A stretch of DNA of 64,000 nucleotides, from contig JANXBU010000002.1 in assembly GCA_025060505.1 (NCBI GenBank), forward strand, positions 124,001 through 188,000, given 5' to 3'. Shown in pieces: positions 1-64,000 of this stretch. The notes beneath the pieces were generated by a model. The model searched no databases, was not told the DNA's origin, and saw only the letters and a program-made list of their open reading frames with translations. A program made the translations under genes and the position numbers. How positions within the stretch are numbered: position 1 is the stretch's first letter; each line of letters opens with the position of its first letter. The DNA is from Candidatus Calescibacterium sp. GTDB taxonomy: Bacteria > Calescibacteriota > Calescibacteriia > Calescibacteriales > Calescibacteriaceae.

Positions 1-1127
1 TCACTCCATACACCACCATTTATAGAAAAAGATACTTTGTTTGTTGTACTATCTCCCTTTATCTTGATTTCAGTAAAGCGAGAGGAGATAACATTGTTTG
101 GAGACCTGAATGCATAAATTGACGGTGATACAGTAAGTCCTATAACTCCCTTATCGTCAAATTCAAGAGCCAATGCCTTTTCATTACCAGCAGAAACCAA
201 ATAGGATTTTTTTATGTCTGCAAGAGGCAAGGTTAAAATAGGAAAAACAATTGGTTTAAAATCAAGCCTTGATAAAAATATTTCAATAACATAGGAAAGT
301 ATACTAAAAAATCTTGAGTCAAAATCAATAACTCCCTGAATACTTTCTTTTTTCTTTTTTATATTCTCTATTACTTTTCTAGGTACATAGTCTAGTTCGT
401 AGTAGAAATCTGGTTTTATTCTATAATCACATCGACCAAACACTGTATAAAGTGTGCTCCTTTTGAGATTCATTTCTCCCGAAATATAGCGAACATCTGG
501 TATCCACGAGATAATATCTACTGTTATAGGTAGCGAGAAAGAGGTTCTGATGAATATATCTCTTCCACCTCCAATGCTTGCAGATATTTCAAGGTCAATT
601 CTTGCCATAATATAGTGGGGGAATTTTTCCGAACAAGGTCTGCCGTCTGGTGTATCTTTTACAGTTTGACCATCTATTACATCAAGGTTGACTAATCTTG
701 CATCAAAGATTATCTTCTCTGGTATTTCTTTGACTCCCTCTTTGAACTCTGGAACTATCTCGTATACATACGATGGGTCGAACTCCACTTTGATTTTTTC
801 TCCACTGTTTCTCAAAAGTGCATCCCTTATAAGTGTTAATGGTAAAACAGCTCTTACAGGATGAGTAAACGTAGGAGGATCTATTTCAACATATCCATAT
901 TGGCAAGTCTCAAGTGGCTCTACACAGAAATGGTAGTAGCTCCCAAAAATACTATAATAGGTATAAGCTTTTATATCTGGATAAAAATTTGTCTGGAAAT
1001 AATTTTTCTCCACAAAGTCATATATACCTTGAAACTGAATTATAAAAGAAGAAGCATAGACTCTCTCAATTAGCAGAGCTAATATGAAAGCCCAAACAAA
1101 GTTTTGTAAAAATCTTAAACAAATCAT
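1..1127 (-). CDS. Secreted protein of unknown function (C-terminus outside window)
   Basis: An open frame runs leftward from an ATG at 1127 to the window edge without a stop, giving 375 codons. The first 25 residues form a signal peptide (hydrophobic core WAFILALLIE, probable cleavage after VYA). The rest is a mixed, beta-rich sequence with a few cysteines and no domain I recognise. A TATAAT (complement of 1142-1153 region) lies about 15 nt upstream of the ATG, and no Shine-Dalgarno is visible, so the mRNA leader would be short. It is divergent from the gene at 1273. Exported location is inferred from the signal peptide only; the function is unknown. Confidence 0.75.
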   Translation of the reverse strand, partial: MICLRFLQNFVWAFILALLIERVYASSFIIQFQGIYDFVEKNYFQTNFYPDIKAYTYYSIFGSYYHFCVEPLETCQYGYVEIDPPTFTHPVRAVLPLTLIRDALLRNSGEKIKVEFDPSYVYEIVPEFKEGVKEIPEKIIFDARLVNLDVIDGQTVKDTPDGRPCSEKFPHYIMARIDLEISASIGGGRDIFIRTSFSLPITVDIISWIPDVRYISGEMNLKRSTLYTVFGRCDYRIKPDFYYELDYVPRKVIENIKKKKESIQGVIDFDSRFFSILSYVIEIFLSRLDFKPIVFPILTLPLADIKKSYLVSAGNEKALALEFDDKGVIGLTVSPSIYAFRSPNNVISSRFTEIKIKGDSTTNKVSFSINGGVWS

Positions 1128-1194
1128 AAATTTGGTAATTTAATTATAATATTTTTAGGTATATTTAGCGATAAAAAAGATTGTAATAAATATA

Positions 1195-1227
1195 AGATAA
1201 AAATAGAAAAGTAATAGATAAAAATAG
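1195..1227. repeat. Short AT-rich direct repeat
   Basis: The 12-mer AGATAAAAATAG occurs at 1195-1206 and again at 1216-1227 in the AT-rich divergent intergenic region (1128-1272). No ORF or RNA is seen in this region. It may be simple low-complexity sequence around the two divergent promoters. Confidence 0.4.
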
Positions 1228-1272
1228 ATAAACATAAAAAATAAAATTAGACAGAAAAAATTGAGACTATAT

Positions 1273-2058
1273 ATGGATAAATTAGAAAAGAAAGTAAATG
1301 AAAGTCAAACATTTGAAGAAAGATTGAAGATATTTGATGAATTCAGATTAGCGAAAAGCAGAATACTCTCATCAGAAGATTTTGCGGAGGTAGTTCTCAG
1401 AGATAAAAAAACAAAAGAGCTAAAAAGGAGAAAGATAATACTTAAATCTGGATGGAGAAAAATAAAACTGTTTTTTGGTATATCAAGCGAAATACTTGAT
1501 GTAAGAAGAGAGAAAGATGGAGAAAAAATCATATACATATGCAAAGCTCGTGTGTATACTCAATCTGGTATAGCGTCTGAGGCAGTTGGTATATGTTCAT
1601 CTGACGAGCCGGGTAAATCATCAATGAACGAGTATGTTCTCTCTTCAATTGCTCAAACAAGGGCGATAAATAAAGCTATAGCAGATCTTGTTGGTGTAGA
1701 CTTTGAAGATGATCTGATAGAATATGAAAGAGATTATGAAAACTCTTCACTTGATATACAGGATGAAACAAGAGAAGATATAAGAAGAAAAGAAAACAAC
1801 AAAATAGTCTTAGCAGATAAAAATCAAATGATTTCAAAGATCTTTGATATGATTAAAGAAATAGAGGGAAAAATACCAAGGCATCAGATATTTTTGAGAA
1901 TAAAAAAACATCTCAAATTAGATGATAAAGCCCCTCTGAAAATATCAGAGTTAGATGTAAAGCAACTTACAGAGATACTAGAACTTCTGAACTCCATCAA
2001 AGAGAACCAATTTGACAACAGGAAGTTAGAAAGCAATAAAGAAGAAATCATATTCTGA
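1273..2058 (+). CDS. Possible single-strand annealing (Rad52/Erf-like) protein
   Basis: The product is 261 residues. Residues about 55-160 carry a recognisable block: SGWRKIKLFFGIS, an EAVGICSSDE segment, then AQTRAINKAIADLVG. I remember this arrangement (SGWRK, A.GVG.CS, A.TRA.N.AI.DLVG) from proteins of haloarchaea, Crenarchaeota and their viruses and plasmids, which I suspect have a Rad52/Erf-type annealing fold; that fold assignment is inference. Residues about 180-250 form a charged helical tail that could be a protein-interaction domain. The ATG at 1273 is preferred over an in-frame TTG at 1261. No phage genes are adjacent, so it may be a chromosomal repair gene or a domesticated element gene. 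Confidence 0.55.
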   Translation: MDKLEKKVNESQTFEERLKIFDEFRLAKSRILSSEDFAEVVLRDKKTKELKRRKIILKSGWRKIKLFFGISSEILDVRREKDGEKIIYICKARVYTQSGIASEAVGICSSDEPGKSSMNEYVLSSIAQTRAINKAIADLVGVDFEDDLIEYERDYENSSLDIQDETREDIRRKENNKIVLADKNQMISKIFDMIKEIEGKIPRHQIFLRIKKHLKLDDKAPLKISELDVKQLTEILELLNSIKENQFDNRKLESNKEEIIF

Positions 2059-2061
2059 CTA

Positions 2062-2119
2062 GAAGGAATTTAAATTAACATAACACACTGGAAGGAATTT
2101 AAATTAACAGAACACATAA
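2062..2119 (+). repeat. Tandem 29-bp imperfect repeat ending at a start codon
   Basis: Two head-to-tail copies (2062-2090 and 2091-2119) share the first 19 bases and differ at only a few later positions. The second copy ends exactly at the ATG of the next gene at 2120. Each copy contains a TTAAAT/TAAATT element that could act as a -10 box, so the duplication may have doubled the promoter. Confidence 0.7.
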
Positions 2120-2641
2120 ATGGAAATCAGAACAATCAGACTCCTGATTATACTCGTATCTCTGATTTTCCTGAGGTTTCTGATATTCCCACCTATAACA
2201 AAATATTTTGAGCTGAAAGAAGAAAAAGAAAAATATATCAAGCTGATTGAAGATCTCAGAGAGCAAAACAAAAATGTGAATTTTTTAGAAGAGGAGTTAA
2301 GGGAAATGAGAAGAAAAGTAGAAAACATTCAGGATTTCGCTCTGCCAGAATTTGAAATTTCTTCAATAGAGAAAAAGTCGGAAAAAACAGAGTGTCTGAG
2401 TGAAAGTTTTTGTCATACAATAAAATCTTATGAGATGAAATTTCCTGCGAATTTTGAGGATGTTGTAATCTTTTTCAAAGATTCAGCTGAATCAAAAAGC
2501 ATTGTTCTTATAAGGAGAATTGAAATATCAAGATCAAAAGAGGCACCGGAAGTAAAGATTTTATTGGAATATGCTGAGAAGATAGAAAAAGGTGGTACGG
2601 ATCAAACAGAAAATTTTGATAAACCTAACACAATTGAATAA
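2120..2641 (+). CDS. Inner-membrane PilO/GspM-like protein
   Basis: This 173-residue protein has one N-terminal membrane segment (residues about 7-27, LLIILVSLIFLRFLIF) and then a coiled coil (about 32-72). A small alpha/beta domain follows (about 100-160, with MKFPANFEDVVIFF and IVLIRRIEIS). That order is typical of PilO and GspM, the bitopic proteins of type IV pilus and type II secretion inner-membrane platforms; the sequence is too diverged to choose. A GspL-like gene lies at 60909 in this window, so a GspM role is possible. The gene follows the 1273 gene after 61 bp containing a tandem repeat. Family assignment is by architecture, not by a diagnostic motif. Confidence 0.5.
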   Translation: MEIRTIRLLIILVSLIFLRFLIFPPITKYFELKEEKEKYIKLIEDLREQNKNVNFLEEELREMRRKVENIQDFALPEFEISSIEKKSEKTECLSESFCHTIKSYEMKFPANFEDVVIFFKDSAESKSIVLIRRIEISRSKEAPEVKILLEYAEKIEKGGTDQTENFDKPNTIE

Positions 2642-2653
2642 AAAAGATAATAT

Positions 2654-3157
2654 TTATCTGTAAATAGGTATATTTTTTCCTTCAAGATGTGATGCAACTT
2701 CAATGAACTCCTGTGGAACCTCCAAGGACTTGTTGTCAAAATAATCAAACATAACCTGTATAGACTGAGCCTCAGCGATTACTCTTGAAGAATCTTTTCT
2801 ATTCTTTGCTATAACTACATAATCGAACGGAAAACTTTTTCTCATGAAGAAAGGAATTCTTATTCCAATCTCAAGATCATCATGCAAGAAAAGTTGATTT
2901 TTATAAACACAGGTTATTTCAGCAAGGATGACGGAAAAAACATTAGTGTTAAGGTTTCTTTCAGAAGCGATTTCTCTTAATCTGTTCATGTAATGAACCC
3001 GGGCTGTTTCTAAGAAAGCTATCATAGACACATTGTTTATGTGTCCCATCATATCTGTATCACAGAACCGCATCTGAATTTTCACCCATACAGAGAAATC
3101 TTGCTCCGAGAATTTCAAAATCCTTCTTCCTTCTATTAGGGTTATTCTTTCAGACAT
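2654..3157 (-). CDS. Acyl-CoA thioesterase, 4-hydroxybenzoyl-CoA/YbgC hotdog type
   Basis: The 167-residue product has the hotdog-fold thioesterase signature near residue 30: RFCDTDMMGHINN, in which the second Asp and the GH.NN match the catalytic region of YbgC/4HBT enzymes, followed by FLETAR. It hydrolyses some acyl-CoA thioester; the substrate cannot be read. Its ATG lies one base after the stop of the biotin carrier gene (TGA-T-ATG), so it is translationally coupled to accB and is the last gene of the accC-accB operon. That context suggests it acts on the product or substrate of the carboxylase. Confidence 0.82.
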   Translation of the reverse strand: MSERITLIEGRRILKFSEQDFSVWVKIQMRFCDTDMMGHINNVSMIAFLETARVHYMNRLREIASERNLNTNVFSVILAEITCVYKNQLFLHDDLEIGIRIPFFMRKSFPFDYVVIAKNRKDSSRVIAEAQSIQVMFDYFDNKSLEVPQEFIEVASHLEGKNIPIYR

Positions 3158-3158
3158 A

Positions 3159-3662
3159 TCAGTTTCCGCTCTTTATTTTGACAAGTTTTTCTCCGGACAT
3201 AACATTCTTACCTTCTGAAATATACAGATCTTCAACTATTCCATCTATTGGTGACTTTATTGTGTTTATCATCTTCATAGATTCAAGATCCAGCAGAGCC
3301 TGGCCTTTCTGAACTTTATCGTTCTTCTTAACGTATACTTTCTTGACGGATCCTGAGAAAGAAGATTTTATAAGAGCAACATCCGGACTTTCATCTTCTC
3401 CCATAGCTTCTGGCGAGACTATTTCAAGATTAAAAATAGAATCATCTATTTCAATAACTCTTTCGTACTTTGACGAAAATATTCTTGAAAGTTTATGCTT
3501 CTTTCCATTTTCATCTTCTATTATTAAACTACCAAAAGGAGTTCTGTAAACCTTGAAAACAGATGTTTTTCCAGCATAGCTTACCTCATAGGTTTGTTCA
3601 TCCTTCTTCATAACAGAACCTTCAATCCTTTTTCCGGATTTGGTTTTAAGTCTCAATCTCAT
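3159..3662 (-). CDS. accB: Biotin carboxyl carrier protein of acyl-CoA carboxylase
   Basis: The protein has 167 residues. The C-terminal 75 residues are a biotinyl domain: LIKSSFSGSVKKVYVKKND, then the biotin-acceptor motif LESMKM with Lys130, then the hairpin partner IKSPIDGIVEDL. The motif has Ser in place of the usual Ala of EAMKM, as in some carboxylase subunits. Residues 1-90 are an N-terminal domain of the kind seen in stand-alone carriers of acetyl/propionyl-CoA carboxylases. It carries carboxybiotin from AccC to a carboxyltransferase. It starts 6 bp after accC and precedes a thioesterase gene. No carboxyltransferase gene lies in the window. Confidence 0.93.
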   Translation of the reverse strand: MRLRLKTKSGKRIEGSVMKKDEQTYEVSYAGKTSVFKVYRTPFGSLIIEDENGKKHKLSRIFSSKYERVIEIDDSIFNLEIVSPEAMGEDESPDVALIKSSFSGSVKKVYVKKNDKVQKGQALLDLESMKMINTIKSPIDGIVEDLYISEGKNVMSGEKLVKIKSGN

Positions 3663-3668
3663 AGTTTT

Positions 3669-5183
3669 TTACTTTAATCTAACATCTAATCTACCTGAAA
3701 ATTTCCAAGATGATTTACGCCATACTTTCTGAACTTTACTATCTGTATAGCCGTTCGAAAACTGTTGAGGAGATGAAAATGAAGAAAGATATGCTCCGAG
3801 CAGAAGAAGAGGCTCTGGTAAACTTTCGACAACCTGATTTTTGAAGTCTTCTAGTATTTTCTTCATACTCCAAGTGTCTATATTACCTTCTACGAAATCT
3901 TTATATTTGAGAACGAATTTGAAAAAAGGTATGTTGTTCTTTATTCCGTCGATTTTGAGTTCTTCGAGAGCAACAAGAAGCTTTGTTATAACTTCTTGAC
4001 GATTTTCTCCTTTTGCAAGTAGTTTGAGCAAAAGGGGATCATACTGAGATGGAACAGATATTCCTGAGTAGAGCCATCCATCGCACCTGACACCGGGTAA
4101 TGAAGGTTCTCTGTAGAAATTTACCAATCCACCAGATGGCATAAAATCATTGAAAGGATCCTCTGCGTATATTCTTAGCTCCATAGCATGTCCATGAACT
4201 TTTACTTGCTCCTGATCAAGATCTAGCTTTTCTCCTTGAGCTATTTTTATCTGGCGTTTTACTATATCTACTCCTGTGACAAGCTCTGTAACCGGATGCT
4301 CAACCTGAACACGAGCGTTTATCTCAATAAAATAAAAATTCCAATCTCTATCTACAATGAATTCAACAGTTCCGGCATTGAAATAATTTATTTTTTTCAT
4401 CACATCTACTGCAGCTTTACACATCTTCTGTCTTACGTTTTCTGGGAGGTGAGGAGACGGACTTTCTTCTATAACCTTCTGGTTCCTTCTTTGAAGCGAG
4501 CAGTCTCTTTCAAATAGATGCAGATACTTTCCGTGTTCATCTGCTATAACCTGAACCTCAATATGTTTTGGGTTCTGTATGTATTTTTCAAGATATACTC
4601 GTGGATCTCCGAAAGCTGCTTTTGCTTCTTCCGAAGCTTGCTTGAAAAGATGAACAAATTCATCTTCGGAGAAACATGGACGCATTCCTTTTCCACCACC
4701 ACCACCTGCTGCTTTCAGAAGAACAGGAAATCCGATTTTTCTTGCAGTATTTAGTCCCTCCTCGGGAGAAGATATAACATCGCTTCCGGGAACCGTTGGA
4801 ATTCCAGCCTCCTTTGCTTTCTGCCTTGCTATAGCTTTATCACCAGACATCAGCAGAGATTCTGGAGACGGACCTATGAACTTTATTCCTTTCTCTTCAC
4901 ATGCTTTTGCAAAGTCTTCTCTTTCCGAAAGGAAACCGTATCCTGGGTGAATAGCATCAGACTTTGATTTTTTCGCAACATCAAGTATCTGATCTATATC
5001 AAGATAATTCGAAATTTCATAACTCTCATCAGACATATACCTCCAAGGACCACCTACATCTTGCGGAGTGTAGACTGTAACAACCTTCTTCCCAAGTTCC
5101 CTTGCAGCTCTAATAACCCTTATTGCTATCTCTCCTCTGTTGGCAACGAGTATCTTCTTTATTCCACCTTTTTTTACAGACAT
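3669..5183 (-). CDS. accC: Biotin carboxylase (acetyl-/propionyl-CoA carboxylase)
   Basis: The product is 504 residues, slightly longer than the usual AccC of about 450. It carries the N-terminal domain (ILVANRGEIAIRVIRAAREL), the ATP-grasp glycine loop (AAGGGGGKGMR, about residue 160-170), the ERDCSLQRRNQKVIEE segment and the catalytic EINARVQVEHPVTE motif. The last 50 residues (after about 450) look like a linker rather than a carrier domain. It carboxylates biotin on the following AccB. A TATACT (complement 5193-5198) ends 9 nt before the ATG with no Shine-Dalgarno, so transcription should start within a few bases of the start codon. Confidence 0.95.
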   Translation of the reverse strand: MSVKKGGIKKILVANRGEIAIRVIRAARELGKKVVTVYTPQDVGGPWRYMSDESYEISNYLDIDQILDVAKKSKSDAIHPGYGFLSEREDFAKACEEKGIKFIGPSPESLLMSGDKAIARQKAKEAGIPTVPGSDVISSPEEGLNTARKIGFPVLLKAAGGGGGKGMRPCFSEDEFVHLFKQASEEAKAAFGDPRVYLEKYIQNPKHIEVQVIADEHGKYLHLFERDCSLQRRNQKVIEESPSPHLPENVRQKMCKAAVDVMKKINYFNAGTVEFIVDRDWNFYFIEINARVQVEHPVTELVTGVDIVKRQIKIAQGEKLDLDQEQVKVHGHAMELRIYAEDPFNDFMPSGGLVNFYREPSLPGVRCDGWLYSGISVPSQYDPLLLKLLAKGENRQEVITKLLVALEELKIDGIKNNIPFFKFVLKYKDFVEGNIDTWSMKKILEDFKNQVVESLPEPLLLLGAYLSSFSSPQQFSNGYTDSKVQKVWRKSSWKFSGRLDVRLK

Positions 5184-5192
5184 AAATTTTCC

Positions 5193-5198
5193 AGTATA
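5193..5198 (-). promoter_or_regulatory. -10 element TATACT of accC operon
   Basis: TATACT on the minus strand ends 9 nt from the accC start codon. The predicted transcription start leaves a leader of about three bases. No good -35 hexamer is seen at the right spacing. Confidence 0.45.
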
Positions 5199-5307
5199 AA
5201 GATTTCGAATGAAAGTTCAGATTTTTCGGTTTTTTTTAATTCTGGGAACAGAAAAAATTTTTTATTACTTTACTTAATCACAAGACAATAGCTGAAAAAT
5301 CCTGAAA

Positions 5308-5324
5308 AATAATACATTATTATT
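5308..5324. promoter_or_regulatory. Perfect palindrome, probable Zur/Fur-type operator
   Basis: AATAATA-CAT-TATTATT is a perfect 7-bp inverted repeat with a 3-bp centre. It lies 25 bp upstream of the first gene of the zinc-uptake operon. Its right arm contains TATTAT, which could be the -10 box, so a bound repressor would block the promoter. Fur-family operators are AT-rich palindromes of this size. The assignment to Zur is inferred from the operon content. Confidence 0.5.
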
Positions 5325-5349
5325 ATCCAACTTCACAATAAATCTTTCA

Positions 5350-5622
5350 ATGAAAAAAATTTCAAGTTCGTTGATTTTATCTTTCCTTGTTCTTATCTTG
5401 ACCACCTCTGGTTTATCCCATAATCACAATCATACAGAAGGTGTAGATAATCTTTGTATAGCTTGCAATATAACAAACAATCAGACTATAAAAACAGACG
5501 AACAAAAGTTATTCTCACAACTTTTTACATTTGAAGAAAAATATAAAACAGACGAAAGCAAAACGGAACCAGAAGATTTTTCGGAAATATCAAATAACAA
5601 GCCGAGAGATCCGCCGATTTAA
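5350..5622 (+). CDS. Small secreted His/Cys metal-binding protein of zinc operon
   Basis: This 90-residue protein starts with a signal peptide (residues 1-22, ISSSLILSFLVLILTTS). The mature N-terminus then carries a histidine cluster HNHNH (24-28) and a CIAC motif (36-39). The remainder is acidic and probably unstructured. Such small His-rich exported proteins are often found beside zinc transport genes; zinc chaperoning in the periplasm is inferred from composition and from the znuA/znuB genes downstream. It is the first gene of the operon, 25 bp after the palindrome. I do not recognise a named family. Confidence 0.7.
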   Translation: MKKISSSLILSFLVLILTTSGLSHNHNHTEGVDNLCIACNITNNQTIKTDEQKLFSQLFTFEEKYKTDESKTEPEDFSEISNNKPRDPPI

Positions 5623-5695
5623 ACCTCTTAATCTGCTCTTTTTTTTTAACACAATTGTAACACACACAATCTAGAACAAAAACAAAAAAAGCAAA

Positions 5696-5705
5696 AAGGA
5701 GGTGA
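5696..5705 (+). promoter_or_regulatory. Near-perfect Shine-Dalgarno AAGGAGGTGA
   Basis: The ten bases match the complement of a standard 16S rRNA 3' end, spaced 6 nt from the ATG at 5712. It shows that the anti-Shine-Dalgarno system works here, which makes the absence of such sites at many first genes notable. Confidence 0.85.
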
Positions 5706-5711
5706 AAACAA

Positions 5712-6794
5712 ATGTTTTTTGAAATAATAGCAATAAACATTTTAACTCAAGAGAAGGAATTAAAAGAAGAATTTATAAGAGGCAAGGCTCTACTTTTACC
5801 TGACATTTCTTTAGTTGGAGATATAGTAAACCAATCTAGCATAATCCATGAAAAGTTCAGGAACAACTTTATGATAAGAGAGTTTGAACTAGCTGTTCAG
5901 GGCTACATACATCCAAAAATAAGAGTAGATGCTTTCGCATCAGCTCACGCTGAGATCGGTCATCAAGAAGTTCATAATCACGAAGAAGAACATAATCATA
6001 GTCAATCACACTCCTCAGATGGTCATATTCATGGCGGGCTCAACTTTGAAGAAGGATATATTACATTTCTTCAAATAGTAGGTCCTTTGGGTGGAAGACT
6101 TGGAAGGAAATATATTGAGTTTGGTAAATTCAATCCGCTCCATCCGGAACAATGGCTATATGTAGATATTCCTCTTGTTCTTCAAGATAATTTTGGGCGT
6201 GAGAATCTTATAGGTGATGGAGGAAATATATCTTTGCTCTTTCCAGCTGAAACAGTGGTTTTGAAAATAGAAGCTGGTGTATGGAGAAACTTTTCTGGTC
6301 CGTTTGATGATGTTTTTTACAATGGAAGGATTATCTCAGCTTTGCCTGTTGGAGAATTATCAGAAATTGAGTTTGGTCTAAGTTCCGCATCTGGAATTAT
6401 ACAGAAAAAGGAAAAGAGAACTTTCTCAAACATACTCGGTACAGATTTATCATTCAAATACACTGATCCGGGATACAAGATACAGTTTATTGTTGAACCA
6501 ATAGCGAGAATTGAAAAATCTTTTGAATATGCAGGACTTTATACTTCTTTGTTTTACTCAACCAGAAACTTACAAATTGGTCTAAGATTCGACCAGACAC
6601 GGATCAGTGAGAAAATTGGAATAAATCCCACTGTAGCATTTCTACTGACCGAAACAACAAAACTTAGGGTTCAGTATGGTCTTCATATAGGTGAGCATAA
6701 ACATAATGGAGAAGAACATTCAAGTACAGACCACTTTATATTTCTTCAATTCATTTTCGCAATAGGGTCACATGGACATGTTTTACAGTTCTGA
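5712..6794 (+). CDS. His-rich outer-membrane beta-barrel protein, zinc-associated
   Basis: The product has 360 residues. After about 90 residues comes a histidine-rich segment (about 87-112, with HNHEEEHNH and HSSDGHIHGG). Amphipathic alternating beta strands continue to the end. It finishes with TDHFIFLQFIFAIGSHGHVLQF-type strands and a terminal Phe, the usual signal for outer-membrane barrel assembly. The start is fixed by a perfect Shine-Dalgarno, but the N-terminus lacks a clear signal peptide, which is odd; a short hydrophobic stretch (FFEIIAINIL) may serve. It is probably a porin or receptor assisting zinc entry across the outer membrane. The next gene is znuA-like. Location is well supported; substrate is inferred from context. 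Confidence 0.72.
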   Translation: MFFEIIAINILTQEKELKEEFIRGKALLLPDISLVGDIVNQSSIIHEKFRNNFMIREFELAVQGYIHPKIRVDAFASAHAEIGHQEVHNHEEEHNHSQSHSSDGHIHGGLNFEEGYITFLQIVGPLGGRLGRKYIEFGKFNPLHPEQWLYVDIPLVLQDNFGRENLIGDGGNISLLFPAETVVLKIEAGVWRNFSGPFDDVFYNGRIISALPVGELSEIEFGLSSASGIIQKKEKRTFSNILGTDLSFKYTDPGYKIQFIVEPIARIEKSFEYAGLYTSLFYSTRNLQIGLRFDQTRISEKIGINPTVAFLLTETTKLRVQYGLHIGEHKHNGEEHSSTDHFIFLQFIFAIGSHGHVLQF

Positions 6795-6795
6795 A

Positions 6796-6802
6796 AAGGA
6801 GG
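6796..6802 (+). promoter_or_regulatory. Shine-Dalgarno deciding the znuA start
   Basis: AAGGAGG lies just after the preceding stop codon and 8 nt before the ATG at 6811. It selects this ATG over an upstream in-frame ATG at 6772 that overlaps the preceding gene. Confidence 0.8.
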
Positions 6803-6810
6803 ATGGAGTT

Positions 6811-7770
6811 ATGAACACAAATAAAATAAAATTCATAATTAAATTCATAATGAGATTCATAAGAGAACATGCTTTTTTGATCATCTCATTAAGTTCTCTC
6901 ATAATTTCTTCAAGATCATATGCAAGAGAAATAAACGTAGTAGCTCCGATATGTTCATTTGGCTCAATCGCAAAGTCAATACTCGGTCAGAATGCAAAAG
7001 TTCAAATACTCGCTGATGGCAGGTTTGATCTGCACAGGGTTGAACCAAGACCATCTTTTCTCGCGTATCTTGCCAAAGCAGACTATGTTTTACCAGTTGG
7101 GATGAGATTAGATACTTGGTTCATATCTCTAATAGATGCTTCAAGAAACTCAAGAATATATCCGGGTTCACCTGGATTTATTGTTCTATATGACAAGGTC
7201 AAAATACTTGAGATACCTGCATTTAAACCGGGGGAAGCAAGAGCTGGAGATATTCATCCGGAAGGGAATCCACACTACTGGTTATCACCAGATAATGCTC
7301 TTATAATAGCTGAAACAATAGCGAAAACTATCTCTGCGCAAATTCCAGAAAGTGAACACATCTACCAGAATTATTTGAAATTTAAAGCAGATATAGAGAA
7401 TCTTAAGACAGAACTCAAACAGATTTTTTCTCAGTTCCGTGGATCAGAAGCTATAGCTTATCACAATTCTTGGAGATACCTTGAGGATTTTTTAGGTTTT
7501 GAAGTCAAAGAGTTCTTGGAACCTGCACCTGGGATTCCTCCTACTCCATCACAGATTGAGAAAGTCATAAATCTGATAAAACAAAGAAATATAAAGATAA
7601 TAATATATGAGCCATTCCAGCCCACCTCGCCTGTGGAATCTGTTTCAAGAAGAACAGGAACCAAAGCAGTTGAGCTATATCAGGATTGTGTTCCGAAATT
7701 AGATTATGCAAAGGACTATTTTTCTCTTCTAAGATATAATACTAAAAAGCTCATAGAGAGTCTGAAATAG
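6811..7770 (+). CDS. znuA: Zinc/manganese ABC transporter substrate-binding protein
   Basis: From the ATG chosen by its Shine-Dalgarno the protein is 319 residues. It has a long-n-region signal peptide ending about SRSYA (residue 38). The cluster A-I metal-binding pattern is present: His75 in DLHRVEPRPS, a His pair in the NPHYWLSPDN segment, His in AYHNSWRYLEDFLG, and an acidic residue near IYEPFQPT. The fold repeats and the GIPPTPSQI segment match ZnuA/TroA proteins. It captures a divalent metal, most likely zinc given the His-rich neighbours, and hands it to the permease encoded 3 bp downstream. A long His-rich loop seen in many ZnuA proteins is absent; the upstream proteins carry those histidines instead. 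Confidence 0.88.
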   Translation: MNTNKIKFIIKFIMRFIREHAFLIISLSSLIISSRSYAREINVVAPICSFGSIAKSILGQNAKVQILADGRFDLHRVEPRPSFLAYLAKADYVLPVGMRLDTWFISLIDASRNSRIYPGSPGFIVLYDKVKILEIPAFKPGEARAGDIHPEGNPHYWLSPDNALIIAETIAKTISAQIPESEHIYQNYLKFKADIENLKTELKQIFSQFRGSEAIAYHNSWRYLEDFLGFEVKEFLEPAPGIPPTPSQIEKVINLIKQRNIKIIIYEPFQPTSPVESVSRRTGTKAVELYQDCVPKLDYAKDYFSLLRYNTKKLIESLK

Positions 7771-7773
7771 TTT

Positions 7774-8529
7774 ATGATAGATATAATAATTCCTTCCTTC
7801 ATTCTGAGCTTATCACTTGTTCTGATCCATGTATATTTCGGGCTGAGGATATTTGAAAGGGGGATTATTTTTTCTGATATAGCGATAGCACAGGTTTCAG
7901 CACTTGGTATAGCGTTTTCATCTCTTTTTGGTCTTGAGAAGCTTTCTTATATATTTGGGGTTGGATTTTCTGCTATCGCTGGACTTTTACTTTCAGCTAT
8001 GAGAAAATATTCAGTTGAGCTAAAAGAATCTTTTGTAGGAATATTATATGCCTTCTCGAGTGCGCTTGGAATTCTGATATTCAGCAAAATGCCTGAACAC
8101 GAGATTCAGGGAATAAAGGAAATGATCATGGGAAACATACTATTTGTTGATACGGAAGATGTTCTAAAAGGAACAATTGTTTATGTATCTGTTGGGGTCG
8201 TTCATCTTCTTCTGAGAAGAAAAATTAAAAACGGATCATTTTTCTGGGAATTTTTCTTTTATCTGACATTTGGATTTGTTGTTTCTTCTTCGGTTTCTAT
8301 GGGTGGAGTACTTCTGGTCTTCTCATACCTTGTAATCCCTACCTTTTGTTCTAATTTGATATTGAAAGACTTCAGGTCAAAACTAATTTTCGGCTGGATA
8401 CTTGGTATAGTTTCAAATCTTATTGGATTCGTCATTTCCATAAAGCTTGATTATCCAACAGGAGTGTCTGTTATCGTTGTTCTTGGGGCTATTTCTTTTA
8501 TTTTTCTGCTATTCTCCAAGCTTAGGTAA
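7774..8529 (+). CDS. znuB: Zinc ABC transporter permease (ABC-3 family)
   Basis: The 251-residue membrane protein has about seven to eight hydrophobic segments. It shows the ABC-3 signatures FERGIIFSDIAIAQVSALGIA near the N-terminus and SVSMGGVLLVFSYLVIPTFC late in the protein, the latter matching the coupling-helix region. It forms the membrane channel for the metal delivered by the ZnuA-like protein. It begins 3 bp after that gene. The operon then ends only 2 bp before the convergent gene at 8532, so the ATPase subunit ZnuC is not in this cluster and must be encoded elsewhere. Confidence 0.9.
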   Translation: MIDIIIPSFILSLSLVLIHVYFGLRIFERGIIFSDIAIAQVSALGIAFSSLFGLEKLSYIFGVGFSAIAGLLLSAMRKYSVELKESFVGILYAFSSALGILIFSKMPEHEIQGIKEMIMGNILFVDTEDVLKGTIVYVSVGVVHLLLRRKIKNGSFFWEFFFYLTFGFVVSSSVSMGGVLLVFSYLVIPTFCSNLILKDFRSKLIFGWILGIVSNLIGFVISIKLDYPTGVSVIVVLGAISFIFLLFSKLR

Positions 8530-8531
8530 GT

Positions 8532-10883
8532 TTATGTTTCACCCGATACTCTGTACATTGAATCCTGAATAGATTCAGTTAGCTTCTCTATATCTGACAC
8601 AACCTTAGATAAGAGTGATTCAAAATTATCAAAGGAATCAAGCATCTTGATCATCTCACCTCTTATATTCTTCATCATTAGACCAACTTCAGATACAAGA
8701 TTTTTGTATCTCAAAATTATATTTTTTGATTCTCTATGAAACTTTTCCATGTTTGAAGACAAATTAGATATCTGCTCCTCAATTGATCCTACGATTGAAG
8801 ATACCTTTTCGATGTTATCTTGGGAGCTATTGGCCATTTGATCTATTTTTGATATAGAACTGGATATTTTTGATACTGCGGAAGATACATTCGAAAGGAT
8901 CTCAAGTATTTCTTTGATGCTCTTTCTCATATCGTTGCCCTGCTCTATTACATATCTCACATCAGTTTGTAATTGCTCTATTATGTCATCTATTCTTCCG
9001 GCTATTCCTTCCGCGGAGATGATGTAAGACTCTCCAAATCCATCGCCCAATTCCGATGACAAATTTCCAACATAGCTTCTTATTTGTCCACCCAAATTCT
9101 TGAGTCCTACTTCCACCTTTTTCAAGTCATCTGCAAGAAGTGAAGACATCTGCTTTGCAATTGATGAGACCTCCTCCATTATTTCTTCTTGGGTTGCTTT
9201 TCCAGAAACTATAGATATGTTCATTGATAGGACGAAAAGTTTCTTTTTCAATCTATCAGCATCGAGTAAAATTTCATCTATCATTTTCAGAAGTTCTCTG
9301 AATTTTGAAATATTTTCTTGGACCGCTTTGAGAACTCCAGATGTTTTGGATATTGAAGATTCAAGTTCTCTCATAGTATTAGTTATCATCTCCATTCTTT
9401 TGACAATTGATGTCTCAACAGCTGGGAACCTACTATCGATAAATCTTTCAGAAGAGATATTAGGGGAAAGAATGCTCTTATCTGTATATTTGAGCAGACT
9501 TTGTGTTTCCACAGATATACCATTGATAAGGTTAGAGACATCTCTGACCATCTTGAGGAGCATGTCTATCTGGTCTACAGATAATGGTGCGAAATCTTGA
9601 AGCTGGAATTCAAATTCTTCTATCTCCTTACCTGTTAGCTGTATAGTTCTATTTATCGAAAGTTTCATAATCCTTATATCACCGATTATTTTGTTGATCC
9701 TTGCCCTCATTGATATAAGTTCAGAGAAAACTTGAGATAAAATATATCCTGCATCTTCTTTTATTTTGTTATATTTATTCTCCATTTTTTCGAGTCTATT
9801 TTTATTCATAATAAGGTCAGCACTGATAGGTGTAAATTCATCACCTCCGAACCATAATTTTTTTCCCAATGACAAGAAAGACTCCATAAGGTATCGCCCG
9901 AAAGAAGTATTGTATACGACCAAAATCAAACCCTGTATAACTGCTGATAGTATAATCATGATTATAATAAGAGTTACCGCTTTATTTTCTGCATCTGGTA
10001 GTGGAACAAATATACCTTCTATTGTATTTTCCTTCTTGGCAAAGATGAAGACGGAGGAAGAAAGATAATCATACAAAATATTCTCACCTTTATCAGATTT
10101 CTCCAATATAGCTTTCTTTATGTGATCATCAATTATAGCGTGTGTTTGTTTTCCTGTCTCGTCTATCTTCCACTCTATTTGATTCAATATAGTTTCTCCC
10201 TGAAAATATTGATTCATATAACTTTGAGATTCACTATCTTTAATAGTGCGAGATAGATTTTCTCCAGAAAAAACGGCTAAAACTGATGTGACAGCAAGTA
10301 TACCAGACAAGACGTAGTACATAACTTTTCTTCTCATTCTATCTGCGATAAGAGAGCTGAAATCTTGATTATCTTTCAAATCTATGCTATAATTTGAAAG
10401 TATCTCTGAAAAACTTCTTTCTAAATTTGTTCTTAATGAAAGAGCAACAATAGGTCCTATTCCCAATATCAGAACAGAAAGGGATACGATAGTAAGTATA
10501 TCGATAATTTCGAAAACATATAGGAATACAAAAGTGGCAAAAGCAGCAACAATCCATACCGCAAAAGATATATAACCAATAAGCGTAGGAAAAGTTATAA
10601 TTTTCTTCAAAGAGTCAATATTGAGATTATCAAGGCTTTCTTTTATTAGAACAAGTCTGCTCCAAGAGTAGATAAAGTACAGCCCGAACAGAAATAGATA
10701 TATCAGCAAAATTGGTGGAAGCAACCTTGAAAGGAATGGAAATATGAAATTCCAATAATTAAATCGCATCAATGATATAAATAATCCAACAATTATTCCC
10801 AAAATTATGACGATATATACTGGAATAAGAGAGTTGACTAGGAATGCTTTTTTTACCTCATCAAATTTTTTGCTTTCATTCAT
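8532..10883 (-). CDS. Multi-pass membrane coiled-coil protein, degenerate MCP-like
   Basis: The product has 783 residues. The first 340 contain about seven membrane segments in two groups (roughly 15-35, 50-70, 98-120, 125-150, 188-205, 300-325) with an extracytoplasmic loop near 210-300. The remaining 440 residues form long amphipathic helices with the heptad pattern of chemoreceptor signalling domains, including several S/T-rich helices. Around residues 555-600 (LSMNISIVSGKATQEEIMEEVSSIAKQMSSL) there is a distant echo of the MCP hairpin, but the canonical E-A-A-R-A-G-E tip is not recognisable. Its ATG follows the ctaA stop directly, so the two are coupled. A membrane sensor or scaffold is likely; chemotaxis signalling is doubtful. 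Confidence 0.6.
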   Translation of the reverse strand: MNESKKFDEVKKAFLVNSLIPVYIVIILGIIVGLFISLMRFNYWNFIFPFLSRLLPPILLIYLFLFGLYFIYSWSRLVLIKESLDNLNIDSLKKIITFPTLIGYISFAVWIVAAFATFVFLYVFEIIDILTIVSLSVLILGIGPIVALSLRTNLERSFSEILSNYSIDLKDNQDFSSLIADRMRRKVMYYVLSGILAVTSVLAVFSGENLSRTIKDSESQSYMNQYFQGETILNQIEWKIDETGKQTHAIIDDHIKKAILEKSDKGENILYDYLSSSVFIFAKKENTIEGIFVPLPDAENKAVTLIIIMIILSAVIQGLILVVYNTSFGRYLMESFLSLGKKLWFGGDEFTPISADLIMNKNRLEKMENKYNKIKEDAGYILSQVFSELISMRARINKIIGDIRIMKLSINRTIQLTGKEIEEFEFQLQDFAPLSVDQIDMLLKMVRDVSNLINGISVETQSLLKYTDKSILSPNISSERFIDSRFPAVETSIVKRMEMITNTMRELESSISKTSGVLKAVQENISKFRELLKMIDEILLDADRLKKKLFVLSMNISIVSGKATQEEIMEEVSSIAKQMSSLLADDLKKVEVGLKNLGGQIRSYVGNLSSELGDGFGESYIISAEGIAGRIDDIIEQLQTDVRYVIEQGNDMRKSIKEILEILSNVSSAVSKISSSISKIDQMANSSQDNIEKVSSIVGSIEEQISNLSSNMEKFHRESKNIILRYKNLVSEVGLMMKNIRGEMIKMLDSFDNFESLLSKVVSDIEKLTESIQDSMYRVSGET

Positions 10884-11912
10884 TTATGTAATAATTTTAA
10901 ACTTTTGTTCTGGAACATACAAAAAAGTTGAATAAAGAATATAAATGATAAACGAATACAAAATCCAAGCGTTTGCCTGATGAGCCAAAGCTAGGTGCCA
11001 AGGTATATCTCCACGAGAGAACAGAAGAGTAAAAAGACCAAGAAAGAACTGAACAAACCAGAGAAATATCCCCACAAAGGCTATCTTTGAATACTTGATC
11101 AAAACTACAAAAACAACAAGTATTAACCAAGGGAAATGTCTATGGAAAAAATTTACAAAAACTGGGTTAGCAATGATGTCATGAACAGATGAGAGCATGT
11201 AAGATGGTATGAGAACACCGTTTATATCTGGGTAAGTAGGAGCAACCAGCGCTCCTTTGTGTCCAGCAAGAAGTGCTCCGAAAAAGGTTTGTATCAAAAA
11301 TACAATCAGAGCAAAAATTATAATCTTTCTTACTTTCAAGTTTTCGGAAAATCCTCTGAATATACTTCCGTTATCGGAAAGGAAAGCTCCCAAGAGAACA
11401 TAAGAGAACACAAGAATCGCAAACATCTTATGAAAGGCAAGGAAAACAGGGTCAACAAATGGAATTTCTCTGACAACTCCTGTTCTTACCATAAGCCAAC
11501 CCAGAAATCCCTGAAATCCAAAGAGAATGAATAAAACAACAAAATAAGGAATCCAGAAACCTCTTATTTCTTTTTTTATCAGAAGATATATAAACGAGAC
11601 AAAAATAAACACACCAGCCAACCGTGCTATAAGCCGATGAAAATATTCAATAAGATATATTCTTTTGAATCCTTCGAGAGTTATATTTTGATGAACAAGT
11701 TTGTACTGGGCTATTGATTTGTATTTTTCAAACTCCTCCTGCCAATCTTCATTGGAAAGAGGAGGAATAATACCCGTTACAGGTCTCCACTCTGTTATAG
11801 AAAGTCCAGCTTTTTGCAATCTTGTATAGCCTCCAACAATAGCGAGAATGAATACAAGAAAAGCTGAGATCAGAAGAACATTTCTTATAACTACACTTTT
11901 GTTTATCTTCAT
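10884..11912 (-). CDS. ctaA: Heme A synthase (COX15/CtaA)
   Basis: This 342-residue protein has eight membrane segments. The COX15 signature GGYTRLQKAGLSITEWRP is at residues about 26-43, followed by GIIPP. Heme-ligand histidines sit in EYFHRLIARLAG, in AFHKMFAIL, in NFFHRHFPW and in ALAHQANAW, matching the two four-helix halves of the family. It oxidises the C8 methyl of heme O to make heme A for an aa3-type cytochrome oxidase, so the organism should respire oxygen. The next gene, an MCP-like membrane protein, starts immediately after its stop codon. No oxidase genes or ctaB are in the window. Confidence 0.94.
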   Translation of the reverse strand: MKINKSVVIRNVLLISAFLVFILAIVGGYTRLQKAGLSITEWRPVTGIIPPLSNEDWQEEFEKYKSIAQYKLVHQNITLEGFKRIYLIEYFHRLIARLAGVFIFVSFIYLLIKKEIRGFWIPYFVVLFILFGFQGFLGWLMVRTGVVREIPFVDPVFLAFHKMFAILVFSYVLLGAFLSDNGSIFRGFSENLKVRKIIIFALIVFLIQTFFGALLAGHKGALVAPTYPDINGVLIPSYMLSSVHDIIANPVFVNFFHRHFPWLILVVFVVLIKYSKIAFVGIFLWFVQFFLGLFTLLFSRGDIPWHLALAHQANAWILYSFIIYILYSTFLYVPEQKFKIIT

Positions 11913-12038
11913 ATCCTATCTATCTGGGCATTTGATCGATATTGATTGAATTTATGAAATTGTGGTGATGTCTTAGAAATTTTTGAATTGTTTATTTTTA
12001 AAGGTAGCTTTTTAAATCTTTTTTATTTGGTTAGCTAG

Positions 12039-12824
12039 ATGGTAATATGTATTTCAAATCAGAAAGGGGGAGTTGGAAAAACAACTATAGCATTAAATCT
12101 TGCCAGCGCGCTTGCTTTAGCAGAACTTAGAGTATTACTCGTAGATTTTGATCCACAGTCTCATATAACAATAGGATTCAATATAGATCCACAAGGGAAA
12201 ACCATATACAGAGTCATAACTGGTGAACTTGATATAAGAGAATCTATCCATCAGACATCAATTGAAAACCTTTTTGTAATACCAGCAGACGAAGATCTTG
12301 CAGGACTTGAAGCTGAAGCATCTCAAATGGAAAACAATCGGTTTCTGCTGAAAAAAGAGTTAGACAAGATAAAGGAGGAATTTGATTTCGTTTTTATAGA
12401 CTGTCCTCCATCAATTGGTATATATACAATAAACGCGCTTTGTGCATCTGACTTTGTGATTATACCTGTTCTTGCCGACTTTTACTCTCTTGAAGGTTTT
12501 TCTAAATTTTTCAAAGCAATAGAATACATAAGAGAAGGGTTAAATCCATCTCTGGAGATACTCGGAATAGTTATAAATATGTATGACAGGAGAACCAAAC
12601 TAACAAAAGAAGTAGAGGAAGAATTTTTGAAGTATTTCCCTGAAAAGATATTCACGGTAAAAATACCAAAGAATGTAAAAATTGCAGAAGCTCCAAGCTT
12701 TGGATTACCAATCCAGCTTTATAGTCCTTCATCACCGGGAGCAGATGCATTCAGCTTACTCGTTGAGGAATTCATTGAAAAAATAGAAAAGTCAAAGCAG
12801 ATAAAAATCAACAGAAAAATGTAA
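12039..12824 (+). CDS. parA: ParA/Soj-type partition ATPase
   Basis: The 261-residue protein has the deviant Walker A KGGVGKTT (residues 9-16), switch I region LLVDFDPQSH, Walker B FVFIDCPPSIG and the IPKNVKIAEAPSFGLP segment characteristic of chromosomal Soj/ParA proteins. It lacks the N-terminal HTH of plasmid ParA. It would act in chromosome segregation by binding DNA and ATP with ParB. No parB or parS-like site is adjacent, which is unusual because parA and parB normally form an operon. No Shine-Dalgarno precedes the ATG. Confidence 0.92.
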   Translation: MVICISNQKGGVGKTTIALNLASALALAELRVLLVDFDPQSHITIGFNIDPQGKTIYRVITGELDIRESIHQTSIENLFVIPADEDLAGLEAEASQMENNRFLLKKELDKIKEEFDFVFIDCPPSIGIYTINALCASDFVIIPVLADFYSLEGFSKFFKAIEYIREGLNPSLEILGIVINMYDRRTKLTKEVEEEFLKYFPEKIFTVKIPKNVKIAEAPSFGLPIQLYSPSSPGADAFSLLVEEFIEKIEKSKQIKINRKM

Positions 12825-13033
12825 ATGGGTTTGTCAATAAATAACAGAATGTTCAAAACAACCAATTACTTAAGACACAGAGCTTTACCAAACCTGTAAT
12901 AAATTTGAACCTTTTCAGCGAAGCACACAATTTATTTTGTCTATAAAGCTTCCTATCAAGTATTCCGAAATTTTCAGAAAGCAGTTCCGCATTATTAATA
13001 GACAAGTTAATCTGGTCTGTGTCAGGTTAAGTT

Positions 13034-13978
13034 ATGCGGATACTTATATTTGGTTCGGGAGCTGTGGGTTCAGCCATTGCAGCAAGACTTCACCTGAAAG
13101 GCTATGATGTTCATATTGTTGGAAGAGAGCAACACATTCAGAAAATAAAAGATGAAGGACTGAAGGTCAAGGGAATTTGGGGAGAATTTGTTGTTAGAGA
13201 TATAAAAGCTTACACGGAAATTCCGAAAGAACAAAAATTTGATGCAGTACTTATAACTGTAAAGACATTTTCAAATCAAGATGCAGTAAATTCAATAATA
13301 TCTTCAAAAATAAAAGCAGACATTTTTATATCAATGCAAAATGGTCTTGGGAACTATGAATTCTTTTCACAGTATCTTCATCCAGTTGGCAGTGCAAGAG
13401 TGATATTTGGTATTGTATTTGAAAAACCCGGAGAGATAGAAATCACAGTATGGGGCGGACCCATACTCTTTGGTTTCTGGGATACGAAATTTTATAAAGA
13501 AGAAAACAAAGCTGTGAAAATAATGAAGAATATCTCGGATATTTTTTCAGACTCTGGACTACCAAGCGAATTTGTGGAAGATATAAGAACACCGATATGG
13601 GAGAAGGCACTTTATAACTCAGCATTGAATCCACTAAGTGTTATCCTAAATACAACTTATGGCAATATAATTTTGAATCCTTTCACACGGGAGATTTCAA
13701 GGGAAATAATATCTGAAGGAATATCTATATCCCAAAAAGAAGGAGCTAATGTGAAAGATGATTTTTTTGATAAATTCGAAAAAAGACTTGTACCTCCGAC
13801 CAAGGATCACATATCAAGCATGATACAAGATATAAAAATTCGCGGAAAGACCGAAATAGATTCAATGTGTGGAGCAATAGTAAAATACGGAATAAAACAT
13901 AACATACAAGCCAAAGTAAATTTTACAATGTGGAATCTCATAAAAGCTCTTGAAAAGAACACAAAAAAAATAGAATAA
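13034..13978 (+). CDS. panE: 2-dehydropantoate 2-reductase
   Basis: The protein has 314 residues, the usual size for PanE. It has the N-terminal NADPH-binding motif FGSGAVGSAIAARL, a KTF segment and SMQNGLGNYEFF. The catalytic-domain stretch WEKALYNSALNPLS carries the conserved Lys and Asn that bind ketopantoate. It reduces ketopantoate to pantoate for coenzyme A synthesis. It stands alone: 209 bp without a gene separates it from parA, and 164 bp from the next gene. The ATG is preceded by a weak AGG only. Confidence 0.93.
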   Translation: MRILIFGSGAVGSAIAARLHLKGYDVHIVGREQHIQKIKDEGLKVKGIWGEFVVRDIKAYTEIPKEQKFDAVLITVKTFSNQDAVNSIISSKIKADIFISMQNGLGNYEFFSQYLHPVGSARVIFGIVFEKPGEIEITVWGGPILFGFWDTKFYKEENKAVKIMKNISDIFSDSGLPSEFVEDIRTPIWEKALYNSALNPLSVILNTTYGNIILNPFTREISREIISEGISISQKEGANVKDDFFDKFEKRLVPPTKDHISSMIQDIKIRGKTEIDSMCGAIVKYGIKHNIQAKVNFTMWNLIKALEKNTKKIE

Positions 13979-14127
13979 GAGTGTAAGAGCAAATAGATTT
14001 AGATTAACATTCAAGTGTCACAAGATGTAAATTCCTAATCATTCTCAAAGGTAAAAGATTATGTAATTCAAATAAACATTAAAATAAAAACAATATTACA
14101 ATCGGTTCATTATAAAAACATCAGAAA

Positions 14128-14137
14128 AAAGGAGGGA
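14128..14137 (+). promoter_or_regulatory. Shine-Dalgarno AAAGGAGGGA
   Basis: A strong Shine-Dalgarno lies 5 nt before the ATG at 14143. A TATAAA at about 14111-14116 gives a plausible -10 box, so this monocistronic lipoprotein gene has a real leader, unlike most of its neighbours. Confidence 0.7.
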
Positions 14138-14142
14138 AATAA

Positions 14143-14478
14143 ATGAAAAAAATATTTATATCCCTTTTTATACTCATTTCAGCGGCTATCTTATCCTTTA
14201 ACTTACCTGGATGCGGCGGAGGAGAAGAAAGTAATCCATGTAAAGAGTTAGGAGAAAAGATAAATCAGTGCCTCAACGATGCTTGCAAAGGGAAGTCTAA
14301 CTGTGATCTTTGCAAATGTGTTCTTGATCCAAAAGCACCAGAATGTACAGCAGGCGGAACGGGTGGTACCCCTTCTGGTGGCGGATGCGAAGGAGAAGTG
14401 AAAAAACAAGCAGAAGAGGGACTCAAAAACTTCAATTGTTCAAATTATACAGAGGCTATCAAGATAGCATGTCCATAG
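14143..14478 (+). CDS. Small cysteine-rich lipoprotein
   Basis: This 111-residue protein has a signal peptide ending in the lipobox LPGC (Cys24), followed by Gly-Gly-Gly. The mature part holds about eleven further cysteines (CKELGEKINQC, CKGKSNCDLCKC and others), then a Gly/Thr/Ser-rich linker and a second small Cys-containing helix. Similar short Cys-rich lipoproteins with no known function are common in Myxococcota-like genomes. Disulfide-rich, exported and membrane-anchored is what can be supported; no function is assigned. Confidence 0.75.
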   Translation: MKKIFISLFILISAAILSFNLPGCGGGEESNPCKELGEKINQCLNDACKGKSNCDLCKCVLDPKAPECTAGGTGGTPSGGGCEGEVKKQAEEGLKNFNCSNYTEAIKIACP

Positions 14479-14777
14479 ATAATTGAGAAAATTATTAAAA
14501 CTACACATTCGCAACAATGATAAACCTCTAGTATCAAGTTTCATAAACATACCTTTGCTCATAATACTCATTATTATAGCAGAGTAGTCAAAAGCAACTT
14601 TCTACTCTGTTGTGATCACGAGATTCCTGAATGCTTCAACTCAATAATTCTTCCTCAGCATCGTTTCTACGACAAAGCAACGGATTTCAAATGAAGCAAG
14701 AAAAAATCAACCAATAGTTCTTACCAGCAAAAACTACAAATCTGATAAAATATAAGAAAAATCAGAAAATTATAGGA
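14479..14777. other. 299-bp intergenic region with a hairpin
   Basis: No ORF with a credible start is seen. The only structure is the inverted repeat at 14580-14609. The stretch before the next gene is A-rich. Confidence 0.5.
14580..14609. other. Perfect 8-bp inverted repeat (RNA hairpin candidate)
   Basis: CAGAGTAG (14580-14587) and CTACTCTG (14602-14609) are perfectly complementary across a 14-nt loop; one G-U and one A-U pair extend the stem. No U-tract follows, so it is not a standard intrinsic terminator. It could be a processed 3' end, a protein site or part of a small RNA. Confidence 0.45.
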
Positions 14778-15347
14778 GTGAAGAGAATATTCCTGATAGT
14801 CGGTATATCTTTGCTACTTCTATCTGTTTTTTTCGTTGTTTCAGGAACAAGAGAAATAAAGTATAGCTTCATAGAAATAGAAAAAGGTAGCATTTCTGAA
14901 AGAGTATATGCTGAGAAATCGAAGTTGGTTGGAGATATAGTCTATGCTCAAAACACTATACTATCGTTTGATAGCAATAAACTTGGAAAAATTGAAATTG
15001 AGGCTCAAAAGTCTGTGTATAATCTCAGAAGCGGAATAATAGAAATCAGCGGAAATATAAAACTGAAAGCACGAGATCTGTATGCAGAAACAGACAAAGC
15101 TAAAATCTTCGTTGAAGACAAAACAGTAAAGAAAATAGAAGGATATGGTAATGTAAAAGTTCAAACCAATGGAAGAACAATAAAGTCAGAAAAAGCTGAA
15201 ATATTTCCACAAGAGAAAATGATAATTTTTACAGGAAATCCTGTGATTCAGCAAAAGGGATTACAGATACAGGGGAAAACCATAAAAATCTTTCTTGATT
15301 CAGACATAGTTGAAGTTGATGAAACAAAGGCTAGAATGGAAAAGTAA
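14778..15347 (+). CDS. LPS transport protein, LptC/LptA-like (OstA fold)
   Basis: The 189-residue protein starts at a GTG (14778) and has an N-terminal membrane anchor (residues 3-24). Repeated short beta strands follow: IIEISGNIKLKARDLYAETD, KIEGYGNVKVQT, IKSEKAEIFPQEKMIIFTGNPVI and LQIQGKTIKI. This jellyroll pattern (GN-K, AE, ekm-I-F-TGNP-I, G-TI) is that of LptA; the uncleaved-looking anchor is that of LptC. It would form part of the periplasmic bridge for lipopolysaccharide. No lptB is adjacent. A separate LptE-like gene is at 28607. Confidence 0.75.
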   Translation: MKRIFLIVGISLLLLSVFFVVSGTREIKYSFIEIEKGSISERVYAEKSKLVGDIVYAQNTILSFDSNKLGKIEIEAQKSVYNLRSGIIEISGNIKLKARDLYAETDKAKIFVEDKTVKKIEGYGNVKVQTNGRTIKSEKAEIFPQEKMIIFTGNPVIQQKGLQIQGKTIKIFLDSDIVEVDETKARMEK

Positions 15348-15468
15348 AAGCCAAAATAGATTCCTGCATAGAAAGATACTCCTAAACATAGGCTTGAAAA
15401 TTGATGCGATATGAATCCTCATCAGAGATTACAATAACTCAAAAGTGCAAAACCAACAATATTCTCCC

Positions 15469-15497
15469 TTGAAATACAATCAATCTCTTTGTATAAT
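15469..15497 (+). promoter_or_regulatory. Consensus sigma-70 promoter of a leaderless gene
   Basis: TTGAAA (15469-15474), a 17-bp spacer and TATAAT (15492-15497) form a near-ideal sigma-70 promoter. The GTG start codon lies 8 nt beyond the -10 box, where transcription would begin, so the mRNA should start at or within a base or two of the start codon. Confidence 0.8.
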
Positions 15498-15505
15498 TAA
15501 ATGAT

Positions 15506-15880
15506 GTGTCAAAAGGGGAAAACAAAAATAAAAAGATCACAAAGAACAAAAAAACAAAAATCGGAATAAAAATACCTAAAATTTTTCTTCCTTTATCTAT
15601 AATTTCATACATGCTTTCTGTTTATTTTTTGCTCTCAGATAATGGGATATTTAAGTATATAAAGCAGAGAAAACAAATAGAGCAGATACAAAGCGAAATT
15701 GAATCTGTAAAAAAGAGAATAAATGAGATAGAAGAGAGAAAGATGCTTATAAAATCTGAAAACAAAGAGTATCTTGAAAATGTTTTCAGAAGATTTGGTT
15801 GGGTAAAAGAAGGAGAGAGAATAATAAAGGCTAACACAGAGTTAGAAGACGGAGTAACGGAAGCCAAAACACAGGACTAA
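15506..15880 (+). CDS. FtsB/DivIC-like septum protein
   Basis: This 124-residue protein has a Lys-rich cytoplasmic N-terminus (1-25), one membrane segment (about 27-46), and a coiled coil (about 50-85, KQRKQIEQIQSEIESVKKRI). It ends with RRFGWVKEGERII, which corresponds to the FtsB/DivIC tail where a tyrosine or tryptophan precedes a GE motif. These bitopic proteins join FtsL and FtsQ in the divisome. The start codon is GTG placed exactly where the upstream consensus promoter would initiate. The gene is followed 15 bp later by a convergent GT9 gene. Confidence 0.7.
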   Translation: MSKGENKNKKITKNKKTKIGIKIPKIFLPLSIISYMLSVYFLLSDNGIFKYIKQRKQIEQIQSEIESVKKRINEIEERKMLIKSENKEYLENVFRRFGWVKEGERIIKANTELEDGVTEAKTQD

Positions 15881-15895
15881 ACTTCAAATACAAGA

Positions 15896-16915
15896 CTAAA
15901 CTTCAGCCAAAAATGATTCAATTCTAGAAATTATCTCAGAAGGACTGATTTCTCTCATACATTCAACATTTCTTGGACACTTTGGTATTTCTGCAAAATA
16001 AGAACAAGGAGAACACCATGTATTTGTTCTTATTATTTTTGTTGTTTTGGAGTATGACCATTTTATATGGTTTGTTGGACCGAAAATAACAAAAGATGGT
16101 TTTCCTAAAAGCGCTGCGATATGGACTATTGCGTTGTCTACACCAACGACTACTCTTGCGGAATCTACTATTGAGAAAATATCATCTATACCAAGTTTCT
16201 TATCTCCTATAACAAAAGTTCTGTATTTTTTCGAAAGCGAATCTATCACTTGATTGATACCCCAGTAATGTTTTTCTATTTTCGTTGTGTATGGTGCAAA
16301 GACAATATCAAAGTTATGCTCGGTTTTCCTGACCTTACCCGAGAAATTCATATAGCTTTGAAAGAGATCATCTATCTTTATGTCTGAAAGTTTCTCTTCA
16401 TTCATAATCTTAACTGCTGACGCAAATAGCCTGAAAAATTCAAAAGCTTCAAATGAGAAATGAAAGTAATCAACTGAAAAGTCAAGTATATATTTTTTTG
16501 TTGAAAACCCAACAACGAAATTACCAAGTATCTTTCCGAAAAGCGCTGGAAGAGAAAAAAACTGTTCGGTATCTATAACCAAGTTATATTTCCCAAGATT
16601 TCTCAGAACAAAATACAAAAAAGAGGGAGAATCGTAGATAATGAATTTTTCTATTAGTTCTCCATAACAGAATTCAGCAAAATCTATGTTTCTCTTTTCT
16701 CCGAGAAAATGTATCTTTGCATCTTTAATTTTGTCTTTCAGCATCCTTATTGCGGGAGTAAGCAGAATCGCGTCTCCCGCTCCGCCCGGTCTGATCACCA
16801 GTATCAAAGGATTTTCAGAATGAATGTATCTTCTTTTTGACGAAAACAAGCGAAACAAAACTGGACGCAAAAGATTATCCAGATTTTTCAGAATGCGCTG
16901 AACGATCTGAGACAC
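15896..16915 (-). CDS. Glycosyltransferase family 9 (heptosyltransferase-like)
   Basis: The 339-residue protein carries the GT9 features: LVIRPGGAGDAILLTPAIRMLK near residue 38, a Rossmann half with FLGEK, and the C-terminal donor-binding motif VVGVDNAIVHIAALLGKPSFVIFGPT. A Cys cluster follows (WCSPCSYF, KCPRNVEC), as in many RfaF-type enzymes. It probably adds a heptose or similar sugar to the lipopolysaccharide core. It starts at a GTG; TTATCT (complement 16923-16928) ends 7 nt upstream with TTGTTT about 18 bp further, so this gene also looks leaderless. Confidence 0.87.
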   Translation of the reverse strand: MSQIVQRILKNLDNLLRPVLFRLFSSKRRYIHSENPLILVIRPGGAGDAILLTPAIRMLKDKIKDAKIHFLGEKRNIDFAEFCYGELIEKFIIYDSPSFLYFVLRNLGKYNLVIDTEQFFSLPALFGKILGNFVVGFSTKKYILDFSVDYFHFSFEAFEFFRLFASAVKIMNEEKLSDIKIDDLFQSYMNFSGKVRKTEHNFDIVFAPYTTKIEKHYWGINQVIDSLSKKYRTFVIGDKKLGIDDIFSIVDSARVVVGVDNAIVHIAALLGKPSFVIFGPTNHIKWSYSKTTKIIRTNTWCSPCSYFAEIPKCPRNVECMREISPSEIISRIESFLAEV

Positions 16916-17023
16916 AGAATAAAGATAATCAAGATCGGGAAACAGAAAACAATAATAAAATTTTCTGAATGAACATCTGAAAATATCACAAAAGATACGG
17001 GTGTTTTCATAATTTCTTTCAAA

Positions 17024-18295
17024 ATGAGAGAGATAATTGCCGGAGTTTCAACATTTTCAACTCTGAGCTACATAATTTTTGTTCAACCAGCAATACTTTC
17101 TAAGGTAGGTGCGGATTTTTACACCGTAGTTTTTGCAACCTGCGTTTCATCAGCGATAGCCACTTTAATTCTCGGAGCAACAACAAATCTTCCTTTTGCA
17201 ATAGCTCCTGCAATGGGACACAATATATTCTTCGCATTCACAATATGTTCAGCCTTCGGCCTGACATTTTATCAAGGTATGTTTGTGAACTTTCTTTCAG
17301 CTCTAACATCTCTGTTGGTATCTCTGACCGGAGTTTTATGGATAACCATAGACAAAATGCCAAAATCAATAAAGATAGGAATAACAAGTGGAATAGGATT
17401 ACTTATAGGAATAGTCGGATTTCAGTGGGGAGGAATAATAGAGCAATCACCTGAAACGATAATCAAACTTGGTAATATAAAATCTGTACCCTTTCTTTCA
17501 ACATCTTTGGGTTTGATTGTATCTGCAGTACTCTATTCACTAAACATAAGGTTCTCAATAATCTTTGGAATATTGGTCTCCACTTTGGTGCTTCTGAATC
17601 AGGGCTATATAAAAATTCCAGAAAAAATATTTTCTATTCCTTCTCTTCCAGAAAGGATAATAAATGTTGATTTTTTTATACCAGAACATAAGATACTTGA
17701 TATAATTTCTGCCTTCTTAGTTCTTCTTATTCTTGACGTTTTTGACACAGCGGGAACACTGGTCGGACTTTTCACAGCAGCTGGAATAACTCCAGAGAAG
17801 AAAATAGTGAAAAAGTCATTTGTAGCAGATAGCCTTGGAGCAGTAGCTGGAACAGTTCTTGGAACAACTACCCTGACAACATACATAGAATCTGCGGTTG
17901 GAATAAAGTCTGGTGGTAGAACCAAAATAACAGCATTTACAATTTCCTTCCTTTTCATACTCTCTCTGTTTCTCCTTCCAATAATTCAAATAATCGGAGA
18001 AGGGATAAAATACGAAGGAAAAATCCTGCATCCGCAAATTGCTCCTGCTATGATATTTGTTGGATTCACAATTCTTTCGGTAATAAAAGATCTAGACTTT
18101 GACGATATAACCGAATCTTTTCCTGCAATCATAACTTTACTGATCATGGGATTTTCTTTATCTATAACAGATGGAATAGCTTTTGGTTTCATATCTTACA
18201 CCATACTGAAAATTTTTTCTGGAAGAGCAAAGGAACTGAATATGTTTGTTATAATAGTTTCGGCATTATTTCTTATCAAGATAATAATTGATTGA
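17024..18295 (+). CDS. Adenine/guanine/xanthine permease (AzgA-type NCS2)
   Basis: This 423-residue protein has about 12 to 14 membrane segments. AzgA signatures are visible: EIIAGVSTFSTLSYIIFVQPAIL at the start, AIAPAMGHNIFFAF near 66, LDVFDTAGTLVGL near 240 and GTTTLTTYIESAVGIKSGGRT near 285. It imports a purine base with protons. GMG in the usual APGMG motif is AMG here, a small change. The ATG has no Shine-Dalgarno; CATAAT at 17008-17013 is a possible -10 box. It stands alone between unrelated genes. Confidence 0.9.
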   Translation: MREIIAGVSTFSTLSYIIFVQPAILSKVGADFYTVVFATCVSSAIATLILGATTNLPFAIAPAMGHNIFFAFTICSAFGLTFYQGMFVNFLSALTSLLVSLTGVLWITIDKMPKSIKIGITSGIGLLIGIVGFQWGGIIEQSPETIIKLGNIKSVPFLSTSLGLIVSAVLYSLNIRFSIIFGILVSTLVLLNQGYIKIPEKIFSIPSLPERIINVDFFIPEHKILDIISAFLVLLILDVFDTAGTLVGLFTAAGITPEKKIVKKSFVADSLGAVAGTVLGTTTLTTYIESAVGIKSGGRTKITAFTISFLFILSLFLLPIIQIIGEGIKYEGKILHPQIAPAMIFVGFTILSVIKDLDFDDITESFPAIITLLIMGFSLSITDGIAFGFISYTILKIFSGRAKELNMFVIIVSALFLIKIIID

Positions 18296-18359
18296 ACACG
18301 AGAAATATTCAAAATTTTGATCATAGGAAGATTATCTACAATAAATCAGATTGAAACAT

Positions 18360-18397
18360 CAAATATAAAATCATAAATCAAATATAAAATCATAAAA
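18360..18397. repeat. 19-bp tandem duplication
   Basis: The unit CAAATATAAAATCATAAAT is present at 18360-18378 and, with one difference, at 18379-18397. It lies in the 138-bp region before cbiB. It looks like replication slippage. Confidence 0.65.
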
Positions 18398-18433
18398 TAG
18401 AAGTAAATCCAAAACGCATAAAAATAAACAAAA

Positions 18434-19405
18434 ATGGAATTTGAGAATCTAATTTCTTTTTTGAATTCGCATAAGGATTCAAGAGAAATTATTGTGCTGG
18501 TAATAGCTCTGGTTTTTGATATTTTTTTTGGAGAACCACCGAGCGTGGTTCATCCCGTTGTCATAACTGGCAAAGCAATTCAATGCTCTGAAAAGATTGG
18601 AGAAAAGTTAAGCTCAAGTTTCCTGAAAATATTGTTCGGATTTGCGCTTATAATTTTCGGAAGCTCCGTATTTTTCGGATTATATTTTGTAGGTAGAAAA
18701 ATCGTAAGTTTAGCTGATATATACATCTTTGAGCTAATCTTTGATGCTTTCTTTCTTAAAACAACCTTTGCGCTCAGATCTCTTGTAGAGCATTCTGGAT
18801 CTGTTATGAGGGAACTTAAAAAAGGAGATATTCAAAAAGCAAGATTAGAGGTTGCAAAAATTGTTGGGAGGAAAACTGAAAAATTGCAAAGACCACATAT
18901 AATTTCCGCATCTGTTGAAAGCGTTGCTGAAAACACTGTTGATAGCTTCTTCTCTCCGATTCTCTTTTTTCTTCTTTTTGGAATCTACGGAAGCATTTTT
19001 TACAGAGTGATAAATACACTTGACGCAATGGTCGGATACAAAAATGAAAAATACAAATACATAGGTTTGATTCCAGCAAAAACAGATGATCTGCTGAATT
19101 TCATACCAGCAAGGATAAGCATAATTTTTATATTTTTGGGAATACTTTTTATGAGACTTGACGCTAAAAGCTCTATATCTACACTTCTGAAATTTAAGAG
19201 AGCAACTCCGAGTCCAAACTCATATGTTCCAATCTGCATGTTCAGTGGAGCACTGAATGTAAGGCTTGAAAAAATTGGATTTTATTCCATTGGAGACTTT
19301 GCTCTTCCACAGTCTGAAGAAATAATTAGGAAATCAAATATCCTTGCTGTTGTTTCCTGTTTAATTTTTTATCTATTTGTGATATTTGTAGAGAAGGTTA
19401 TGTAA
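18434..19405 (+). CDS. cbiB: Adenosylcobinamide-phosphate synthase
   Basis: The 323-residue protein matches CbiB/CobD in length and motifs: FGEPPSVVHPVVITGKAI at residues about 36-54, GDIQKARLEVAKIVGRKTE near 134, SVAENTVDSFFSPILF near 158 and ALDAMVGYKNEKY-type sequence (TLDAMVGYKN) near 195. It has several membrane segments. It attaches the aminopropanol arm to adenosylcobyric acid in cobalamin synthesis. No other cobalamin gene is nearby. CATAAA/TAAAAA at 18417-18424 could be the -10, leaving a minimal leader. Confidence 0.93.
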   Translation: MEFENLISFLNSHKDSREIIVLVIALVFDIFFGEPPSVVHPVVITGKAIQCSEKIGEKLSSSFLKILFGFALIIFGSSVFFGLYFVGRKIVSLADIYIFELIFDAFFLKTTFALRSLVEHSGSVMRELKKGDIQKARLEVAKIVGRKTEKLQRPHIISASVESVAENTVDSFFSPILFFLLFGIYGSIFYRVINTLDAMVGYKNEKYKYIGLIPAKTDDLLNFIPARISIIFIFLGILFMRLDAKSSISTLLKFKRATPSPNSYVPICMFSGALNVRLEKIGFYSIGDFALPQSEEIIRKSNILAVVSCLIFYLFVIFVEKVM

Positions 19406-19466
19406 TTCAAAATAAGCACTATAAATTACTATAAACGATAAAAATGATAAAAATAAAAAATCAATC

Positions 19467-19868
19467 TTGAGATTCAGAAAAAACAGATTGAGATTAACAA
19501 GAGATATTCAGAGAGTTCTTGAACAAGGTAAAACCAAAAAAGTCTCATTAGAAAAAAATGGAGCAGAGTTATTTATTCTAAAATATTATCCGTATCAACA
19601 TACCAGATTCACTGTAATAGTCTCAAAGAAGGTTGCCAAAAAGAGTGTTTGGAGAAACAGAATAAAACGCATAATCAGAGAAGCGATGAGACAACTTATA
19701 AAAGAGGGAAAATCTCCGAACTTTGATATTGTTATTCTGGTAAGACAAAATATCTACAGAATGAAATCTTACGAGTTAAAGGAGATTCTTGAAAAAGTTT
19801 TTGATAACATCAATTTTGCATCAAAAGAAAAAACATACGAAATGAACACAGAAGCAAAAGCTAAATAG
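19467..19868 (+). CDS. rnpA: Ribonuclease P protein component
   Basis: The 133-residue product begins at a TTG codon, the only suitable start after an upstream in-frame stop. It shows FRKNRLRLTRDIQRVLEQGK and the family signature VAKKSVWRNRIKRIIREAMRQL (residues about 55-75), with the RNR-type basic helix that binds the RNA subunit. It assists M1 RNA in removing tRNA 5' leaders. In most bacteria rpmH lies directly upstream and yidD/yidC downstream; neither is present here. Its 3' end overlaps the convergent acpS gene by 8 bp. Confidence 0.9.
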   Translation: MRFRKNRLRLTRDIQRVLEQGKTKKVSLEKNGAELFILKYYPYQHTRFTVIVSKKVAKKSVWRNRIKRIIREAMRQLIKEGKSPNFDIVILVRQNIYRMKSYELKEILEKVFDNINFASKEKTYEMNTEAKAK

Positions 19869-20229
19869 CAATAGCAAAAGCTATACATATATCTGAATCA
19901 TGCGATATAGAAACTAAAACATTTTTTATTTCCCTTTGTAATGCAATGTGCAGCATTTTTCCATGAAGTTTCGCCACCGGATAAGGTAAATGTACAATTT
20001 CTATCTCCTTGAAGATTATGGAATTTCTGGTATGAAGGGTCTTGAAAACAGCTTCCTTTGCACAGAAGAGAGCAGAAAGTCTATCAAATAACGTTTCCCG
20101 CGATCGCATAACATAGTTTATTTCCTGATCTGTACAGATTCTATATAAAAATCTTTCACCATGATTAAGGTAGACACCTTTTATTCTTGATATTCTGAGA
20201 ATATCTACGCCAACTCCCTTTATATCCAT
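19861..20229 (-). CDS. acpS: Holo-[acyl-carrier-protein] synthase
   Basis: Starting at the ATG at 20229 the protein has 122 residues, the normal AcpS size; an upstream in-frame extension is not conserved-looking. Motifs are GVGVDILRISRI (the metal-binding Asp), RFLYRICTDQEI, LFCAKEAVFKTL (the catalytic Lys-Glu region) and VSISHDSDICIAFA at the end. It transfers phosphopantetheine from CoA to ACP. TAGAAT lies 11 nt upstream of the ATG, giving a very short leader. It is divergent from the epimerase gene at 20333, with 103 bp between them. Confidence 0.93.
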   Translation of the reverse strand: MDIKGVGVDILRISRIKGVYLNHGERFLYRICTDQEINYVMRSRETLFDRLSALFCAKEAVFKTLHTRNSIIFKEIEIVHLPYPVAKLHGKMLHIALQREIKNVLVSISHDSDICIAFAIAI

Positions 20230-20316
20230 AATTGAAAGGTATTCTAAAATTGAAAAAAAACGAGAGATACAATTCAGTTCTAAAACCACAAAAATAAAAC
20301 AAAAACTTCAGTATAG

Positions 20317-20325
20317 TGTTATAAT
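20317..20325 (+). promoter_or_regulatory. Extended -10 TGtTATAAT of a leaderless gene
   Basis: A perfect TATAAT preceded by the extended-10 TG ends 7 nt before the ATG at 20333. No -35 is recognisable, which fits an extended -10 promoter. Transcription would start at the ATG. Confidence 0.75.
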
Positions 20326-20332
20326 AATATGT

Positions 20333-21334
20333 ATGAAATTCGAGCAGAGTATAGCGCTAACAGGAGTTAGAACATTTTTAGGAACTAACTTATGTATAAG
20401 ATTACAGAATATTCCGGGGATAAAGCTTACAGTGCTTGATAAACACAGGCCAAGTTTTTTGAAAGAAGATGTTAGATTTTACAGAATAGATCTAACAGAT
20501 CCAAAATCAGATCAGATGATCTATGATGCTCTTGAAAGAGAGAATGTTGATACATTCTTACATATGGCTTTTTTTGAGGGAAAAGTTCCTGCATCATCTT
20601 CTTACTGTCATGAAGTTCAAGCAATTGGAACGTGGTATGTTCTGAACGCTTGTGCGAAGAAAAAGGTAAAGAAATTTATCTTATCCTCAACCACAGAGGT
20701 TTATGGGGCACATCCGATGAATCCAAACTTGATAAAGGAAGATGCTCCTTTAAGACCTAATCCATCTTACAGATATATAAAAGATAGAGTGGAAGCAGAG
20801 GAACTGACAAAAAAATTTGCAAAGAAAATTCCTTCAACGAAAGTTCTGATTTTAAGAAAATGTCCGGTTCTTGGCGATAAAGTTAAGAACTTTATGACCT
20901 GGTACCTTTCTGGTGCTATCGTTTTTTCAGTACTTGGATTTGACCCTATGATGCAGTTTTTACACCAAGAAGATATAATAGATGCATATATGAGATTCAC
21001 AGTGGGACATGATGAAATACCCGGAGGAATATACAACATAGCCGGGAAAGGAGCATTACCCTTACTTTACATAACACGCCTTATGGGAAAAATTAACATA
21101 CCCATGTTTTACTCTTGGCTTTATGCTTTATGCATGATAATGAGATCTGCGGGAATTTCTCCATTCCCGCCACAGCATATAGACTACATAAGATACACAT
21201 TCGTTGCTGATGGAACAAAAGCAAAGGATCTGGCAGGATTTATACCGAAGTACTCATCAAGGGAAATAGTAGAAGAATTTGCAGGATATATAAAACTCAA
21301 AAAGTCTAAAATAAGATCAGCTCCTAAGTCTTGA
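20333..21334 (+). CDS. NAD-dependent epimerase/dehydratase (extended SDR)
   Basis: This 333-residue protein has the Rossmann fold of extended short-chain dehydrogenases. It has ALTGVRTFLGTNLC at the N-terminus, a FYRIDLTDP cofactor-binding strand, the catalytic Ser in ILSSTTEVYG and the YxxxK pair as YRYIK (about residue 143-147). The usual TGxxGxxG loop reads TGVRTFLG, with Thr for the middle Gly. It probably modifies a nucleotide sugar; the C-terminal half includes a hydrophobic stretch (FYSWLYALCMIMRSAG), so membrane association is possible. The gene stands alone and is apparently leaderless. Confidence 0.8.
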   Translation: MKFEQSIALTGVRTFLGTNLCIRLQNIPGIKLTVLDKHRPSFLKEDVRFYRIDLTDPKSDQMIYDALERENVDTFLHMAFFEGKVPASSSYCHEVQAIGTWYVLNACAKKKVKKFILSSTTEVYGAHPMNPNLIKEDAPLRPNPSYRYIKDRVEAEELTKKFAKKIPSTKVLILRKCPVLGDKVKNFMTWYLSGAIVFSVLGFDPMMQFLHQEDIIDAYMRFTVGHDEIPGGIYNIAGKGALPLLYITRLMGKINIPMFYSWLYALCMIMRSAGISPFPPQHIDYIRYTFVADGTKAKDLAGFIPKYSSREIVEEFAGYIKLKKSKIRSAPKS

Positions 21335-21478
21335 ACCATGGATAGACTTTGTTCAAAAGACAATTTTTGTGGATACTAATTCAAACCAATACAACATTGT
21401 AAATAGAAAAATCACCTTGCCTCAAATGCGAAACCAAAAGTATGAATATCAACATAAAAAAACTATCTCAATCAAAAA

Positions 21479-22360
21479 TCATCTACGCAAAGATCTGAGC
21501 TTCCTCTCAAATTCCTTCAAAGTCCTTGACTTTACTACCTCACTCTTCAAAATCCTAAGCCTATTCACATCTTCTATCCCCTCTATCTCCTTCCTTATCA
21601 ATCCAGGTACCTTGCTAAACTTCGTTCGTATATCCAACAACAACGCCTCCCTCGTTCCCTCCTTTATACCCCTACGAGTACCTTCTTGTATCCACTTCTG
21701 TATTCCCTCCTGTTTCCCTTCCTGATACAACCACGTTTTCGTTATGTCTATCAATGCTTCTACCTCCTTCCTCAAATCTTCTCTTATATCTCTGAGCTCC
21801 GCAAATACCCCTAACCTATTTATATATTCTGAACAGATCATGCTTTCTTATCTCCCCTTTCTCAAAACTTTGCCTCTGAACTACCTTCCTTACAACCTAC
21901 GATATGTCCTGAGTCCTTCCAAGTATCCCAAGCAAATATACATCCGGATTATCTGATTCCAAAAATCTCTCAGATTCAACTTCCTTTAGATCTATTATCT
22001 CATCCTCATACACAATGTCCCATCTGCTCTCATCTCTATACGGTTGCTCATCCTAAGTTCTTCTTTACCCAAATATATTACGACCTGCTTCACTGGAAGA
22101 TTGTATCTTGAAATTATAACATATAAATACCTCAGCATCCTTTTTGGCATATCCGGATCATTCTTTGTCTGAAAATCTACATGTAAAATCAACTCCGTTC
22201 CATCTTTAAGTTTAACGATAGCCAAAAAGTCTGCAATAAGCTTACCGATCTGCATTTCAATAGAAATAGGTTTTATCTCAATAAATTCTTATCCGAGAAT
22301 TCTCAGGACTCCAATAGCTACTTTCTCAAAACTCTTTTTTACAGCAGAATCATACCTCAT
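21479..22360 (-). pseudogene. Decayed Rpn/PD-(D/E)XK nuclease gene
   Basis: Read from an ATG at 22360, the frame gives MRYDSAVKKSFEKVAIGVL and stops at TAA (22289-22291). It continues in the same frame with IGKLIADFLAIVKLKDG and ILHVDFQTKNDPDMPKRMLRY, a PD-(D/E)XK core with Asp and the Asp-Gln pair, and ends near 21995. A -1/+1 shift near 22010 restores EDEIIDLKEVESERFLES, which meets TAG at 21897-21899. A second shift near 21840 restores the helical C-terminus with the (Q)EG repeats (YQEGKQEGIQKWIQEG). At least two stops and two frameshifts show it is dead. The family is the Rpn recombination-promoting nuclease/transposase_31 group, which spreads horizontally. Confidence 0.8.
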
Positions 22361-22669
22361 CGTATTCAATTTGAAAATTCAGATGCAAATGATCGAAAAT
22401 CTGAAAATCATTGTTACAAAGTTTTGTCTATACTTCAATCACAGATTCTCGTCTTAAATTCTTTTTCAAGCGATGTTTTTATTCAGAGAAGTCATCTTGC
22501 AACAAATTATGCAGTTTCCTTTATTCTCCGTAGACTATGGTTTTCAATTTTTTGAGATTAATGAAAAATTGCAATTGAAAAGGCTACATCTGATAAATTT
22601 TTTATTCTTTCCCTTATTATTTTTGCGGTAAAAGTTGTATTAACTGTTTCATGAACTAACATTATATTG
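22361..22669. other. 309-bp region with inverted repeat, otherwise empty
   Basis: No gene is seen. TTCAGAT (22378-22384) and ATCTGAA (22399-22405) form a perfect 7-bp inverted repeat just outside the dead nuclease gene. A TTGTAT (22635-22640), 16-bp spacer, TAACAT (22657-22662) promoter candidate lies before the carbamoyltransferase ATG at 22670, again placing the transcription start at the start codon. Confidence 0.45.
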
Positions 22670-24535
22670 ATGAAGGTTTTGGGTATATCTGCCTACTATC
22701 ACGATAGTGCAGCTTGTCTTGTTGAAGATGCTGAGATAATCTCTGCATGCCAGGAAGAAAGGTTCACAAGAAAAAAGCATGACCCTCGTTTCCCAACAAG
22801 AGCTATAAAGTATTGTCTTGAAGATGCCAAGATAACCATCTCCGATTTAGATGCTGTTGTTTTTTATGAAAAACCATTTCTGAAGCTTGAGCGGATAATG
22901 GAAACATACTATAACTTTGTCCCAAAGGGTTTTGCACAATTCAAATCAGCTATATCGGCTCTTCTGTTTGATAAAAAGCTATCTGTAAAGGATTTGATTT
23001 TGAATGAGCTGAAAAGCTTGGCATTTGGTTCAGAAGATGGAAAAGGTAGAAGACAAGTTGTACCTCCGCTTTATTTTTCGGAACACCATCTTTCACATGC
23101 AGCAAGTGCTTTCTATCCTTCTCCGTTTTATGAAGCCGCAATACTTACGGTAGACGGAGTTGGAGAGTGGGCTACAGGTTCTCTTGGATACGGAAGAGAC
23201 AAAGAAATAAAAATCTTCAAGGAGCTCAATTTCCCGGACTCTGTTGGAATGCTTTACTCAGCTTTCACTTACTACTGTGGTTTTAAGGTCAACTCTGGTG
23301 AGTACAAGCTCATGGGGCTCGCACCGTATGGAAATCCAGATTCAGCAAGAAAGTACAAGAAGATCATTCTTGACAATCTTGTGGATATAAAAGATGATGG
23401 TTCAATACATCTGAACCAGGAATATTTTGACTACTGTGTAGGGCTGAAGATGGTGGATGAAAAAAAGTGGATCAAGCTTTTTGGTTTTCCTCCAAGAAAG
23501 CCTGAGACTTTGATAACGCAGGAGTATGCAGATCTTGCCCTGGCTATACAAGAGATCACGGAGGAGATAGTCACTCTTATGGCTCTTGAGCTAAAAAAGA
23601 TAACGGGTGCAAAGAATCTATGTATGGCTGGAGGTGTTGCTCTGAACTGCGTTGCGAACGGAAAGCTGCTTATCAAAAAGATATTTGATAATATCTGGAT
23701 CCAGCCTGCTGCAGGAGATGCAGGCGGAGCACTCGGCGCTGCTTTAGCTTTCTATTATGCGAACGAAGGAACAGAAAGAAAAATTTCAGAGTTTGATTCA
23801 ATGAAGGGAGCTTTCTTGGGACCGGCATTTTCAAGATATGATATTCTTGCGGTGATCTCAAAATACAAAGCGCCTTATAGAGAAATTCAAGATGAGGATG
23901 AGCTCTGTAGAATAACTGCTGAGCTTATTGCCAAAGGTTATATCGTTGGATGGTTTCAGGGAAGAATGGAGTGGGGACCTCGGGCTCTTGGAGCAAGAAG
24001 TATTTTGGCTGATCCAAGAAATCCAGAGATGCAGAAAAAACTCAATCTCAAAATAAAATTCAGAGAGGGTTTCAGACCGTTTGCACCTTCTGTTATTGCC
24101 GAGGATGTAAAAGAGTACTTTGAGTACGGCTTTGTTTCACCATATATGATACTTATAGATTATGTCCATCCGAAAAGAAGAAATCCTTTACCTGAGAACT
24201 GGCATAGTTTATCTATCTCAGAAAGACTGTATTACATAAGATCTGATATTCCGGCTGTAACTCATCTGGATTACTCTGCTCGCGTTCAAACTGTTCATAA
24301 GGAAACAAATCCGAGATACTGGAAGCTTATAAACGAGTTCAAAAAGCTAACAGGGTATGGTGTTGTTATAAATACGAGTTTTAATGTCAGAGGAGAGCCT
24401 ATTGTTTGTACCCCAGAAGATGCTTACAGATGCTTTATGAGAACAGATATAGATTTTCTTGTGATGGAGAACTTTATATTTGACAAAAAAGAACAACCAC
24501 CGTTCAAAGAGGACTTCAAATTTGAGCTTGATTGA
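22670..24535 (+). CDS. Carbamoyltransferase (NodU/CmcH/TobZ family)
   Basis: The 621-residue protein begins LGISAYYHDSAACLVED, the ASKHA-type N-terminal domain. It has the carbamoyl-adenylate site FSEHHLSHAASAFY (HHxxHA, about residue 140) and DGVGEWATGSLGYG. The second domain has MAGGVALNCVANGKLL, GDAGGALGAALA, the EWGPRALGARSILADPR motif and REGFRPFAPSV near the C-terminus. It moves a carbamoyl group onto a hydroxyl of a sugar or other metabolite. No biosynthetic cluster surrounds it, so surface-glycan or small-molecule carbamoylation cannot be told apart. The ATG at 22670 is preferred over an overlapping TTG at 22667. Confidence 0.93.
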   Translation: MKVLGISAYYHDSAACLVEDAEIISACQEERFTRKKHDPRFPTRAIKYCLEDAKITISDLDAVVFYEKPFLKLERIMETYYNFVPKGFAQFKSAISALLFDKKLSVKDLILNELKSLAFGSEDGKGRRQVVPPLYFSEHHLSHAASAFYPSPFYEAAILTVDGVGEWATGSLGYGRDKEIKIFKELNFPDSVGMLYSAFTYYCGFKVNSGEYKLMGLAPYGNPDSARKYKKIILDNLVDIKDDGSIHLNQEYFDYCVGLKMVDEKKWIKLFGFPPRKPETLITQEYADLALAIQEITEEIVTLMALELKKITGAKNLCMAGGVALNCVANGKLLIKKIFDNIWIQPAAGDAGGALGAALAFYYANEGTERKISEFDSMKGAFLGPAFSRYDILAVISKYKAPYREIQDEDELCRITAELIAKGYIVGWFQGRMEWGPRALGARSILADPRNPEMQKKLNLKIKFREGFRPFAPSVIAEDVKEYFEYGFVSPYMILIDYVHPKRRNPLPENWHSLSISERLYYIRSDIPAVTHLDYSARVQTVHKETNPRYWKLINEFKKLTGYGVVINTSFNVRGEPIVCTPEDAYRCFMRTDIDFLVMENFIFDKKEQPPFKEDFKFELD

Positions 24536-24582
24536 AACTGAAAATTTATTTTTGAAATTACAAAAACTTTTTTAAGGATTGC

Positions 24583-24588
24583 TATAAA
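24583..24588 (+). promoter_or_regulatory. -10 element TATAAA of rpsS
   Basis: TATAAA ends 8 nt before the rpsS ATG at 24597, and no Shine-Dalgarno is present. The orphan ribosomal protein gene therefore has its own promoter and a leaderless message. Confidence 0.6.
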
Positions 24589-24596
24589 ACAAAAAT

Positions 24597-24902
24597 ATGC
24601 CAAGATCTTTGAAAAAGGGACCATTTATTGATGAGCATGTTTTAGATAAAGTAATGAATTTGAGACCGAAAGTTCTGAAAGGTGAAAAAGTCGTTCTGAA
24701 AACATATTCCAGAAGGTCTACCATAATTCCGGAAATGGTTGGCTTTACAATAGCAGTTCATAATGGGAAAACTTTTATACCGGTTTATATCACAGAAGAT
24801 ATGGTTGGACATAAGCTTGGCGAATTTGCTCCAACAAGAACTTTCAGAGGACACCCAGATAAGGCTGCAAAAGTTGAAATAAGAAAACCGGGACAGAAAT
24901 AG
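24597..24902 (+). CDS. rpsS: Ribosomal protein S19 (orphan gene)
   Basis: The 101-residue protein is clearly S19: [18 protein letters not shown] at the start, [23 protein letters not shown] in the middle and [15 protein letters not shown] near the end. It is about eight residues longer than usual, with a short Lys/Gly tail. S19 sits in the small-subunit head next to S13. It is normally inside the S10 operon between rplB and rplV; here it is flanked by a carbamoyltransferase gene and a transport lipoprotein gene. It is either the only copy, moved out of the operon, or a second copy; the window cannot decide. Confidence 0.96.
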
Positions 24903-25011
24903 AGCATTTGTAAAATTCTGAATTCAGTAAAATTTCAAAACATGAATCCTTCTGCAATACGAACTCCCAGATTTATTCCAAAAAACCGAATTCTGTGATT
25001 AAAAATTCATT

Positions 25012-26424
25012 ATGAGGAGTGAATTTTCTGTTGATGATTCAGACTATATCGCAAATCAAAGCTGTGAGATGAATCCAAAAAGAATGAAGAATCCAAAAGC
25101 AATCTCAATAGTTCTTGTTCTGACTCTTGTTTTATTTATGTGTAGTTCCGATAACGATAAAGGCAGAGCTGGAGATACTGTAAAAATAGGAGGATTGGTA
25201 CCACTCACAGGTGTTGATGCAGCTTGGGGAGGCGTTGTTGCGACAAGTTTTAAATATGCCCAAAAAGAGATCAACGAACAAGGGGGGTTGCTTGGAAAAG
25301 ACCTTGAAGTAGTAATATGCGACTATTCTGAAGATCCAGAAGGAGTAAGATTATGCTTGAAAAAATTCATATCTCAAGGTATAAAATTTGTTGTTGGTCC
25401 AGATGGAAGTGAGGCGCTTCTTTCTGGTGTCTGTTCGTGGGATGTAGATCCAAAACTTGCAGAAGAGAAAAAATGTAATTTCGTTTCTGAAAACAAGATT
25501 GTTGTAATTGCAACATGGCCAACAAGCCCGGTTATTTCTGAATTAGATGATGCTGGACATGTTTTTAGGGTTTGTCCATCGGACGAATTTCAGGCAGCTG
25601 TTCTTGCTGAATACATACTTTCAGAAGGTATAACATCTGTTTCAGTTATATACAGGGACGATTGGGATGGTAGAGAATTTGCAAAGATATTCAAGAAAGT
25701 ATTTGAGAATTCTCCCGAGAGTTCAACAAAGGGTACAGTTTTATCTTTTGTTCCATACGAACAAGACAAAACCGAGAATTTCAGGTCAGAGATAGAGAAA
25801 CTCTATGAGAACGGAGATCCGGAAGCTATTTTTTTGTATACTTTCAATGAAGATGGGGTAAATTTTTTGGCGGAGCTGAGAACCTTTCTTGATGAGAAGC
25901 GAAAAACTTATCCAAAACTTTTTGGATGTGATTGTAATCAGTATCCTGAAATATCTGGTGGTCCAGCTGCTGAATTTGTGAGAGATAGAATGGAGGGAAC
26001 TACAATATCTCCGCCCTATGATGATCCTGATTATCAAGTATTTAGGCAAAAAATAATGGAAAAATTTGGAGACGACGGAGCAGTGGATTATATCTCATAT
26101 GATGCTGTATGTGTTATAGCTGCTGCTATTGAATCGGCTGGCGAATATGACCCGGAGAAGGTAAAGGCTAAACTAATTGATGTTACAAACTCTGGTGAGA
26201 AGGTCAAACCCCCATCTGCAGGTGGAAGTTGGAGAGACATTGTTGATAAAATAAAAAAGGGCGTAGATATTGATTACAAAGGTGTTTCGGGTGATGTTGA
26301 TTTTCTTCAAAATGGTGATGTCAAAAGCGGGACATATGTAATATGGAGAATTGAAGATACAAAGGGAGATTACAGTGATTTCAAGGAAATAAAATCTGTA
26401 AAAGTAGTAAAAGAATCTTTCTGA
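25012..26424 (+). CDS. Branched-chain-type ABC transporter substrate-binding lipoprotein
   Basis: The 470-residue product has a hydrophobic signal segment (residues about 31-43) ending in LFMC, a plausible lipobox with Cys44. A type I periplasmic-binding fold of the LivJ family follows (VKIGGLVPLTGVDAAWGG, AQKEINEQGGLLGKDLEVV, FVVGPDGSEALLS, SVSVIYRDDWDGREFAKIF). ATG 25012 gives a long n-region; ATG 25069 would give a more normal signal. However an extended -10 (TGaTTAAAA, ending 25004) lies 7 nt before 25012 and favours the longer form. It binds an amino acid or similar ligand; no permease or ATPase genes are adjacent. Confidence 0.82.
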   Translation: MRSEFSVDDSDYIANQSCEMNPKRMKNPKAISIVLVLTLVLFMCSSDNDKGRAGDTVKIGGLVPLTGVDAAWGGVVATSFKYAQKEINEQGGLLGKDLEVVICDYSEDPEGVRLCLKKFISQGIKFVVGPDGSEALLSGVCSWDVDPKLAEEKKCNFVSENKIVVIATWPTSPVISELDDAGHVFRVCPSDEFQAAVLAEYILSEGITSVSVIYRDDWDGREFAKIFKKVFENSPESSTKGTVLSFVPYEQDKTENFRSEIEKLYENGDPEAIFLYTFNEDGVNFLAELRTFLDEKRKTYPKLFGCDCNQYPEISGGPAAEFVRDRMEGTTISPPYDDPDYQVFRQKIMEKFGDDGAVDYISYDAVCVIAAAIESAGEYDPEKVKAKLIDVTNSGEKVKPPSAGGSWRDIVDKIKKGVDIDYKGVSGDVDFLQNGDVKSGTYVIWRIEDTKGDYSDFKEIKSVKVVKESF

Positions 26425-26505
26425 ATTTTCTATATCACAAAAACACTGATCTTGTGAAAAATATCAGGAATATAGAATTCATAAAGCTAATACAATAGCG
26501 TGGAT

Positions 26506-26530
26506 TTACTTAGTTTCTCTAATTAAGTAA
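26506..26530. terminator. Inverted repeat between convergent genes, weak terminator candidate
   Basis: TTACTTA (26506-26512) and TAAGTAA (26524-26530) pair perfectly across 11 nt, extended by a G-U and an A-U pair. It sits between the convergent binding-protein and dxs genes, where a bidirectional terminator is expected. The stem is AT-only and no long T-run follows, so support is limited. Confidence 0.3.
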
Positions 26531-26606
26531 GTATCTTTCAAATTCCATATTTATTCAACGGTAGGTGAGATATAATTTTTTGGCAAGGTGCTCGTATATA
26601 AGCAGT

Positions 26607-28478
26607 TTACCCGTATGAAATTATTCTTTCTATTGATCTTTTTATTCCTTCTTTATCTAGTCCGATCAGTGAAAGTAGTTCAGCTCTTGAACCTTGATCT
26701 ATGAAGAAATCGGGTGTTCCCATTCGTATTATATCAGCTTTTATTTTTTTGTCAGCGAGTAGTTCAATTACTGCTGAACCGAAGCCACCATCTTTTCTTG
26801 CTTCCTCCAGAGTTATAACTCTTTTTGTTCTCTGGGCATATTGGCATATAAGTTCGGTATCAAGCGGTTTTGCGAACTTTGAGTTTATTACGGCTACTGA
26901 GCATCCATATTTTTTCTCAGCTTCTTCTGCTGCTCTGAGAGCTTCATAAACAAGGCTCCCATAGGCCAGTATCACTACATCTGATCCATCTTTTTTTACT
27001 TCTGCTTTCCCTATTTCTATTATTTTTGGTTCGGTTTTTGGTACATCTGGAACTTCAGATCTTGGATACCTTATAGCGCAAGGTTTTCCCAGTTCCAAAG
27101 CTGTCAGGAGCATATCTCTCATATCATTTTCATCTGCTGGAGACATAAGAACCATGTTAGGTATGGGACGCAGGTATGCTATATCAAACACACCATGGTG
27201 AGTTGCACCATCTTCTCCAACTATTCCAGCTCTATCTATACATAATATAACGGGAGCGTTCTGTATAGCTACATCGTGTAATATCTGGTCGTAGGCTCTT
27301 TGCAGGAATGTGGAGTATATTGCTACAAATGGTCTCATACCAGCAAGAGCTAATCCGGCTCCAAAAGTCACAGCATGTTGTTCTGCTATTGCTACATCGT
27401 AAAATCTATCTGGAAGGTTTGCTTGAAGCTTATCGAGAGCAGTACCAAGAGGCATAGCAGCTGTTATTCCAACAACTCTTTTATCTCTCTTCGCAAGTTC
27501 AACTATAAAGTCTCCAAAAACAGATGAAAAGGACGGTCTTGATGCCTTTTTCAGAACTTTACCTGTATGTTTATCAAATGGTGGGATTCTGTGAAAAACC
27601 TCGGGATCATCCTCGGCGGGTTTATATCCTTTTCCTTTTTTTGTTTTCACATGAACTAAAACCGGCCCTTTCCATTCTTTTACTTTTTTGAGTATCCATA
27701 TGAGTTCTTTGAGGTTGTGACCATCTACCGGACCGAAATAGTAAAATCCAAGAGCTTCAAAAAATATTCCGGGTGTCATAAGAGATATTAAAGAAGCTTC
27801 TCCTCTTCTTATTATTCTTATTAAATCCTCGCCTTTCTGGGAAAGGACTTCCCTTATAAATTTTTTAATAGATTCTCGTGCTCTGAAAAATATAGGTTCA
27901 GCCATTATTTTAGAAAAGTACGAAGCAATTGCTCCTCTGTTTGGGGAAATAGACATACCATTATCGTTCAGTATTACGATTAGGTCAGATCTCATATCTC
28001 CGGCATGGTTCATCGCTTCGTAGGCCATACCACATGTCATAGCTCCATCGCCTATTACAGCTACAATTTTTCCGTTTCTCCCAAGTTTCTTGTTAGCTTC
28101 TGCTATTCCCAGAGCAGATGAAACAGATGTTCCGACATGTCCGGCACCAATTATATCATATTCTGATTCCTCTCTTCTCAGAAATCCGCCAAGACCGTTC
28201 CATATCTTCAATGTATGAAAATATTCTTTTCTGCCTGTTATGAGCTTGTGTGAATATGCTTGGTATCCTCCGTCAAATATGATTTTATCCTTAGGCATAT
28301 CAAATACATAGTGCAGAGCTAAAACGAGTTCAACTATTCCGAGCGATGGTGAAAGGTGCCCACCGTTTTTTGATACTACGTCTACTATTATCTCTCTTAT
28401 CTCTTCTGATAGCTTTTCGATCTCCTCTATTTTGAGATTCTTTATATCTTTCGGACTGTTTATCCTCTCAATAAGCAT
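26607..28478 (-). CDS. dxs: 1-Deoxy-D-xylulose-5-phosphate synthase
   Basis: From the ATG at 28478 the protein is 623 residues, the usual Dxs length, and starts in register with the family (MLIERINSPKDIKNL). The open frame extends to 28658, but those extra 60 Lys-rich residues are not typical. TAAAAT (28486-28491, complement) ends 7 nt before 28478. TPP and active-site motifs are present: AVIGDGAMTCGMAYEAMNHAG, ILNDNGMSISPN, YFGPVDGHN, AEQHAVTFGAGLA and RAGIVGEDGATHHG. One oddity: the GHQAYPHK motif reads GYQAYSHK, so the first conserved His is Tyr72. It makes DXP from pyruvate and glyceraldehyde phosphate for the MEP pathway; ispD is at 56418. Confidence 0.94.
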   Translation of the reverse strand: MLIERINSPKDIKNLKIEEIEKLSEEIREIIVDVVSKNGGHLSPSLGIVELVLALHYVFDMPKDKIIFDGGYQAYSHKLITGRKEYFHTLKIWNGLGGFLRREESEYDIIGAGHVGTSVSSALGIAEANKKLGRNGKIVAVIGDGAMTCGMAYEAMNHAGDMRSDLIVILNDNGMSISPNRGAIASYFSKIMAEPIFFRARESIKKFIREVLSQKGEDLIRIIRRGEASLISLMTPGIFFEALGFYYFGPVDGHNLKELIWILKKVKEWKGPVLVHVKTKKGKGYKPAEDDPEVFHRIPPFDKHTGKVLKKASRPSFSSVFGDFIVELAKRDKRVVGITAAMPLGTALDKLQANLPDRFYDVAIAEQHAVTFGAGLALAGMRPFVAIYSTFLQRAYDQILHDVAIQNAPVILCIDRAGIVGEDGATHHGVFDIAYLRPIPNMVLMSPADENDMRDMLLTALELGKPCAIRYPRSEVPDVPKTEPKIIEIGKAEVKKDGSDVVILAYGSLVYEALRAAEEAEKKYGCSVAVINSKFAKPLDTELICQYAQRTKRVITLEEARKDGGFGSAVIELLADKKIKADIIRMGTPDFFIDQGSRAELLSLIGLDKEGIKRSIERIISYG

Positions 28479-28606
28479 AAATCCTATTTTATTCAGAGAA
28501 GCTATCCTTTTTTGTTTTTTTAGTTTTTTGAGGTTGTGTGAAGAGGTTCCTTTCATTGTTTTGAAAATCTTTTTTATTAATCCGAACTTCTTTTTAATAT
28601 ATCCTT

Positions 28607-29050
28607 GTGTCAAATTTATCAAAGAATCTGGGCTTTCTTCTACTGTTTTTTTCGTCATGTTTTTCTATGAAAGAGTATTTTGAGATAAATATCAAAAGCA
28701 ATACGAGGTGGATTGTTCAGGAAAGCTATGCTTTGGGAAGTAGGAATGAGCAGTACGGTTCAGAGCAAAAAATAAGGGCTTCTGCTGAGATTGTAGATTA
28801 TCAAGAAAATCCAGGAGTTTTTGATATTGATGGAAAAGTGCGGGGATATTCTTTGTATGTTTATGTAAAGTATAGTATTTCTTGTCCTGACAACACTTTT
28901 TATAATGGGGTTAGTTCTTTTGAAGAGTTCTTCACAGCAAAAGATCCATATAGCTACAAGGTAAGTCTTGAAAGAGCAAGAAAAACTATACTTGGAAAGA
29001 TAAAAAATTATCTGATTGGTAAATCAAAAGATAAATGTCATAATGCCTGA
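28607..29050 (+). CDS. LptE-like LPS-assembly lipoprotein
   Basis: The 147-residue protein starts at a GTG (28607) and has a very short signal peptide ending FFSSC (Cys18). The mature part carries the weak LptE pattern: beta strands with YALGSRNEQYGSEQKIRASAEI, a middle GYSLYVYVKYSI strand and a C-terminal helix rich in K/R with ARKTILGKIKNYL. LptE plugs the LptD barrel in the outer membrane for LPS delivery. TAATAT (28595-28600) ends 6 nt upstream. It is divergent from dxs. The assignment rests on size, lipobox and pattern, so it is moderate. Confidence 0.55.
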   Translation: MSNLSKNLGFLLLFFSSCFSMKEYFEINIKSNTRWIVQESYALGSRNEQYGSEQKIRASAEIVDYQENPGVFDIDGKVRGYSLYVYVKYSISCPDNTFYNGVSSFEEFFTAKDPYSYKVSLERARKTILGKIKNYLIGKSKDKCHNA

Positions 29051-29440
29051 TTGGATTGAATTCTGTTTGACTGATGTATGCAAGTTTTATAAGATCCTTA
29101 TACGATAGATGGTGATATATATATTCTTTCTAAAAAAGAATAAAGATTTTTCAGCAAGGTAATTAGATGTAGAATTCATATTATCTTAATTCTGAATATG
29201 TTTTGTAATGTGTTTTGTTGATGATACTCTGTTCCCTGGATTTTTGATTTTGATATTTTCTCTAAGGGAAAATGTTCTTGAAGGAGCTTTTTATTTTCTC
29301 AGGATTTTTGCAAGGGAGCAAAGTGGTTGGTCTAAATTTTGATGGTATAATTTATACTTCAAAACATTATTTTATGTTTGATTCAGAGCAAGCTGAAAAT
29401 GTTTTTAGAGATCTATTTAAGATTATTATATCAGATTTAT
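29051..29440. other. 390-bp intergenic region before uvrA
   Basis: No RNA gene is recognised. An extended -10 (TGgTATAAT, 29343-29351) could start a transcript about 85 nt before uvrA; it would include a 25-codon frame (ATG 29374 to TGA 29451) that overlaps the uvrA start. A second -10 (TATATC, 29427-29432) ends 8 nt before the uvrA ATG. TTCCCT/AGGGAA arms near 29230 and 29266 form a weak long-range repeat. No LexA-type box is recognised. Confidence 0.4.
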
Positions 29441-32245
29441 ATGGCTTCTGATTTCATTTATGTAAAGGGAGCGCGACAGCATAATCTCAAAAACATAGAT
29501 GTAAAGATCCCAAAAAATAAATTTGTTGTTGTGAGTGGTGTTTCCGGTTCCGGAAAATCATCTTTGGTTTTTGATATACTTTTTGCAGAAGGGCAGAGAA
29601 GATATGTTGAGTGTCTTTCATCCTACGCAAGACAATTTATAGAACAGATGCCAAAACCAGACGTAGACTCTGTGGAAGGTCTCTCCCCAGCAATAGCAAT
29701 AGATCAGAAGAGTGCAAGATGGAATCCTCGTTCAACAGTTGCAACTTCAACCGAAATTTACGATTACCTGAGACTGCTTTTCGCTCGGGTTGGTGACCCG
29801 TTCTGTCCGAACTGTTCAATTCCAATATCTGCAATGACCCCTCAGAGAATTGCAGAGATAATAATGGATCATCCCGAGGGAACGAAAATTTTTATATTCT
29901 CTCCATATGTGAGAGGCAAAAAGGGTGAATACAGGAAAGAACTTGAAATCTGGAAATCCAGAGGATTTTCAAGAGTAAGAATTGATGGAGAACTCTATGA
30001 TCTTTTTGAAGCAACACCACAGCTTGATAAAAACAAAAAGCATACCATTGAAATTCTTGTTGATAGACTGGTTTTGAGGAAAGACGACGATACAAGAAGG
30101 AGAATAACATCATCTGTAGAGCAGGCAAAAGATATATCAAAGGGTCTTGTGTTGATGGAAGAAGAGCTACCAGATGGCAGAAAAAATACAAGAACATTTT
30201 CCACTGTTTTCTCTTGTCCTGAGTGCTCCTTTTCGTTTGAGGAAATAAGTCCAAGGATATTTTCTTTTAATTCTCCATATGGTGCATGTCCAACATGTCA
30301 TGGAATTGGAAAAATTCTGAAAGTTGATGAGGAGCTGGTTATAGATCAGGAAAAATCAATTCAAGATGGAGCGATAAGAGCTTACAAGAATAATTTCCCA
30401 GATTACATTATAGATCTTCTTGAAGAAGTAGGAAAGTTATACAAGAAGGATATTTTCAGAGAAAAATGGAAGAATCTTCCAGAAAAAGTAAAAAGAGCGA
30501 TACTTTATGCAGAGGGTCTTGAGGGCTTTGATGAGGGAGGACTAATTGACTATCTTTGGGGAAGATATGAAGAAGGATATTACTGGGAGGTTGAAAGATA
30601 CATTTCTTCTTTTGTGTGTCAAGATTGCGGTGGCTCTCGTTTGAAAAGAGAATCACTCTCAGTTTATGTTGGAGGTAAAAATATTCATCAGCTTGCAAGT
30701 ATGACTGTTGAGGATCTATATGATTTTCTCAAAAACTTGAAATTTGAAGGTGAAAAAAAGGAGATAGCTCAGAGGATTTTTTCGGAACTGATGTCTCGTC
30801 TTGAGTTTATAAAAGATGTTGGGCTTGGATACCTTGAGCTTTCTCGTGAGTCTTCATCTCTCTCAAGCGGTGAGTCTCAGAGATTAAAGCTCGCAGCTCA
30901 GCTTGGTGCCAAGTTATCTGGAGTTCTTTATGTTCTTGACGAACCAACATGCGGACTTCATCCGAGAGATATAGATAGACTTATGATGACATTGAAGAAA
31001 CTTCGTGATATTGGTAACACAGTTGTTGTTGTGGAGCATGATAGAGATGCGATAGAAAACGCTGACCTTATAATAGATCTTGGAAAGGGTGGAGGAGTTT
31101 ATGGTGGTAATATAGTTTTCTACGGAACTCCCGAAGAAGCAAAAAATAACGGAAATTCAAACTCTTTTACTTGCCAGTACCTTTCTGGTAAAAGAGATAT
31201 AGTAGTTCCATCAAAGAGAAGAGAGCCAGATGGCAGGTGGATCATTCTCAGGGGTGCAAAAGGAAGAAACCTCAAAAATATAACCGTTAAGTTTCCAGTT
31301 GGACTTTTCACGTGTGTCACCGGTGTTTCTGGTTCAGGCAAATCAACTCTCGTTGTAGATACATTGTACCCGGCGGTCAAGAGGTTTATTGAGGGAGATT
31401 CAAGAGAAAAACCTTTGGAATTCGATTCAATTGAGGGAGTTCAGAGTATAGATAAAGTTATTCTGGTTGATCAATCTCCAATAGGAAGAACACCGCGTTC
31501 GAATCCAGCAACATACACCGGAATATTTACGCCAATAAGAGAGCTTTTTGCTTCTTTGCCTGAATCTCGTGCAAGAGGTTATACTATCTCACGTTTTTCT
31601 TTCAATGTTCCCGGTGGAAGATGTGAGGAGTGTAGAGGAGAGGGTTTCATAAAAGTTGAAATGCAGCTTCTTCCAGATATGTATATAACTTGTAAAGCAT
31701 GTAATGGAAAACGTTTCAACAGAGATACGCTTGAAGTAAGGTTCAAGGGAAAAAACATAGCTGAAATTCTTGATATGACTGTTGATGAATCTCTTGAATT
31801 TTTTGCGAACCAAGCTTTCATAAGAGATAAGATTCAGGTTTTAAAAGATGTCGGACTTGGTTATATAAAACTTGGACAACCTGCTACAACACTTTCTGGC
31901 GGGGAGGCGCAAAGGATACGTCTTGCACGTGAGCTTTCTAAAAAATCAACAGGTAGAACTCTGTATATACTTGATGAACCTACAACTGGACTGCATCTTG
32001 AAGATATAAGACAGCTTGTTGATGTCTTGCAGAAGCTTGTTAGCATGGGAAATACCGTGATTGTTATAGAACATAATCTTGATTTTGTGAAAGCTGCGGA
32101 CTATATTATAGATCTTGGTCCAGAGGGAGGAGATAAAGGTGGATACCTTATAGCAGAAGGAAAACCTGAGGAGATTTCAAAATCAGAGATTAGTATTACC
32201 GGAAAATATCTTTCAAGGGAACTCAAAAGAGCCAAGTTGCAATAA
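29441..32245 (+). CDS. uvrA: Excinuclease ABC subunit A
   Basis: From the ATG at 29441 the product is 934 residues, close to the family's 940, and begins in register ([18 protein letters not shown]). The open frame extends upstream to 29378, but that part is not conserved. Two ABC modules are present: Walker [15 protein letters not shown] and [14 protein letters not shown], signature [14 protein letters not shown] and [13 protein letters not shown], Walker [14 protein letters not shown] and [13 protein letters not shown]. Zinc motifs [12 protein letters not shown]..., CPTC and CEECRGEGF...CKAC are visible. It recognises DNA damage and loads UvrB in nucleotide excision repair. Confidence 0.97.
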
Positions 32246-32309
32246 AGAGCAAAGATGAAAATAAATTTATGTAAAAGACGGTTTCAGTTTTTAATTTAAA
32301 TTTTGGGCG

Positions 32310-33317
32310 ATGAGATACGGAGCAGAAACAAAAAACAGTAGATTGATATTTCTCGTCGGACCGGGTGGAGTTGGAAAAACGACAATGTCTGCTGCTATTG
32401 GATTTGTTCTCAGAAAATTTGGAAAAACCATTGTTATCACTATAGATCCAGCAAAGCGTCTGAAATCTGCTTTATCTATACCTATTGATGGGATGAAACA
32501 GATAAAAGAGAATCTATTTGTGACTCAGGTAGACAAAGAAAATGAGTTCAGAAAATTTGCTTTTGAGAATAATATAGGAGATATAACAAGAACAAAGCTT
32601 TTTGAAATAGCAGCCGATCTTCTTCCTTCAGAAGAATATTCAGCGATACTGAAAATTATTGATATATACGAGAATAACAACTTTGATTTTGTTGTGGTTG
32701 ATACTCCGCCTTCTTTGAAGTTTTTAAATTTTCTCGATGCACCCGGGAAGATCAAAAGTATGTTTGAAACGGGTTCTGTTAGATATTTTCTGGAGATAGT
32801 TGCTACTGCGGGTAAAAGAGTTTCTCTTCCACTTTCTATTGCTGGAAAACTCTTTGGTTCAAATTTTATTGTAGATTTCGCTAAATTTTTAAGTTCTTTG
32901 AAAGGTGTTTTTGACAAAATGGAAGAAGTTTATCGTAAATCTGTTGATCTTCTCTCAAAGTCAATCATTATAGCTGTTGCTTCTCCTTACGACAGAAAAA
33001 TAGATGAACTTAGTTTTATGCTAACGGAAATAAAAAAAAGAAAGTTGGATGCTTCTGCAATAATTATTAACAGATTTGTTGATTTTACAGAAAACGGTAT
33101 TCCGAGCAACTCACCTCAAAGCATACTAAACTTCCACAAGAATCTGGTCAATCTATCAAGAAGTATGAAGGATCGTATAAAAGAAACAGAGAAGTTCAGA
33201 GCTCCTTTGTTTGTAATAAAGGAAAAATTTGTTGATATAAACTCTCAAAAATATGTTGAATCTATTTCAAGAGAAATCGCAGATTTTGTTTCAGGTGTAC
33301 TAAAGCTGAAAAGCTAA
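32310..33317 (+). CDS. ArsA/Get3-type P-loop ATPase
   Basis: This 335-residue protein has the deviant Walker A GPGGVGKTT (about residue 17-25), the TIDPAKRLKSAL switch motif typical of ArsA-like ATPases, and DFVVVDTPPSLKFLNFL as Walker B. Only one ATPase half is present, as in bacterial single-domain homologues. The ArsA arsenite cysteines are not evident, so arsenic resistance is unlikely; a role in moving tail-anchored or other client proteins is possible but unproven. TTAAAT (32296-32301) ends 8 nt before the ATG, with no Shine-Dalgarno. Confidence 0.82.
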   Translation: MRYGAETKNSRLIFLVGPGGVGKTTMSAAIGFVLRKFGKTIVITIDPAKRLKSALSIPIDGMKQIKENLFVTQVDKENEFRKFAFENNIGDITRTKLFEIAADLLPSEEYSAILKIIDIYENNNFDFVVVDTPPSLKFLNFLDAPGKIKSMFETGSVRYFLEIVATAGKRVSLPLSIAGKLFGSNFIVDFAKFLSSLKGVFDKMEEVYRKSVDLLSKSIIIAVASPYDRKIDELSFMLTEIKKRKLDASAIIINRFVDFTENGIPSNSPQSILNFHKNLVNLSRSMKDRIKETEKFRAPLFVIKEKFVDINSQKYVESISREIADFVSGVLKLKS

Positions 33318-33386
33318 AACTATGCAATCTAAAAATATTTTGGATATAAAAAATTTTTTGATTTGGGTTCTAAATTATACTTTAAT

Positions 33387-33815
33387 ATGAACAGGCAAGA
33401 AATTTTAAATAAGTTTAAGGAAAAAGGATTGAGAGTAACTCCGCAGAGACTTACCTTATTTATGAAATTAGCTGAAATGAAAGGGCATATAAAGGCAGAA
33501 GACCTTTACAATGCTTTAAAGGAGGAGATACCTTCGATTTCAATAAGTACTGTTTACAGAACTTTGAAGGAGTTTGAAAGCAAGGGTTTTATATATTCTC
33601 TACCGTCTTCAACAGACTATGGTTTGACTGTTTTTGATACGAATTTGGAGCCACACCACCACTTTATATGTTTGCGATGCGAAAAAATTTATGATGTGCC
33701 CGAGGAATATGTTGAGATAAAAGTAAAAAATATTCAGGGGTCAATCCAATATGAAACGGTTATTATGAAAGGTTTGTGTGAGTCTTGCAAAAATAAGAAG
33801 AAAAAAGTATCGTAG
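33387..33815 (+). CDS. Fur-family regulator, PerR-like
   Basis: The 142-residue protein has the Fur-family DNA-binding half (KGLRVTPQRLTLF, SISTVYRTLKEF). The metal half has EPHHHFICLRCEKIYDVPE and a final GLCESC. Structural zinc cysteines come as CLRC and CESC. PerR-type ligands can be traced: His in KGHIKAEDLY, Asp in TVFDTN, the HHH cluster and Asp in KIYDV, where Fur normally has Glu. A peroxide-sensing PerR is the best guess, with Zur or Fur as alternatives; the palindrome at 5308 could be a target of this or a related protein. TATACT at 33376-33381 ends 5 nt before the ATG. Confidence 0.85.
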   Translation: MNRQEILNKFKEKGLRVTPQRLTLFMKLAEMKGHIKAEDLYNALKEEIPSISISTVYRTLKEFESKGFIYSLPSSTDYGLTVFDTNLEPHHHFICLRCEKIYDVPEEYVEIKVKNIQGSIQYETVIMKGLCESCKNKKKKVS

Positions 33816-33936
33816 AATCCTATACGACATCTAGCGATTTCCCCATTCAGGTCAAACCAGAACGAACGAGTAAATTTTCGAATGAAATCCGTAATTTCTC
33901 AAGTTTTTTCTTTTTCTATAACATTTGACTTGTTTT

Positions 33937-34545
33937 ATGCGTATAGTTGAGTTCCTGAAAAAGGACTTCAAGATATTTTATAGAAAGAAGACAGTATTTG
34001 TTTTGCCTATTGTTTTTTCTTTTGTGTCTGCCATTGTGATTTCGTTTTTTGTTCAGAGGGCATCGTACGAGCTTATGTGGATTGTATTTCTTTTTGCTTC
34101 GGTTTATCCTCAAATTGAAATAATGAGAAGTGAATTTGAAGATGATGTGATAGAATCTCTTATAACATCTCCTGTAAGTAGTGGAGATATCTTTATTTCA
34201 AAATTCTTGTTCGGTTTCATATTTTTGAGTATAGTTGGATTTTTTACAATTATTTTCTTTGTGTTTTTCACAAATTTACAAGTTTCAACTTCCTTGCTGT
34301 TTTCTTTTGCCATATCGCTTGTTGGTATAGTTTCTCTATCTACTCTATTTTCTCTATTTGCTGTGTCAGAAGATATAAGTTTTCCAGCATACTATGTTAT
34401 AGTTTTCCCTTTCTATATCCCTGTGATAATATCTTCTGTGAAGTTTGTTGAGGGAGACTCCTTTGCTCTGAGATTGATTTTAGGTTTTGATATAATAAAT
34501 TTCTTCGCTTCCTATGCTCTCTTTGACATAAGAAAACTACAATAG
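33937..34545 (+). CDS. ccmB: Heme exporter protein B-like (CcmB)
   Basis: The 202-residue membrane protein has six predicted segments. It keeps the CcmB core: a basic start (EFLKKDFKIFYRKK), LMWIVFLFASVYPQIEIMRSEFEDDVIESLITSPVSSGDIFISKFL, and a late FPFYIPVIISSV helix. The acidic E.EDD..ESL..SPVS segment is the family hallmark. It is slightly shorter than the typical 220. CcmB works with CcmA and CcmC in heme delivery to CcmE for c-type cytochrome maturation. None of those partner genes is adjacent. ATG 33937 follows a TATAAC (33917-33922). Confidence 0.75.
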   Translation: MRIVEFLKKDFKIFYRKKTVFVLPIVFSFVSAIVISFFVQRASYELMWIVFLFASVYPQIEIMRSEFEDDVIESLITSPVSSGDIFISKFLFGFIFLSIVGFFTIIFFVFFTNLQVSTSLLFSFAISLVGIVSLSTLFSLFAVSEDISFPAYYVIVFPFYIPVIISSVKFVEGDSFALRLILGFDIINFFASYALFDIRKLQ

Positions 34546-34615
34546 AATTTGATTTGAATAGAATTTGATTTGTCGAAATCAGAAAAATAACGAAATATTA
34601 TTTATGTATCTGAAT

Positions 34616-34846
34616 ATGCCATACGATCAGAAACTCAAGGAGAAAGCCAGAAAGATTCTTGAAGCTATGGAGAAATGGAAAGAAGCTGTTGCCAAATCTC
34701 AAATGGAGGAAATCAAGAAACACTCGCTTGAGATTGAGGAGTTGGGTAAGGATCTGATGAAGTCTATTTTCAAAGATGTATATCCCGGAGAAACTTTGTC
34801 TTCTGTGGTAAGAAAGGTTCTTGAAGAAGACCAGATTTCAAGCTAA
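34616..34846 (+). CDS. Small helical protein of unknown function
   Basis: The 76-residue product is highly charged and helical (KLKEKARKILEAMEKWKEAV, MEEIKKHSLEIEELGKDLMK), without signal peptide or membrane segment, ending with SSVVRKVLEED. ATG 34604 is an alternative start, but TATTAT (34596-34601) would begin transcription after that codon, favouring 34616. No domain is recognised. It lies between ccmB and the end of a giant convergent gene. Confidence 0.55.
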   Translation: MPYDQKLKEKARKILEAMEKWKEAVAKSQMEEIKKHSLEIEELGKDLMKSIFKDVYPGETLSSVVRKVLEEDQISS

Positions 34847-34878
34847 GTGATTGAGCTTAAAGGAGTTTGAGAAAAGTT

Positions 34879-37800
34879 TCACATCTTAAACCTAAATTTT
34901 CTCTTCTTTTTTCTCAGATATACAAAGAGTAGAGCTACTGGGATAAGTGATACCAGAGCTGCTGCGGAGGAACATCCATAGTTCTGCTTTTGTTCTTTTT
35001 CTGATATCTTACTTTCTTCTGTTTCTTTTTCAACAAAAGATGGAGCAGGAGAGTAAGTTTTTCTTTTGAATACAACAACACACCCGTTTTCATGTATCAT
35101 AAGTACATCGGTAAATCCATCTGATGTAAAGTCTGCAACTTCTATACGCGGACTTGAGTTTGAACCTATAAAACCAGAGTTCGTTACAGATGAAAAGTAC
35201 GAGGAACCAGAGGCTGGGAATTGATTATCAGAGTATGAAATTCTCAAGTTAAAATGTGTGATTTTGAGAGGATAGCTCCTATAACCTGTATAAAGGTAAT
35301 CAGGTGTTGCATCGTTGTTGAGTTCTGCGATCTTGAACTCTATGCCGTTGAGCGGACTCCCAATAGTAGCATTTGTAGTTGTAAATAAATAAAAGGTTAT
35401 TGAGTTTCCGGAGGAATTGTTTATGTAAAGATCTAAGAAAAAGTTCGTGGATTGAGATACATAAGTTAGATCAGATCTATAAACAACTATGTCAATTTTC
35501 CCATCTGAGTTGAAGTCTCCAGATTCTATTCTATGTGGATATGTTACAGGAATGGTTGCAGATGTGTCAAATCCATTTCCGGTATTTCTAGCAATGTATA
35601 AATAGTTGTAATCGCTGTTCACTCCGACTATATCTGGCTTTCCATCTGAGTCTATGTCTTCTATAACTGCATCTGGGGTCCAACCTGATGATACTGCTCC
35701 AAGGGAAACGAAGTTTGGAAAGCTTGTACCATTTCCATAAGAGTAATAGGAAGGCCCAGAGCATCCCACGAACACATCCTTTACACCGTCAGAATTGAAG
35801 TCAGATGACATAATCTTGAATGAATAGCAGTCCGGAGGTAGGGGAGATGTAGATTTCAATAAGAAGTTTATGGATGATGAAGAGGTGTTTTCATAGAGAA
35901 TTAATGGCACATTAGAGAAATGTAAACATGTTACAACTATATCTGGTTTTGAATCTCCTGTGAAGTTATCAACAGCAAAAATTGGTATACATTGTGTCAG
36001 GTATGATGAAAAGAAAGTAGATGATACAGAGAACGTGCCAGCTCCTGAACCTGTAAGTATTGCAAGGTATCCAGATGCTCCAAGTCCAACAACTATGTCT
36101 TGTTTTCCGTCGTTGTTGAAGTCTCCTATTGCAAAGTCGTTATCATTGTATACCAGAGGTATCGCACAGCTTGAAATTGGTGTGAAGAAGTCTGCTGAAT
36201 GGAATTGTCTTGTTATGCTTATTGTTGTGGTCGCTACTCCATAGTTTCCGCATGAGTTTACTGCTTTGACTCTTACTGTTTTTGTTGAATAAAATGTATA
36301 GTTTGTGGATGGAGATGTTGAGACAGCATCTATTATTCCGTTGTTGTCAAAGTCCCACTGGTACTGAGATATTGTGAATGACGAGTAGGCATTTGCTGTG
36401 AGCGTTACGGTAAGCGGGGCTGGTCCGGAGGATGGGTTTGCAGTAAGAGAGACAGTTGGAATATCGCATTGAGGTTGTGCTGTCACTATTATTGTCAAGT
36501 TTCTTGTATCACTTGCTTCTTCGTCATCGTAAACGGTAACAGAGGCGGAAAATGTTCCCGCTGTTGTATATGTGTGTGTTGCAGAGACTGATAAGGTCTC
36601 CGAATCTATAACTCTTTGAAATCCGTCTCCAAACGTAAACACATATCTTTTTATTTTGTAGTTATCTGTTACGCTAGCTGAAAAGTTCACCGAAAGCGGG
36701 ACAGAACCGAATGTTGTAGATGCTACAAATGATGTTATTGTAGGGGACGTATTTCTGACGTATATGTTTGTGTAAGTTGAGGAGCTTCCGTATCTGTTTA
36801 TGGCTGTGGCTTGAGCTACAATAATACCAGACCTTGTGTATGTGTGCTGTGCTCTTGGTATTTGAGAAATAAACGCTGTACCATCTCCGAGATCCCATCT
36901 GAGAGATTCGAAGTTCTGAGCGTTCAGATTAAAATCAACTTGCAGAGGTTTTATTCCTTCTGTGGAGGACGCTGAAAAAGAAATTATTTTGGGTGGTTCC
37001 CCTATATCCACCGTTATGCTGTCTTGAGCTGTTATGTTATCCTCACTTCTTGCTTCGGCGGTGATTTTGAATACTCTGGGCGAAGAAAATGCTCTCTGAA
37101 CGAAAGTCAAACTGTTTGTTACCTTCTGTGAACCATCTCCGAAGTCCCATGTTATGCTTTCTGCGTTTGTTGTTTCTACTTGAAATGTTATTACTTCTCC
37201 TACCAAAGCTATTCTTTTGCTTGCATATATTTTTACATATGGAGTTTTGGGAATATTTTTGATCCTTATGGTTTTCGTTTTGTAATCGCATTTCCAGTTC
37301 TCATCGCACACATTGAAGTAGATATCGATGTTTTTATCTTGTTTTACATCAAAAGATATGCTGGGGGTGTTTGAGAAAATATTCACTGTGTTGTATTCAA
37401 TGCTCTGGTCATAATCAACAAATGTGGAGAACCGAAGCTCTTCCCAATCTGAGTCTGGATCGGTCGCCGAAAGTCTCAGAGAATATGTCTTTCCTTCTTC
37501 AAATTCATCCGGAACATACTCAAGCACAAGTTTTGGAGCTATGCTTCTGATATATACATATCCGCACCTGGAAACTTGGTTTTCCTCATCTGAAACTTGC
37601 GCACATATGTATGAATTCTTTTTTATTCTGTATGTTATGCTTTTTCCTTCTCCTATTGGATTACCGTCTGCAAACCATCTGTAATTCAAACTTGCACTAT
37701 CTTGATCTTCTGCGTTTACATCAAGCCTTATAAGTTCATTCTTGTTTGCCTCGGATGGAGATGAAAATGTAGTTATACGAGGAGCAAGATTGAGTACAAT

Positions 37801-40755
37801 GTTTCCTAAATCGATATCAGTGGAATCGCCAAGCTGAACATCTAATTTTTTTCCATTGATGTAAATCTTGCAGGATTGTATTTTGGTTGTTAGGTATAAC
37901 TCAAAATTTCCGTTATTATCGGTAGTTGTGTAAACATTTTTTCCGCATTCACTTAGTATGTAAGCTTGAGTAATTGGTTGGTTTCTTTTGTTCAGAACTC
38001 TGCCCTTTATTTTGTAAGATTTCAGATCAAGTTTCACCCTGCCTATATATCTTGAAGGATTTTTTCTCACGCTTTCTTCAACATAGAACCATAATTCATC
38101 TTTATGTGCGGTTGAATTCAGAGTTGGAGAACCAACGTTCCCCCAGTTTATTCCTATGTCAGAGATAATGTTTGCTGGTGTTCCATCTATTAGAATTTTA
38201 GATCTTGTTTCTCCGCCTCTTTTTTCAAGGGGAATATCTGTGTATGCGAATACAGAGCTTTTTCGGGTGTCGAATTTCTTATTTGCCAGCTGATCCGTTT
38301 CTGTGCAGTAGAATCCAGTTAAATTCTCCGAGAATGTTTTGTTCTCACACTTCATAACTTTGTTTGAATTTTCACATATATATCCTTGATCTATCTCCTG
38401 ACACCTTACTGACCACCTTAATATGATTTCATTACCTCCAAGAAGTATCTTATCCATCAGATTTGTGAGGGCGATAACTGATGATACAAGGTCTGCAAAT
38501 ACTTTGATCGGATTTTCTTCTCCTTGTTTAGTTTTAGTTCTTGGTGCCCGTGGTTCTTCTTTTGGTTTGAAGTATGCACATTCTCTTTTCAAAAGGTGAT
38601 TACATTTTTCATAAAATTCTGGTGAGTTTTTTTTGAGTTCTCTTAGAAATTCATTGTAATTTTTCAAGAAGTTATCAAAATGAGGTTGAACTGTTTCATA
38701 AGCCTTTGCAGATTTCCACTCTCCATGTTCTCCCCAAGCTTGAATTGCCTGACCTGCTAAGGTTGCAAGAGCTTCAGCTGCAAAGAGCACTGAACCTGCA
38801 CTTGAATTGAGTCCGACATTTTTACCTTTGATTGAGAGGAAGCATATGTCAAGACCAACTCCCGGTGAAGCTTTGCCAATACATTCCAAAAATTTATCGT
38901 TTCCCAGGACATTCATAATATTTCCAGCTGCGAATTCAATCAGAGTTGAGGCATCTGCTTCACCTTTTGCTATACTACTTCCAAGATCATACAAGGATTT
39001 GCCGAAATCCAAAAGAAACTGTCCTCCAAATTGTTCGCATCCTGATATTCCATTTAATTTGGAGATTAAAAATTCTGTACCTTTCTTCATAATGTCCAAT
39101 CCACATCCGACTAGTGTATCTAGTATAAATTTTTTAGCTTCCTCGCCAATCTGATCCCATCTTTCATAGAATATCTGGTCTGCTGATGCTCTTCCGATTG
39201 GTTCCAGGGCTTTCATCGCATCTCTTATCTTATCGTTTGCTTTACCGAATTCTCCCTTTGACAGGTCGTTTTGTGCCCCATCTAGCATCTTCTTTATGTT
39301 GTTATACATAGCGTCATCTATAAGCTTTTGTTGCTTGATTTTGTCAAGGGCGATCTCTATAGATGCAATATCTGCTACAAAAGGTAGGGCACCAGCGTAT
39401 GCAAGCAAGTCCTTGCATATCTGCTCCGTAGTGATAGAATTTTTCAAACCTTCAAAACAATCGCTACCTCCTCCTCGTGGATTTTCAGGATCACTTTTCT
39501 TAACATCAACACAAAATTTGCCATTGGCATCTGTGTATGTCCCCTTCCAGTCACCAAGACCCCCGTATGTGTTTCCCTGAGTAGTTATGTGTAGTCCTGA
39601 TATTCCTTTTCCTTGTGAATCAACAATCTGACCACATATGGAGGAGTGAGTTGTTATAGGGTAGTCAACGTTCCATTCAGAAAAGTGATTAACATTCGCT
39701 TTGATATACAATGGGATTTTTGCTCTTCCGGAGACTATTTGAGCAAGCTGGCGTGGTGTCAATGCGTTATCGCTCTCATCAACTATTATACCGAGTTCCT
39801 CCCCAGGTAGCCAAACGCCGGTTCTATCATCAAAGTACCACATGGGTGCTTCTACTTTGTCTGTTGTTTCCTCAACGTAGTCGTACAGTGTGTGAATTGC
39901 CGAGTCTGGTATTTTCATTTTGATTGTAGCGCTTTGATTTTCTGTTTTTGTTCTGACTTTTCGCGGAGCCAAGGTTTTGATTTCTTCACCTTCTTCATTC
40001 CGCATTTGTACAGATATAAATCCAGCAGAAGAGAGCATGATCGGCCTTTCGGAGTAAGCAAGGAAATTTCCAGGCATAAGATCTGGATCAGATATCGGAT
40101 CAACCCAGGAAACACTTGCACTTATAGATTCAGACGGGGGTATGAGTTCCGGTGGTATGTTTATGTCAACCAGTATTTCGGAACCCTCAGACTTCAATTT
40201 GAGCTTTTCTCCTTTTGAGAGACCAGAAATAAGCCTTGGAGCTCCTGCTGGACCTTTTACAAGCGAGAACTGAACACCATCTTTTGTGTTCTTATCAACT
40301 GCTGAATATGCTTTTGCAATTTTGAAGTTGCTGATGTATGTTGCATTGTTCGGCTCAATAACAACAGAGTTTCTCACAAAACCTTCCTTTTCTACTGAGA
40401 CCTGTACCCTTGCTGTTAGAATCCTACCGGTTACAACACGAGCTGTGACAATTCTTGCTGTGAGTATAAAATGCCCGTTTTTGTCTGTCATTGTTGCGAA
40501 AGATTCATCTGGTGAAAGTAATCCATCTTGGTTTGCATCTATTCTCGCTGTAACAAGTGCGTTTTCTACTGGATTTCCTGTATCATCTATAACAACACCA
40601 CCAACAGTTAACTCCTGTGGTATCTGCTGTTCCTGAACAGTTTGATTTTTTTTGCATCCACTGCATCCACCAGAACAATCTGAGAACAAAAAAGAGATCG
40701 ACAACAATGCCAATATATTCCAGATTTTTCCCCCAAGAACTTTCCCCTTTTTCAT
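34879..40755 (-). CDS. Giant surface lipoprotein with PKD domains and FG-GAP repeats
   Basis: The 1958-residue protein begins with a signal peptide and Cys-rich lipobox-like region (DCSGGCSGC; Asp at -1 of the first Cys is unusual). Then come carboxypeptidase-regulatory-like beta domains (about 48-125 and 370-420), a long helical region (about 430-800), and four or more PKD-type beta domains (WDFGDG near 1200, WDLGDG near 1288, FTFGDG near 1378, WDFDNNG near 1468). Seven FG-GAP/VCBS-like repeats follow (about 1540-1885), each with a D-x-[ND]-x-D-G-type calcium loop such as DFNNDGKQD, enough for a seven-bladed propeller. The end is YGCSS, a membrane helix and RKKKRK: a Cys-type C-terminal sorting signal. 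It is probably a cell-surface adhesin or sensor. Confidence 0.85.
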   Translation of the reverse strand: MKKGKVLGGKIWNILALLSISFLFSDCSGGCSGCKKNQTVQEQQIPQELTVGGVVIDDTGNPVENALVTARIDANQDGLLSPDESFATMTDKNGHFILTARIVTARVVTGRILTARVQVSVEKEGFVRNSVVIEPNNATYISNFKIAKAYSAVDKNTKDGVQFSLVKGPAGAPRLISGLSKGEKLKLKSEGSEILVDINIPPELIPPSESISASVSWVDPISDPDLMPGNFLAYSERPIMLSSAGFISVQMRNEEGEEIKTLAPRKVRTKTENQSATIKMKIPDSAIHTLYDYVEETTDKVEAPMWYFDDRTGVWLPGEELGIIVDESDNALTPRQLAQIVSGRAKIPLYIKANVNHFSEWNVDYPITTHSSICGQIVDSQGKGISGLHITTQGNTYGGLGDWKGTYTDANGKFCVDVKKSDPENPRGGGSDCFEGLKNSITTEQICKDLLAYAGALPFVADIASIEIALDKIKQQKLIDDAMYNNIKKMLDGAQNDLSKGEFGKANDKIRDAMKALEPIGRASADQIFYERWDQIGEEAKKFILDTLVGCGLDIMKKGTEFLISKLNGISGCEQFGGQFLLDFGKSLYDLGSSIAKGEADASTLIEFAAGNIMNVLGNDKFLECIGKASPGVGLDICFLSIKGKNVGLNSSAGSVLFAAEALATLAGQAIQAWGEHGEWKSAKAYETVQPHFDNFLKNYNEFLRELKKNSPEFYEKCNHLLKRECAYFKPKEEPRAPRTKTKQGEENPIKVFADLVSSVIALTNLMDKILLGGNEIILRWSVRCQEIDQGYICENSNKVMKCENKTFSENLTGFYCTETDQLANKKFDTRKSSVFAYTDIPLEKRGGETRSKILIDGTPANIISDIGINWGNVGSPTLNSTAHKDELWFYVEESVRKNPSRYIGRVKLDLKSYKIKGRVLNKRNQPITQAYILSECGKNVYTTTDNNGNFELYLTTKIQSCKIYINGKKLDVQLGDSTDIDLGNIVLNLAPRITTFSSPSEANKNELIRLDVNAEDQDSASLNYRWFADGNPIGEGKSITYRIKKNSYICAQVSDEENQVSRCGYVYIRSIAPKLVLEYVPDEFEEGKTYSLRLSATDPDSDWEELRFSTFVDYDQSIEYNTVNIFSNTPSISFDVKQDKNIDIYFNVCDENWKCDYKTKTIRIKNIPKTPYVKIYASKRIALVGEVITFQVETTNAESITWDFGDGSQKVTNSLTFVQRAFSSPRVFKITAEARSEDNITAQDSITVDIGEPPKIISFSASSTEGIKPLQVDFNLNAQNFESLRWDLGDGTAFISQIPRAQHTYTRSGIIVAQATAINRYGSSSTYTNIYVRNTSPTITSFVASTTFGSVPLSVNFSASVTDNYKIKRYVFTFGDGFQRVIDSETLSVSATHTYTTAGTFSASVTVYDDEEASDTRNLTIIVTAQPQCDIPTVSLTANPSSGPAPLTVTLTANAYSSFTISQYQWDFDNNGIIDAVSTSPSTNYTFYSTKTVRVKAVNSCGNYGVATTTISITRQFHSADFFTPISSCAIPLVYNDNDFAIGDFNNDGKQDIVVGLGASGYLAILTGSGAGTFSVSSTFFSSYLTQCIPIFAVDNFTGDSKPDIVVTCLHFSNVPLILYENTSSSSINFLLKSTSPLPPDCYSFKIMSSDFNSDGVKDVFVGCSGPSYYSYGNGTSFPNFVSLGAVSSGWTPDAVIEDIDSDGKPDIVGVNSDYNYLYIARNTGNGFDTSATIPVTYPHRIESGDFNSDGKIDIVVYRSDLTYVSQSTNFFLDLYINNSSGNSITFYLFTTTNATIGSPLNGIEFKIAELNNDATPDYLYTGYRSYPLKITHFNLRISYSDNQFPASGSSYFSSVTNSGFIGSNSSPRIEVADFTSDGFTDVLMIHENGCVVVFKRKTYSPAPSFVEKETEESKISEKEQKQNYGCSSAAALVSLIPVALLFVYLRKKKRKFRFKM
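40405..40464 (-). repeat. Four tandem pentapeptide codon units (x-T-A-R-x)
   Basis: Inside the 1958-residue surface protein, 60 bases encode LTARI-VTARV-VTGRI-LTARV, four 15-bp units within a beta domain near residue 98-117. It looks like a slippage-type expansion of a strand. Confidence 0.6.
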
Positions 40756-41117
40756 TTTTCTTCTGTCTTATTTTACATTTTCATTTGGATGTTCAAAGAA
40801 GGAATTTTCAGAATGAATTTCTATCCTCTTTTTCATCATAAGATGGAATCATTATATTGTATTTTATAAAAATCAACTTTCTTAATATGAATTATTTGCT
40901 ATATTTTCTTGTAGTAATTCTTGATCTGATTTCCGAGCTTGTATTTTTACCTCTGTTTTGAGCGGAGTAAGATTCTATTTGCTTTTCTTTATTGTCCTTT
41001 GTTTAGTTGTCTGTTCATTGAGATTTGCTCCGATTTGTTTTTATTGATTGATAATAGTAACTTTATTTTTATTTCAATTTAGTTGCTAAGCTATAACTGT
41101 TGTCTTTTAGTTTTATT
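40756..41117. other. 362-bp divergent promoter region of two giant genes
   Basis: No conventional gene is present. On the minus strand TAAAAT lies about 16 nt before the ATG at 40755. On the plus strand TATAAC (41092-41097) lies before the ATG at 41118. A 24-codon hydrophobic frame (40887-40961, MNYLLYFLVVILDLI...) is the only ORF-like object and has no Shine-Dalgarno. Confidence 0.45.
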
Positions 41118-44100
41118 ATGTTGGCTTCTAAAAAGAAATTAGGGATTCTCTCTTTAGCGATTCTACTTTCATATTTTATGATAAAAGGAGATAATAATAA
41201 TGAAGGTTATCTCACTATAAATACTCATTATACAGCAAATTTCTCAGCTGATTTTGATTATGTCAATGAAAGATGGCTTGTTGTTTATGAGAAAAACGAT
41301 AAAATTTATGGGAGATTTGTTTCTTTGAACAAAACATTTTTTACAGGAGAATTTGAGTTAAGTAATTTAGGATGTTCTGCTACTGAAAAATGTTTTGATC
41401 CGAATATAAAATTTGGCTGTGATGGTGGAACCTGTAAATTTCTTATAGCTTATGTTCGTGGAAGTAAAGTCTACTACAACATGCTTGATGATGATGATGG
41501 GAACTCGCTGTTTACCAATCCTATGACTGTAAGCCCATTACCTTCAACATATCCTTCTGTTGAATTTGATTATATAAACAAGAGATTTTTCGTTGTTTTT
41601 AGTGAGGAAATTACGCAAGATAATTCTGATGTCAGCGGAATTTTGGTTAACTTCTCAGATGGTCTGACCTTCGGTAGTAAAATCTCTATATCAAGTGCAT
41701 TCAGGAATCAGATAAAACCTTCCGTTGCGTTTTCAGAATCTCTGTCTTACATAGTTGTGTGGCAGGATCATAGAGCAGATGATAGAGGAGACATATACTA
41801 TCAGTTTATATCAAAGGATGGGCAGAGGATAGGGGAAAACAGCGGTGTTGGACTCTTTCCATCAAGGCATGAGGTAAATCCATATGTCTTTTGGCTGCCA
41901 TCTATAAATAGGTTTGTTGTTCTATATAAGACAAGTATAGTTTTCGTTAAGCCAGGTGAGAGCGAGGAATGCCCCATAATAGCTGGAAATATAACTTGTA
42001 CGGAAGGGAACTATGTTTATTCCTTCATAGATTCAAGCGGTAGAGTTTCGTTTCCAGTAAGGATACTCCCAAACGCAAATATATCCTCCGAGACTGAGCA
42101 CTATGCTAGAATGGGAACCAACTATATTATATTTGCTGGAGATGCTTACTACTCTATGGACAAAAGGAAGCATTTTGCAATTATGAGATTTGATACAACT
42201 ACACCAAAATATATTCTTTCAAATCCAACATTCTGGTTCCCAAACTACTATAGAGTAAAAGTAGGACTTGTTTCAATTTCTGAGCCTTTGCCCGACGAAC
42301 CTTTCTGTCCACCAATAAGAGAACATCCAAATGATTCGTTGATAACTATTGAACCGTCTTCATTTACACTTGAGGAGAAAAGAACAAAAACTCGTTTTCC
42401 TGTTCTGTTCCCAAGAGGTATGTATCCGGGCGATCACTCTGCTAAAATATTTGTATCTGCAACAACCTACCCAGGAATAAACACTGCTCTTGTTATTTTT
42501 GGAGTTTCATTTACGGAAAACTTGAGCTTGGTGACAATAGATACAGATCCTGTTATGTTTGATTATGAATATTTAAGTCAAACATCTTTACCAGTTGCAG
42601 TCACAAACACCTGTTATATATCTTATGGTCAGCCACCTTGCCCAGGTTGTCCGTGTACTGGAGAATATCAAATAAAGGTAACGGGCGGAAAACCTCCATA
42701 CACTTTTCAGGCAGTTGCAGGTCAGATGCCACCTGGACTTACGGTCAATTATCAGGGAACCATTACCGGTTTTGTTCTTCCACCTGATATAGGTTCGGTG
42801 TGTGAAACATATCCTTGTCCATTTACTTTTTCGGTTTTAGTTTCAGACAGCTCAAATCCTAAAAAGTCATCCTGTATGACCTTTGATACTTTGCTTTTTC
42901 CTTCTCCAGAGGTGAGATTGAGTTACCCAGAACAAATATCATTTTGTACAAAGGCAACTGAGTCGAAATCAGATAACATATTCATACAAAATTTGGGAAC
43001 CCCGGTTACGATACAGATTCTTGAACCGAAAATGATTTCTTTTGGAGATTCTGCTACATGCTCAACGGTGACTTTATCTACGTTTCCATTTATGTGCAGT
43101 CCAGCTGGATCTTCAATTGCTCCGTTCTATTTAGAAATATATTCACAGCAGACTACTGTAGGTAATGGGTGTACTTCAACTTCCTGTCCCTGGGGAAAGA
43201 CCTGTGACTGCAGGCAGTTCAAATATGAACTTTATCCTGGACATTCAATTTCTGGAAAGATTCATTTTTCTTCTAATTTTTATGGAGAATATACTACCAA
43301 GATAACTTTCCATGTAGTAGATTCTGTTTTGGGATATTCTGAAAGCCATACAATAAATGTTAAAGCCTTCACAATAGCTCAAGATTTGTTCGTTACATCA
43401 GATATGCCTATTTCTCCTTCTGGTTGTACGAATTATACCTCTGTTTGTACTACCTACAACATAGATCTGGGTAATATGTATGTTGGGCAGAGTACAAGCT
43501 TTTACATTTACCTGGGGAACGCTGTCACTTCTGCTTCTAATCTTGGATGTTCAGGAGATGTTTACCTTGAAGTTTTGACTGTTTTTGCTTCGCCTAATCA
43601 AAGTTTCAGTATTTTGAGTCCCCCACCTTCTGAGTTTGGAACAATAGGTCCTGTTTCTATACCGAGCAACTCTACTCGGCCTATAGCTATTCAGGTTTCT
43701 GGAGTATCAGCAGGTTCCATAACTTACCCTATAATAATATACTCAGATGACCCTGATGAAAGAAGAGTTGTTGTTGTTGTTAGAGCATACTTTAATCCTG
43801 TTAGTTTCAATGTTCCAAGCATTGTAGATTGTGGTATAAACTTGAGAGGATATCCACCGCTTCCATGTTATATAGAGATTCAGAATCAGTCCCCAGTTTC
43901 TGTGCCTGTAAACAGTATTGGTATATCTGGTTCAAGTCAATTTTATGTTACAGGTACTACTAGTTTCGAGGTACCTCCGTTTTCCACCTATATGTTACAG
44001 GTTTCTTTTGGATCTTCAGCTACTGGGGTTCACTTCGGAGTTCTTACTCTTTACATGAATTCGGCTCCTTTCTTTGTTTCTGTTGGTTTGAGGGGGCAGG

Positions 44101-47100
44101 TGATTGATAAGGATGATCTTTTGAAAATTGAACCGAGTTCTCTTGATTTTGGAAATGTTATAACAGGTGCTAGTATAGCATCGGGTATTAGGTTCATAAA
44201 TATGTCTCTTTATGATTTATATGTTTCTCCAATTTATATTGATTCTCCTTTTAGTTTTCCAAGTGCTTCATCTGTGTATATTCCGGCTGGACAGGAAAAA
44301 AGTATAGCTGTGAATTTTGTACCAACATCTGCTGGCACATTCACATCAGCTGCGCTGTTTACGGTATCAACGAGTAGATTTTCCTATATTCTAACATATC
44401 CTGTATCTGGAACTGGGGTTCTTCCACCAGCTGTTTTGAGGGTTCCGAGTTCTGTGAATTGTGGAACCTACTTGATATCTTCTGCTCACCTACAGTGCTA
44501 TATTGAGATTCAGAACACCTCATCTGTACCATCAGCCATTCACGGTATTAATATATCTGGTTCTGATGCATTTTATTTGACAGGCAGTACAAGCTTTACT
44601 ATATCGCCGTATTACACATATTCTTTGGTGGTTTCTTTTGGATCTTCTGTTGCTGGGATTCACTCTGGAAACCTTGTAATTCACTCAAACTCTATAACAC
44701 CGGTAATTTCGGTTAATCTTTTGGGTCGAGCGGTGGATAGGATTGTTAGAGTTGAACCAGAGGTTCTTGATTTTGGTACAGCTGTCACAGGTGCTGAGAT
44801 AAGGTCAAATTTCAAGATTATAAATATGACGGATCAGATAGTTTATGTTATTCCAAGTTATATAGATGTCCCATTCAGTTTTGCAGATCCGTCTTCGCGT
44901 GTTATACATCCATCAAAAGATATAAACTTTGCTATTGATTTTAAGCCGTTGTCTGCTGGTACATTCACATCGGCTGCGCGGTTTACGGTATCAACGGGTG
45001 GATTTTCTTATACTCTAACATACCCTGTATCTGGAACAGCTGTAACTCCGGAGTCTGTTGGTCTAAAAGCTTCTTTAAGAATGATACCAAACTATATAAA
45101 TTTTGGAGATGTTATTATTTGTTCTCCTGTGAGGTGTCCAGTTTCTATAAGATCTCTTAATATAATAAACACTGGAAATGTTCCCATCAATCTCGTTTCA
45201 TTTTCTCATCCTTCAAATGTAAGCAACTATTCAATAACTACACCATTGAGTATAACGGATTTTTATGTTACAGATTTTGTTGCCCGTGCTCTGAACACAG
45301 GAGGAGCTGTTGGAAACATAGTCTTTAACTTTTCATCAACTGCTGGTTCTTTTTCAGCAGTTGTGACATTCTACATCAATGGTGTATCGCCAGCCATTTC
45401 TGTTTCACCAGATAGCATAAGCTTTGGAGCAGTCAAAGTTGGAGAAGAAAGCATATTCATGCTCTCGGTTTCAAATACTGGTAACTATAAACTCACAGTT
45501 ACGAACATCTCTATAGGTCAGCCATTTTTCTCAGATGTTCCTGTTCCATTTGAGATTCAGGCTGGCGAGAGCAGAAGAATTCCGATTTCGTTCAGACCAC
45601 GCGAGGTCTCTTCTTACGAGACATATATCAGAATATATTCAGATGCACCATATTCTGAGGTATTGACTGTTCAGATCAGTGGAAGAGGAGAAGAGAATCC
45701 ACTACCTGTTGCAGATGTTTCTCCAAAATCAATAGATTTTGGAAAGGTAAGGATGGGTCAAACAAGATCGGAGGTTTTCACAATAAGGAATTTAGGAACA
45801 AGCAAGCTTTTCGTTTCAAGTATATCTTCGTTGGCTCAGGAATTTGTACTGAAACTCGATCAGATTTTGCCACTTGCTATTGACTCAAATAATTCTGTAA
45901 CGTTTGTTATAACATTTTCTCCTTCTGATGAAAAAGTCTTCGATTCGTTTGTTGTTTTGAAGACCAACGATGCAAATAAACCTGAGATAAGAATTTCTGT
46001 CAAGGGTGAGGGAGCAAATCCACATATTCGTGTTCCATCTGAAGTGAATTTCGGTGGTGTAAGAAGAGGAAAAACAGTAAAGAAAGAATTTCCAATAGAA
46101 AATACCGGAAACCTCCCACTACAAGCTGAAATATCTATAACTAAGGATGATGAATTCGTTTTTATATCTGACTATATAGGAGAGGTTACAGAAAAATTTT
46201 CTATAACGATACCAGAAAAATCATCCTCTAAACTTGACATATACTTCACTCCACCGGGTTTGGAAAAATATAGGGCGACAATAACTATAAAGTCAGATGA
46301 TCCTTTATATCCTTTCATAGAGGTTCCGGTTTCCGGTGAGGGTGGATTTCCGGTTTTAAGTATGAATGTGAATGAGATAGATTTTGGGGAAATTTACATT
46401 GATGAAAGAAAAGAGTATGAAGTTAGTGTTAGTAATCTTGGAAGCGCACCGCTTGAAGTTACTTTTTATGTTAATGACCAGGTCTTTGGTGTATCTGTTT
46501 CATCGTTTGTTGTTCCATCACGGGAAGTATACAATGTGAAATTTATCTTTGCTCCAAATGGAAAAGAGGGAGTATTTTCTTCTCCGGTTAAGGTCATCAC
46601 AGATGATCCTAAGAACTCGGAGTTAGAGATAACACTTAAGGGTAGAGCAAAAAGATTTTCTTATATTCCAATTGGTAGTGGCTGTTCTTGTTCATCTGCT
46701 TCTCCGTTTTCTCTTGATATGTTTTTGATTTTGATTTCCGTTCTGTTTTTCTTCGTTCGTTCGGGACTACTAAAAAAACTAATCAGACTTTTTGTTTTTA
46801 CTTTGATTTTTTGTTTTCTGATTTTCTCTCATAGGGCATATTCACAAGATATAAGTTTGAACATAAATAATTTCTATCCTTATCAGGATATATCGAATTT
46901 TTCGTTTTTGAGAACAGCGCATTTTCGTCCTAAGAGAACCTTGGGTTGGGGTGGTTTTTTGTCTTTTGCAAAAGATCCTCTTATGCTCAAAGTTGCAAAA
47001 GGTGAGCAATCTATATCAAAGCAAACAATAGTTAATTACTCAATATATTCCGGTGTTGTTTTATCTTATGTTCCTGTTGAGAAGCTTGAGGTGGGAACTT

Positions 47101-49121
47101 TTCTGCCTGTAAGTATTGTTGGTGGAGTAAAAAATCAGTTTAGTTTGTCTGATATTTTTCTTGAAGCCAAGTATCTAGTTTTCAGTGAAAAAGACCTTTT
47201 TTCTCTTTCTTTGAATCCGCAGATAGGTATTCCGACTTTTGGAGGGGATTTTGCAAGCAACCGCTCAATCTCTCCAAGATTAGGCTTTATAATTTCAAGA
47301 GAAACAAAGCTGGGAGATTTTTTGCTAAACACATCTGGAAACATAGGTTTTGAATACAGATCAGAAAGAGCTGTTGCTGATTTGAATGTTGGTTCTCAGA
47401 CTTATTTTATGCTTGGTGGATCTTTGAGTTTCAGACAAATAAATTTTTCATTTGAAACTATATCTTTCATATCCCTTGAAGAAGTGAGGAAAGAAACAAT
47501 ACCAGCTGAGGCTTTAATTTCTGTGGGAGGAGAGTTTTCCGATCTGAAAGTGAGAATCGGTGGCGGAGGAGGTTTGACACAGGGAATAGGCTCTCCAAAA
47601 TATAGGCTCTTTGTTATTTTTACATATGATCTGCAACCATCTGTTCCACCAATAAAGTATATGAGAGTGGAGGGTCGGGTTCTTGATAACCTTGGGAGAG
47701 AAGTTCAAAAAGGGGTAGTTTATGTTCAGGAGTCCGGTGTCTCCTCGCAGATAAAGGACGGAAAATTCGAAATGGAACTCCCAGATGGTAGATGGACCTT
47801 TAAAGTCGTATCTCCGGGATATGAAACAAAAATTCAGTCGTTTTTAATACCTGATCAGAAACCAGAGATAAATGTAAGGAAGCTTGACCCACAAATAGTT
47901 ATAGCTCCAACAGATAGGTTTGGAATATCTCAAACCATTGAGCTTAACATCAAAACACCGGAAGGCGTTATAAAAACATCATCAGATATTGCAGCTATAT
48001 CTACATCTGGAAATATAGATATTCAGACCAAAGATATTAGTAGATCTGTTGTTTTACCGCCAGATGAGATTATATGGATCAACCTTATACATCGTCAGAC
48101 CGTTGAAACAAATAAGGAGCAGCAAGCCCAACCACAGCAACAAGAAACAAAACAAAGAGGAAAGCAAGATATAACAGCCAAGAAAGGAAGAACCAAAGAG
48201 ACTCAGCAGCAAAGATCAGCGCAACCTCAAAGAGCCGGAGCTCAACCAGAGAATCTAGCTCAAAAAAGAGATTTGGAAAAAACAGAAAAATTACCAGAAA
48301 CTCAGCTTGAAACTACCGAAACAACTGTTAAAGATAATGAACAGCAAAGAAGCTCGGAGGAATCGGTGTTATCACAAAAACCTTCTGATAAACCAAAGGA
48401 AAAAACTACCGAGATACCTTCTGTGGAAAGAATTGTTGGTGAGAAGGGAAAAATAACCGAGAAAATTCCGTCAAGACCATCAAAACCTTCAGAGGAAGTC
48501 TCTGAGAGGGGAAAAACCGAAGTTTTTGAGCCAAAGATTCAAACACAGGAAAAAATTGTGACAAAAGAGCATATATCAAAGGAGCAAGGAAAAAATATTG
48601 AAAGAGAACGAAAGAATATTTACACAGAACAGATAGGTGAAGAACAAAAAATTGAAGAGCAAAGAACTTCTGTTGTATCTCTTCCAAAAAAAGAAGAGAT
48701 CAAAAAAGAAGAAACAGCGGTTATACCTTTTAAATTTGAAGAAAAAAAAGAACTTGAATCAAAGTTGAGCTTGCTTATATCTAAGGTTTTCGATAGTTTC
48801 ACTGTAAACAGATGGGATATACCTAAATCTGCTTACGATGATCTTGATAAGGTAGCACAGATAATACTTGAAAATAAAGACAGAATATCTTCAATTCGGA
48901 TTGAAGGACATACAGATATAACTGGTCCGGAGTACTGGAATGTTGAGCTATCTTATCTCAGAGCAAATGAAATACGAAGGTATCTTTACAAAAAGGGAGT
49001 GAAAATTCCAATAGAGATAATAGGCTATAGCTATATGAGACCTATTGACACAAATGAAACAGAAGAAGGAAGAAGAAAGAACAGAAGGACGGAAGTCAAA
49101 GTGTTCTCAGAAGGTGAATAG
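41118..49121 (+). CDS. Apparent polyprotein: ASH/HYDIN-repeat surface protein fused to OmpA-family protein
   Basis: A single open frame of 2667 residues from ATG 41118 (an upstream TTG at 41100 is less likely). Part one: signal peptide (1-25), a beta-propeller-like region (about 30-390), Ig-like domains (about 475-600), and many ASH/HYDIN (choice-of-anchor D) beta domains (about 890-1840, with repeated [LI]DFG..[VI]..G). Residues 1850-1885 read GSGCSCSS, a membrane helix, RSGLLKK: a complete Cys-type sorting tail. Immediately afterwards a second signal peptide (LIRLFVFTLIFCFLIFSHRAYS) precedes a barrel-like domain (about 1910-2170), a regulatory beta domain, a Q/E/K-rich linker (2330-2547) and an OmpA peptidoglycan-binding domain (EGHTDITG...RANEIRRYL, NRRTEV). 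Two mature proteins are expected if the junction is processed. Confidence 0.85.
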   Translation: MLASKKKLGILSLAILLSYFMIKGDNNNEGYLTINTHYTANFSADFDYVNERWLVVYEKNDKIYGRFVSLNKTFFTGEFELSNLGCSATEKCFDPNIKFGCDGGTCKFLIAYVRGSKVYYNMLDDDDGNSLFTNPMTVSPLPSTYPSVEFDYINKRFFVVFSEEITQDNSDVSGILVNFSDGLTFGSKISISSAFRNQIKPSVAFSESLSYIVVWQDHRADDRGDIYYQFISKDGQRIGENSGVGLFPSRHEVNPYVFWLPSINRFVVLYKTSIVFVKPGESEECPIIAGNITCTEGNYVYSFIDSSGRVSFPVRILPNANISSETEHYARMGTNYIIFAGDAYYSMDKRKHFAIMRFDTTTPKYILSNPTFWFPNYYRVKVGLVSISEPLPDEPFCPPIREHPNDSLITIEPSSFTLEEKRTKTRFPVLFPRGMYPGDHSAKIFVSATTYPGINTALVIFGVSFTENLSLVTIDTDPVMFDYEYLSQTSLPVAVTNTCYISYGQPPCPGCPCTGEYQIKVTGGKPPYTFQAVAGQMPPGLTVNYQGTITGFVLPPDIGSVCETYPCPFTFSVLVSDSSNPKKSSCMTFDTLLFPSPEVRLSYPEQISFCTKATESKSDNIFIQNLGTPVTIQILEPKMISFGDSATCSTVTLSTFPFMCSPAGSSIAPFYLEIYSQQTTVGNGCTSTSCPWGKTCDCRQFKYELYPGHSISGKIHFSSNFYGEYTTKITFHVVDSVLGYSESHTINVKAFTIAQDLFVTSDMPISPSGCTNYTSVCTTYNIDLGNMYVGQSTSFYIYLGNAVTSASNLGCSGDVYLEVLTVFASPNQSFSILSPPPSEFGTIGPVSIPSNSTRPIAIQVSGVSAGSITYPIIIYSDDPDERRVVVVVRAYFNPVSFNVPSIVDCGINLRGYPPLPCYIEIQNQSPVSVPVNSIGISGSSQFYVTGTTSFEVPPFSTYMLQVSFGSSATGVHFGVLTLYMNSAPFFVSVGLRGQVIDKDDLLKIEPSSLDFGNVITGASIASGIRFINMSLYDLYVSPIYIDSPFSFPSASSVYIPAGQEKSIAVNFVPTSAGTFTSAALFTVSTSRFSYILTYPVSGTGVLPPAVLRVPSSVNCGTYLISSAHLQCYIEIQNTSSVPSAIHGINISGSDAFYLTGSTSFTISPYYTYSLVVSFGSSVAGIHSGNLVIHSNSITPVISVNLLGRAVDRIVRVEPEVLDFGTAVTGAEIRSNFKIINMTDQIVYVIPSYIDVPFSFADPSSRVIHPSKDINFAIDFKPLSAGTFTSAARFTVSTGGFSYTLTYPVSGTAVTPESVGLKASLRMIPNYINFGDVIICSPVRCPVSIRSLNIINTGNVPINLVSFSHPSNVSNYSITTPLSITDFYVTDFVARALNTGGAVGNIVFNFSSTAGSFSAVVTFYINGVSPAISVSPDSISFGAVKVGEESIFMLSVSNTGNYKLTVTNISIGQPFFSDVPVPFEIQAGESRRIPISFRPREVSSYETYIRIYSDAPYSEVLTVQISGRGEENPLPVADVSPKSIDFGKVRMGQTRSEVFTIRNLGTSKLFVSSISSLAQEFVLKLDQILPLAIDSNNSVTFVITFSPSDEKVFDSFVVLKTNDANKPEIRISVKGEGANPHIRVPSEVNFGGVRRGKTVKKEFPIENTGNLPLQAEISITKDDEFVFISDYIGEVTEKFSITIPEKSSSKLDIYFTPPGLEKYRATITIKSDDPLYPFIEVPVSGEGGFPVLSMNVNEIDFGEIYIDERKEYEVSVSNLGSAPLEVTFYVNDQVFGVSVSSFVVPSREVYNVKFIFAPNGKEGVFSSPVKVITDDPKNSELEITLKGRAKRFSYIPIGSGCSCSSASPFSLDMFLILISVLFFFVRSGLLKKLIRLFVFTLIFCFLIFSHRAYSQDISLNINNFYPYQDISNFSFLRTAHFRPKRTLGWGGFLSFAKDPLMLKVAKGEQSISKQTIVNYSIYSGVVLSYVPVEKLEVGTFLPVSIVGGVKNQFSLSDIFLEAKYLVFSEKDLFSLSLNPQIGIPTFGGDFASNRSISPRLGFIISRETKLGDFLLNTSGNIGFEYRSERAVADLNVGSQTYFMLGGSLSFRQINFSFETISFISLEEVRKETIPAEALISVGGEFSDLKVRIGGGGGLTQGIGSPKYRLFVIFTYDLQPSVPPIKYMRVEGRVLDNLGREVQKGVVYVQESGVSSQIKDGKFEMELPDGRWTFKVVSPGYETKIQSFLIPDQKPEINVRKLDPQIVIAPTDRFGISQTIELNIKTPEGVIKTSSDIAAISTSGNIDIQTKDISRSVVLPPDEIIWINLIHRQTVETNKEQQAQPQQQETKQRGKQDITAKKGRTKETQQQRSAQPQRAGAQPENLAQKRDLEKTEKLPETQLETTETTVKDNEQQRSSEESVLSQKPSDKPKEKTTEIPSVERIVGEKGKITEKIPSRPSKPSEEVSERGKTEVFEPKIQTQEKIVTKEHISKEQGKNIERERKNIYTEQIGEEQKIEEQRTSVVSLPKKEEIKKEETAVIPFKFEEKKELESKLSLLISKVFDSFTVNRWDIPKSAYDDLDKVAQIILENKDRISSIRIEGHTDITGPEYWNVELSYLRANEIRRYLYKKGVKIPIEIIGYSYMRPIDTNETEEGRRKNRRTEVKVFSEGE
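43820..45045 (+). repeat. Intragenic 624-bp tandem duplication in ASH-domain region
   Basis: Two consecutive units of about 208 codons repeat an A-B pair of domains. Landmarks recur 624 bp apart: CTTGATTTT at 44142 and 44766, and GCTGG[CT]ACATTCACATC at 44331 and 44955. The last 90 bp of each unit are nearly identical at the DNA level, while the rest has diverged, which suggests an old duplication with recent local gene conversion. Confidence 0.8.
46681..46844 (+). other. Internal sorting tail plus second signal peptide (polyprotein junction)
   Basis: The codons encode Cys-x-Cys, a 17-residue hydrophobic helix, R-S-G-L-L-K-K, a second hydrophobic helix and H-R-A-Y-S before Gln. The first half is a C-terminal sorting signal; the second is an N-terminal signal peptide with a signal peptidase I site after 46844. 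The only in-frame ATG inside (46719) has no Shine-Dalgarno, so separate translation of the OmpA part is not obvious. Confidence 0.75.
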
Positions 49122-49427
49122 TTTTTATCTTAAACCTTTCTGTTGTAAATTTATAAAGTTCCACGACATTTCAAACCATATCACATTTTTCATGTACAAG
49201 GCAAAATCTTTTCACAAGCAAGAGAATCTGTGATGAAGTTATACAGCTATCTTGTAGAGTCTTGTAAATGAGTGCGATGTTCCGTAATGTGGCGAACAAA
49301 AATTGTTTTGCTGTTCCTGTTGAAATGTTTTTTTGTTCATAAGGAGATCAAATGTATCAGAAACTTTATCTGAAGAGTGTTGGTATCATTTAAATCAAAG
49401 ATCTTGCATTAAAGCAGAAAACTACAA
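49122..49427. other. 306-bp intergenic region, no gene recognised
   Basis: Between the OmpA end and the convergent folBK gene. One Shine-Dalgarno-like AAGGAGA (49341-49347) precedes an ATG (49352) that opens only 13 codons. Nothing else is supported. Confidence 0.4.
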
Positions 49428-50261
49428 TTATGCTAATGATACTTTTTGAACTTCTCCTGATCTTATTTTCTGTATCCATTTTTCTTTTGGATGAAAAGGC
49501 AGACCTGATATATTGTTTTCTATCTCGGTGATACAAAAGTACAGAAAATCTCTTTCAGATATATCCTTATGTACGAATACTGTTTTATCTTGATCTCTAA
49601 TAAGTATTATGTCAAGGTCAATTGTTCTTGGAGAAAAATTTCCCTTCTCATTTCTTCCAAGTTCTTTTTCTATCTGGTATAATTTATCTTCAAGTTCATG
49701 TTTTTCAAGGAATGTTTCTGCTTTCACAACGCAGTTTATAAATTTGGGTAGTGAAAGGTCATATTCTCCATATTCATTTATTGCTGTTGTTGTATAAAGG
49801 TTTGAAACTTTTTCAACTCTGATCTCGCTTATTGATTTGAGTTTTTCTATTGCATTTTTTATATTCTCCTTTGGATTTATATTTGAGCCTACCGATATGA
49901 AGAAAGTTCTCCATTTCCTTTCCACACAAACCGATGTACTCCTGGCAAATCTTAGAGCTCCGGGTTTATCTACTTCAACTGAAACTCCGATCACACCAGC
50001 TTTCCTTATACATATCTCTGTAATATTGTACGCTATGGTTTCAATCAAGTACGGTGATGATTTTTCTACAAAATCAATAATTTCTTTTTTCAACTTTTTG
50101 TAATCAACTGTATTACTTATATCATCTGTTTTACCAGCTTTTTTCAGATCCAAAGTTAGTTCAGCATTTATGATTATGTCTTGTTTTTCTTTTCTTTCCC
50201 AATCGTTAATTCCAACTGTTGTTCTCAGAAGAAGGTCTTTTATCTTTATTTTATCTGGCAT
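49428..50261 (-). CDS. folBK: Bifunctional dihydroneopterin aldolase / HPPK
   Basis: The 277-residue protein fuses two folate enzymes. Residues 1-118 are FolB (KIKDLLLRTTVGINDWERKEKQDIIINAEL, NTVDYKKL, SPYLIETIAYNI), which cleaves dihydroneopterin. Residues 119-277 are FolK (FISVGSNINPKENI, VSNLYTT, FINCVVKAET, QIEKELGRNEK and SPRTIDLDIILI), which pyrophosphorylates the product. The start at 50261 is chosen because homology begins at MPDKIKIKDLL and TAGAAT (50269-50274, complement) ends 7 nt before it; the open frame extends to 50315 across the divergent sbcD start. The FolK C-terminus is somewhat diverged. Confidence 0.92.
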   Translation of the reverse strand: MPDKIKIKDLLLRTTVGINDWERKEKQDIIINAELTLDLKKAGKTDDISNTVDYKKLKKEIIDFVEKSSPYLIETIAYNITEICIRKAGVIGVSVEVDKPGALRFARSTSVCVERKWRTFFISVGSNINPKENIKNAIEKLKSISEIRVEKVSNLYTTTAINEYGEYDLSLPKFINCVVKAETFLEKHELEDKLYQIEKELGRNEKGNFSPRTIDLDIILIRDQDKTVFVHKDISERDFLYFCITEIENNISGLPFHPKEKWIQKIRSGEVQKVSLA

Positions 50262-50297
50262 ACCATTTATTCTAATTGAATTTTTTAATTTAGATCT
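50262..50297. promoter_or_regulatory. 36-bp divergent region with two back-to-back leaderless promoters
   Basis: Only 36 bp separate the start codons of folBK and sbcD. TAGAAT on the minus strand (50269-50274) ends 7 nt from the folBK ATG, and TTTAAT on the plus strand (50284-50289) ends 8 nt from the sbcD ATG. There is no room for leaders, and -35 elements would lie inside the opposite gene. Confidence 0.6.
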
Positions 50298-51521
50298 ATG
50301 ATAAAAATAGTTCATACATCAGATTGGCATGCCGGAAAATCAAATGGTAGGGAATCAAGAAGAGAAGATCTGCAGTACTCTCTGAATCAAATTGAGCAAT
50401 TCATAAAAGAGGAGAGAGTAGATTTTCTTCTGGTATGCGGAGATATTTTTGATAAACCATCTATATCTCCCCAAGATATGCTCATTATATGGAATTTCTT
50501 CATAAATATAAAGCAGTATGGAACAAAATCAATAGCGATCACGGGAAATCATGATTCAAAGGAATTTTTCAATAGTATGAAAAGTCTGCTGAAGCTAATT
50601 GATGTTTATGTTTTTGACAGAGTTTCTCCGGAAATCAAAAGCTCTTTTGTTGAGTTTGAAAAGGAGCAGGATGGTAAAATTTGTTTTTTTGCTTTTCCAT
50701 ATCTTAATCCAAACATTCCTGTTGATGTCTATGAAAAATTCAGTTCAAGCTCCTATTCGGAGAAATACACAGATTTTGTGGTGCGCTATCTTGAATTAGC
50801 TTCTGGTTATGCCCTAAATTTCTCTTGCCCGGTCATAATGCTTTCTCATATTGCAATATCAGAGGCTAAGATCTCCGGAACCGAGAAAGAAATAAGTGTC
50901 AGGCAAGATTTCTGCGTACCTCACGCAAGAGTACCGCAGAATTTTTTATACTATGCTCTTGGACATATACATAAGAATCAGAGAGTAAGCAATACAAAAA
51001 GGATGTATTACTCTGGAACTCTGTATCAGATTGATTTTGGAGAAGAAAAGGATGAAAACAAAGGATTTTATTTTTTCACTATCAAGGATGGAAAAATAGA
51101 TAAGGAGCCAGAGTTCCAAAGAGTTTCTCTTAAAAGAAAACTCAAGACCTATGATTTTGATTTAACTAATTCTAATGTTAATTCTATTGTTCAACAGCTT
51201 AGCAGCAGTAAAGATACTCTTAAAAGAATCTTCCTGTATTATAAACCAGAACAAAAGCATCTTATTCCTGAAATCGTATCAAAAATAAATAACTTGGAAG
51301 GAATAATTTCTATAAATTTTGATGAGATTGATAATAAAAACGAGATGCAGAAAGATATTGATTACTCTGAACTAAGTTACATGGATATAATCTCTCTCTA
51401 TGAAAAATTTTATTCCGAGGTAAAGGGTGGAGATTTGGATTTTTTCAGGAACAAAATACAACCAAGAATTATGAAACTAATAGAAGAATTTGAGAAAAGT
51501 CAAATGGTTGAGGGAGCGTAG
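50298..51521 (+). CDS. sbcD: DNA repair exonuclease SbcD/Mre11
   Basis: The 407-residue protein has the calcineurin-like nuclease motifs in order: VHTSDWHAGK (residues 4-13), LLVCGDIFDKPS, ITGNHDSKEF, MLSHIAI and YYALGHIHKNQ. A capping domain of about 150 residues follows. With SbcC/Rad50 it opens DNA hairpins and processes double-strand break ends. No sbcC gene follows; 162 bp without a gene precede nuoG, so the partner is encoded elsewhere. Promoter spacing suggests a leaderless message. Confidence 0.9.
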   Translation: MIKIVHTSDWHAGKSNGRESRREDLQYSLNQIEQFIKEERVDFLLVCGDIFDKPSISPQDMLIIWNFFINIKQYGTKSIAITGNHDSKEFFNSMKSLLKLIDVYVFDRVSPEIKSSFVEFEKEQDGKICFFAFPYLNPNIPVDVYEKFSSSSYSEKYTDFVVRYLELASGYALNFSCPVIMLSHIAISEAKISGTEKEISVRQDFCVPHARVPQNFLYYALGHIHKNQRVSNTKRMYYSGTLYQIDFGEEKDENKGFYFFTIKDGKIDKEPEFQRVSLKRKLKTYDFDLTNSNVNSIVQQLSSSKDTLKRIFLYYKPEQKHLIPEIVSKINNLEGIISINFDEIDNKNEMQKDIDYSELSYMDIISLYEKFYSEVKGGDLDFFRNKIQPRIMKLIEEFEKSQMVEGA

Positions 51522-51683
51522 GAATCTAGAACTATGATATTCTTATTGAGAAAAAAATATGTTTGTGAAAAATTTGGTAGATTAAACAGAGTTTTCAGCA
51601 AAAAGTTTTCAACGAAATAGGAAACACTTCAAAAATTTGCAAAAAACAGAACTTCAGCGCTGTTTCATTATGTTTAATTGAAG

Positions 51684-53186
51684 ATGCCAAAACTCAAAAT
51701 AGATGGTAGAGAAGTAGAGGTTCAGCAGGGTACGAATCTTATAATTGCTGCTCTGAAAGCTGGGGTTTACATACCTCACTATTGTTATCATCCTCTGCTA
51801 CCAGTGGCTGCTCAGTGCAGAATGTGTCTGGTTAAGGTTGAAGGTGCGCCAAAGCCTATTGTTGCCGCCTGTAACGTAACAGTAGACAGAGATATGATAG
51901 TTGACACAAAAGATCAACAAGTTCAGAAGTTAAGAGAAATTGTTCTTGAGCTTCTTCTACAGCATCATCCTGTTGATTGTCCTGTTTGTCCAAGATCTGG
52001 TGAATGTGATCTTCAAAACTTTGCATATAACTGGGGACCACAGACAAAAAGATATGATGGAAAAAGACGTCTGAAAGGATGGAAAAGAGTAGCAAAAAAC
52101 ATAGTCCTTTTCAAGGAAAGATGCGTTCTTTGTACCAGATGTGTGAGATTTCTGCGCGATTACACAAAAACAGGGGGAATAGAGGTTTCAAGAAGGGGAT
52201 TTGCTTCCGACCTTGTTATATTTCCTGAGAAATTGGCTAACGGAAGCAACTATGTTGGAAATATAATTGACATTTGTCCTGTTGGAGCTCTTGTTGATGA
52301 AGCTACTTCTTACTTACCAAGAGCTTGGCGTATGGAAAAAGCTCTTACGCATTGTCCTATGTGTGAGAGAGGTTGCACGGTTGTTGTTGAAGCTTGGAAA
52401 GGAAAAATTGTAAGAGTCAAAACCTTCGATAACACATCAGATAAAGCAGAAGATCATCTATACTCAGAAAAAGACGCGATACAACCTGCTTACTATCAGA
52501 TCAACGGTATTGAAGAAATAGGAGAACTCTCATACGATAAACTTTATACGCAAGATATGATCATCTGTGATATAGGAAGATGGGATTGGAGAAAATTCTT
52601 TTTCCCAAGAGATAGTAATCTATATTCTCTGGAAAACGGTACAAAAGAGAAGATTGATTTTGATTCAGCTGTTAAAATATCGCAAAGATTTTTTGATTTT
52701 GATAAAAAAGCTATACTTGTAACACCTTACGCTACAAACGAAGAGATGATATTACTCAAAACTCTTGCTCAGAAATCCTCTGCGTCAATATCTCTTCTAC
52801 CTCCTATAGAAGGTCAAGAAGATGGAGTGCTTCTTAAAAAAGTCAGAGCTCCAAACTTTATTGGTGGTAAAAATATTATAGGAGATGTTTCATATGAAGT
52901 TCTCCAAAATGTTGAAAAAGGGGCTTTTGATTCAGTTTTATACTACGGTATGGGATCCGATAAATCAAAGTTTTCTCCGCAAAAAATAAAATCAAATTTC
53001 TCTATAATTATAGACCTCATACCTCCGGAAGGTTTAAGTGGAATCTTTATTCCAGCAACAATACCTTATGAAAAGCATGGTACATACACATTTGAAGGAA
53101 AAGAAAAAAGAATATATCCAGTCTACAAGACAAAATTCTCAGAAGTTGATTTGTTCCAGAAGATGGTCTCTGCTCTGGAAAGATAA
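51684..53186 (+). CDS. nuoG: NADH-quinone oxidoreductase subunit G
   Basis: From the ATG at 51684 the product is 500 residues. It has the ferredoxin-type [2Fe-2S] site (Cys34, Cys45, Cys48, Cys63), the H-x3-C-x2-C-x5-C motif (HPVDCPVCPRSGEC), a C-x2-C-x2-C...CP motif (RCVLCTRC, DICPVGAL), and a further CPMCERGC in the molybdopterin-oxidoreductase-like part. That last domain is short, so the C-terminus is truncated compared with proteobacterial NuoG. It carries electrons through complex I. Other nuo genes are absent here, although nuoG normally lies within a nuo operon. TATGTT (51669-51674) ends 9 nt before the ATG. Confidence 0.92.
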   Translation: MPKLKIDGREVEVQQGTNLIIAALKAGVYIPHYCYHPLLPVAAQCRMCLVKVEGAPKPIVAACNVTVDRDMIVDTKDQQVQKLREIVLELLLQHHPVDCPVCPRSGECDLQNFAYNWGPQTKRYDGKRRLKGWKRVAKNIVLFKERCVLCTRCVRFLRDYTKTGGIEVSRRGFASDLVIFPEKLANGSNYVGNIIDICPVGALVDEATSYLPRAWRMEKALTHCPMCERGCTVVVEAWKGKIVRVKTFDNTSDKAEDHLYSEKDAIQPAYYQINGIEEIGELSYDKLYTQDMIICDIGRWDWRKFFFPRDSNLYSLENGTKEKIDFDSAVKISQRFFDFDKKAILVTPYATNEEMILLKTLAQKSSASISLLPPIEGQEDGVLLKKVRAPNFIGGKNIIGDVSYEVLQNVEKGAFDSVLYYGMGSDKSKFSPQKIKSNFSIIIDLIPPEGLSGIFIPATIPYEKHGTYTFEGKEKRIYPVYKTKFSEVDLFQKMVSALER

Positions 53187-53227
53187 TCTATTGATTAAAC
53201 CTGTATTTTTTCCGATAAAAAACAGAG

Positions 53228-53536
53228 ATGACTGTTGATGTTTTCAGAAGCAAGATCTATATTATTATTCTTGTTAGAGACGAGAACGAAAGAGTTGTAG
53301 GAGTGATGCCCATTAAAGTTGTTGATTTTTTAAAATCTAAACAGAAGGTTTCAGATCAGATTTCAGACTTTTTTATAAATTTGGAAGTTGTTCCACCTGT
53401 TCGTATTGTGTTTCACAGAGATGACATAAAACTTGCTAACTTTATTTCAGAAACATTTAAGGAAGCGGAGAGAAAAATAGAACAAAAAATACAAAAAATG
53501 AGGGAAATAGTACTCAAAGTGAAAAAAACATTATAG
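53228..53536 (+). CDS. Small conserved-looking protein of unknown function
   Basis: The 102-residue protein has no signal peptide or membrane segment. It begins with alternating beta strands (DVFRSKIYIIILVRDENE, VVGVMPIKVVDFL) and ends in a charged helix (ETFKEAERKIEQKIQKMREIV). It lies 41 bp after nuoG in the same direction, so it may be cotranscribed. No domain is recognised. Confidence 0.6.
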   Translation: MTVDVFRSKIYIIILVRDENERVVGVMPIKVVDFLKSKQKVSDQISDFFINLEVVPPVRIVFHRDDIKLANFISETFKEAERKIEQKIQKMREIVLKVKKTL

Positions 53537-53599
53537 GGAGATTGTTTGTTTTCTGATTTCTAAATGAATGTATGTTTGATTTGTTTTTTGATTTTTTGG

Positions 53600-53612
53600 G
53601 AGATTGTATCTC
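53600..53612. promoter_or_regulatory. Small palindrome before mlaF
   Basis: GAGAT-TGT-ATCTC is a perfect 5-bp inverted repeat ending 6 nt before the mlaF ATG at 53619. A direct copy of its left part (GGGAGATTGT) occurs about 63 bp upstream. It could be an operator, but chance is not excluded. Confidence 0.3.
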
Positions 53613-53618
53613 AAAGCT

Positions 53619-54371
53619 ATGCAAGATCAGGTGATAATAACGATTGAGAATCTCTGGAAAAGCTTCGGAGGAAAAGTTGTTCTAAAAAATATAAACACAA
53701 AGATAAAGGAAGGAAAGATCACAGTTATTATGGGTAGATCTGGTTGTGGAAAGACTGTTCTTATGAAACATATTGTGGGAATACTATCTCCGGACAGAGG
53801 AAGGATTTTTTTTGAAAACGAAGATATAACAAAGATTTCAAAAGATGAGAAATTAAGATACATAAGAAACTTTGGATTCCTGTTTCAGAATTCTGCTCTT
53901 TTTGATTGGATGACTGTTGAAGAGAATGTAGCTTTCCCGCTTTACGAGATAAAGAGGATAAGGAATATACAAGAAATCAAACAAAGAGTATCTGAAATTC
54001 TTGAAGTTGTTGGTTTGAAGGGACATGAGAAAAAGTATCCTTCGGAGCTGTCGGGAGGTATGCAAAAGAGAACTGCTCTGGCAAGAGCAATTATACATGA
54101 ACCAAAGGTTGTTGTTTTAGATGAACCTACATCTGGAATAGATCCGGCAACAACATCTGTTATAGAAGACCTTATCCTAGACATAAAAAAAAGAATAAAG
54201 TCAACATTTATTGTTATAACTCACGATATAAAAAGTGCTCTTCGGTTGGCGGATCATATAATTTTTATGAAAGATGGGGAGATAATCTGGGAAGGAGAGC
54301 CGCAGGAATTGAAGCAAAAAGAATCCACGCATTCAGAAATAGATATTTTTCTAAAAAGGTTGGAATTTTAA
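53619..54371 (+). CDS. mlaF: ABC transporter ATPase, MlaF-like (lipid trafficking)
   Basis: From the ATG at 53619 (TTG 53604 is a less likely start) the product has 250 residues. It has Walker A GRSGCGKTVLMKHIVG, Q-loop FLFQNSALFDWMTVEENVAFPL, signature ELSGGMQKRTALARA, Walker B VVLDEPTSGIDP and the switch His in VITHDIKSAL. The NSALFD..TV.ENVAFPL segment is typical of MlaF/Ttg2A ATPases. MlaF drives phospholipid movement between the two membranes with MlaE and MlaD. Those genes are not adjacent. Confidence 0.85.
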   Translation: MQDQVIITIENLWKSFGGKVVLKNINTKIKEGKITVIMGRSGCGKTVLMKHIVGILSPDRGRIFFENEDITKISKDEKLRYIRNFGFLFQNSALFDWMTVEENVAFPLYEIKRIRNIQEIKQRVSEILEVVGLKGHEKKYPSELSGGMQKRTALARAIIHEPKVVVLDEPTSGIDPATTSVIEDLILDIKKRIKSTFIVITHDIKSALRLADHIIFMKDGEIIWEGEPQELKQKESTHSEIDIFLKRLEF

Positions 54372-54398
54372 TACATATTTTGATATATATTTACTAAC

Positions 54399-54415
54399 TT
54401 ATCTATAAGAGATAA
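54399..54415. other. Short inverted repeat after mlaF
   Basis: TTATCT and AGATAA (6 bp) flank five bases in the 186-bp gap between mlaF and gdhA. There is no T-run, so a terminator is not supported. The rest of the gap is A-rich with no gene. Confidence 0.25.
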
Positions 54416-54557
54416 AAATTCAATGGTTCTTGAAATTTTGATTTGACTAAAAGAGTAAAAGGATTATAAGGAAAAATAATAAGTGGGAAAGAAGAATATA
54501 AAAGGTATCGTAAGAAAAAAGAGCATTAATAACAGTAAAAGAGAATAAACGAAAGCT

Positions 54558-55790
54558 ATGAAAGCGAATGAGATTGCCAACTACTTTGTTGAAAAAACAG
54601 CAGATATGATGGAACTATCTGGCAACGTCAAAAAACTTCTACTTACTCCGAAGAGACAGCTGAAAGTTCAGATTGTTCTTGAAAGAGAAGATGGAAATCT
54701 TGCGATTTTTACTGGATATCGTGTTCAACACTCAGATGCCCGTGGTCCTTTTAAGGGTGGATTAAGATACCATTTTGCAGTTGATATGGAAGAGGTTGAA
54801 GGCTTAGCTTCACTGATGACATGGAAAACAGCTCTGGTTGATATACCTTTTGGTGGAGCAAAGGGAGGTATAAACTGTGATCCAAAATCTCTTTCTCAAA
54901 GAGAACTTGAAATTCTCACAAGAAAATTTGTTGAGCAGATTCACGAATTCATAGGACCTATGAAAGATATTCCTGCACCAGATGTTAATACAAATGCATC
55001 TGTTATGGCTTGGATAATGGACGAATATTCAAAGATTTATGGTTTTAACCCAGCTGTTGTTACCGGAAAACCAGTTGATCTTTTTGGATCGCAAGGAAGA
55101 GAAGAGGCAACCGGCAGAGGTGTATATTTTGTAACTGCCTTTTTGCTTCACTCTATGGGTAGATCAATAAAAGATTGTAGCTATGCTATACAGGGGTTTG
55201 GAAATGTTGGTTCTTGGGCTGCAACATTTATACATCAACATGGAGGTAAAATAGTCGCTGTTTCAGATGTCTCCGGAGGATTATATAACAAAAATGGTAT
55301 AGATATAGATTCTTTGAAAGATTATGTGAGAAAAAAAGGAGAAGTAAAAGGTTTTCCGGAAGCAGATTACATAACTAACGAGGAGCTTCTTACAGCAGAC
55401 TGCGATGTTTTGATTCCGGCTGCTCTGAATGGAGTTATTGATACTCACATTGCAAAGGAGATAAAAGCAAAAATAATAGTTGAGGGAGCCAATGCTCCAA
55501 TTCTACCAGAAGCAGATCAATACCTTGAGAAAAATGGAGTGATTGTTGTTCCTGATATAATTGCAAATTCCGGAGGGGTTATTGTTTCTTATTTTGAGTG
55601 GACACAAAACATTCAACAGTTCAGGTGGCAATACGAAAAAGTTATAGATGAACTTTATCAGAAAATGAAATCAGCATACGATAGTGTTTATAACCTCGCG
55701 AAATCAAAGAAGGTCTCGCTCAGAACAGCTTCATACATAATAGCTTTAGGAAAGGTTGCAAAGGCAATAATACAAAGAGGTGTATACTGA
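54558..55790 (+). CDS. gdhA: Glutamate dehydrogenase (Glu/Leu/Phe/Val family)
   Basis: The 410-residue protein is of the hexameric GDH type: VQHSDARGPFKGGLRYH (substrate Lys), TWKTALVDIPFGGAKGGI (catalytic Lys), DIPAPDVNTN (catalytic Asp), GRGVYFVTAF and the NAD(P)-binding IQGFGNVGSWAA. It interconverts glutamate and 2-oxoglutarate plus ammonia. Its stop overlaps the ATG of the next gene (TGATG), so a cyclic-nucleotide-binding protein is translated with it. The ATG lacks a Shine-Dalgarno. Confidence 0.93.
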   Translation: MKANEIANYFVEKTADMMELSGNVKKLLLTPKRQLKVQIVLEREDGNLAIFTGYRVQHSDARGPFKGGLRYHFAVDMEEVEGLASLMTWKTALVDIPFGGAKGGINCDPKSLSQRELEILTRKFVEQIHEFIGPMKDIPAPDVNTNASVMAWIMDEYSKIYGFNPAVVTGKPVDLFGSQGREEATGRGVYFVTAFLLHSMGRSIKDCSYAIQGFGNVGSWAATFIHQHGGKIVAVSDVSGGLYNKNGIDIDSLKDYVRKKGEVKGFPEADYITNEELLTADCDVLIPAALNGVIDTHIAKEIKAKIIVEGANAPILPEADQYLEKNGVIVVPDIIANSGGVIVSYFEWTQNIQQFRWQYEKVIDELYQKMKSAYDSVYNLAKSKKVSLRTASYIIALGKVAKAIIQRGVY

Positions 55791-56311
55791 TGAATATTTG
55801 GCAAATTCTAAGGTCAATACCAAGTTTTTCAATTTTCAGTGATCAGGAGCTCAAAATTATATCCGAACAAGCTGAAACAAGGGATTTTGCATCCGGAGAA
55901 TTTGTTCTTAGAGAAGGGCAATCAAATGAAAGAATGTATGTTATAATGCACGGAACTGTTGAGATACACAAGAAATATGATGACAAAGACTTTGTTGTAG
56001 CTGAACTATCTGTTGGAAATTTTATTGGTGAGGTTAGCATTTTGGGATTTGATGAAAAACCTATGGCAAGCGTTATAGCTAAAACAAACACAAGTCTCCT
56101 TGAAATATCTAAGGAGGTTGTGGCAAGATGGTCGGAAGAAAATCCGAAGATCGTCATAAAGCTCTTTCAAGTTATATCTCTTGGGTTATCAAGAAAACTC
56201 AGAAAACTTAACGAGGAATATGTAAAGATTTTCATGCAGACCAAGGGTTTAGGAAAAATAAGCGAACTGAGATCTCTTCAAGAGAAACTCTTCAAGGAGT
56301 GGGGAATATAA
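55790..56311 (+). CDS. Cyclic nucleotide-binding-domain protein coupled to gdhA
   Basis: The 173-residue protein consists of one CNMP/Crp-type beta-roll (residues about 8-120: FSIFSDQELKIISEQAE, GEFVLREGQSNERMYVIMHGTVEI, GNFIGEVSILGFDEKPMASVIA) and C-terminal helices. The phosphate-binding cassette GEVSILGFDEKPMAS resembles the GE.aLl...pR.A pattern but lacks the Arg. No HTH is present, so it is not a transcription factor. One-base overlap with gdhA suggests stoichiometric expression and possibly allosteric control of the dehydrogenase; that is inference. Confidence 0.8.
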   Translation: MNIWQILRSIPSFSIFSDQELKIISEQAETRDFASGEFVLREGQSNERMYVIMHGTVEIHKKYDDKDFVVAELSVGNFIGEVSILGFDEKPMASVIAKTNTSLLEISKEVVARWSEENPKIVIKLFQVISLGLSRKLRKLNEEYVKIFMQTKGLGKISELRSLQEKLFKEWGI

Positions 56312-56417
56312 TCTCTGTTTTTTCGCTGATAATTTTTCTGATTGCCTTATTCTTCATGGAGTATCGCCTTTAACCTTTTGAGTATTCCCAAAAACAGATG
56401 TTTGCAGCGGTCTTGAT

Positions 56418-57179
56418 TTACGTTCTTTTTTCAGTACGCATTTCTCTCACAATTTCAATTTCTTCATCTGATACCAAGGCTTCTGCTATATGTAGATCTT
56501 CTTTGTATGTTATTTTTATATTTCTTCTATCCCCGGGAAGTCCTATTATATTTCTTTTGTTTCTGAAAAATATTCCAGCTAGATCTGCGAATTCTTCTTT
56601 GTTGCCATCTAAAAGTTTTTCAACTGCTTTGGCTCTGAATACCTGAGGAGTTTGTATTAAAGCTACATTATTTCTTGGGATTTCTTGTAAAAATATTGTT
56701 TCTTCATATATTGATTCCTTTGAGGTTTCATACTTTTTTATTTCAATTGTTCTTACAGTTTCTACTGGTGTTATAAATGGGATTATGCCCTCTATAGCGG
56801 GGTTTTTTTTCAGTTCATTTATGAATCTCAGAAGCGTTTCAACAGAAAAAAGAGGTCTTGCAGCATCGTGTTCTATAAGTATATCGTCTTGTTGTATAGA
56901 TGTTTTCTTCCTGAGTTCAAGGAATGAGTTTTCAAATGATTGCCATCTTGTTTTTCCACCTTCAGTCAAAACTATTTGTGCATATTTGTATTTTGAAATT
57001 ATATCTTGCATACTATCTTGGTCTTCTTTTTGAAAAGCTAATATTATCAAATCAACACCTACTTTCAGGAATTTTGAGATTGAAAAATCTATAACTTTTA
57101 TCCCTTTCAGTGTTTTGAATATTTTTTTTTCTCCAAATCTTTCGCTCTTACCAGCTCCGAGAATTATTGCGGAAATCAT
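56418..57179 (-). CDS. ispD: 2-C-methyl-D-erythritol 4-phosphate cytidylyltransferase
   Basis: The 253-residue protein has the nucleotidyltransferase start AIILGAGKSERFG followed by KKIFKTLKG, VLTEGGKTRWQSFENSF and the signature EHDAARPLFS, then QTPQVFRAKAVEKLL, all in IspD order. It makes CDP-methylerythritol in the MEP pathway whose first enzyme, Dxs, is encoded at 26607. No ispF is fused or adjacent. Its ATG lies 20 bp after cheR in the same direction. Confidence 0.92.
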   Translation of the reverse strand: MISAIILGAGKSERFGEKKIFKTLKGIKVIDFSISKFLKVGVDLIILAFQKEDQDSMQDIISKYKYAQIVLTEGGKTRWQSFENSFLELRKKTSIQQDDILIEHDAARPLFSVETLLRFINELKKNPAIEGIIPFITPVETVRTIEIKKYETSKESIYEETIFLQEIPRNNVALIQTPQVFRAKAVEKLLDGNKEEFADLAGIFFRNKRNIIGLPGDRRNIKITYKEDLHIAEALVSDEEIEIVREMRTEKRT

Positions 57180-57199
57180 CTGTGGTTTGGTTATGTTTT

Positions 57200-58036
57200 C
57201 TATACTTCCATCATATCTGTTCTTTTGTAGAAGAACATATTTCCTTCAAATATAGGTTCAAATATTTCTGTGATAACAGATATTCTTTCAGCAGGTCCAA
57301 GAACTAAATATCCTCCCTTGTTCAGTATTGACCAGAAAGTTTCTGCAAGTTGGTTCCTTGATCTTTCATCAAAGTATATTATCACGTTTTTGCAGAAAAT
57401 CACGTCAAATTTACCAAGCATTCTCATTCTGATTTTATCCATAAGATTTATCTTTTCAAAGAACACGTTTTTTGCAACTATATCTTTTATTTTCCAAGTG
57501 TTCTCATCTATTCTATCAAAATATTTTGGAAGAAGATATGGTGGGATACCCCTTACAGAATACATTGAGTAGGTTCCATCTTTTGCTTTCTGAATGAAGT
57601 TCTCGTTTATATCTACTCCTACAACTTTATACGATATGTGTGGTAATTTTTCAAGCATATAAATTGATAGTGTGTACGGTTCTTCTCCGGTGGCACATCC
57701 TGCTGAAAGAAAATTTAGGTTTTTCTTTCCAGATTCATCTAAATACTTTTTCAAAATTCTATCGAAAAATACATCTATTTGAATTTTATCTCTGAAAAAC
57801 TGAGTTTCTCCTATAGTTATGATTTTCAGTAGCTCATCTATTTCTTTCTGATTATGGTCTTTGCATAATTTTATATAGGTTCTTGGGTCTACTCCAAGAT
57901 GCTTTAATCTTGGTTTCAATTTATAACTAAGGAGGTAAGTTTTCTGATCTTCTATGTATATTCCAGAAAATCTCCAAATTAGGTCTCTTATTTCTTTTAT
58001 TTCCGACTCGGAGAAATCAAATGACTTTTCTTCCAT
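57200..58036 (-). CDS. cheR: CheR-type protein methyltransferase
   Basis: The 278-residue protein has an N-terminal helical domain (IKEIRDLIWRFSGIYIEDQKTYLL, TIGETQFFRD with the typical T-x-FFR) and a SAM-binding domain (LSAGCATGEEPYTLSIYMLE, VVGVDINENFIQKAKDG, DVIFCKNVIIYFDERSRNQL, GGYLVLGPAE). CheR methylates glutamates of chemoreceptors. No che cluster is present; the MCP-like protein at 8532 is the only receptor-like candidate in the window. ispD follows after 20 bp. Confidence 0.92.
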   Translation of the reverse strand: MEEKSFDFSESEIKEIRDLIWRFSGIYIEDQKTYLLSYKLKPRLKHLGVDPRTYIKLCKDHNQKEIDELLKIITIGETQFFRDKIQIDVFFDRILKKYLDESGKKNLNFLSAGCATGEEPYTLSIYMLEKLPHISYKVVGVDINENFIQKAKDGTYSMYSVRGIPPYLLPKYFDRIDENTWKIKDIVAKNVFFEKINLMDKIRMRMLGKFDVIFCKNVIIYFDERSRNQLAETFWSILNKGGYLVLGPAERISVITEIFEPIFEGNMFFYKRTDMMEV

Positions 58037-58233
58037 CTGATGAAGAAATTTCTTTAATTATTATAGCTTTAATTATTTGTGAATCTAAATTCAAAATTCA
58101 AAATTTAAAAATATAAAAATTTAAAAGATTACAAAGCAAATTTTATTCGAATAATTTATTCCTCATTGTTTTTGTTTTTCGTTTCGAGATTTTTGTCATT
58201 CAGTTTGATTTTTATACAAAATTTTCCGAATGT

Positions 58234-58250
58234 TGATTAATTTTTAATCA
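58234..58250. promoter_or_regulatory. Perfect 17-bp palindrome at a start codon
   Basis: TGATTAA-TTT-TTAATCA is a perfect 7-bp inverted repeat with a 3-bp centre, ending 2 nt before the ATG at 58253. It contains TTAATT/TTTAAT, the likely -10 box. A dimeric regulator bound here would cover the promoter core and start codon. Confidence 0.55.
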
Positions 58251-58252
58251 CT

Positions 58253-60076
58253 ATGGAATTCGGATTTCCTGTTTTATCTGCTGGCATATGGCTTTCTATT
58301 GTGATGATACTAGTTTTGTTGAGCTGGCTCATATTCTATTATTCTCCTGTTGTTATAAAAACGACCATAAGTTTCGTTGTTTTTTCTGTTATATTGCTCA
58401 CGGTTTCATTATGGGTTGGAACGCATTCTATAATTGAGTTTGTTCGTGAGTGGAGCGAGTATGAAGTGAGCAGAATAGAAGAGGGAGCTTTTACATTTAT
58501 AGAAAGACGTAAAAGTGATCAGAGAACGATCGTCAAGAGATTTACAGATGAACCCGAAAAAATACTGGAAGATAGATTTGCTAAAACTGTTCTTGACTAC
58601 ATTGCTATTGCAGATAGGAGTGGGAAGATAATTGCTTCAAACAAGAATCTGAATTTCAACATATCAAATATTGAAGGGGATTTGGAGCAGGGATTTTACA
58701 GATCAAATGGTGTTGTTTATCTTCTGACGGTTGCGAATGCGAAAGATGATAAGTTCATACTGATAGGCGAGCAGGTTGAAATAAGAATAATCCCAGCTCT
58801 GCAAGGTATGCTTTCTATTAAGGAAGCCTATATTCAAACAGGGCAGGAAGATAATCAACAGAATGAAGATGAAACAGTTTTAAAGAACGCGCAAATTGAG
58901 TTAGGTTCGGATATAAATCTTGTTCTTGTTCCGAATTACGATCTGGTTTTTGAACTTGTTTCAAAGCTCGCAACGGAAACATCAAGAGGAATTGGTGTAT
59001 CTTTGATTCTCGCGGCTGTTTTCTTCGCTGTTCTCTCTCTTATATATATCAGAAAACCGCTTATGGGTTTGATTTCTGCTTCATCTGAAGTTGAAAAAGG
59101 AAATTTTGAGTACGAAATTCCAGATAGACCAAAGGGAGATATCGGAAAACTTATAAACACTTTCAACAGTATGATAAAGGGTCTCAGAAAAAGAGATGCT
59201 CAGATAAAATATAGAAACGAGTTGCTTTCAGCTATAAGAGAGCTTGCAAGAGCTATCCTTAACGAATTTGATAAGGAGAAAGTTTTTGAAATATGCGTTG
59301 ATACCGCCGGAATTAAAACAGGCTCAAAGTGTGCTATATTTTATAGCGATAAAATCAGATATTCTGAAAAGCCAGATGTAGAAAGACAAGATCTTGAAGG
59401 ACTGCAAGATGGTGAGACTATAAAGAAAGATGGAAACTACATTTTATACTATGAAATATCTGCTCATAAGGAAGAAGGAAAAATACTTTACGGAAAATTT
59501 ATCGCACAGAGAGATAAAGATTTTTCTCAGGAAGAAAAGGAGTTTTTCTCATCAATCGTCAATTACGCTGCTTCCGCGTGTCTGAGAATTGATTATGTTA
59601 TGAAACTCAAACTCCTCCAATCTACAGATAGTGTAACAGGACTCTTCAACTCTACATTTTTCAAATCAAGCGTTAAAAGAGAAGTATCTATGTTTCAAAG
59701 ATTTCAGAGAAATTTTGCCATCGTGTTTATAGATATACAGAACTCATCTGAAATAATAGATAGGTTCGGAAACATAATATGGGAAGATATAATAAAAGCT
59801 GTGTCTATGATAATGAAGAAATCTGTTAGAACTTATGATATACCAGCTCGTCTTGGTAACGATAGGTTTGCCTTACTTCTTCCAAACACAGTGGCTCAAA
59901 ATGCGAAAGTCGTCGAAGATAGAGTAAGAGATATTATAAGATCTGCTCCGGAGATACCATCTCTACCGGAACTTGAAATAAAAATAGAGGTTTCCTCAAT
60001 AGCTACTGATTCTACTAATGTTGACGAAATATTTAGGAGCATAGACCAAAGAATATCTGCTGTGCAAGAGAAATAA
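58253..60076 (+). CDS. Membrane sensor with HAMP, GAF-like and degenerate GGDEF domains
   Basis: This 607-residue protein has membrane segments at about 8-30, 36-58 and 245-265. An extracytoplasmic sensor region lies at about 65-240, followed by a HAMP domain (IRKPLMGLISASSEVEKGN, about 266-320), a GAF-like domain (about 330-450) and a GGDEF-family domain (about 460-605, starting DSVTGLFNSTFF). The signature reads GNDRF at about residue 532 instead of GGDEF/GGEEF, and the metal segment FIDIQNSSEIIDRFG departs from the usual D-x-D/K pattern. Diguanylate cyclase activity is therefore unlikely; a c-di-GMP or protein-binding receptor is possible. A palindrome abuts its start codon. Confidence 0.85.
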   Translation: MEFGFPVLSAGIWLSIVMILVLLSWLIFYYSPVVIKTTISFVVFSVILLTVSLWVGTHSIIEFVREWSEYEVSRIEEGAFTFIERRKSDQRTIVKRFTDEPEKILEDRFAKTVLDYIAIADRSGKIIASNKNLNFNISNIEGDLEQGFYRSNGVVYLLTVANAKDDKFILIGEQVEIRIIPALQGMLSIKEAYIQTGQEDNQQNEDETVLKNAQIELGSDINLVLVPNYDLVFELVSKLATETSRGIGVSLILAAVFFAVLSLIYIRKPLMGLISASSEVEKGNFEYEIPDRPKGDIGKLINTFNSMIKGLRKRDAQIKYRNELLSAIRELARAILNEFDKEKVFEICVDTAGIKTGSKCAIFYSDKIRYSEKPDVERQDLEGLQDGETIKKDGNYILYYEISAHKEEGKILYGKFIAQRDKDFSQEEKEFFSSIVNYAASACLRIDYVMKLKLLQSTDSVTGLFNSTFFKSSVKREVSMFQRFQRNFAIVFIDIQNSSEIIDRFGNIIWEDIIKAVSMIMKKSVRTYDIPARLGNDRFALLLPNTVAQNAKVVEDRVRDIIRSAPEIPSLPELEIKIEVSSIATDSTNVDEIFRSIDQRISAVQEK

Positions 60077-60138
60077 TTCATGATAATAAACAAAAAAGAA
60101 AACAGGAAATTTTATCTCAAAAAAATTAAAATTTCTGA

Positions 60139-60858
60139 GTGTTGAAAGAGAAGTCGCCAGAGGAAATTATAAAGGAGATCGAAAAAATTTTTTCAAGACC
60201 TTATTCCTATCCTTTCTATGAAAAGAAGAAAAGTAATATCTATTTCATAGCTGGGTCTGTTTTGGCAGTATTGATTTTGCTTTCTGTTTTGTTTTTTGTT
60301 TTTTCTCCAAGTTTCAGGATTGAAACCAAAAATCTTGGAACTACTGAGAAGACCATAGAAACAGAAGAAAAAAAGGGATGTTTTTTATCTGTATCATACG
60401 ATAATGAAGTCGTGAATCTTATTCTTGATTTTGGAGTAAAGGATATGAGGATAGTTTCCGCAAAAAAATTAAAGAGAAACAACATAAAGTTTTTTGTAGG
60501 AGATTTCAGGACATTTAATGATTCTGTGATAGTTTCGTCAAGACTGAACGACAAATCGATTCCCAACAAAATAGAGAAAGTCAATGAAGATTTTTGGAGG
60601 GTTTATATCAATTTGGAAGTTCCAGAACTTCAAGTATATTACAACAAACCAAATATATCTCAGAGCGATGTTTCAAATATAGAGAAACTAATTTCAGGCA
60701 AAGTTGGAGAGGTAGTTAGAGTTGAGGTCTTTCCATATGAGGTCCCGGTTGCTGATGTGATTATTGAACTTGAAAAAAGGGAGCAATGCGAAAGCTTAGT
60801 TAATTTTCTCAAATCAAAAGGTAAGAAAGTTGTGACAGAATTGTTTTTAAGAAGCTGA
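60139..60858 (+). CDS. Bitopic membrane protein of unknown function
   Basis: The 239-residue protein starts at GTG 60139 (or the adjacent TTG 60142). It has about 35 cytoplasmic residues, one membrane segment (about 35-57, YFIAGSVLAVLILLSVLFFVF), and an extracytoplasmic part with an N-terminal beta-rich half. Its C-terminal segment (VRVEVFPYEVPVADVIIELEKREQCESLVNFLKSKGKKVV) resembles a SPOR domain in pattern, without certainty. TAAAAT (60127-60132) ends 6 nt upstream. It lies 50 bp before a gspL-like gene, so a secretion-system role is possible. Confidence 0.6.
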   Translation: MLKEKSPEEIIKEIEKIFSRPYSYPFYEKKKSNIYFIAGSVLAVLILLSVLFFVFSPSFRIETKNLGTTEKTIETEEKKGCFLSVSYDNEVVNLILDFGVKDMRIVSAKKLKRNNIKFFVGDFRTFNDSVIVSSRLNDKSIPNKIEKVNEDFWRVYINLEVPELQVYYNKPNISQSDVSNIEKLISGKVGEVVRVEVFPYEVPVADVIIELEKREQCESLVNFLKSKGKKVVTELFLRS

Positions 60859-60908
60859 ATTATATTTGAAGTTTAATAGATTTGATTTCTACAAGCCTGA
60901 TTTGGTAA

Positions 60909-62078
60909 ATGTTTATCTGGGATACAGAAAATAATATAGGGTTAAGCGTATTTAAATCTTTTAGAAAAATAGAGGTCAATCTTGTTAATCAGGAGCCTCC
61001 AAACAAAAAGGGAATTACTATATTTTTTCCGGATCCTTTTTACATGACAATTAGAACTTTCGACTTTTCATTTGGTGGGAAAAGAGCGAAGAAAGCCTGT
61101 GAGGTTGAGATAGCTTCACTTGAGATGTTTCAGGGAGATAAATATTTAATATGGACTCCTCGCAGAGCTGGAACATCTCTTGTAATAATATACGAAGGCG
61201 AGTATGTTCAGAGTTTTGTATCAGAAGGAATTAGTTCCATGATTTTCAAACCGATTTGTCTTTTGCATCTATGTGATGGAACCAACATCGTTGCAGATAT
61301 AGGGGAAAAAACAGTTTCAATAGCCTCTTTAATAGATAAAGACTTTTTCAGAATAGCATTTTTCAGATACCAAACAAAAGAAGATATAAGAGCCTATGTT
61401 ATGCTTTTTTTATCTGGATTGAAAAATAGGAACCTTAAATTTATGGTATGTGGTAAGAGGTCAGAGTTTTTTCCATTTGAGGCTCAGGTTGTTAAACCAT
61501 CTGACATTTTTGATGTTCAAGTGGATGATCCTTCTTTTACTTCTCTTTTCTGTGCAGCTTTGGGAAAGTATCCTGATGTCAGGTTAAAATTTGTTGAATA
61601 TCAACCAAGTCTTGAACTTCTGCTACAAAGATCGCTCGGGATATCGGTTTTATCTTTTATAGCTTTGGCACTTGGATTTTTTCCCTCTTTTCTTGAATTG
61701 AGACACATTGAGGGGAAAGTGAAAAACCTAGTCAATGAAAAATCTCAAATTTTTTCTTCTGTTTTTCCGGACAAAAAAGTTGTTGATCCGTACTCCCAAC
61801 TCAAGATAGAATACTCAAGACTCGTAGGTAACGGAGATAAATCTGGATTTCATGTTTTTGCTAGGTTCGCTGAGGCTATCTCTTTACATGTAATAAGGAT
61901 GGAGGATTTCTCTCTTGATTCAGGTGAAATATCAGCTCAACTGAAAATAAAGGAAATCTCAGACATACAGAAAATAAAGGAAGCACTTGAGAAATTTCTG
62001 AAGGATGTTAAAGTTACGTCAACGGTAAGAAGCAGAGAAGGAGATTCATACATAATGCGTATAAGTGGTAAGCTATAA
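60909..62078 (+). CDS. gspL: Type II secretion GspL-like protein
   Basis: The 389-residue protein has an N-terminal cytoplasmic half (about 1-240), a single membrane segment (about 245-262, ISVLSFIALALGFFPSF) and a periplasmic ferredoxin-like tail. The stretch IFSSVFPDKKVVDPYSQLKIEYSRL after the membrane segment is characteristic of GspL (FP...VVDP..QL). GspL links the secretion ATPase GspE to GspM in the inner membrane. No other gsp gene follows; instead a 32-codon frame overlaps its stop (TAATG). The PilO/GspM-like gene at 2120 could be its partner. Confidence 0.75.
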   Translation: MFIWDTENNIGLSVFKSFRKIEVNLVNQEPPNKKGITIFFPDPFYMTIRTFDFSFGGKRAKKACEVEIASLEMFQGDKYLIWTPRRAGTSLVIIYEGEYVQSFVSEGISSMIFKPICLLHLCDGTNIVADIGEKTVSIASLIDKDFFRIAFFRYQTKEDIRAYVMLFLSGLKNRNLKFMVCGKRSEFFPFEAQVVKPSDIFDVQVDDPSFTSLFCAALGKYPDVRLKFVEYQPSLELLLQRSLGISVLSFIALALGFFPSFLELRHIEGKVKNLVNEKSQIFSSVFPDKKVVDPYSQLKIEYSRLVGNGDKSGFHVFARFAEAISLHVIRMEDFSLDSGEISAQLKIKEISDIQKIKEALEKFLKDVKVTSTVRSREGDSYIMRISGKL

Positions 62079-62176
62079 TGCGATATAGGGTCTTCGGAAT
62101 TACATTACATAACACAAGGTATTTCAACAATTCAGAAATATCTTCGTTTGAAAAAAGTGAAATTAGATCCAAATAA
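62078..62176 (+). CDS. Short 32-codon frame coupled to gspL stop (doubtful)
   Basis: ATG overlaps the gspL stop codon (TAATG), the classic coupling arrangement, but the frame ends after 32 residues (MRYRVFGITLHNT...). It overlaps the 3' end of the convergent pheS gene. It is at the place where gspM is expected, but the sequence shows no GspM feature. It may be a remnant or chance. Confidence 0.3.
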   Translation: MRYRVFGITLHNTRYFNNSEISSFEKSEIRSK

Positions 62177-63166
62177 TAACCTTATGTCATCTATGTTGTA
62201 TTTTATCATGGTAAGTCGCTCTACACCCATTCCGAAGGCAAAACCTTGAACATCTGTGTATTGAACAGATCTGAAAACTTCTGGATGAACCATTCCGCAT
62301 CCGGCAACTTCAAGGAATCCAGAACCTTTACACACTTTGCATGATTTGTTTTCACCTTTACATATGCTGCATGAAACATCAACTTCCGCTGATGGTTCTG
62401 TGAAAGGAAAATATGAAGGTCTGAACCTTACTTTTACATCTTCGCTGAAAAACTTCTTGAAGAAAAATTCAAGCACTCCGAAAAGGTCGGACATTCTGAC
62501 TTTTTTATCTACATATAATCCCTCTACCTGATGGAACACAGGAGAGTGTGTTGCATCCCAGTCTCTTCTGAAAACCCTTCCTGGAGCGATTATTTTTATA
62601 GGTATCTTACCTCTGCGTTTTTCCATAGCTCTTATTTGAACTGGGGATGTGTGTGTTCTGAGCAGTCTGTTATCTTCAAGGTAGAATGTATCTTGCATAT
62701 CTCGCGCCGGATGATCTGGGGGAATATTCAGAGCTGTAAAATTATACCAATCGCCTTCTACCTCGGGGCCATCTTCTACTTCAAAGCCCATTTTCTCAAA
62801 TATTTTTTTTATTTGTCTCATTACCTCAGAAACCGGATGCGTTGCGCCAAGAAATCTTGTCCTTCCATCAAGAGTTATATCTGGTAATTTGAACTCTATC
62901 TTCTTTTGTTCTTCTATTTCTTTTGATTTGGTCTCTATTATCTCTTTTATTTCGTTGAGTATTTTTCCAAGAAGTTTTTTCTGCTCAACTTCTTTTGTTT
63001 GTGGAATAATCTTGAACATCTCTGGTAGTTTTTCTTTCAGGTATTTTGATTTGAGTTCAGATATTATCTTGTTTTTTTCTTCATCTGAGTCTGTTTTTGT
63101 TGCTTCTTCTATTTTTCGTATGACTTCTTCTTTGAGCTTTTTGGCTTCGTCAATTGCATCTTTCAT
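62132..63166 (-). CDS. pheS: Phenylalanyl-tRNA synthetase alpha subunit
   Basis: The 344-residue protein has the N-terminal coiled coil (about 1-90), then class II motifs: THPVSEVMRQIKKIFEKMGFEVEDGPEVE, NFTALNIPPDHPARDMQDTFYL, LLRTHTSPVQIRAM, GRVFRRDWDATHSPVFHQVEGLYV and GFAFGMGVERLTMIKYNIDDIR. A Cys-rich insertion CSICKGENKSCKVC near 280 looks like a small zinc site. It charges tRNA-Phe together with PheT, whose gene usually follows but is not downstream here. An AAGG 6 nt before the ATG is a weak Shine-Dalgarno. Confidence 0.95.
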   Translation of the reverse strand: MKDAIDEAKKLKEEVIRKIEEATKTDSDEEKNKIISELKSKYLKEKLPEMFKIIPQTKEVEQKKLLGKILNEIKEIIETKSKEIEEQKKIEFKLPDITLDGRTRFLGATHPVSEVMRQIKKIFEKMGFEVEDGPEVEGDWYNFTALNIPPDHPARDMQDTFYLEDNRLLRTHTSPVQIRAMEKRRGKIPIKIIAPGRVFRRDWDATHSPVFHQVEGLYVDKKVRMSDLFGVLEFFFKKFFSEDVKVRFRPSYFPFTEPSAEVDVSCSICKGENKSCKVCKGSGFLEVAGCGMVHPEVFRSVQYTDVQGFAFGMGVERLTMIKYNIDDIRLLFGSNFTFFKRRYF

Positions 63167-63239
63167 ATAGACCTTTTTTAAATATAATTCTTTATGTTTT
63201 TACAAATGTTGATTTTTTTATTGTTAATTTTCTGTTATT

Positions 63240-63332
63240 GGAGAGGTGGCCGAGAGGTCTAAGGCAGCAGCCTGCTAAGCTGCGACGGAGTTAAAATCCG
63301 TCTCGCGGGTTCGAATCCCGCCCTCTCCGCCA
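63240..63332 (+). tRNA. tRNA-Ser (anticodon GCU)
   Basis: The 93-nt cloverleaf has a 7-bp acceptor stem (GGAGAGG/CCTCTCC). The anticodon stem GCAGC/GCTGC encloses loop CTGCTAA with anticodon GCT, reading AGC and AGU. It also has a long class II variable arm (ACGGA/TCCGT), a T arm with GGTTCGAATCC, discriminator G and an encoded CCA end. Stems are GC-rich against the AT-rich background. Confidence 0.97.
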
Positions 63333-63426
63333 GAATATGCAATACCTTCGTAAATCAAAACACATATTTAAAAAAATACAACTTATACAAATCAAAAATC
63401 TTATAATTATTTAGAAAAATGGTATC

Positions 63427-64000
63427 GTGGATAGAAAAGCAAAATTCCTTATAGTTGAATCTCCTACCAAGGCCAGGAAAATATCTCAGTTTCTCGGTAA
63501 AGATTGGAGGGTTCTTGCTACCTTTGGTCATATAAGAGACCTACCACAAGATAATATGGGTTTTTCTATATCTGATTTACTTCAAGGTTCTGTAAATCTT
63601 TACTTTGAAATAACCAAAGCAAATGTTGTTTCATTCCTTCGCAAAAATATAAGTAGCGATGACGATGTTATAATAGCTTCTGATCCAGATAGAGAAGGAG
63701 AAGCTATTGCTTATCACACCGCTTATGTGCTTGGACTTAAAAATCCCAAGAGAGCTGTTTTTCATGAGATAACAAAAAATGCTGTGCTTTCTGCTATTTC
63801 TAACCCGGGAAAAATAAATATGGACCTCGTTCATGCTCAGATGTCAAGGAGAGTTATTGATAGACTCGTTGGATATACTATCTCTCCGGTTTTGTGGAAG
63901 TTCAGGAAGAACTCTTCTGCTGGTAGGGTTCAGTCAACAGCTCTCCACCTGATCACAGTAAGATGGAACGAGGTTATGAATTTTGATAAAAAAACATATT
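63427..64000 (+). CDS. topA: DNA topoisomerase I (N-terminal part, continues past window)
   Basis: An open frame from GTG 63427 (an in-frame TAG lies just upstream at 63412) runs off the window after 191 codons. It shows the TOPRIM domain KFLIVESPTKARKISQFL, ATFGHIRDLP, SDPDREGEAIAYHTA (DxDxxG metal site) and FHEITKNAV, then MSRRVIDRLVGYTISPVLW and SAGRVQSTALHLI. It relaxes negative supercoils. TATAAT (63402-63407) lies 19 nt before the GTG. The gene follows the tRNA-Ser gene by 94 bp. Confidence 0.95.
   Translation, partial: MDRKAKFLIVESPTKARKISQFLGKDWRVLATFGHIRDLPQDNMGFSISDLLQGSVNLYFEITKANVVSFLRKNISSDDDVIIASDPDREGEAIAYHTAYVLGLKNPKRAVFHEITKNAVLSAISNPGKINMDLVHAQMSRRVIDRLVGYTISPVLWKFRKNSSAGRVQSTALHLITVRWNEVMNFDKKTY

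Follow-up and report, generated by a model that had tools for sequence, protein, structure and literature searches.

An internal cysteine tag and a second signal peptide between an ASH-repeat protein and a TraB-like barrel: a probable bacterial polyprotein

Viruses, and a handful of eukaryotic proteins, are the most familiar cases of proteins made as one chain and then split. In bacteria, the fbcH product of Bradyrhizobium, a cytochrome b/c1 precursor, is divided at a signal peptide inside the chain; TraB is known as the partner of the myxobacterial receptor TraA in outer membrane exchange. The traA and traB genes have a four-base overlap (PMC3325183) and in Myxococcus xanthus the two proteins were measured at a TraA:TraB ratio of 1:1 (0.98) (PMC12045341). 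In the same species the tag of TraA is cut by MrtX in a Cys-dependent manner, and proteins tagged with MYXO-CTERM are carried to the surface by the type II secretion system (T2SS) (PMC11980579).

The closest described protein is MXAN_5598 of M. xanthus, reported in 2025, in which an internal MYXO-CTERM separates a large adhesin part from an outer-membrane barrel with OmpA (PMC11980579). Its authors likened it to TraA plus TraB, proposed processing of the N-terminal part, and termed the protein atypical and internal tags rare (PMC11980579). MXAN_5598 has also been detected in the outer-membrane vesicles of M. xanthus (PMC4158809). The original prediction for the locus described here knew of no bacterial polyprotein built in this way. 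That statement has to be withdrawn, as the architecture is already known from MXAN_5598 (PMC11980579), where the cleavage is also a proposal. In our comparison a frame of 3001 aa located between ftsA and ftsZ in a 9 Mb genome (L102) fits the description of MXAN_5598, and its tag gives 18.6 bits to TIGR03901 (cut-off 20). The N-terminus of this protein (6586-15591, - strand) matches the model of the gliding protein AgmC with 391 bits against a cut-off of 275.

One frame, two exported halves

The window, that is the whole stretch of 64,000 nucleotides that was analysed, contains a single open frame of 2667 aa on the + strand (41118-49121) with no stop across its 2667 codons in the ORF and translation check. 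The frame starts with ATG at 41118, and a TTG upstream at 41100 is also possible. It opens with a basic and hydrophobic segment (41139-41186, +) that is a putative export signal of the first half. The first half contains ASH / choice-of-anchor-D Ig-like repeats, with weaker matches from about aa 1000 and the strongest at aa 1425-1850 (45390-46667, +; Pfam and NCBIfam). Here Pfam reports ASH, HYDIN and Cep192, and NF012200 of NCBIfam gives 216 bits in 8 stretches.

The second half was modelled with AlphaFold2 and shows a barrel that is followed by two beta-sandwiches of small size, then by a disordered linker and finally by OmpA. The barrel (46941-47633, +) has about 12 strands at residues 32-262 of the half, with pLDDT mostly 80-90. 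The beta-sandwich domains (47658-48089, +) are CarboxypepD_reg-like, under the Pfam cut-off. The linker (48099-48737, +) is rich in K, E and Q and of low confidence (pLDDT under 50), and is mainly responsible for the moderate quality of the whole model (mean pLDDT 63.7, pTM 0.40). The peptidoglycan-binding OmpA domain PF00691 occupies aa 2561-2656 (48798-49085, +; Pfam 2.7e-16). Pfam and NCBIfam thus place ASH repeats before the junction and OmpA after it, in agreement with the original prediction of two exported proteins in one precursor, whose single frame and whose description and coordinates of the junction were correct on translation and on the junction DNA.

For the second half, Foldseek ranks two outer-membrane channels, FapF and COG4313, highest among solved structures. 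A profile of this barrel picks up relatives in other phyla, including that of L102 at 1.3e-8, and hhalign aligns the phylum's barrels with those of the relatives over 251 columns (probability 99.3, E 6.8e-21). Among the relatives, the NCBIfam TraB model matches along the barrel in L112 (187.5 bits, model positions 2-499), L110 (89 bits) and L126 (53 bits). The window protein itself matches the curated TraB model (NF033763) only in its OmpA part, with 63.8 bits against a cut-off of 700, which rules it out as TraB proper; the term TraB-like therefore rests on a chain of profiles. Judged from these profiles, the second half shares homology with TraB-like barrels. The earlier description of the second half as an OmpA anchor was incomplete: the barrel is its conserved part, and the fused relatives L109, L110 and L126 stop after the barrel, without OmpA.

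As to the surroundings, a 1958-aa PKD/FG-GAP protein (34879-40755, -) is encoded divergently and carries YGCSS, a TM helix and RKKKRK at its true C-terminus, so that two genes for Cys-tagged surface proteins diverge from one common intergenic region. On the other side, at 49428-50315 (-), one protein has both FolB and FolK (HPPK) domains. Elsewhere in the window's genome (G000:C93) a 688-aa frame (L043 / L046) has repeats like the beta-sandwich part of the window protein, and relatives of 775-776 aa exist in G001, G003 and G004.

The junction and its proposed processing

The junction (nt 46674-46847) encodes GSGCSCSSASPFSLDMFLILISVLFFFVRSGLLKKLIRLFVFTLIFCFLIFSHRAYSQ. It starts with the sorting motif G-S-G-C (aa 1853-1856; 46674-46685, +) and continues with TM helix 1, LDMFLILISVLFFFV (46713-46757, +; hydropathy 2.76), and the basic loop RSGLLKKLIR (46758-46787, +; 4 K/R, no D/E), predicted to be cytoplasmic. 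TM helix 2 (46788-46844, +) has signal-peptide features and an AYS end, which bears out the predicted second signal peptide; the cut by signal peptidase I would lie before Q1910 (nt 46845, +).

We favour, with a probability of about 0.7, the reading that the product of the window gene is a precursor, cut at the inner membrane by signal peptidase I and a myxosortase-like protease to give a TraA/TraB-type pair. The chain would be exported by Sec, with TM helix 1 halting transfer and TM helix 2 restarting it, so that both halves would lie outside the inner membrane and the basic loop in the cytoplasm. Signal peptidase I would cut after AYS and send the barrel-OmpA half to the outer membrane and the peptidoglycan. 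By analogy with M. xanthus, a myxosortase-like CPBP protease would cut beside the Cys of GSGC, which is probably lipidated, and would free the ASH half, which type II secretion would place on the surface. The outcome would be equal numbers of an ASH surface protein held by a lipid anchor and of its wall-bound barrel partner, presumably paired 1:1 like TraA and TraB; the order of the cuts is equally an assumption. The matched 1:1 pair had been part of the original prediction, and gains plausibility by analogy from the TraB-like barrel and the ratio in M. xanthus (PMC12045341). Going by TraA/TraB, our guess is that the pair might serve adhesion or cell-cell contact.

The fusion is present in 5/5 genomes of the phylum that were compared, all from one family, with nine genes in all. 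Group A (long) comprises the window gene, L025, L026 and L027, and group B (a shorter paralogue) comprises L024, in the window's own genome, and L028-L031. The only group A gene missing is that of G004, where the copy of its usual downstream partner begins at a contig edge; the gene was therefore probably lost to an assembly gap. All nine genes have an uninterrupted junction, and no stand-alone barrel half was found in the five genomes, both of which argue for processing at two sites. The same layout in eight further genes, in five assemblies, in two paralogue groups and in other phyla leaves a practically negligible chance that an assembly or sequencing error joined two genes by deleting the stop and start that separate them, even though the assembly is a draft of 115 contigs. 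Such a loss was rejected; a stop or frameshift hidden at the junction would need to turn up again in each of five separate assemblies.

Directly 3' of the fused gene, on the same strand, 7/9 loci encode a further exported protein, conserved and about 250-270 aa long (L024 2252-3016, L028 2227-3036, L029 2235-2993 and L030 2297-3076 on the - strand; L047 13118-13993, L048 13623-14411 and L049 12764-13567 on the + strand). In the window's genome the copy that may belong to the window gene is unlinked (G000:C23:28574-29221). This protein has a lipobox-like Cys in several loci, no Pfam match and an all-beta predicted structure (pLDDT 85.7), and is a possible third partner of the pair.

Across the nine genes G1853, G1855 and C1856 are invariant, and the other eight proteins are 24-33% identical to that of the window. 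In 9/9 genes TM helix 1 is followed by a loop, which has 3-4 K/R and lacks D/E, and then by TM helix 2, which in each of them ends near small residues; the helices of the tag, unlike GxGC, vary. Within about 467 kb of the window's genome (303 frames of at least 200 aa) an internal G-x-G-C followed by TM and basic residues was found only in the window gene and its paralogue on contig C104, a restriction that is more than chance. The dN/dS of the junction is 0.13 for L025/L027 and 0.30 for L028/L030, without gaps and near the values of the flanking domains. By these ratios the junction is under purifying selection, and hence translated in frame. Both the invariant layout and the selection on it speak for the two cuts.

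The selection, with the in-frame translation that it shows, also speaks against the idea that an internal start codon yields the second half as well, or alone, like a translationally coupled operon. The overlap of traA and traB (PMC3325183), the separate adjacent genes among relatives, and TTG/GTG codons near the second helix in the window gene and some relatives are in its favour. Yet no in-frame ATG, GTG or TTG common to all nine was found at the second signal peptide, and L031 has no start codon between the Cys and the mature barrel, which supports cleavage of one chain. With no conserved start codon in the junction, an internal start was rejected as the main route, and the idea is very improbable.

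It is only slightly less improbable that the polypeptide stays uncut, its ASH part in the periplasm or on the surface and linked to the barrel part through a hairpin in the inner membrane. The one frame would agree with this, but a barrel folded in the outer membrane about 30 residues from an inner-membrane helix would be sterically hard, the two halves are known as separate genes and as TraA/TraB (PMC3325183), and the small residues at the end of the second helix are of the kind usual at signal peptidase sites.

Exactly one CPBP (Rce1-like) protease was found in each of the five genomes. Its best matches are myxosortases (97 bits to Mrt_core, cut-off 100, for the copy in the window's genome, G000:C38:28716-29012), and its EExxxR, H and HxxxN do not vary. 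Signal peptidase I is over its cut-off in 5/5 genomes, as is GspD of type II secretion, and this set of three supports the double processing. There is also one rhomboid per genome, which could be the cutter and to that extent weakens our reading; with 19.1 bits to rhombosortase (cut-off 84) it was set aside as a weak match and kept as a minor possibility. Free C-terminal Cys tags of the same form end the divergent neighbour and two other proteins of the window's genome, and they add, like the homology of the barrel to TraB-like barrels, to the case for two cuts. In G003 a 1472-aa ASH-repeat protein (L032 2488-6906, -) ends in a free-standing CSCSS tag with TM and basic tail.

The tag had been predicted to be of the MYXO-CTERM type. 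Its tripartite layout with the invariant Cys agrees with this, but none of the NCBIfam tag models, TIGR03901 included, matches the window tag, and the name MYXO-CTERM was dropped for it. This, the protease just under its family cut-off, and the Leu that a second cut at YS|Q would leave at -3 in L025/L027 all weaken the proposed processing. Cutting of MYXO-CTERM by the M. xanthus myxosortase and the same processing proposed for MXAN_5598 (PMC11980579) strengthen it, with the reservation that the cleavage of MXAN_5598 is itself a proposal. The missing model match would also suit a simpler arrangement in which signal peptidase I is the sole cutter, TM helix 1 anchors the first half for good and the Cys motif is no processing site, since TM helix 1 and the basic loop could equally be an ordinary stop-transfer anchor. 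The invariance of GxGC next to variable helices, the single myxosortase-like protease kept in five genomes and the free-standing tags of the same form speak against this arrangement, which we consider unlikely.

Fused and split forms in other phyla

The two halves as separate genes, for which a search among relatives had been suggested, occur among other relatives of the barrel; in the phylum's five genomes no stand-alone barrel half was found. TraB-like barrels are present in 174/195 genomes of a phylum (that of G032) which from its content looks like Myxococcota, and 99 of the best 150 barrel matches there sit in frames of at least 1000 aa. In all 28 such frames inspected, drawn heavily from one family (f29), the barrel is preceded by a GxGC tag with TM and basic residues and then by a second signal peptide. 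Outside these two phyla, fused forms were found as L112 and L158 (one phylum), and further as L126, L180/L181, L195, L190/L196 and L109. In L109 the internal tag is a CFI-box-CTERM (95.5 bits, cut-off 40). A motif of the C-x-L-N-P type, JDVT-like by eye only, occurs in L190 and L195, and in L190 / L196 (G291:C369) the TraB-like barrel lies behind a CTLNP-type tag in a frame of 8019 aa. L111/L171, L197 and L199 were rejected as fusions and counted as separate genes, their upstream parts looking like spurious frame extensions.

Barrels encoded alone, each with a signal peptide of its own, are common too. In 6/29 of those examined (L148, L152, L154, L162, L179 and L198) the adjoining upstream gene ends in a Cys tag, and in L162 the tagged gene and the barrel gene are separated by one TAA and 18 nt, in frame. 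Such separate genes directly after a Cys-tagged gene are consistent with a precursor that is cut twice.

In a tree of 73 barrels, made by a quick method, the phylum's nine fall in one clade (99 by that method), and the fusion there thus probably predates the split of groups A and B. The fused or split state needs 8 changes on this tree, with at least 3 changes forced by well-supported branches, and the tree gives no direction between fusion and splitting. On balance it seems probable that internal tags are a recurrent bacterial polyprotein format, with repeated fusion of TraB-like barrels to the C-terminal side of tagged surface proteins across several phyla, more than one kind of tag (MYXO-type GxGC, CFI-box, C-x-L-N-P type) and two membrane proteases releasing a matched pair of surface protein and anchor per chain.

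Comparison with known systems

What is new here is the spread across distant phyla, which, at the level of sequence, indicates that the format is recurrent and not rare. It suggests that TraA/TraB-like pairs exist far outside the myxobacteria, among others in an uncultured phylum that has members from hot springs. Should the cuts be real, bacteria would make a surface protein and its partner in the outer membrane as one chain and separate them at the inner membrane, which would fix their ratio and timing. The spread also offers a ready test set of fused halves against neighbouring genes, once a single stop codon apart.

Like MYXO-CTERM and the myxosortase system (TIGR03901, MrtX), the window gene has an invariant Cys motif, a TM helix and basic residues, and its genome has a CPBP-type protease and T2SS; unlike MYXO-CTERM (TIGR03901), its tag is internal, matches no model and belongs to another phylum. 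The first partner in fbcH is an inner-membrane cytochrome without a sorting tag, which also differs from the window gene.

With TraA/TraB (PMC3325183, PMC12045341) it shares a tagged surface protein with a barrel/OmpA partner. TraA and TraB are two adjacent genes whose products form 1:1 complexes, whereas here there is one gene and the pairing is presumed; the domains of TraA are a PA14-like one and Cys-rich repeats, and the first half in the window has ASH repeats.

The closest likeness is to MXAN_5598, which also has an adhesin region, an internal Cys tag with TM and basic residues, an outer-membrane barrel and OmpA in one frame; the window barrel is homologous, by profile, to that of L102, which is of this type. 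The first half of L102 consists of AgmC_N plus Ig-like / OmpL47-like repeats, unlike the ASH repeats of the window protein, its tag is Arg-rich and the linkers differ. The MXAN_5598 architecture has been described only in Myxococcota; the window version belongs to another phylum and has as its own features the ASH repeats, an unmodelled tag and extra beta-sandwiches.
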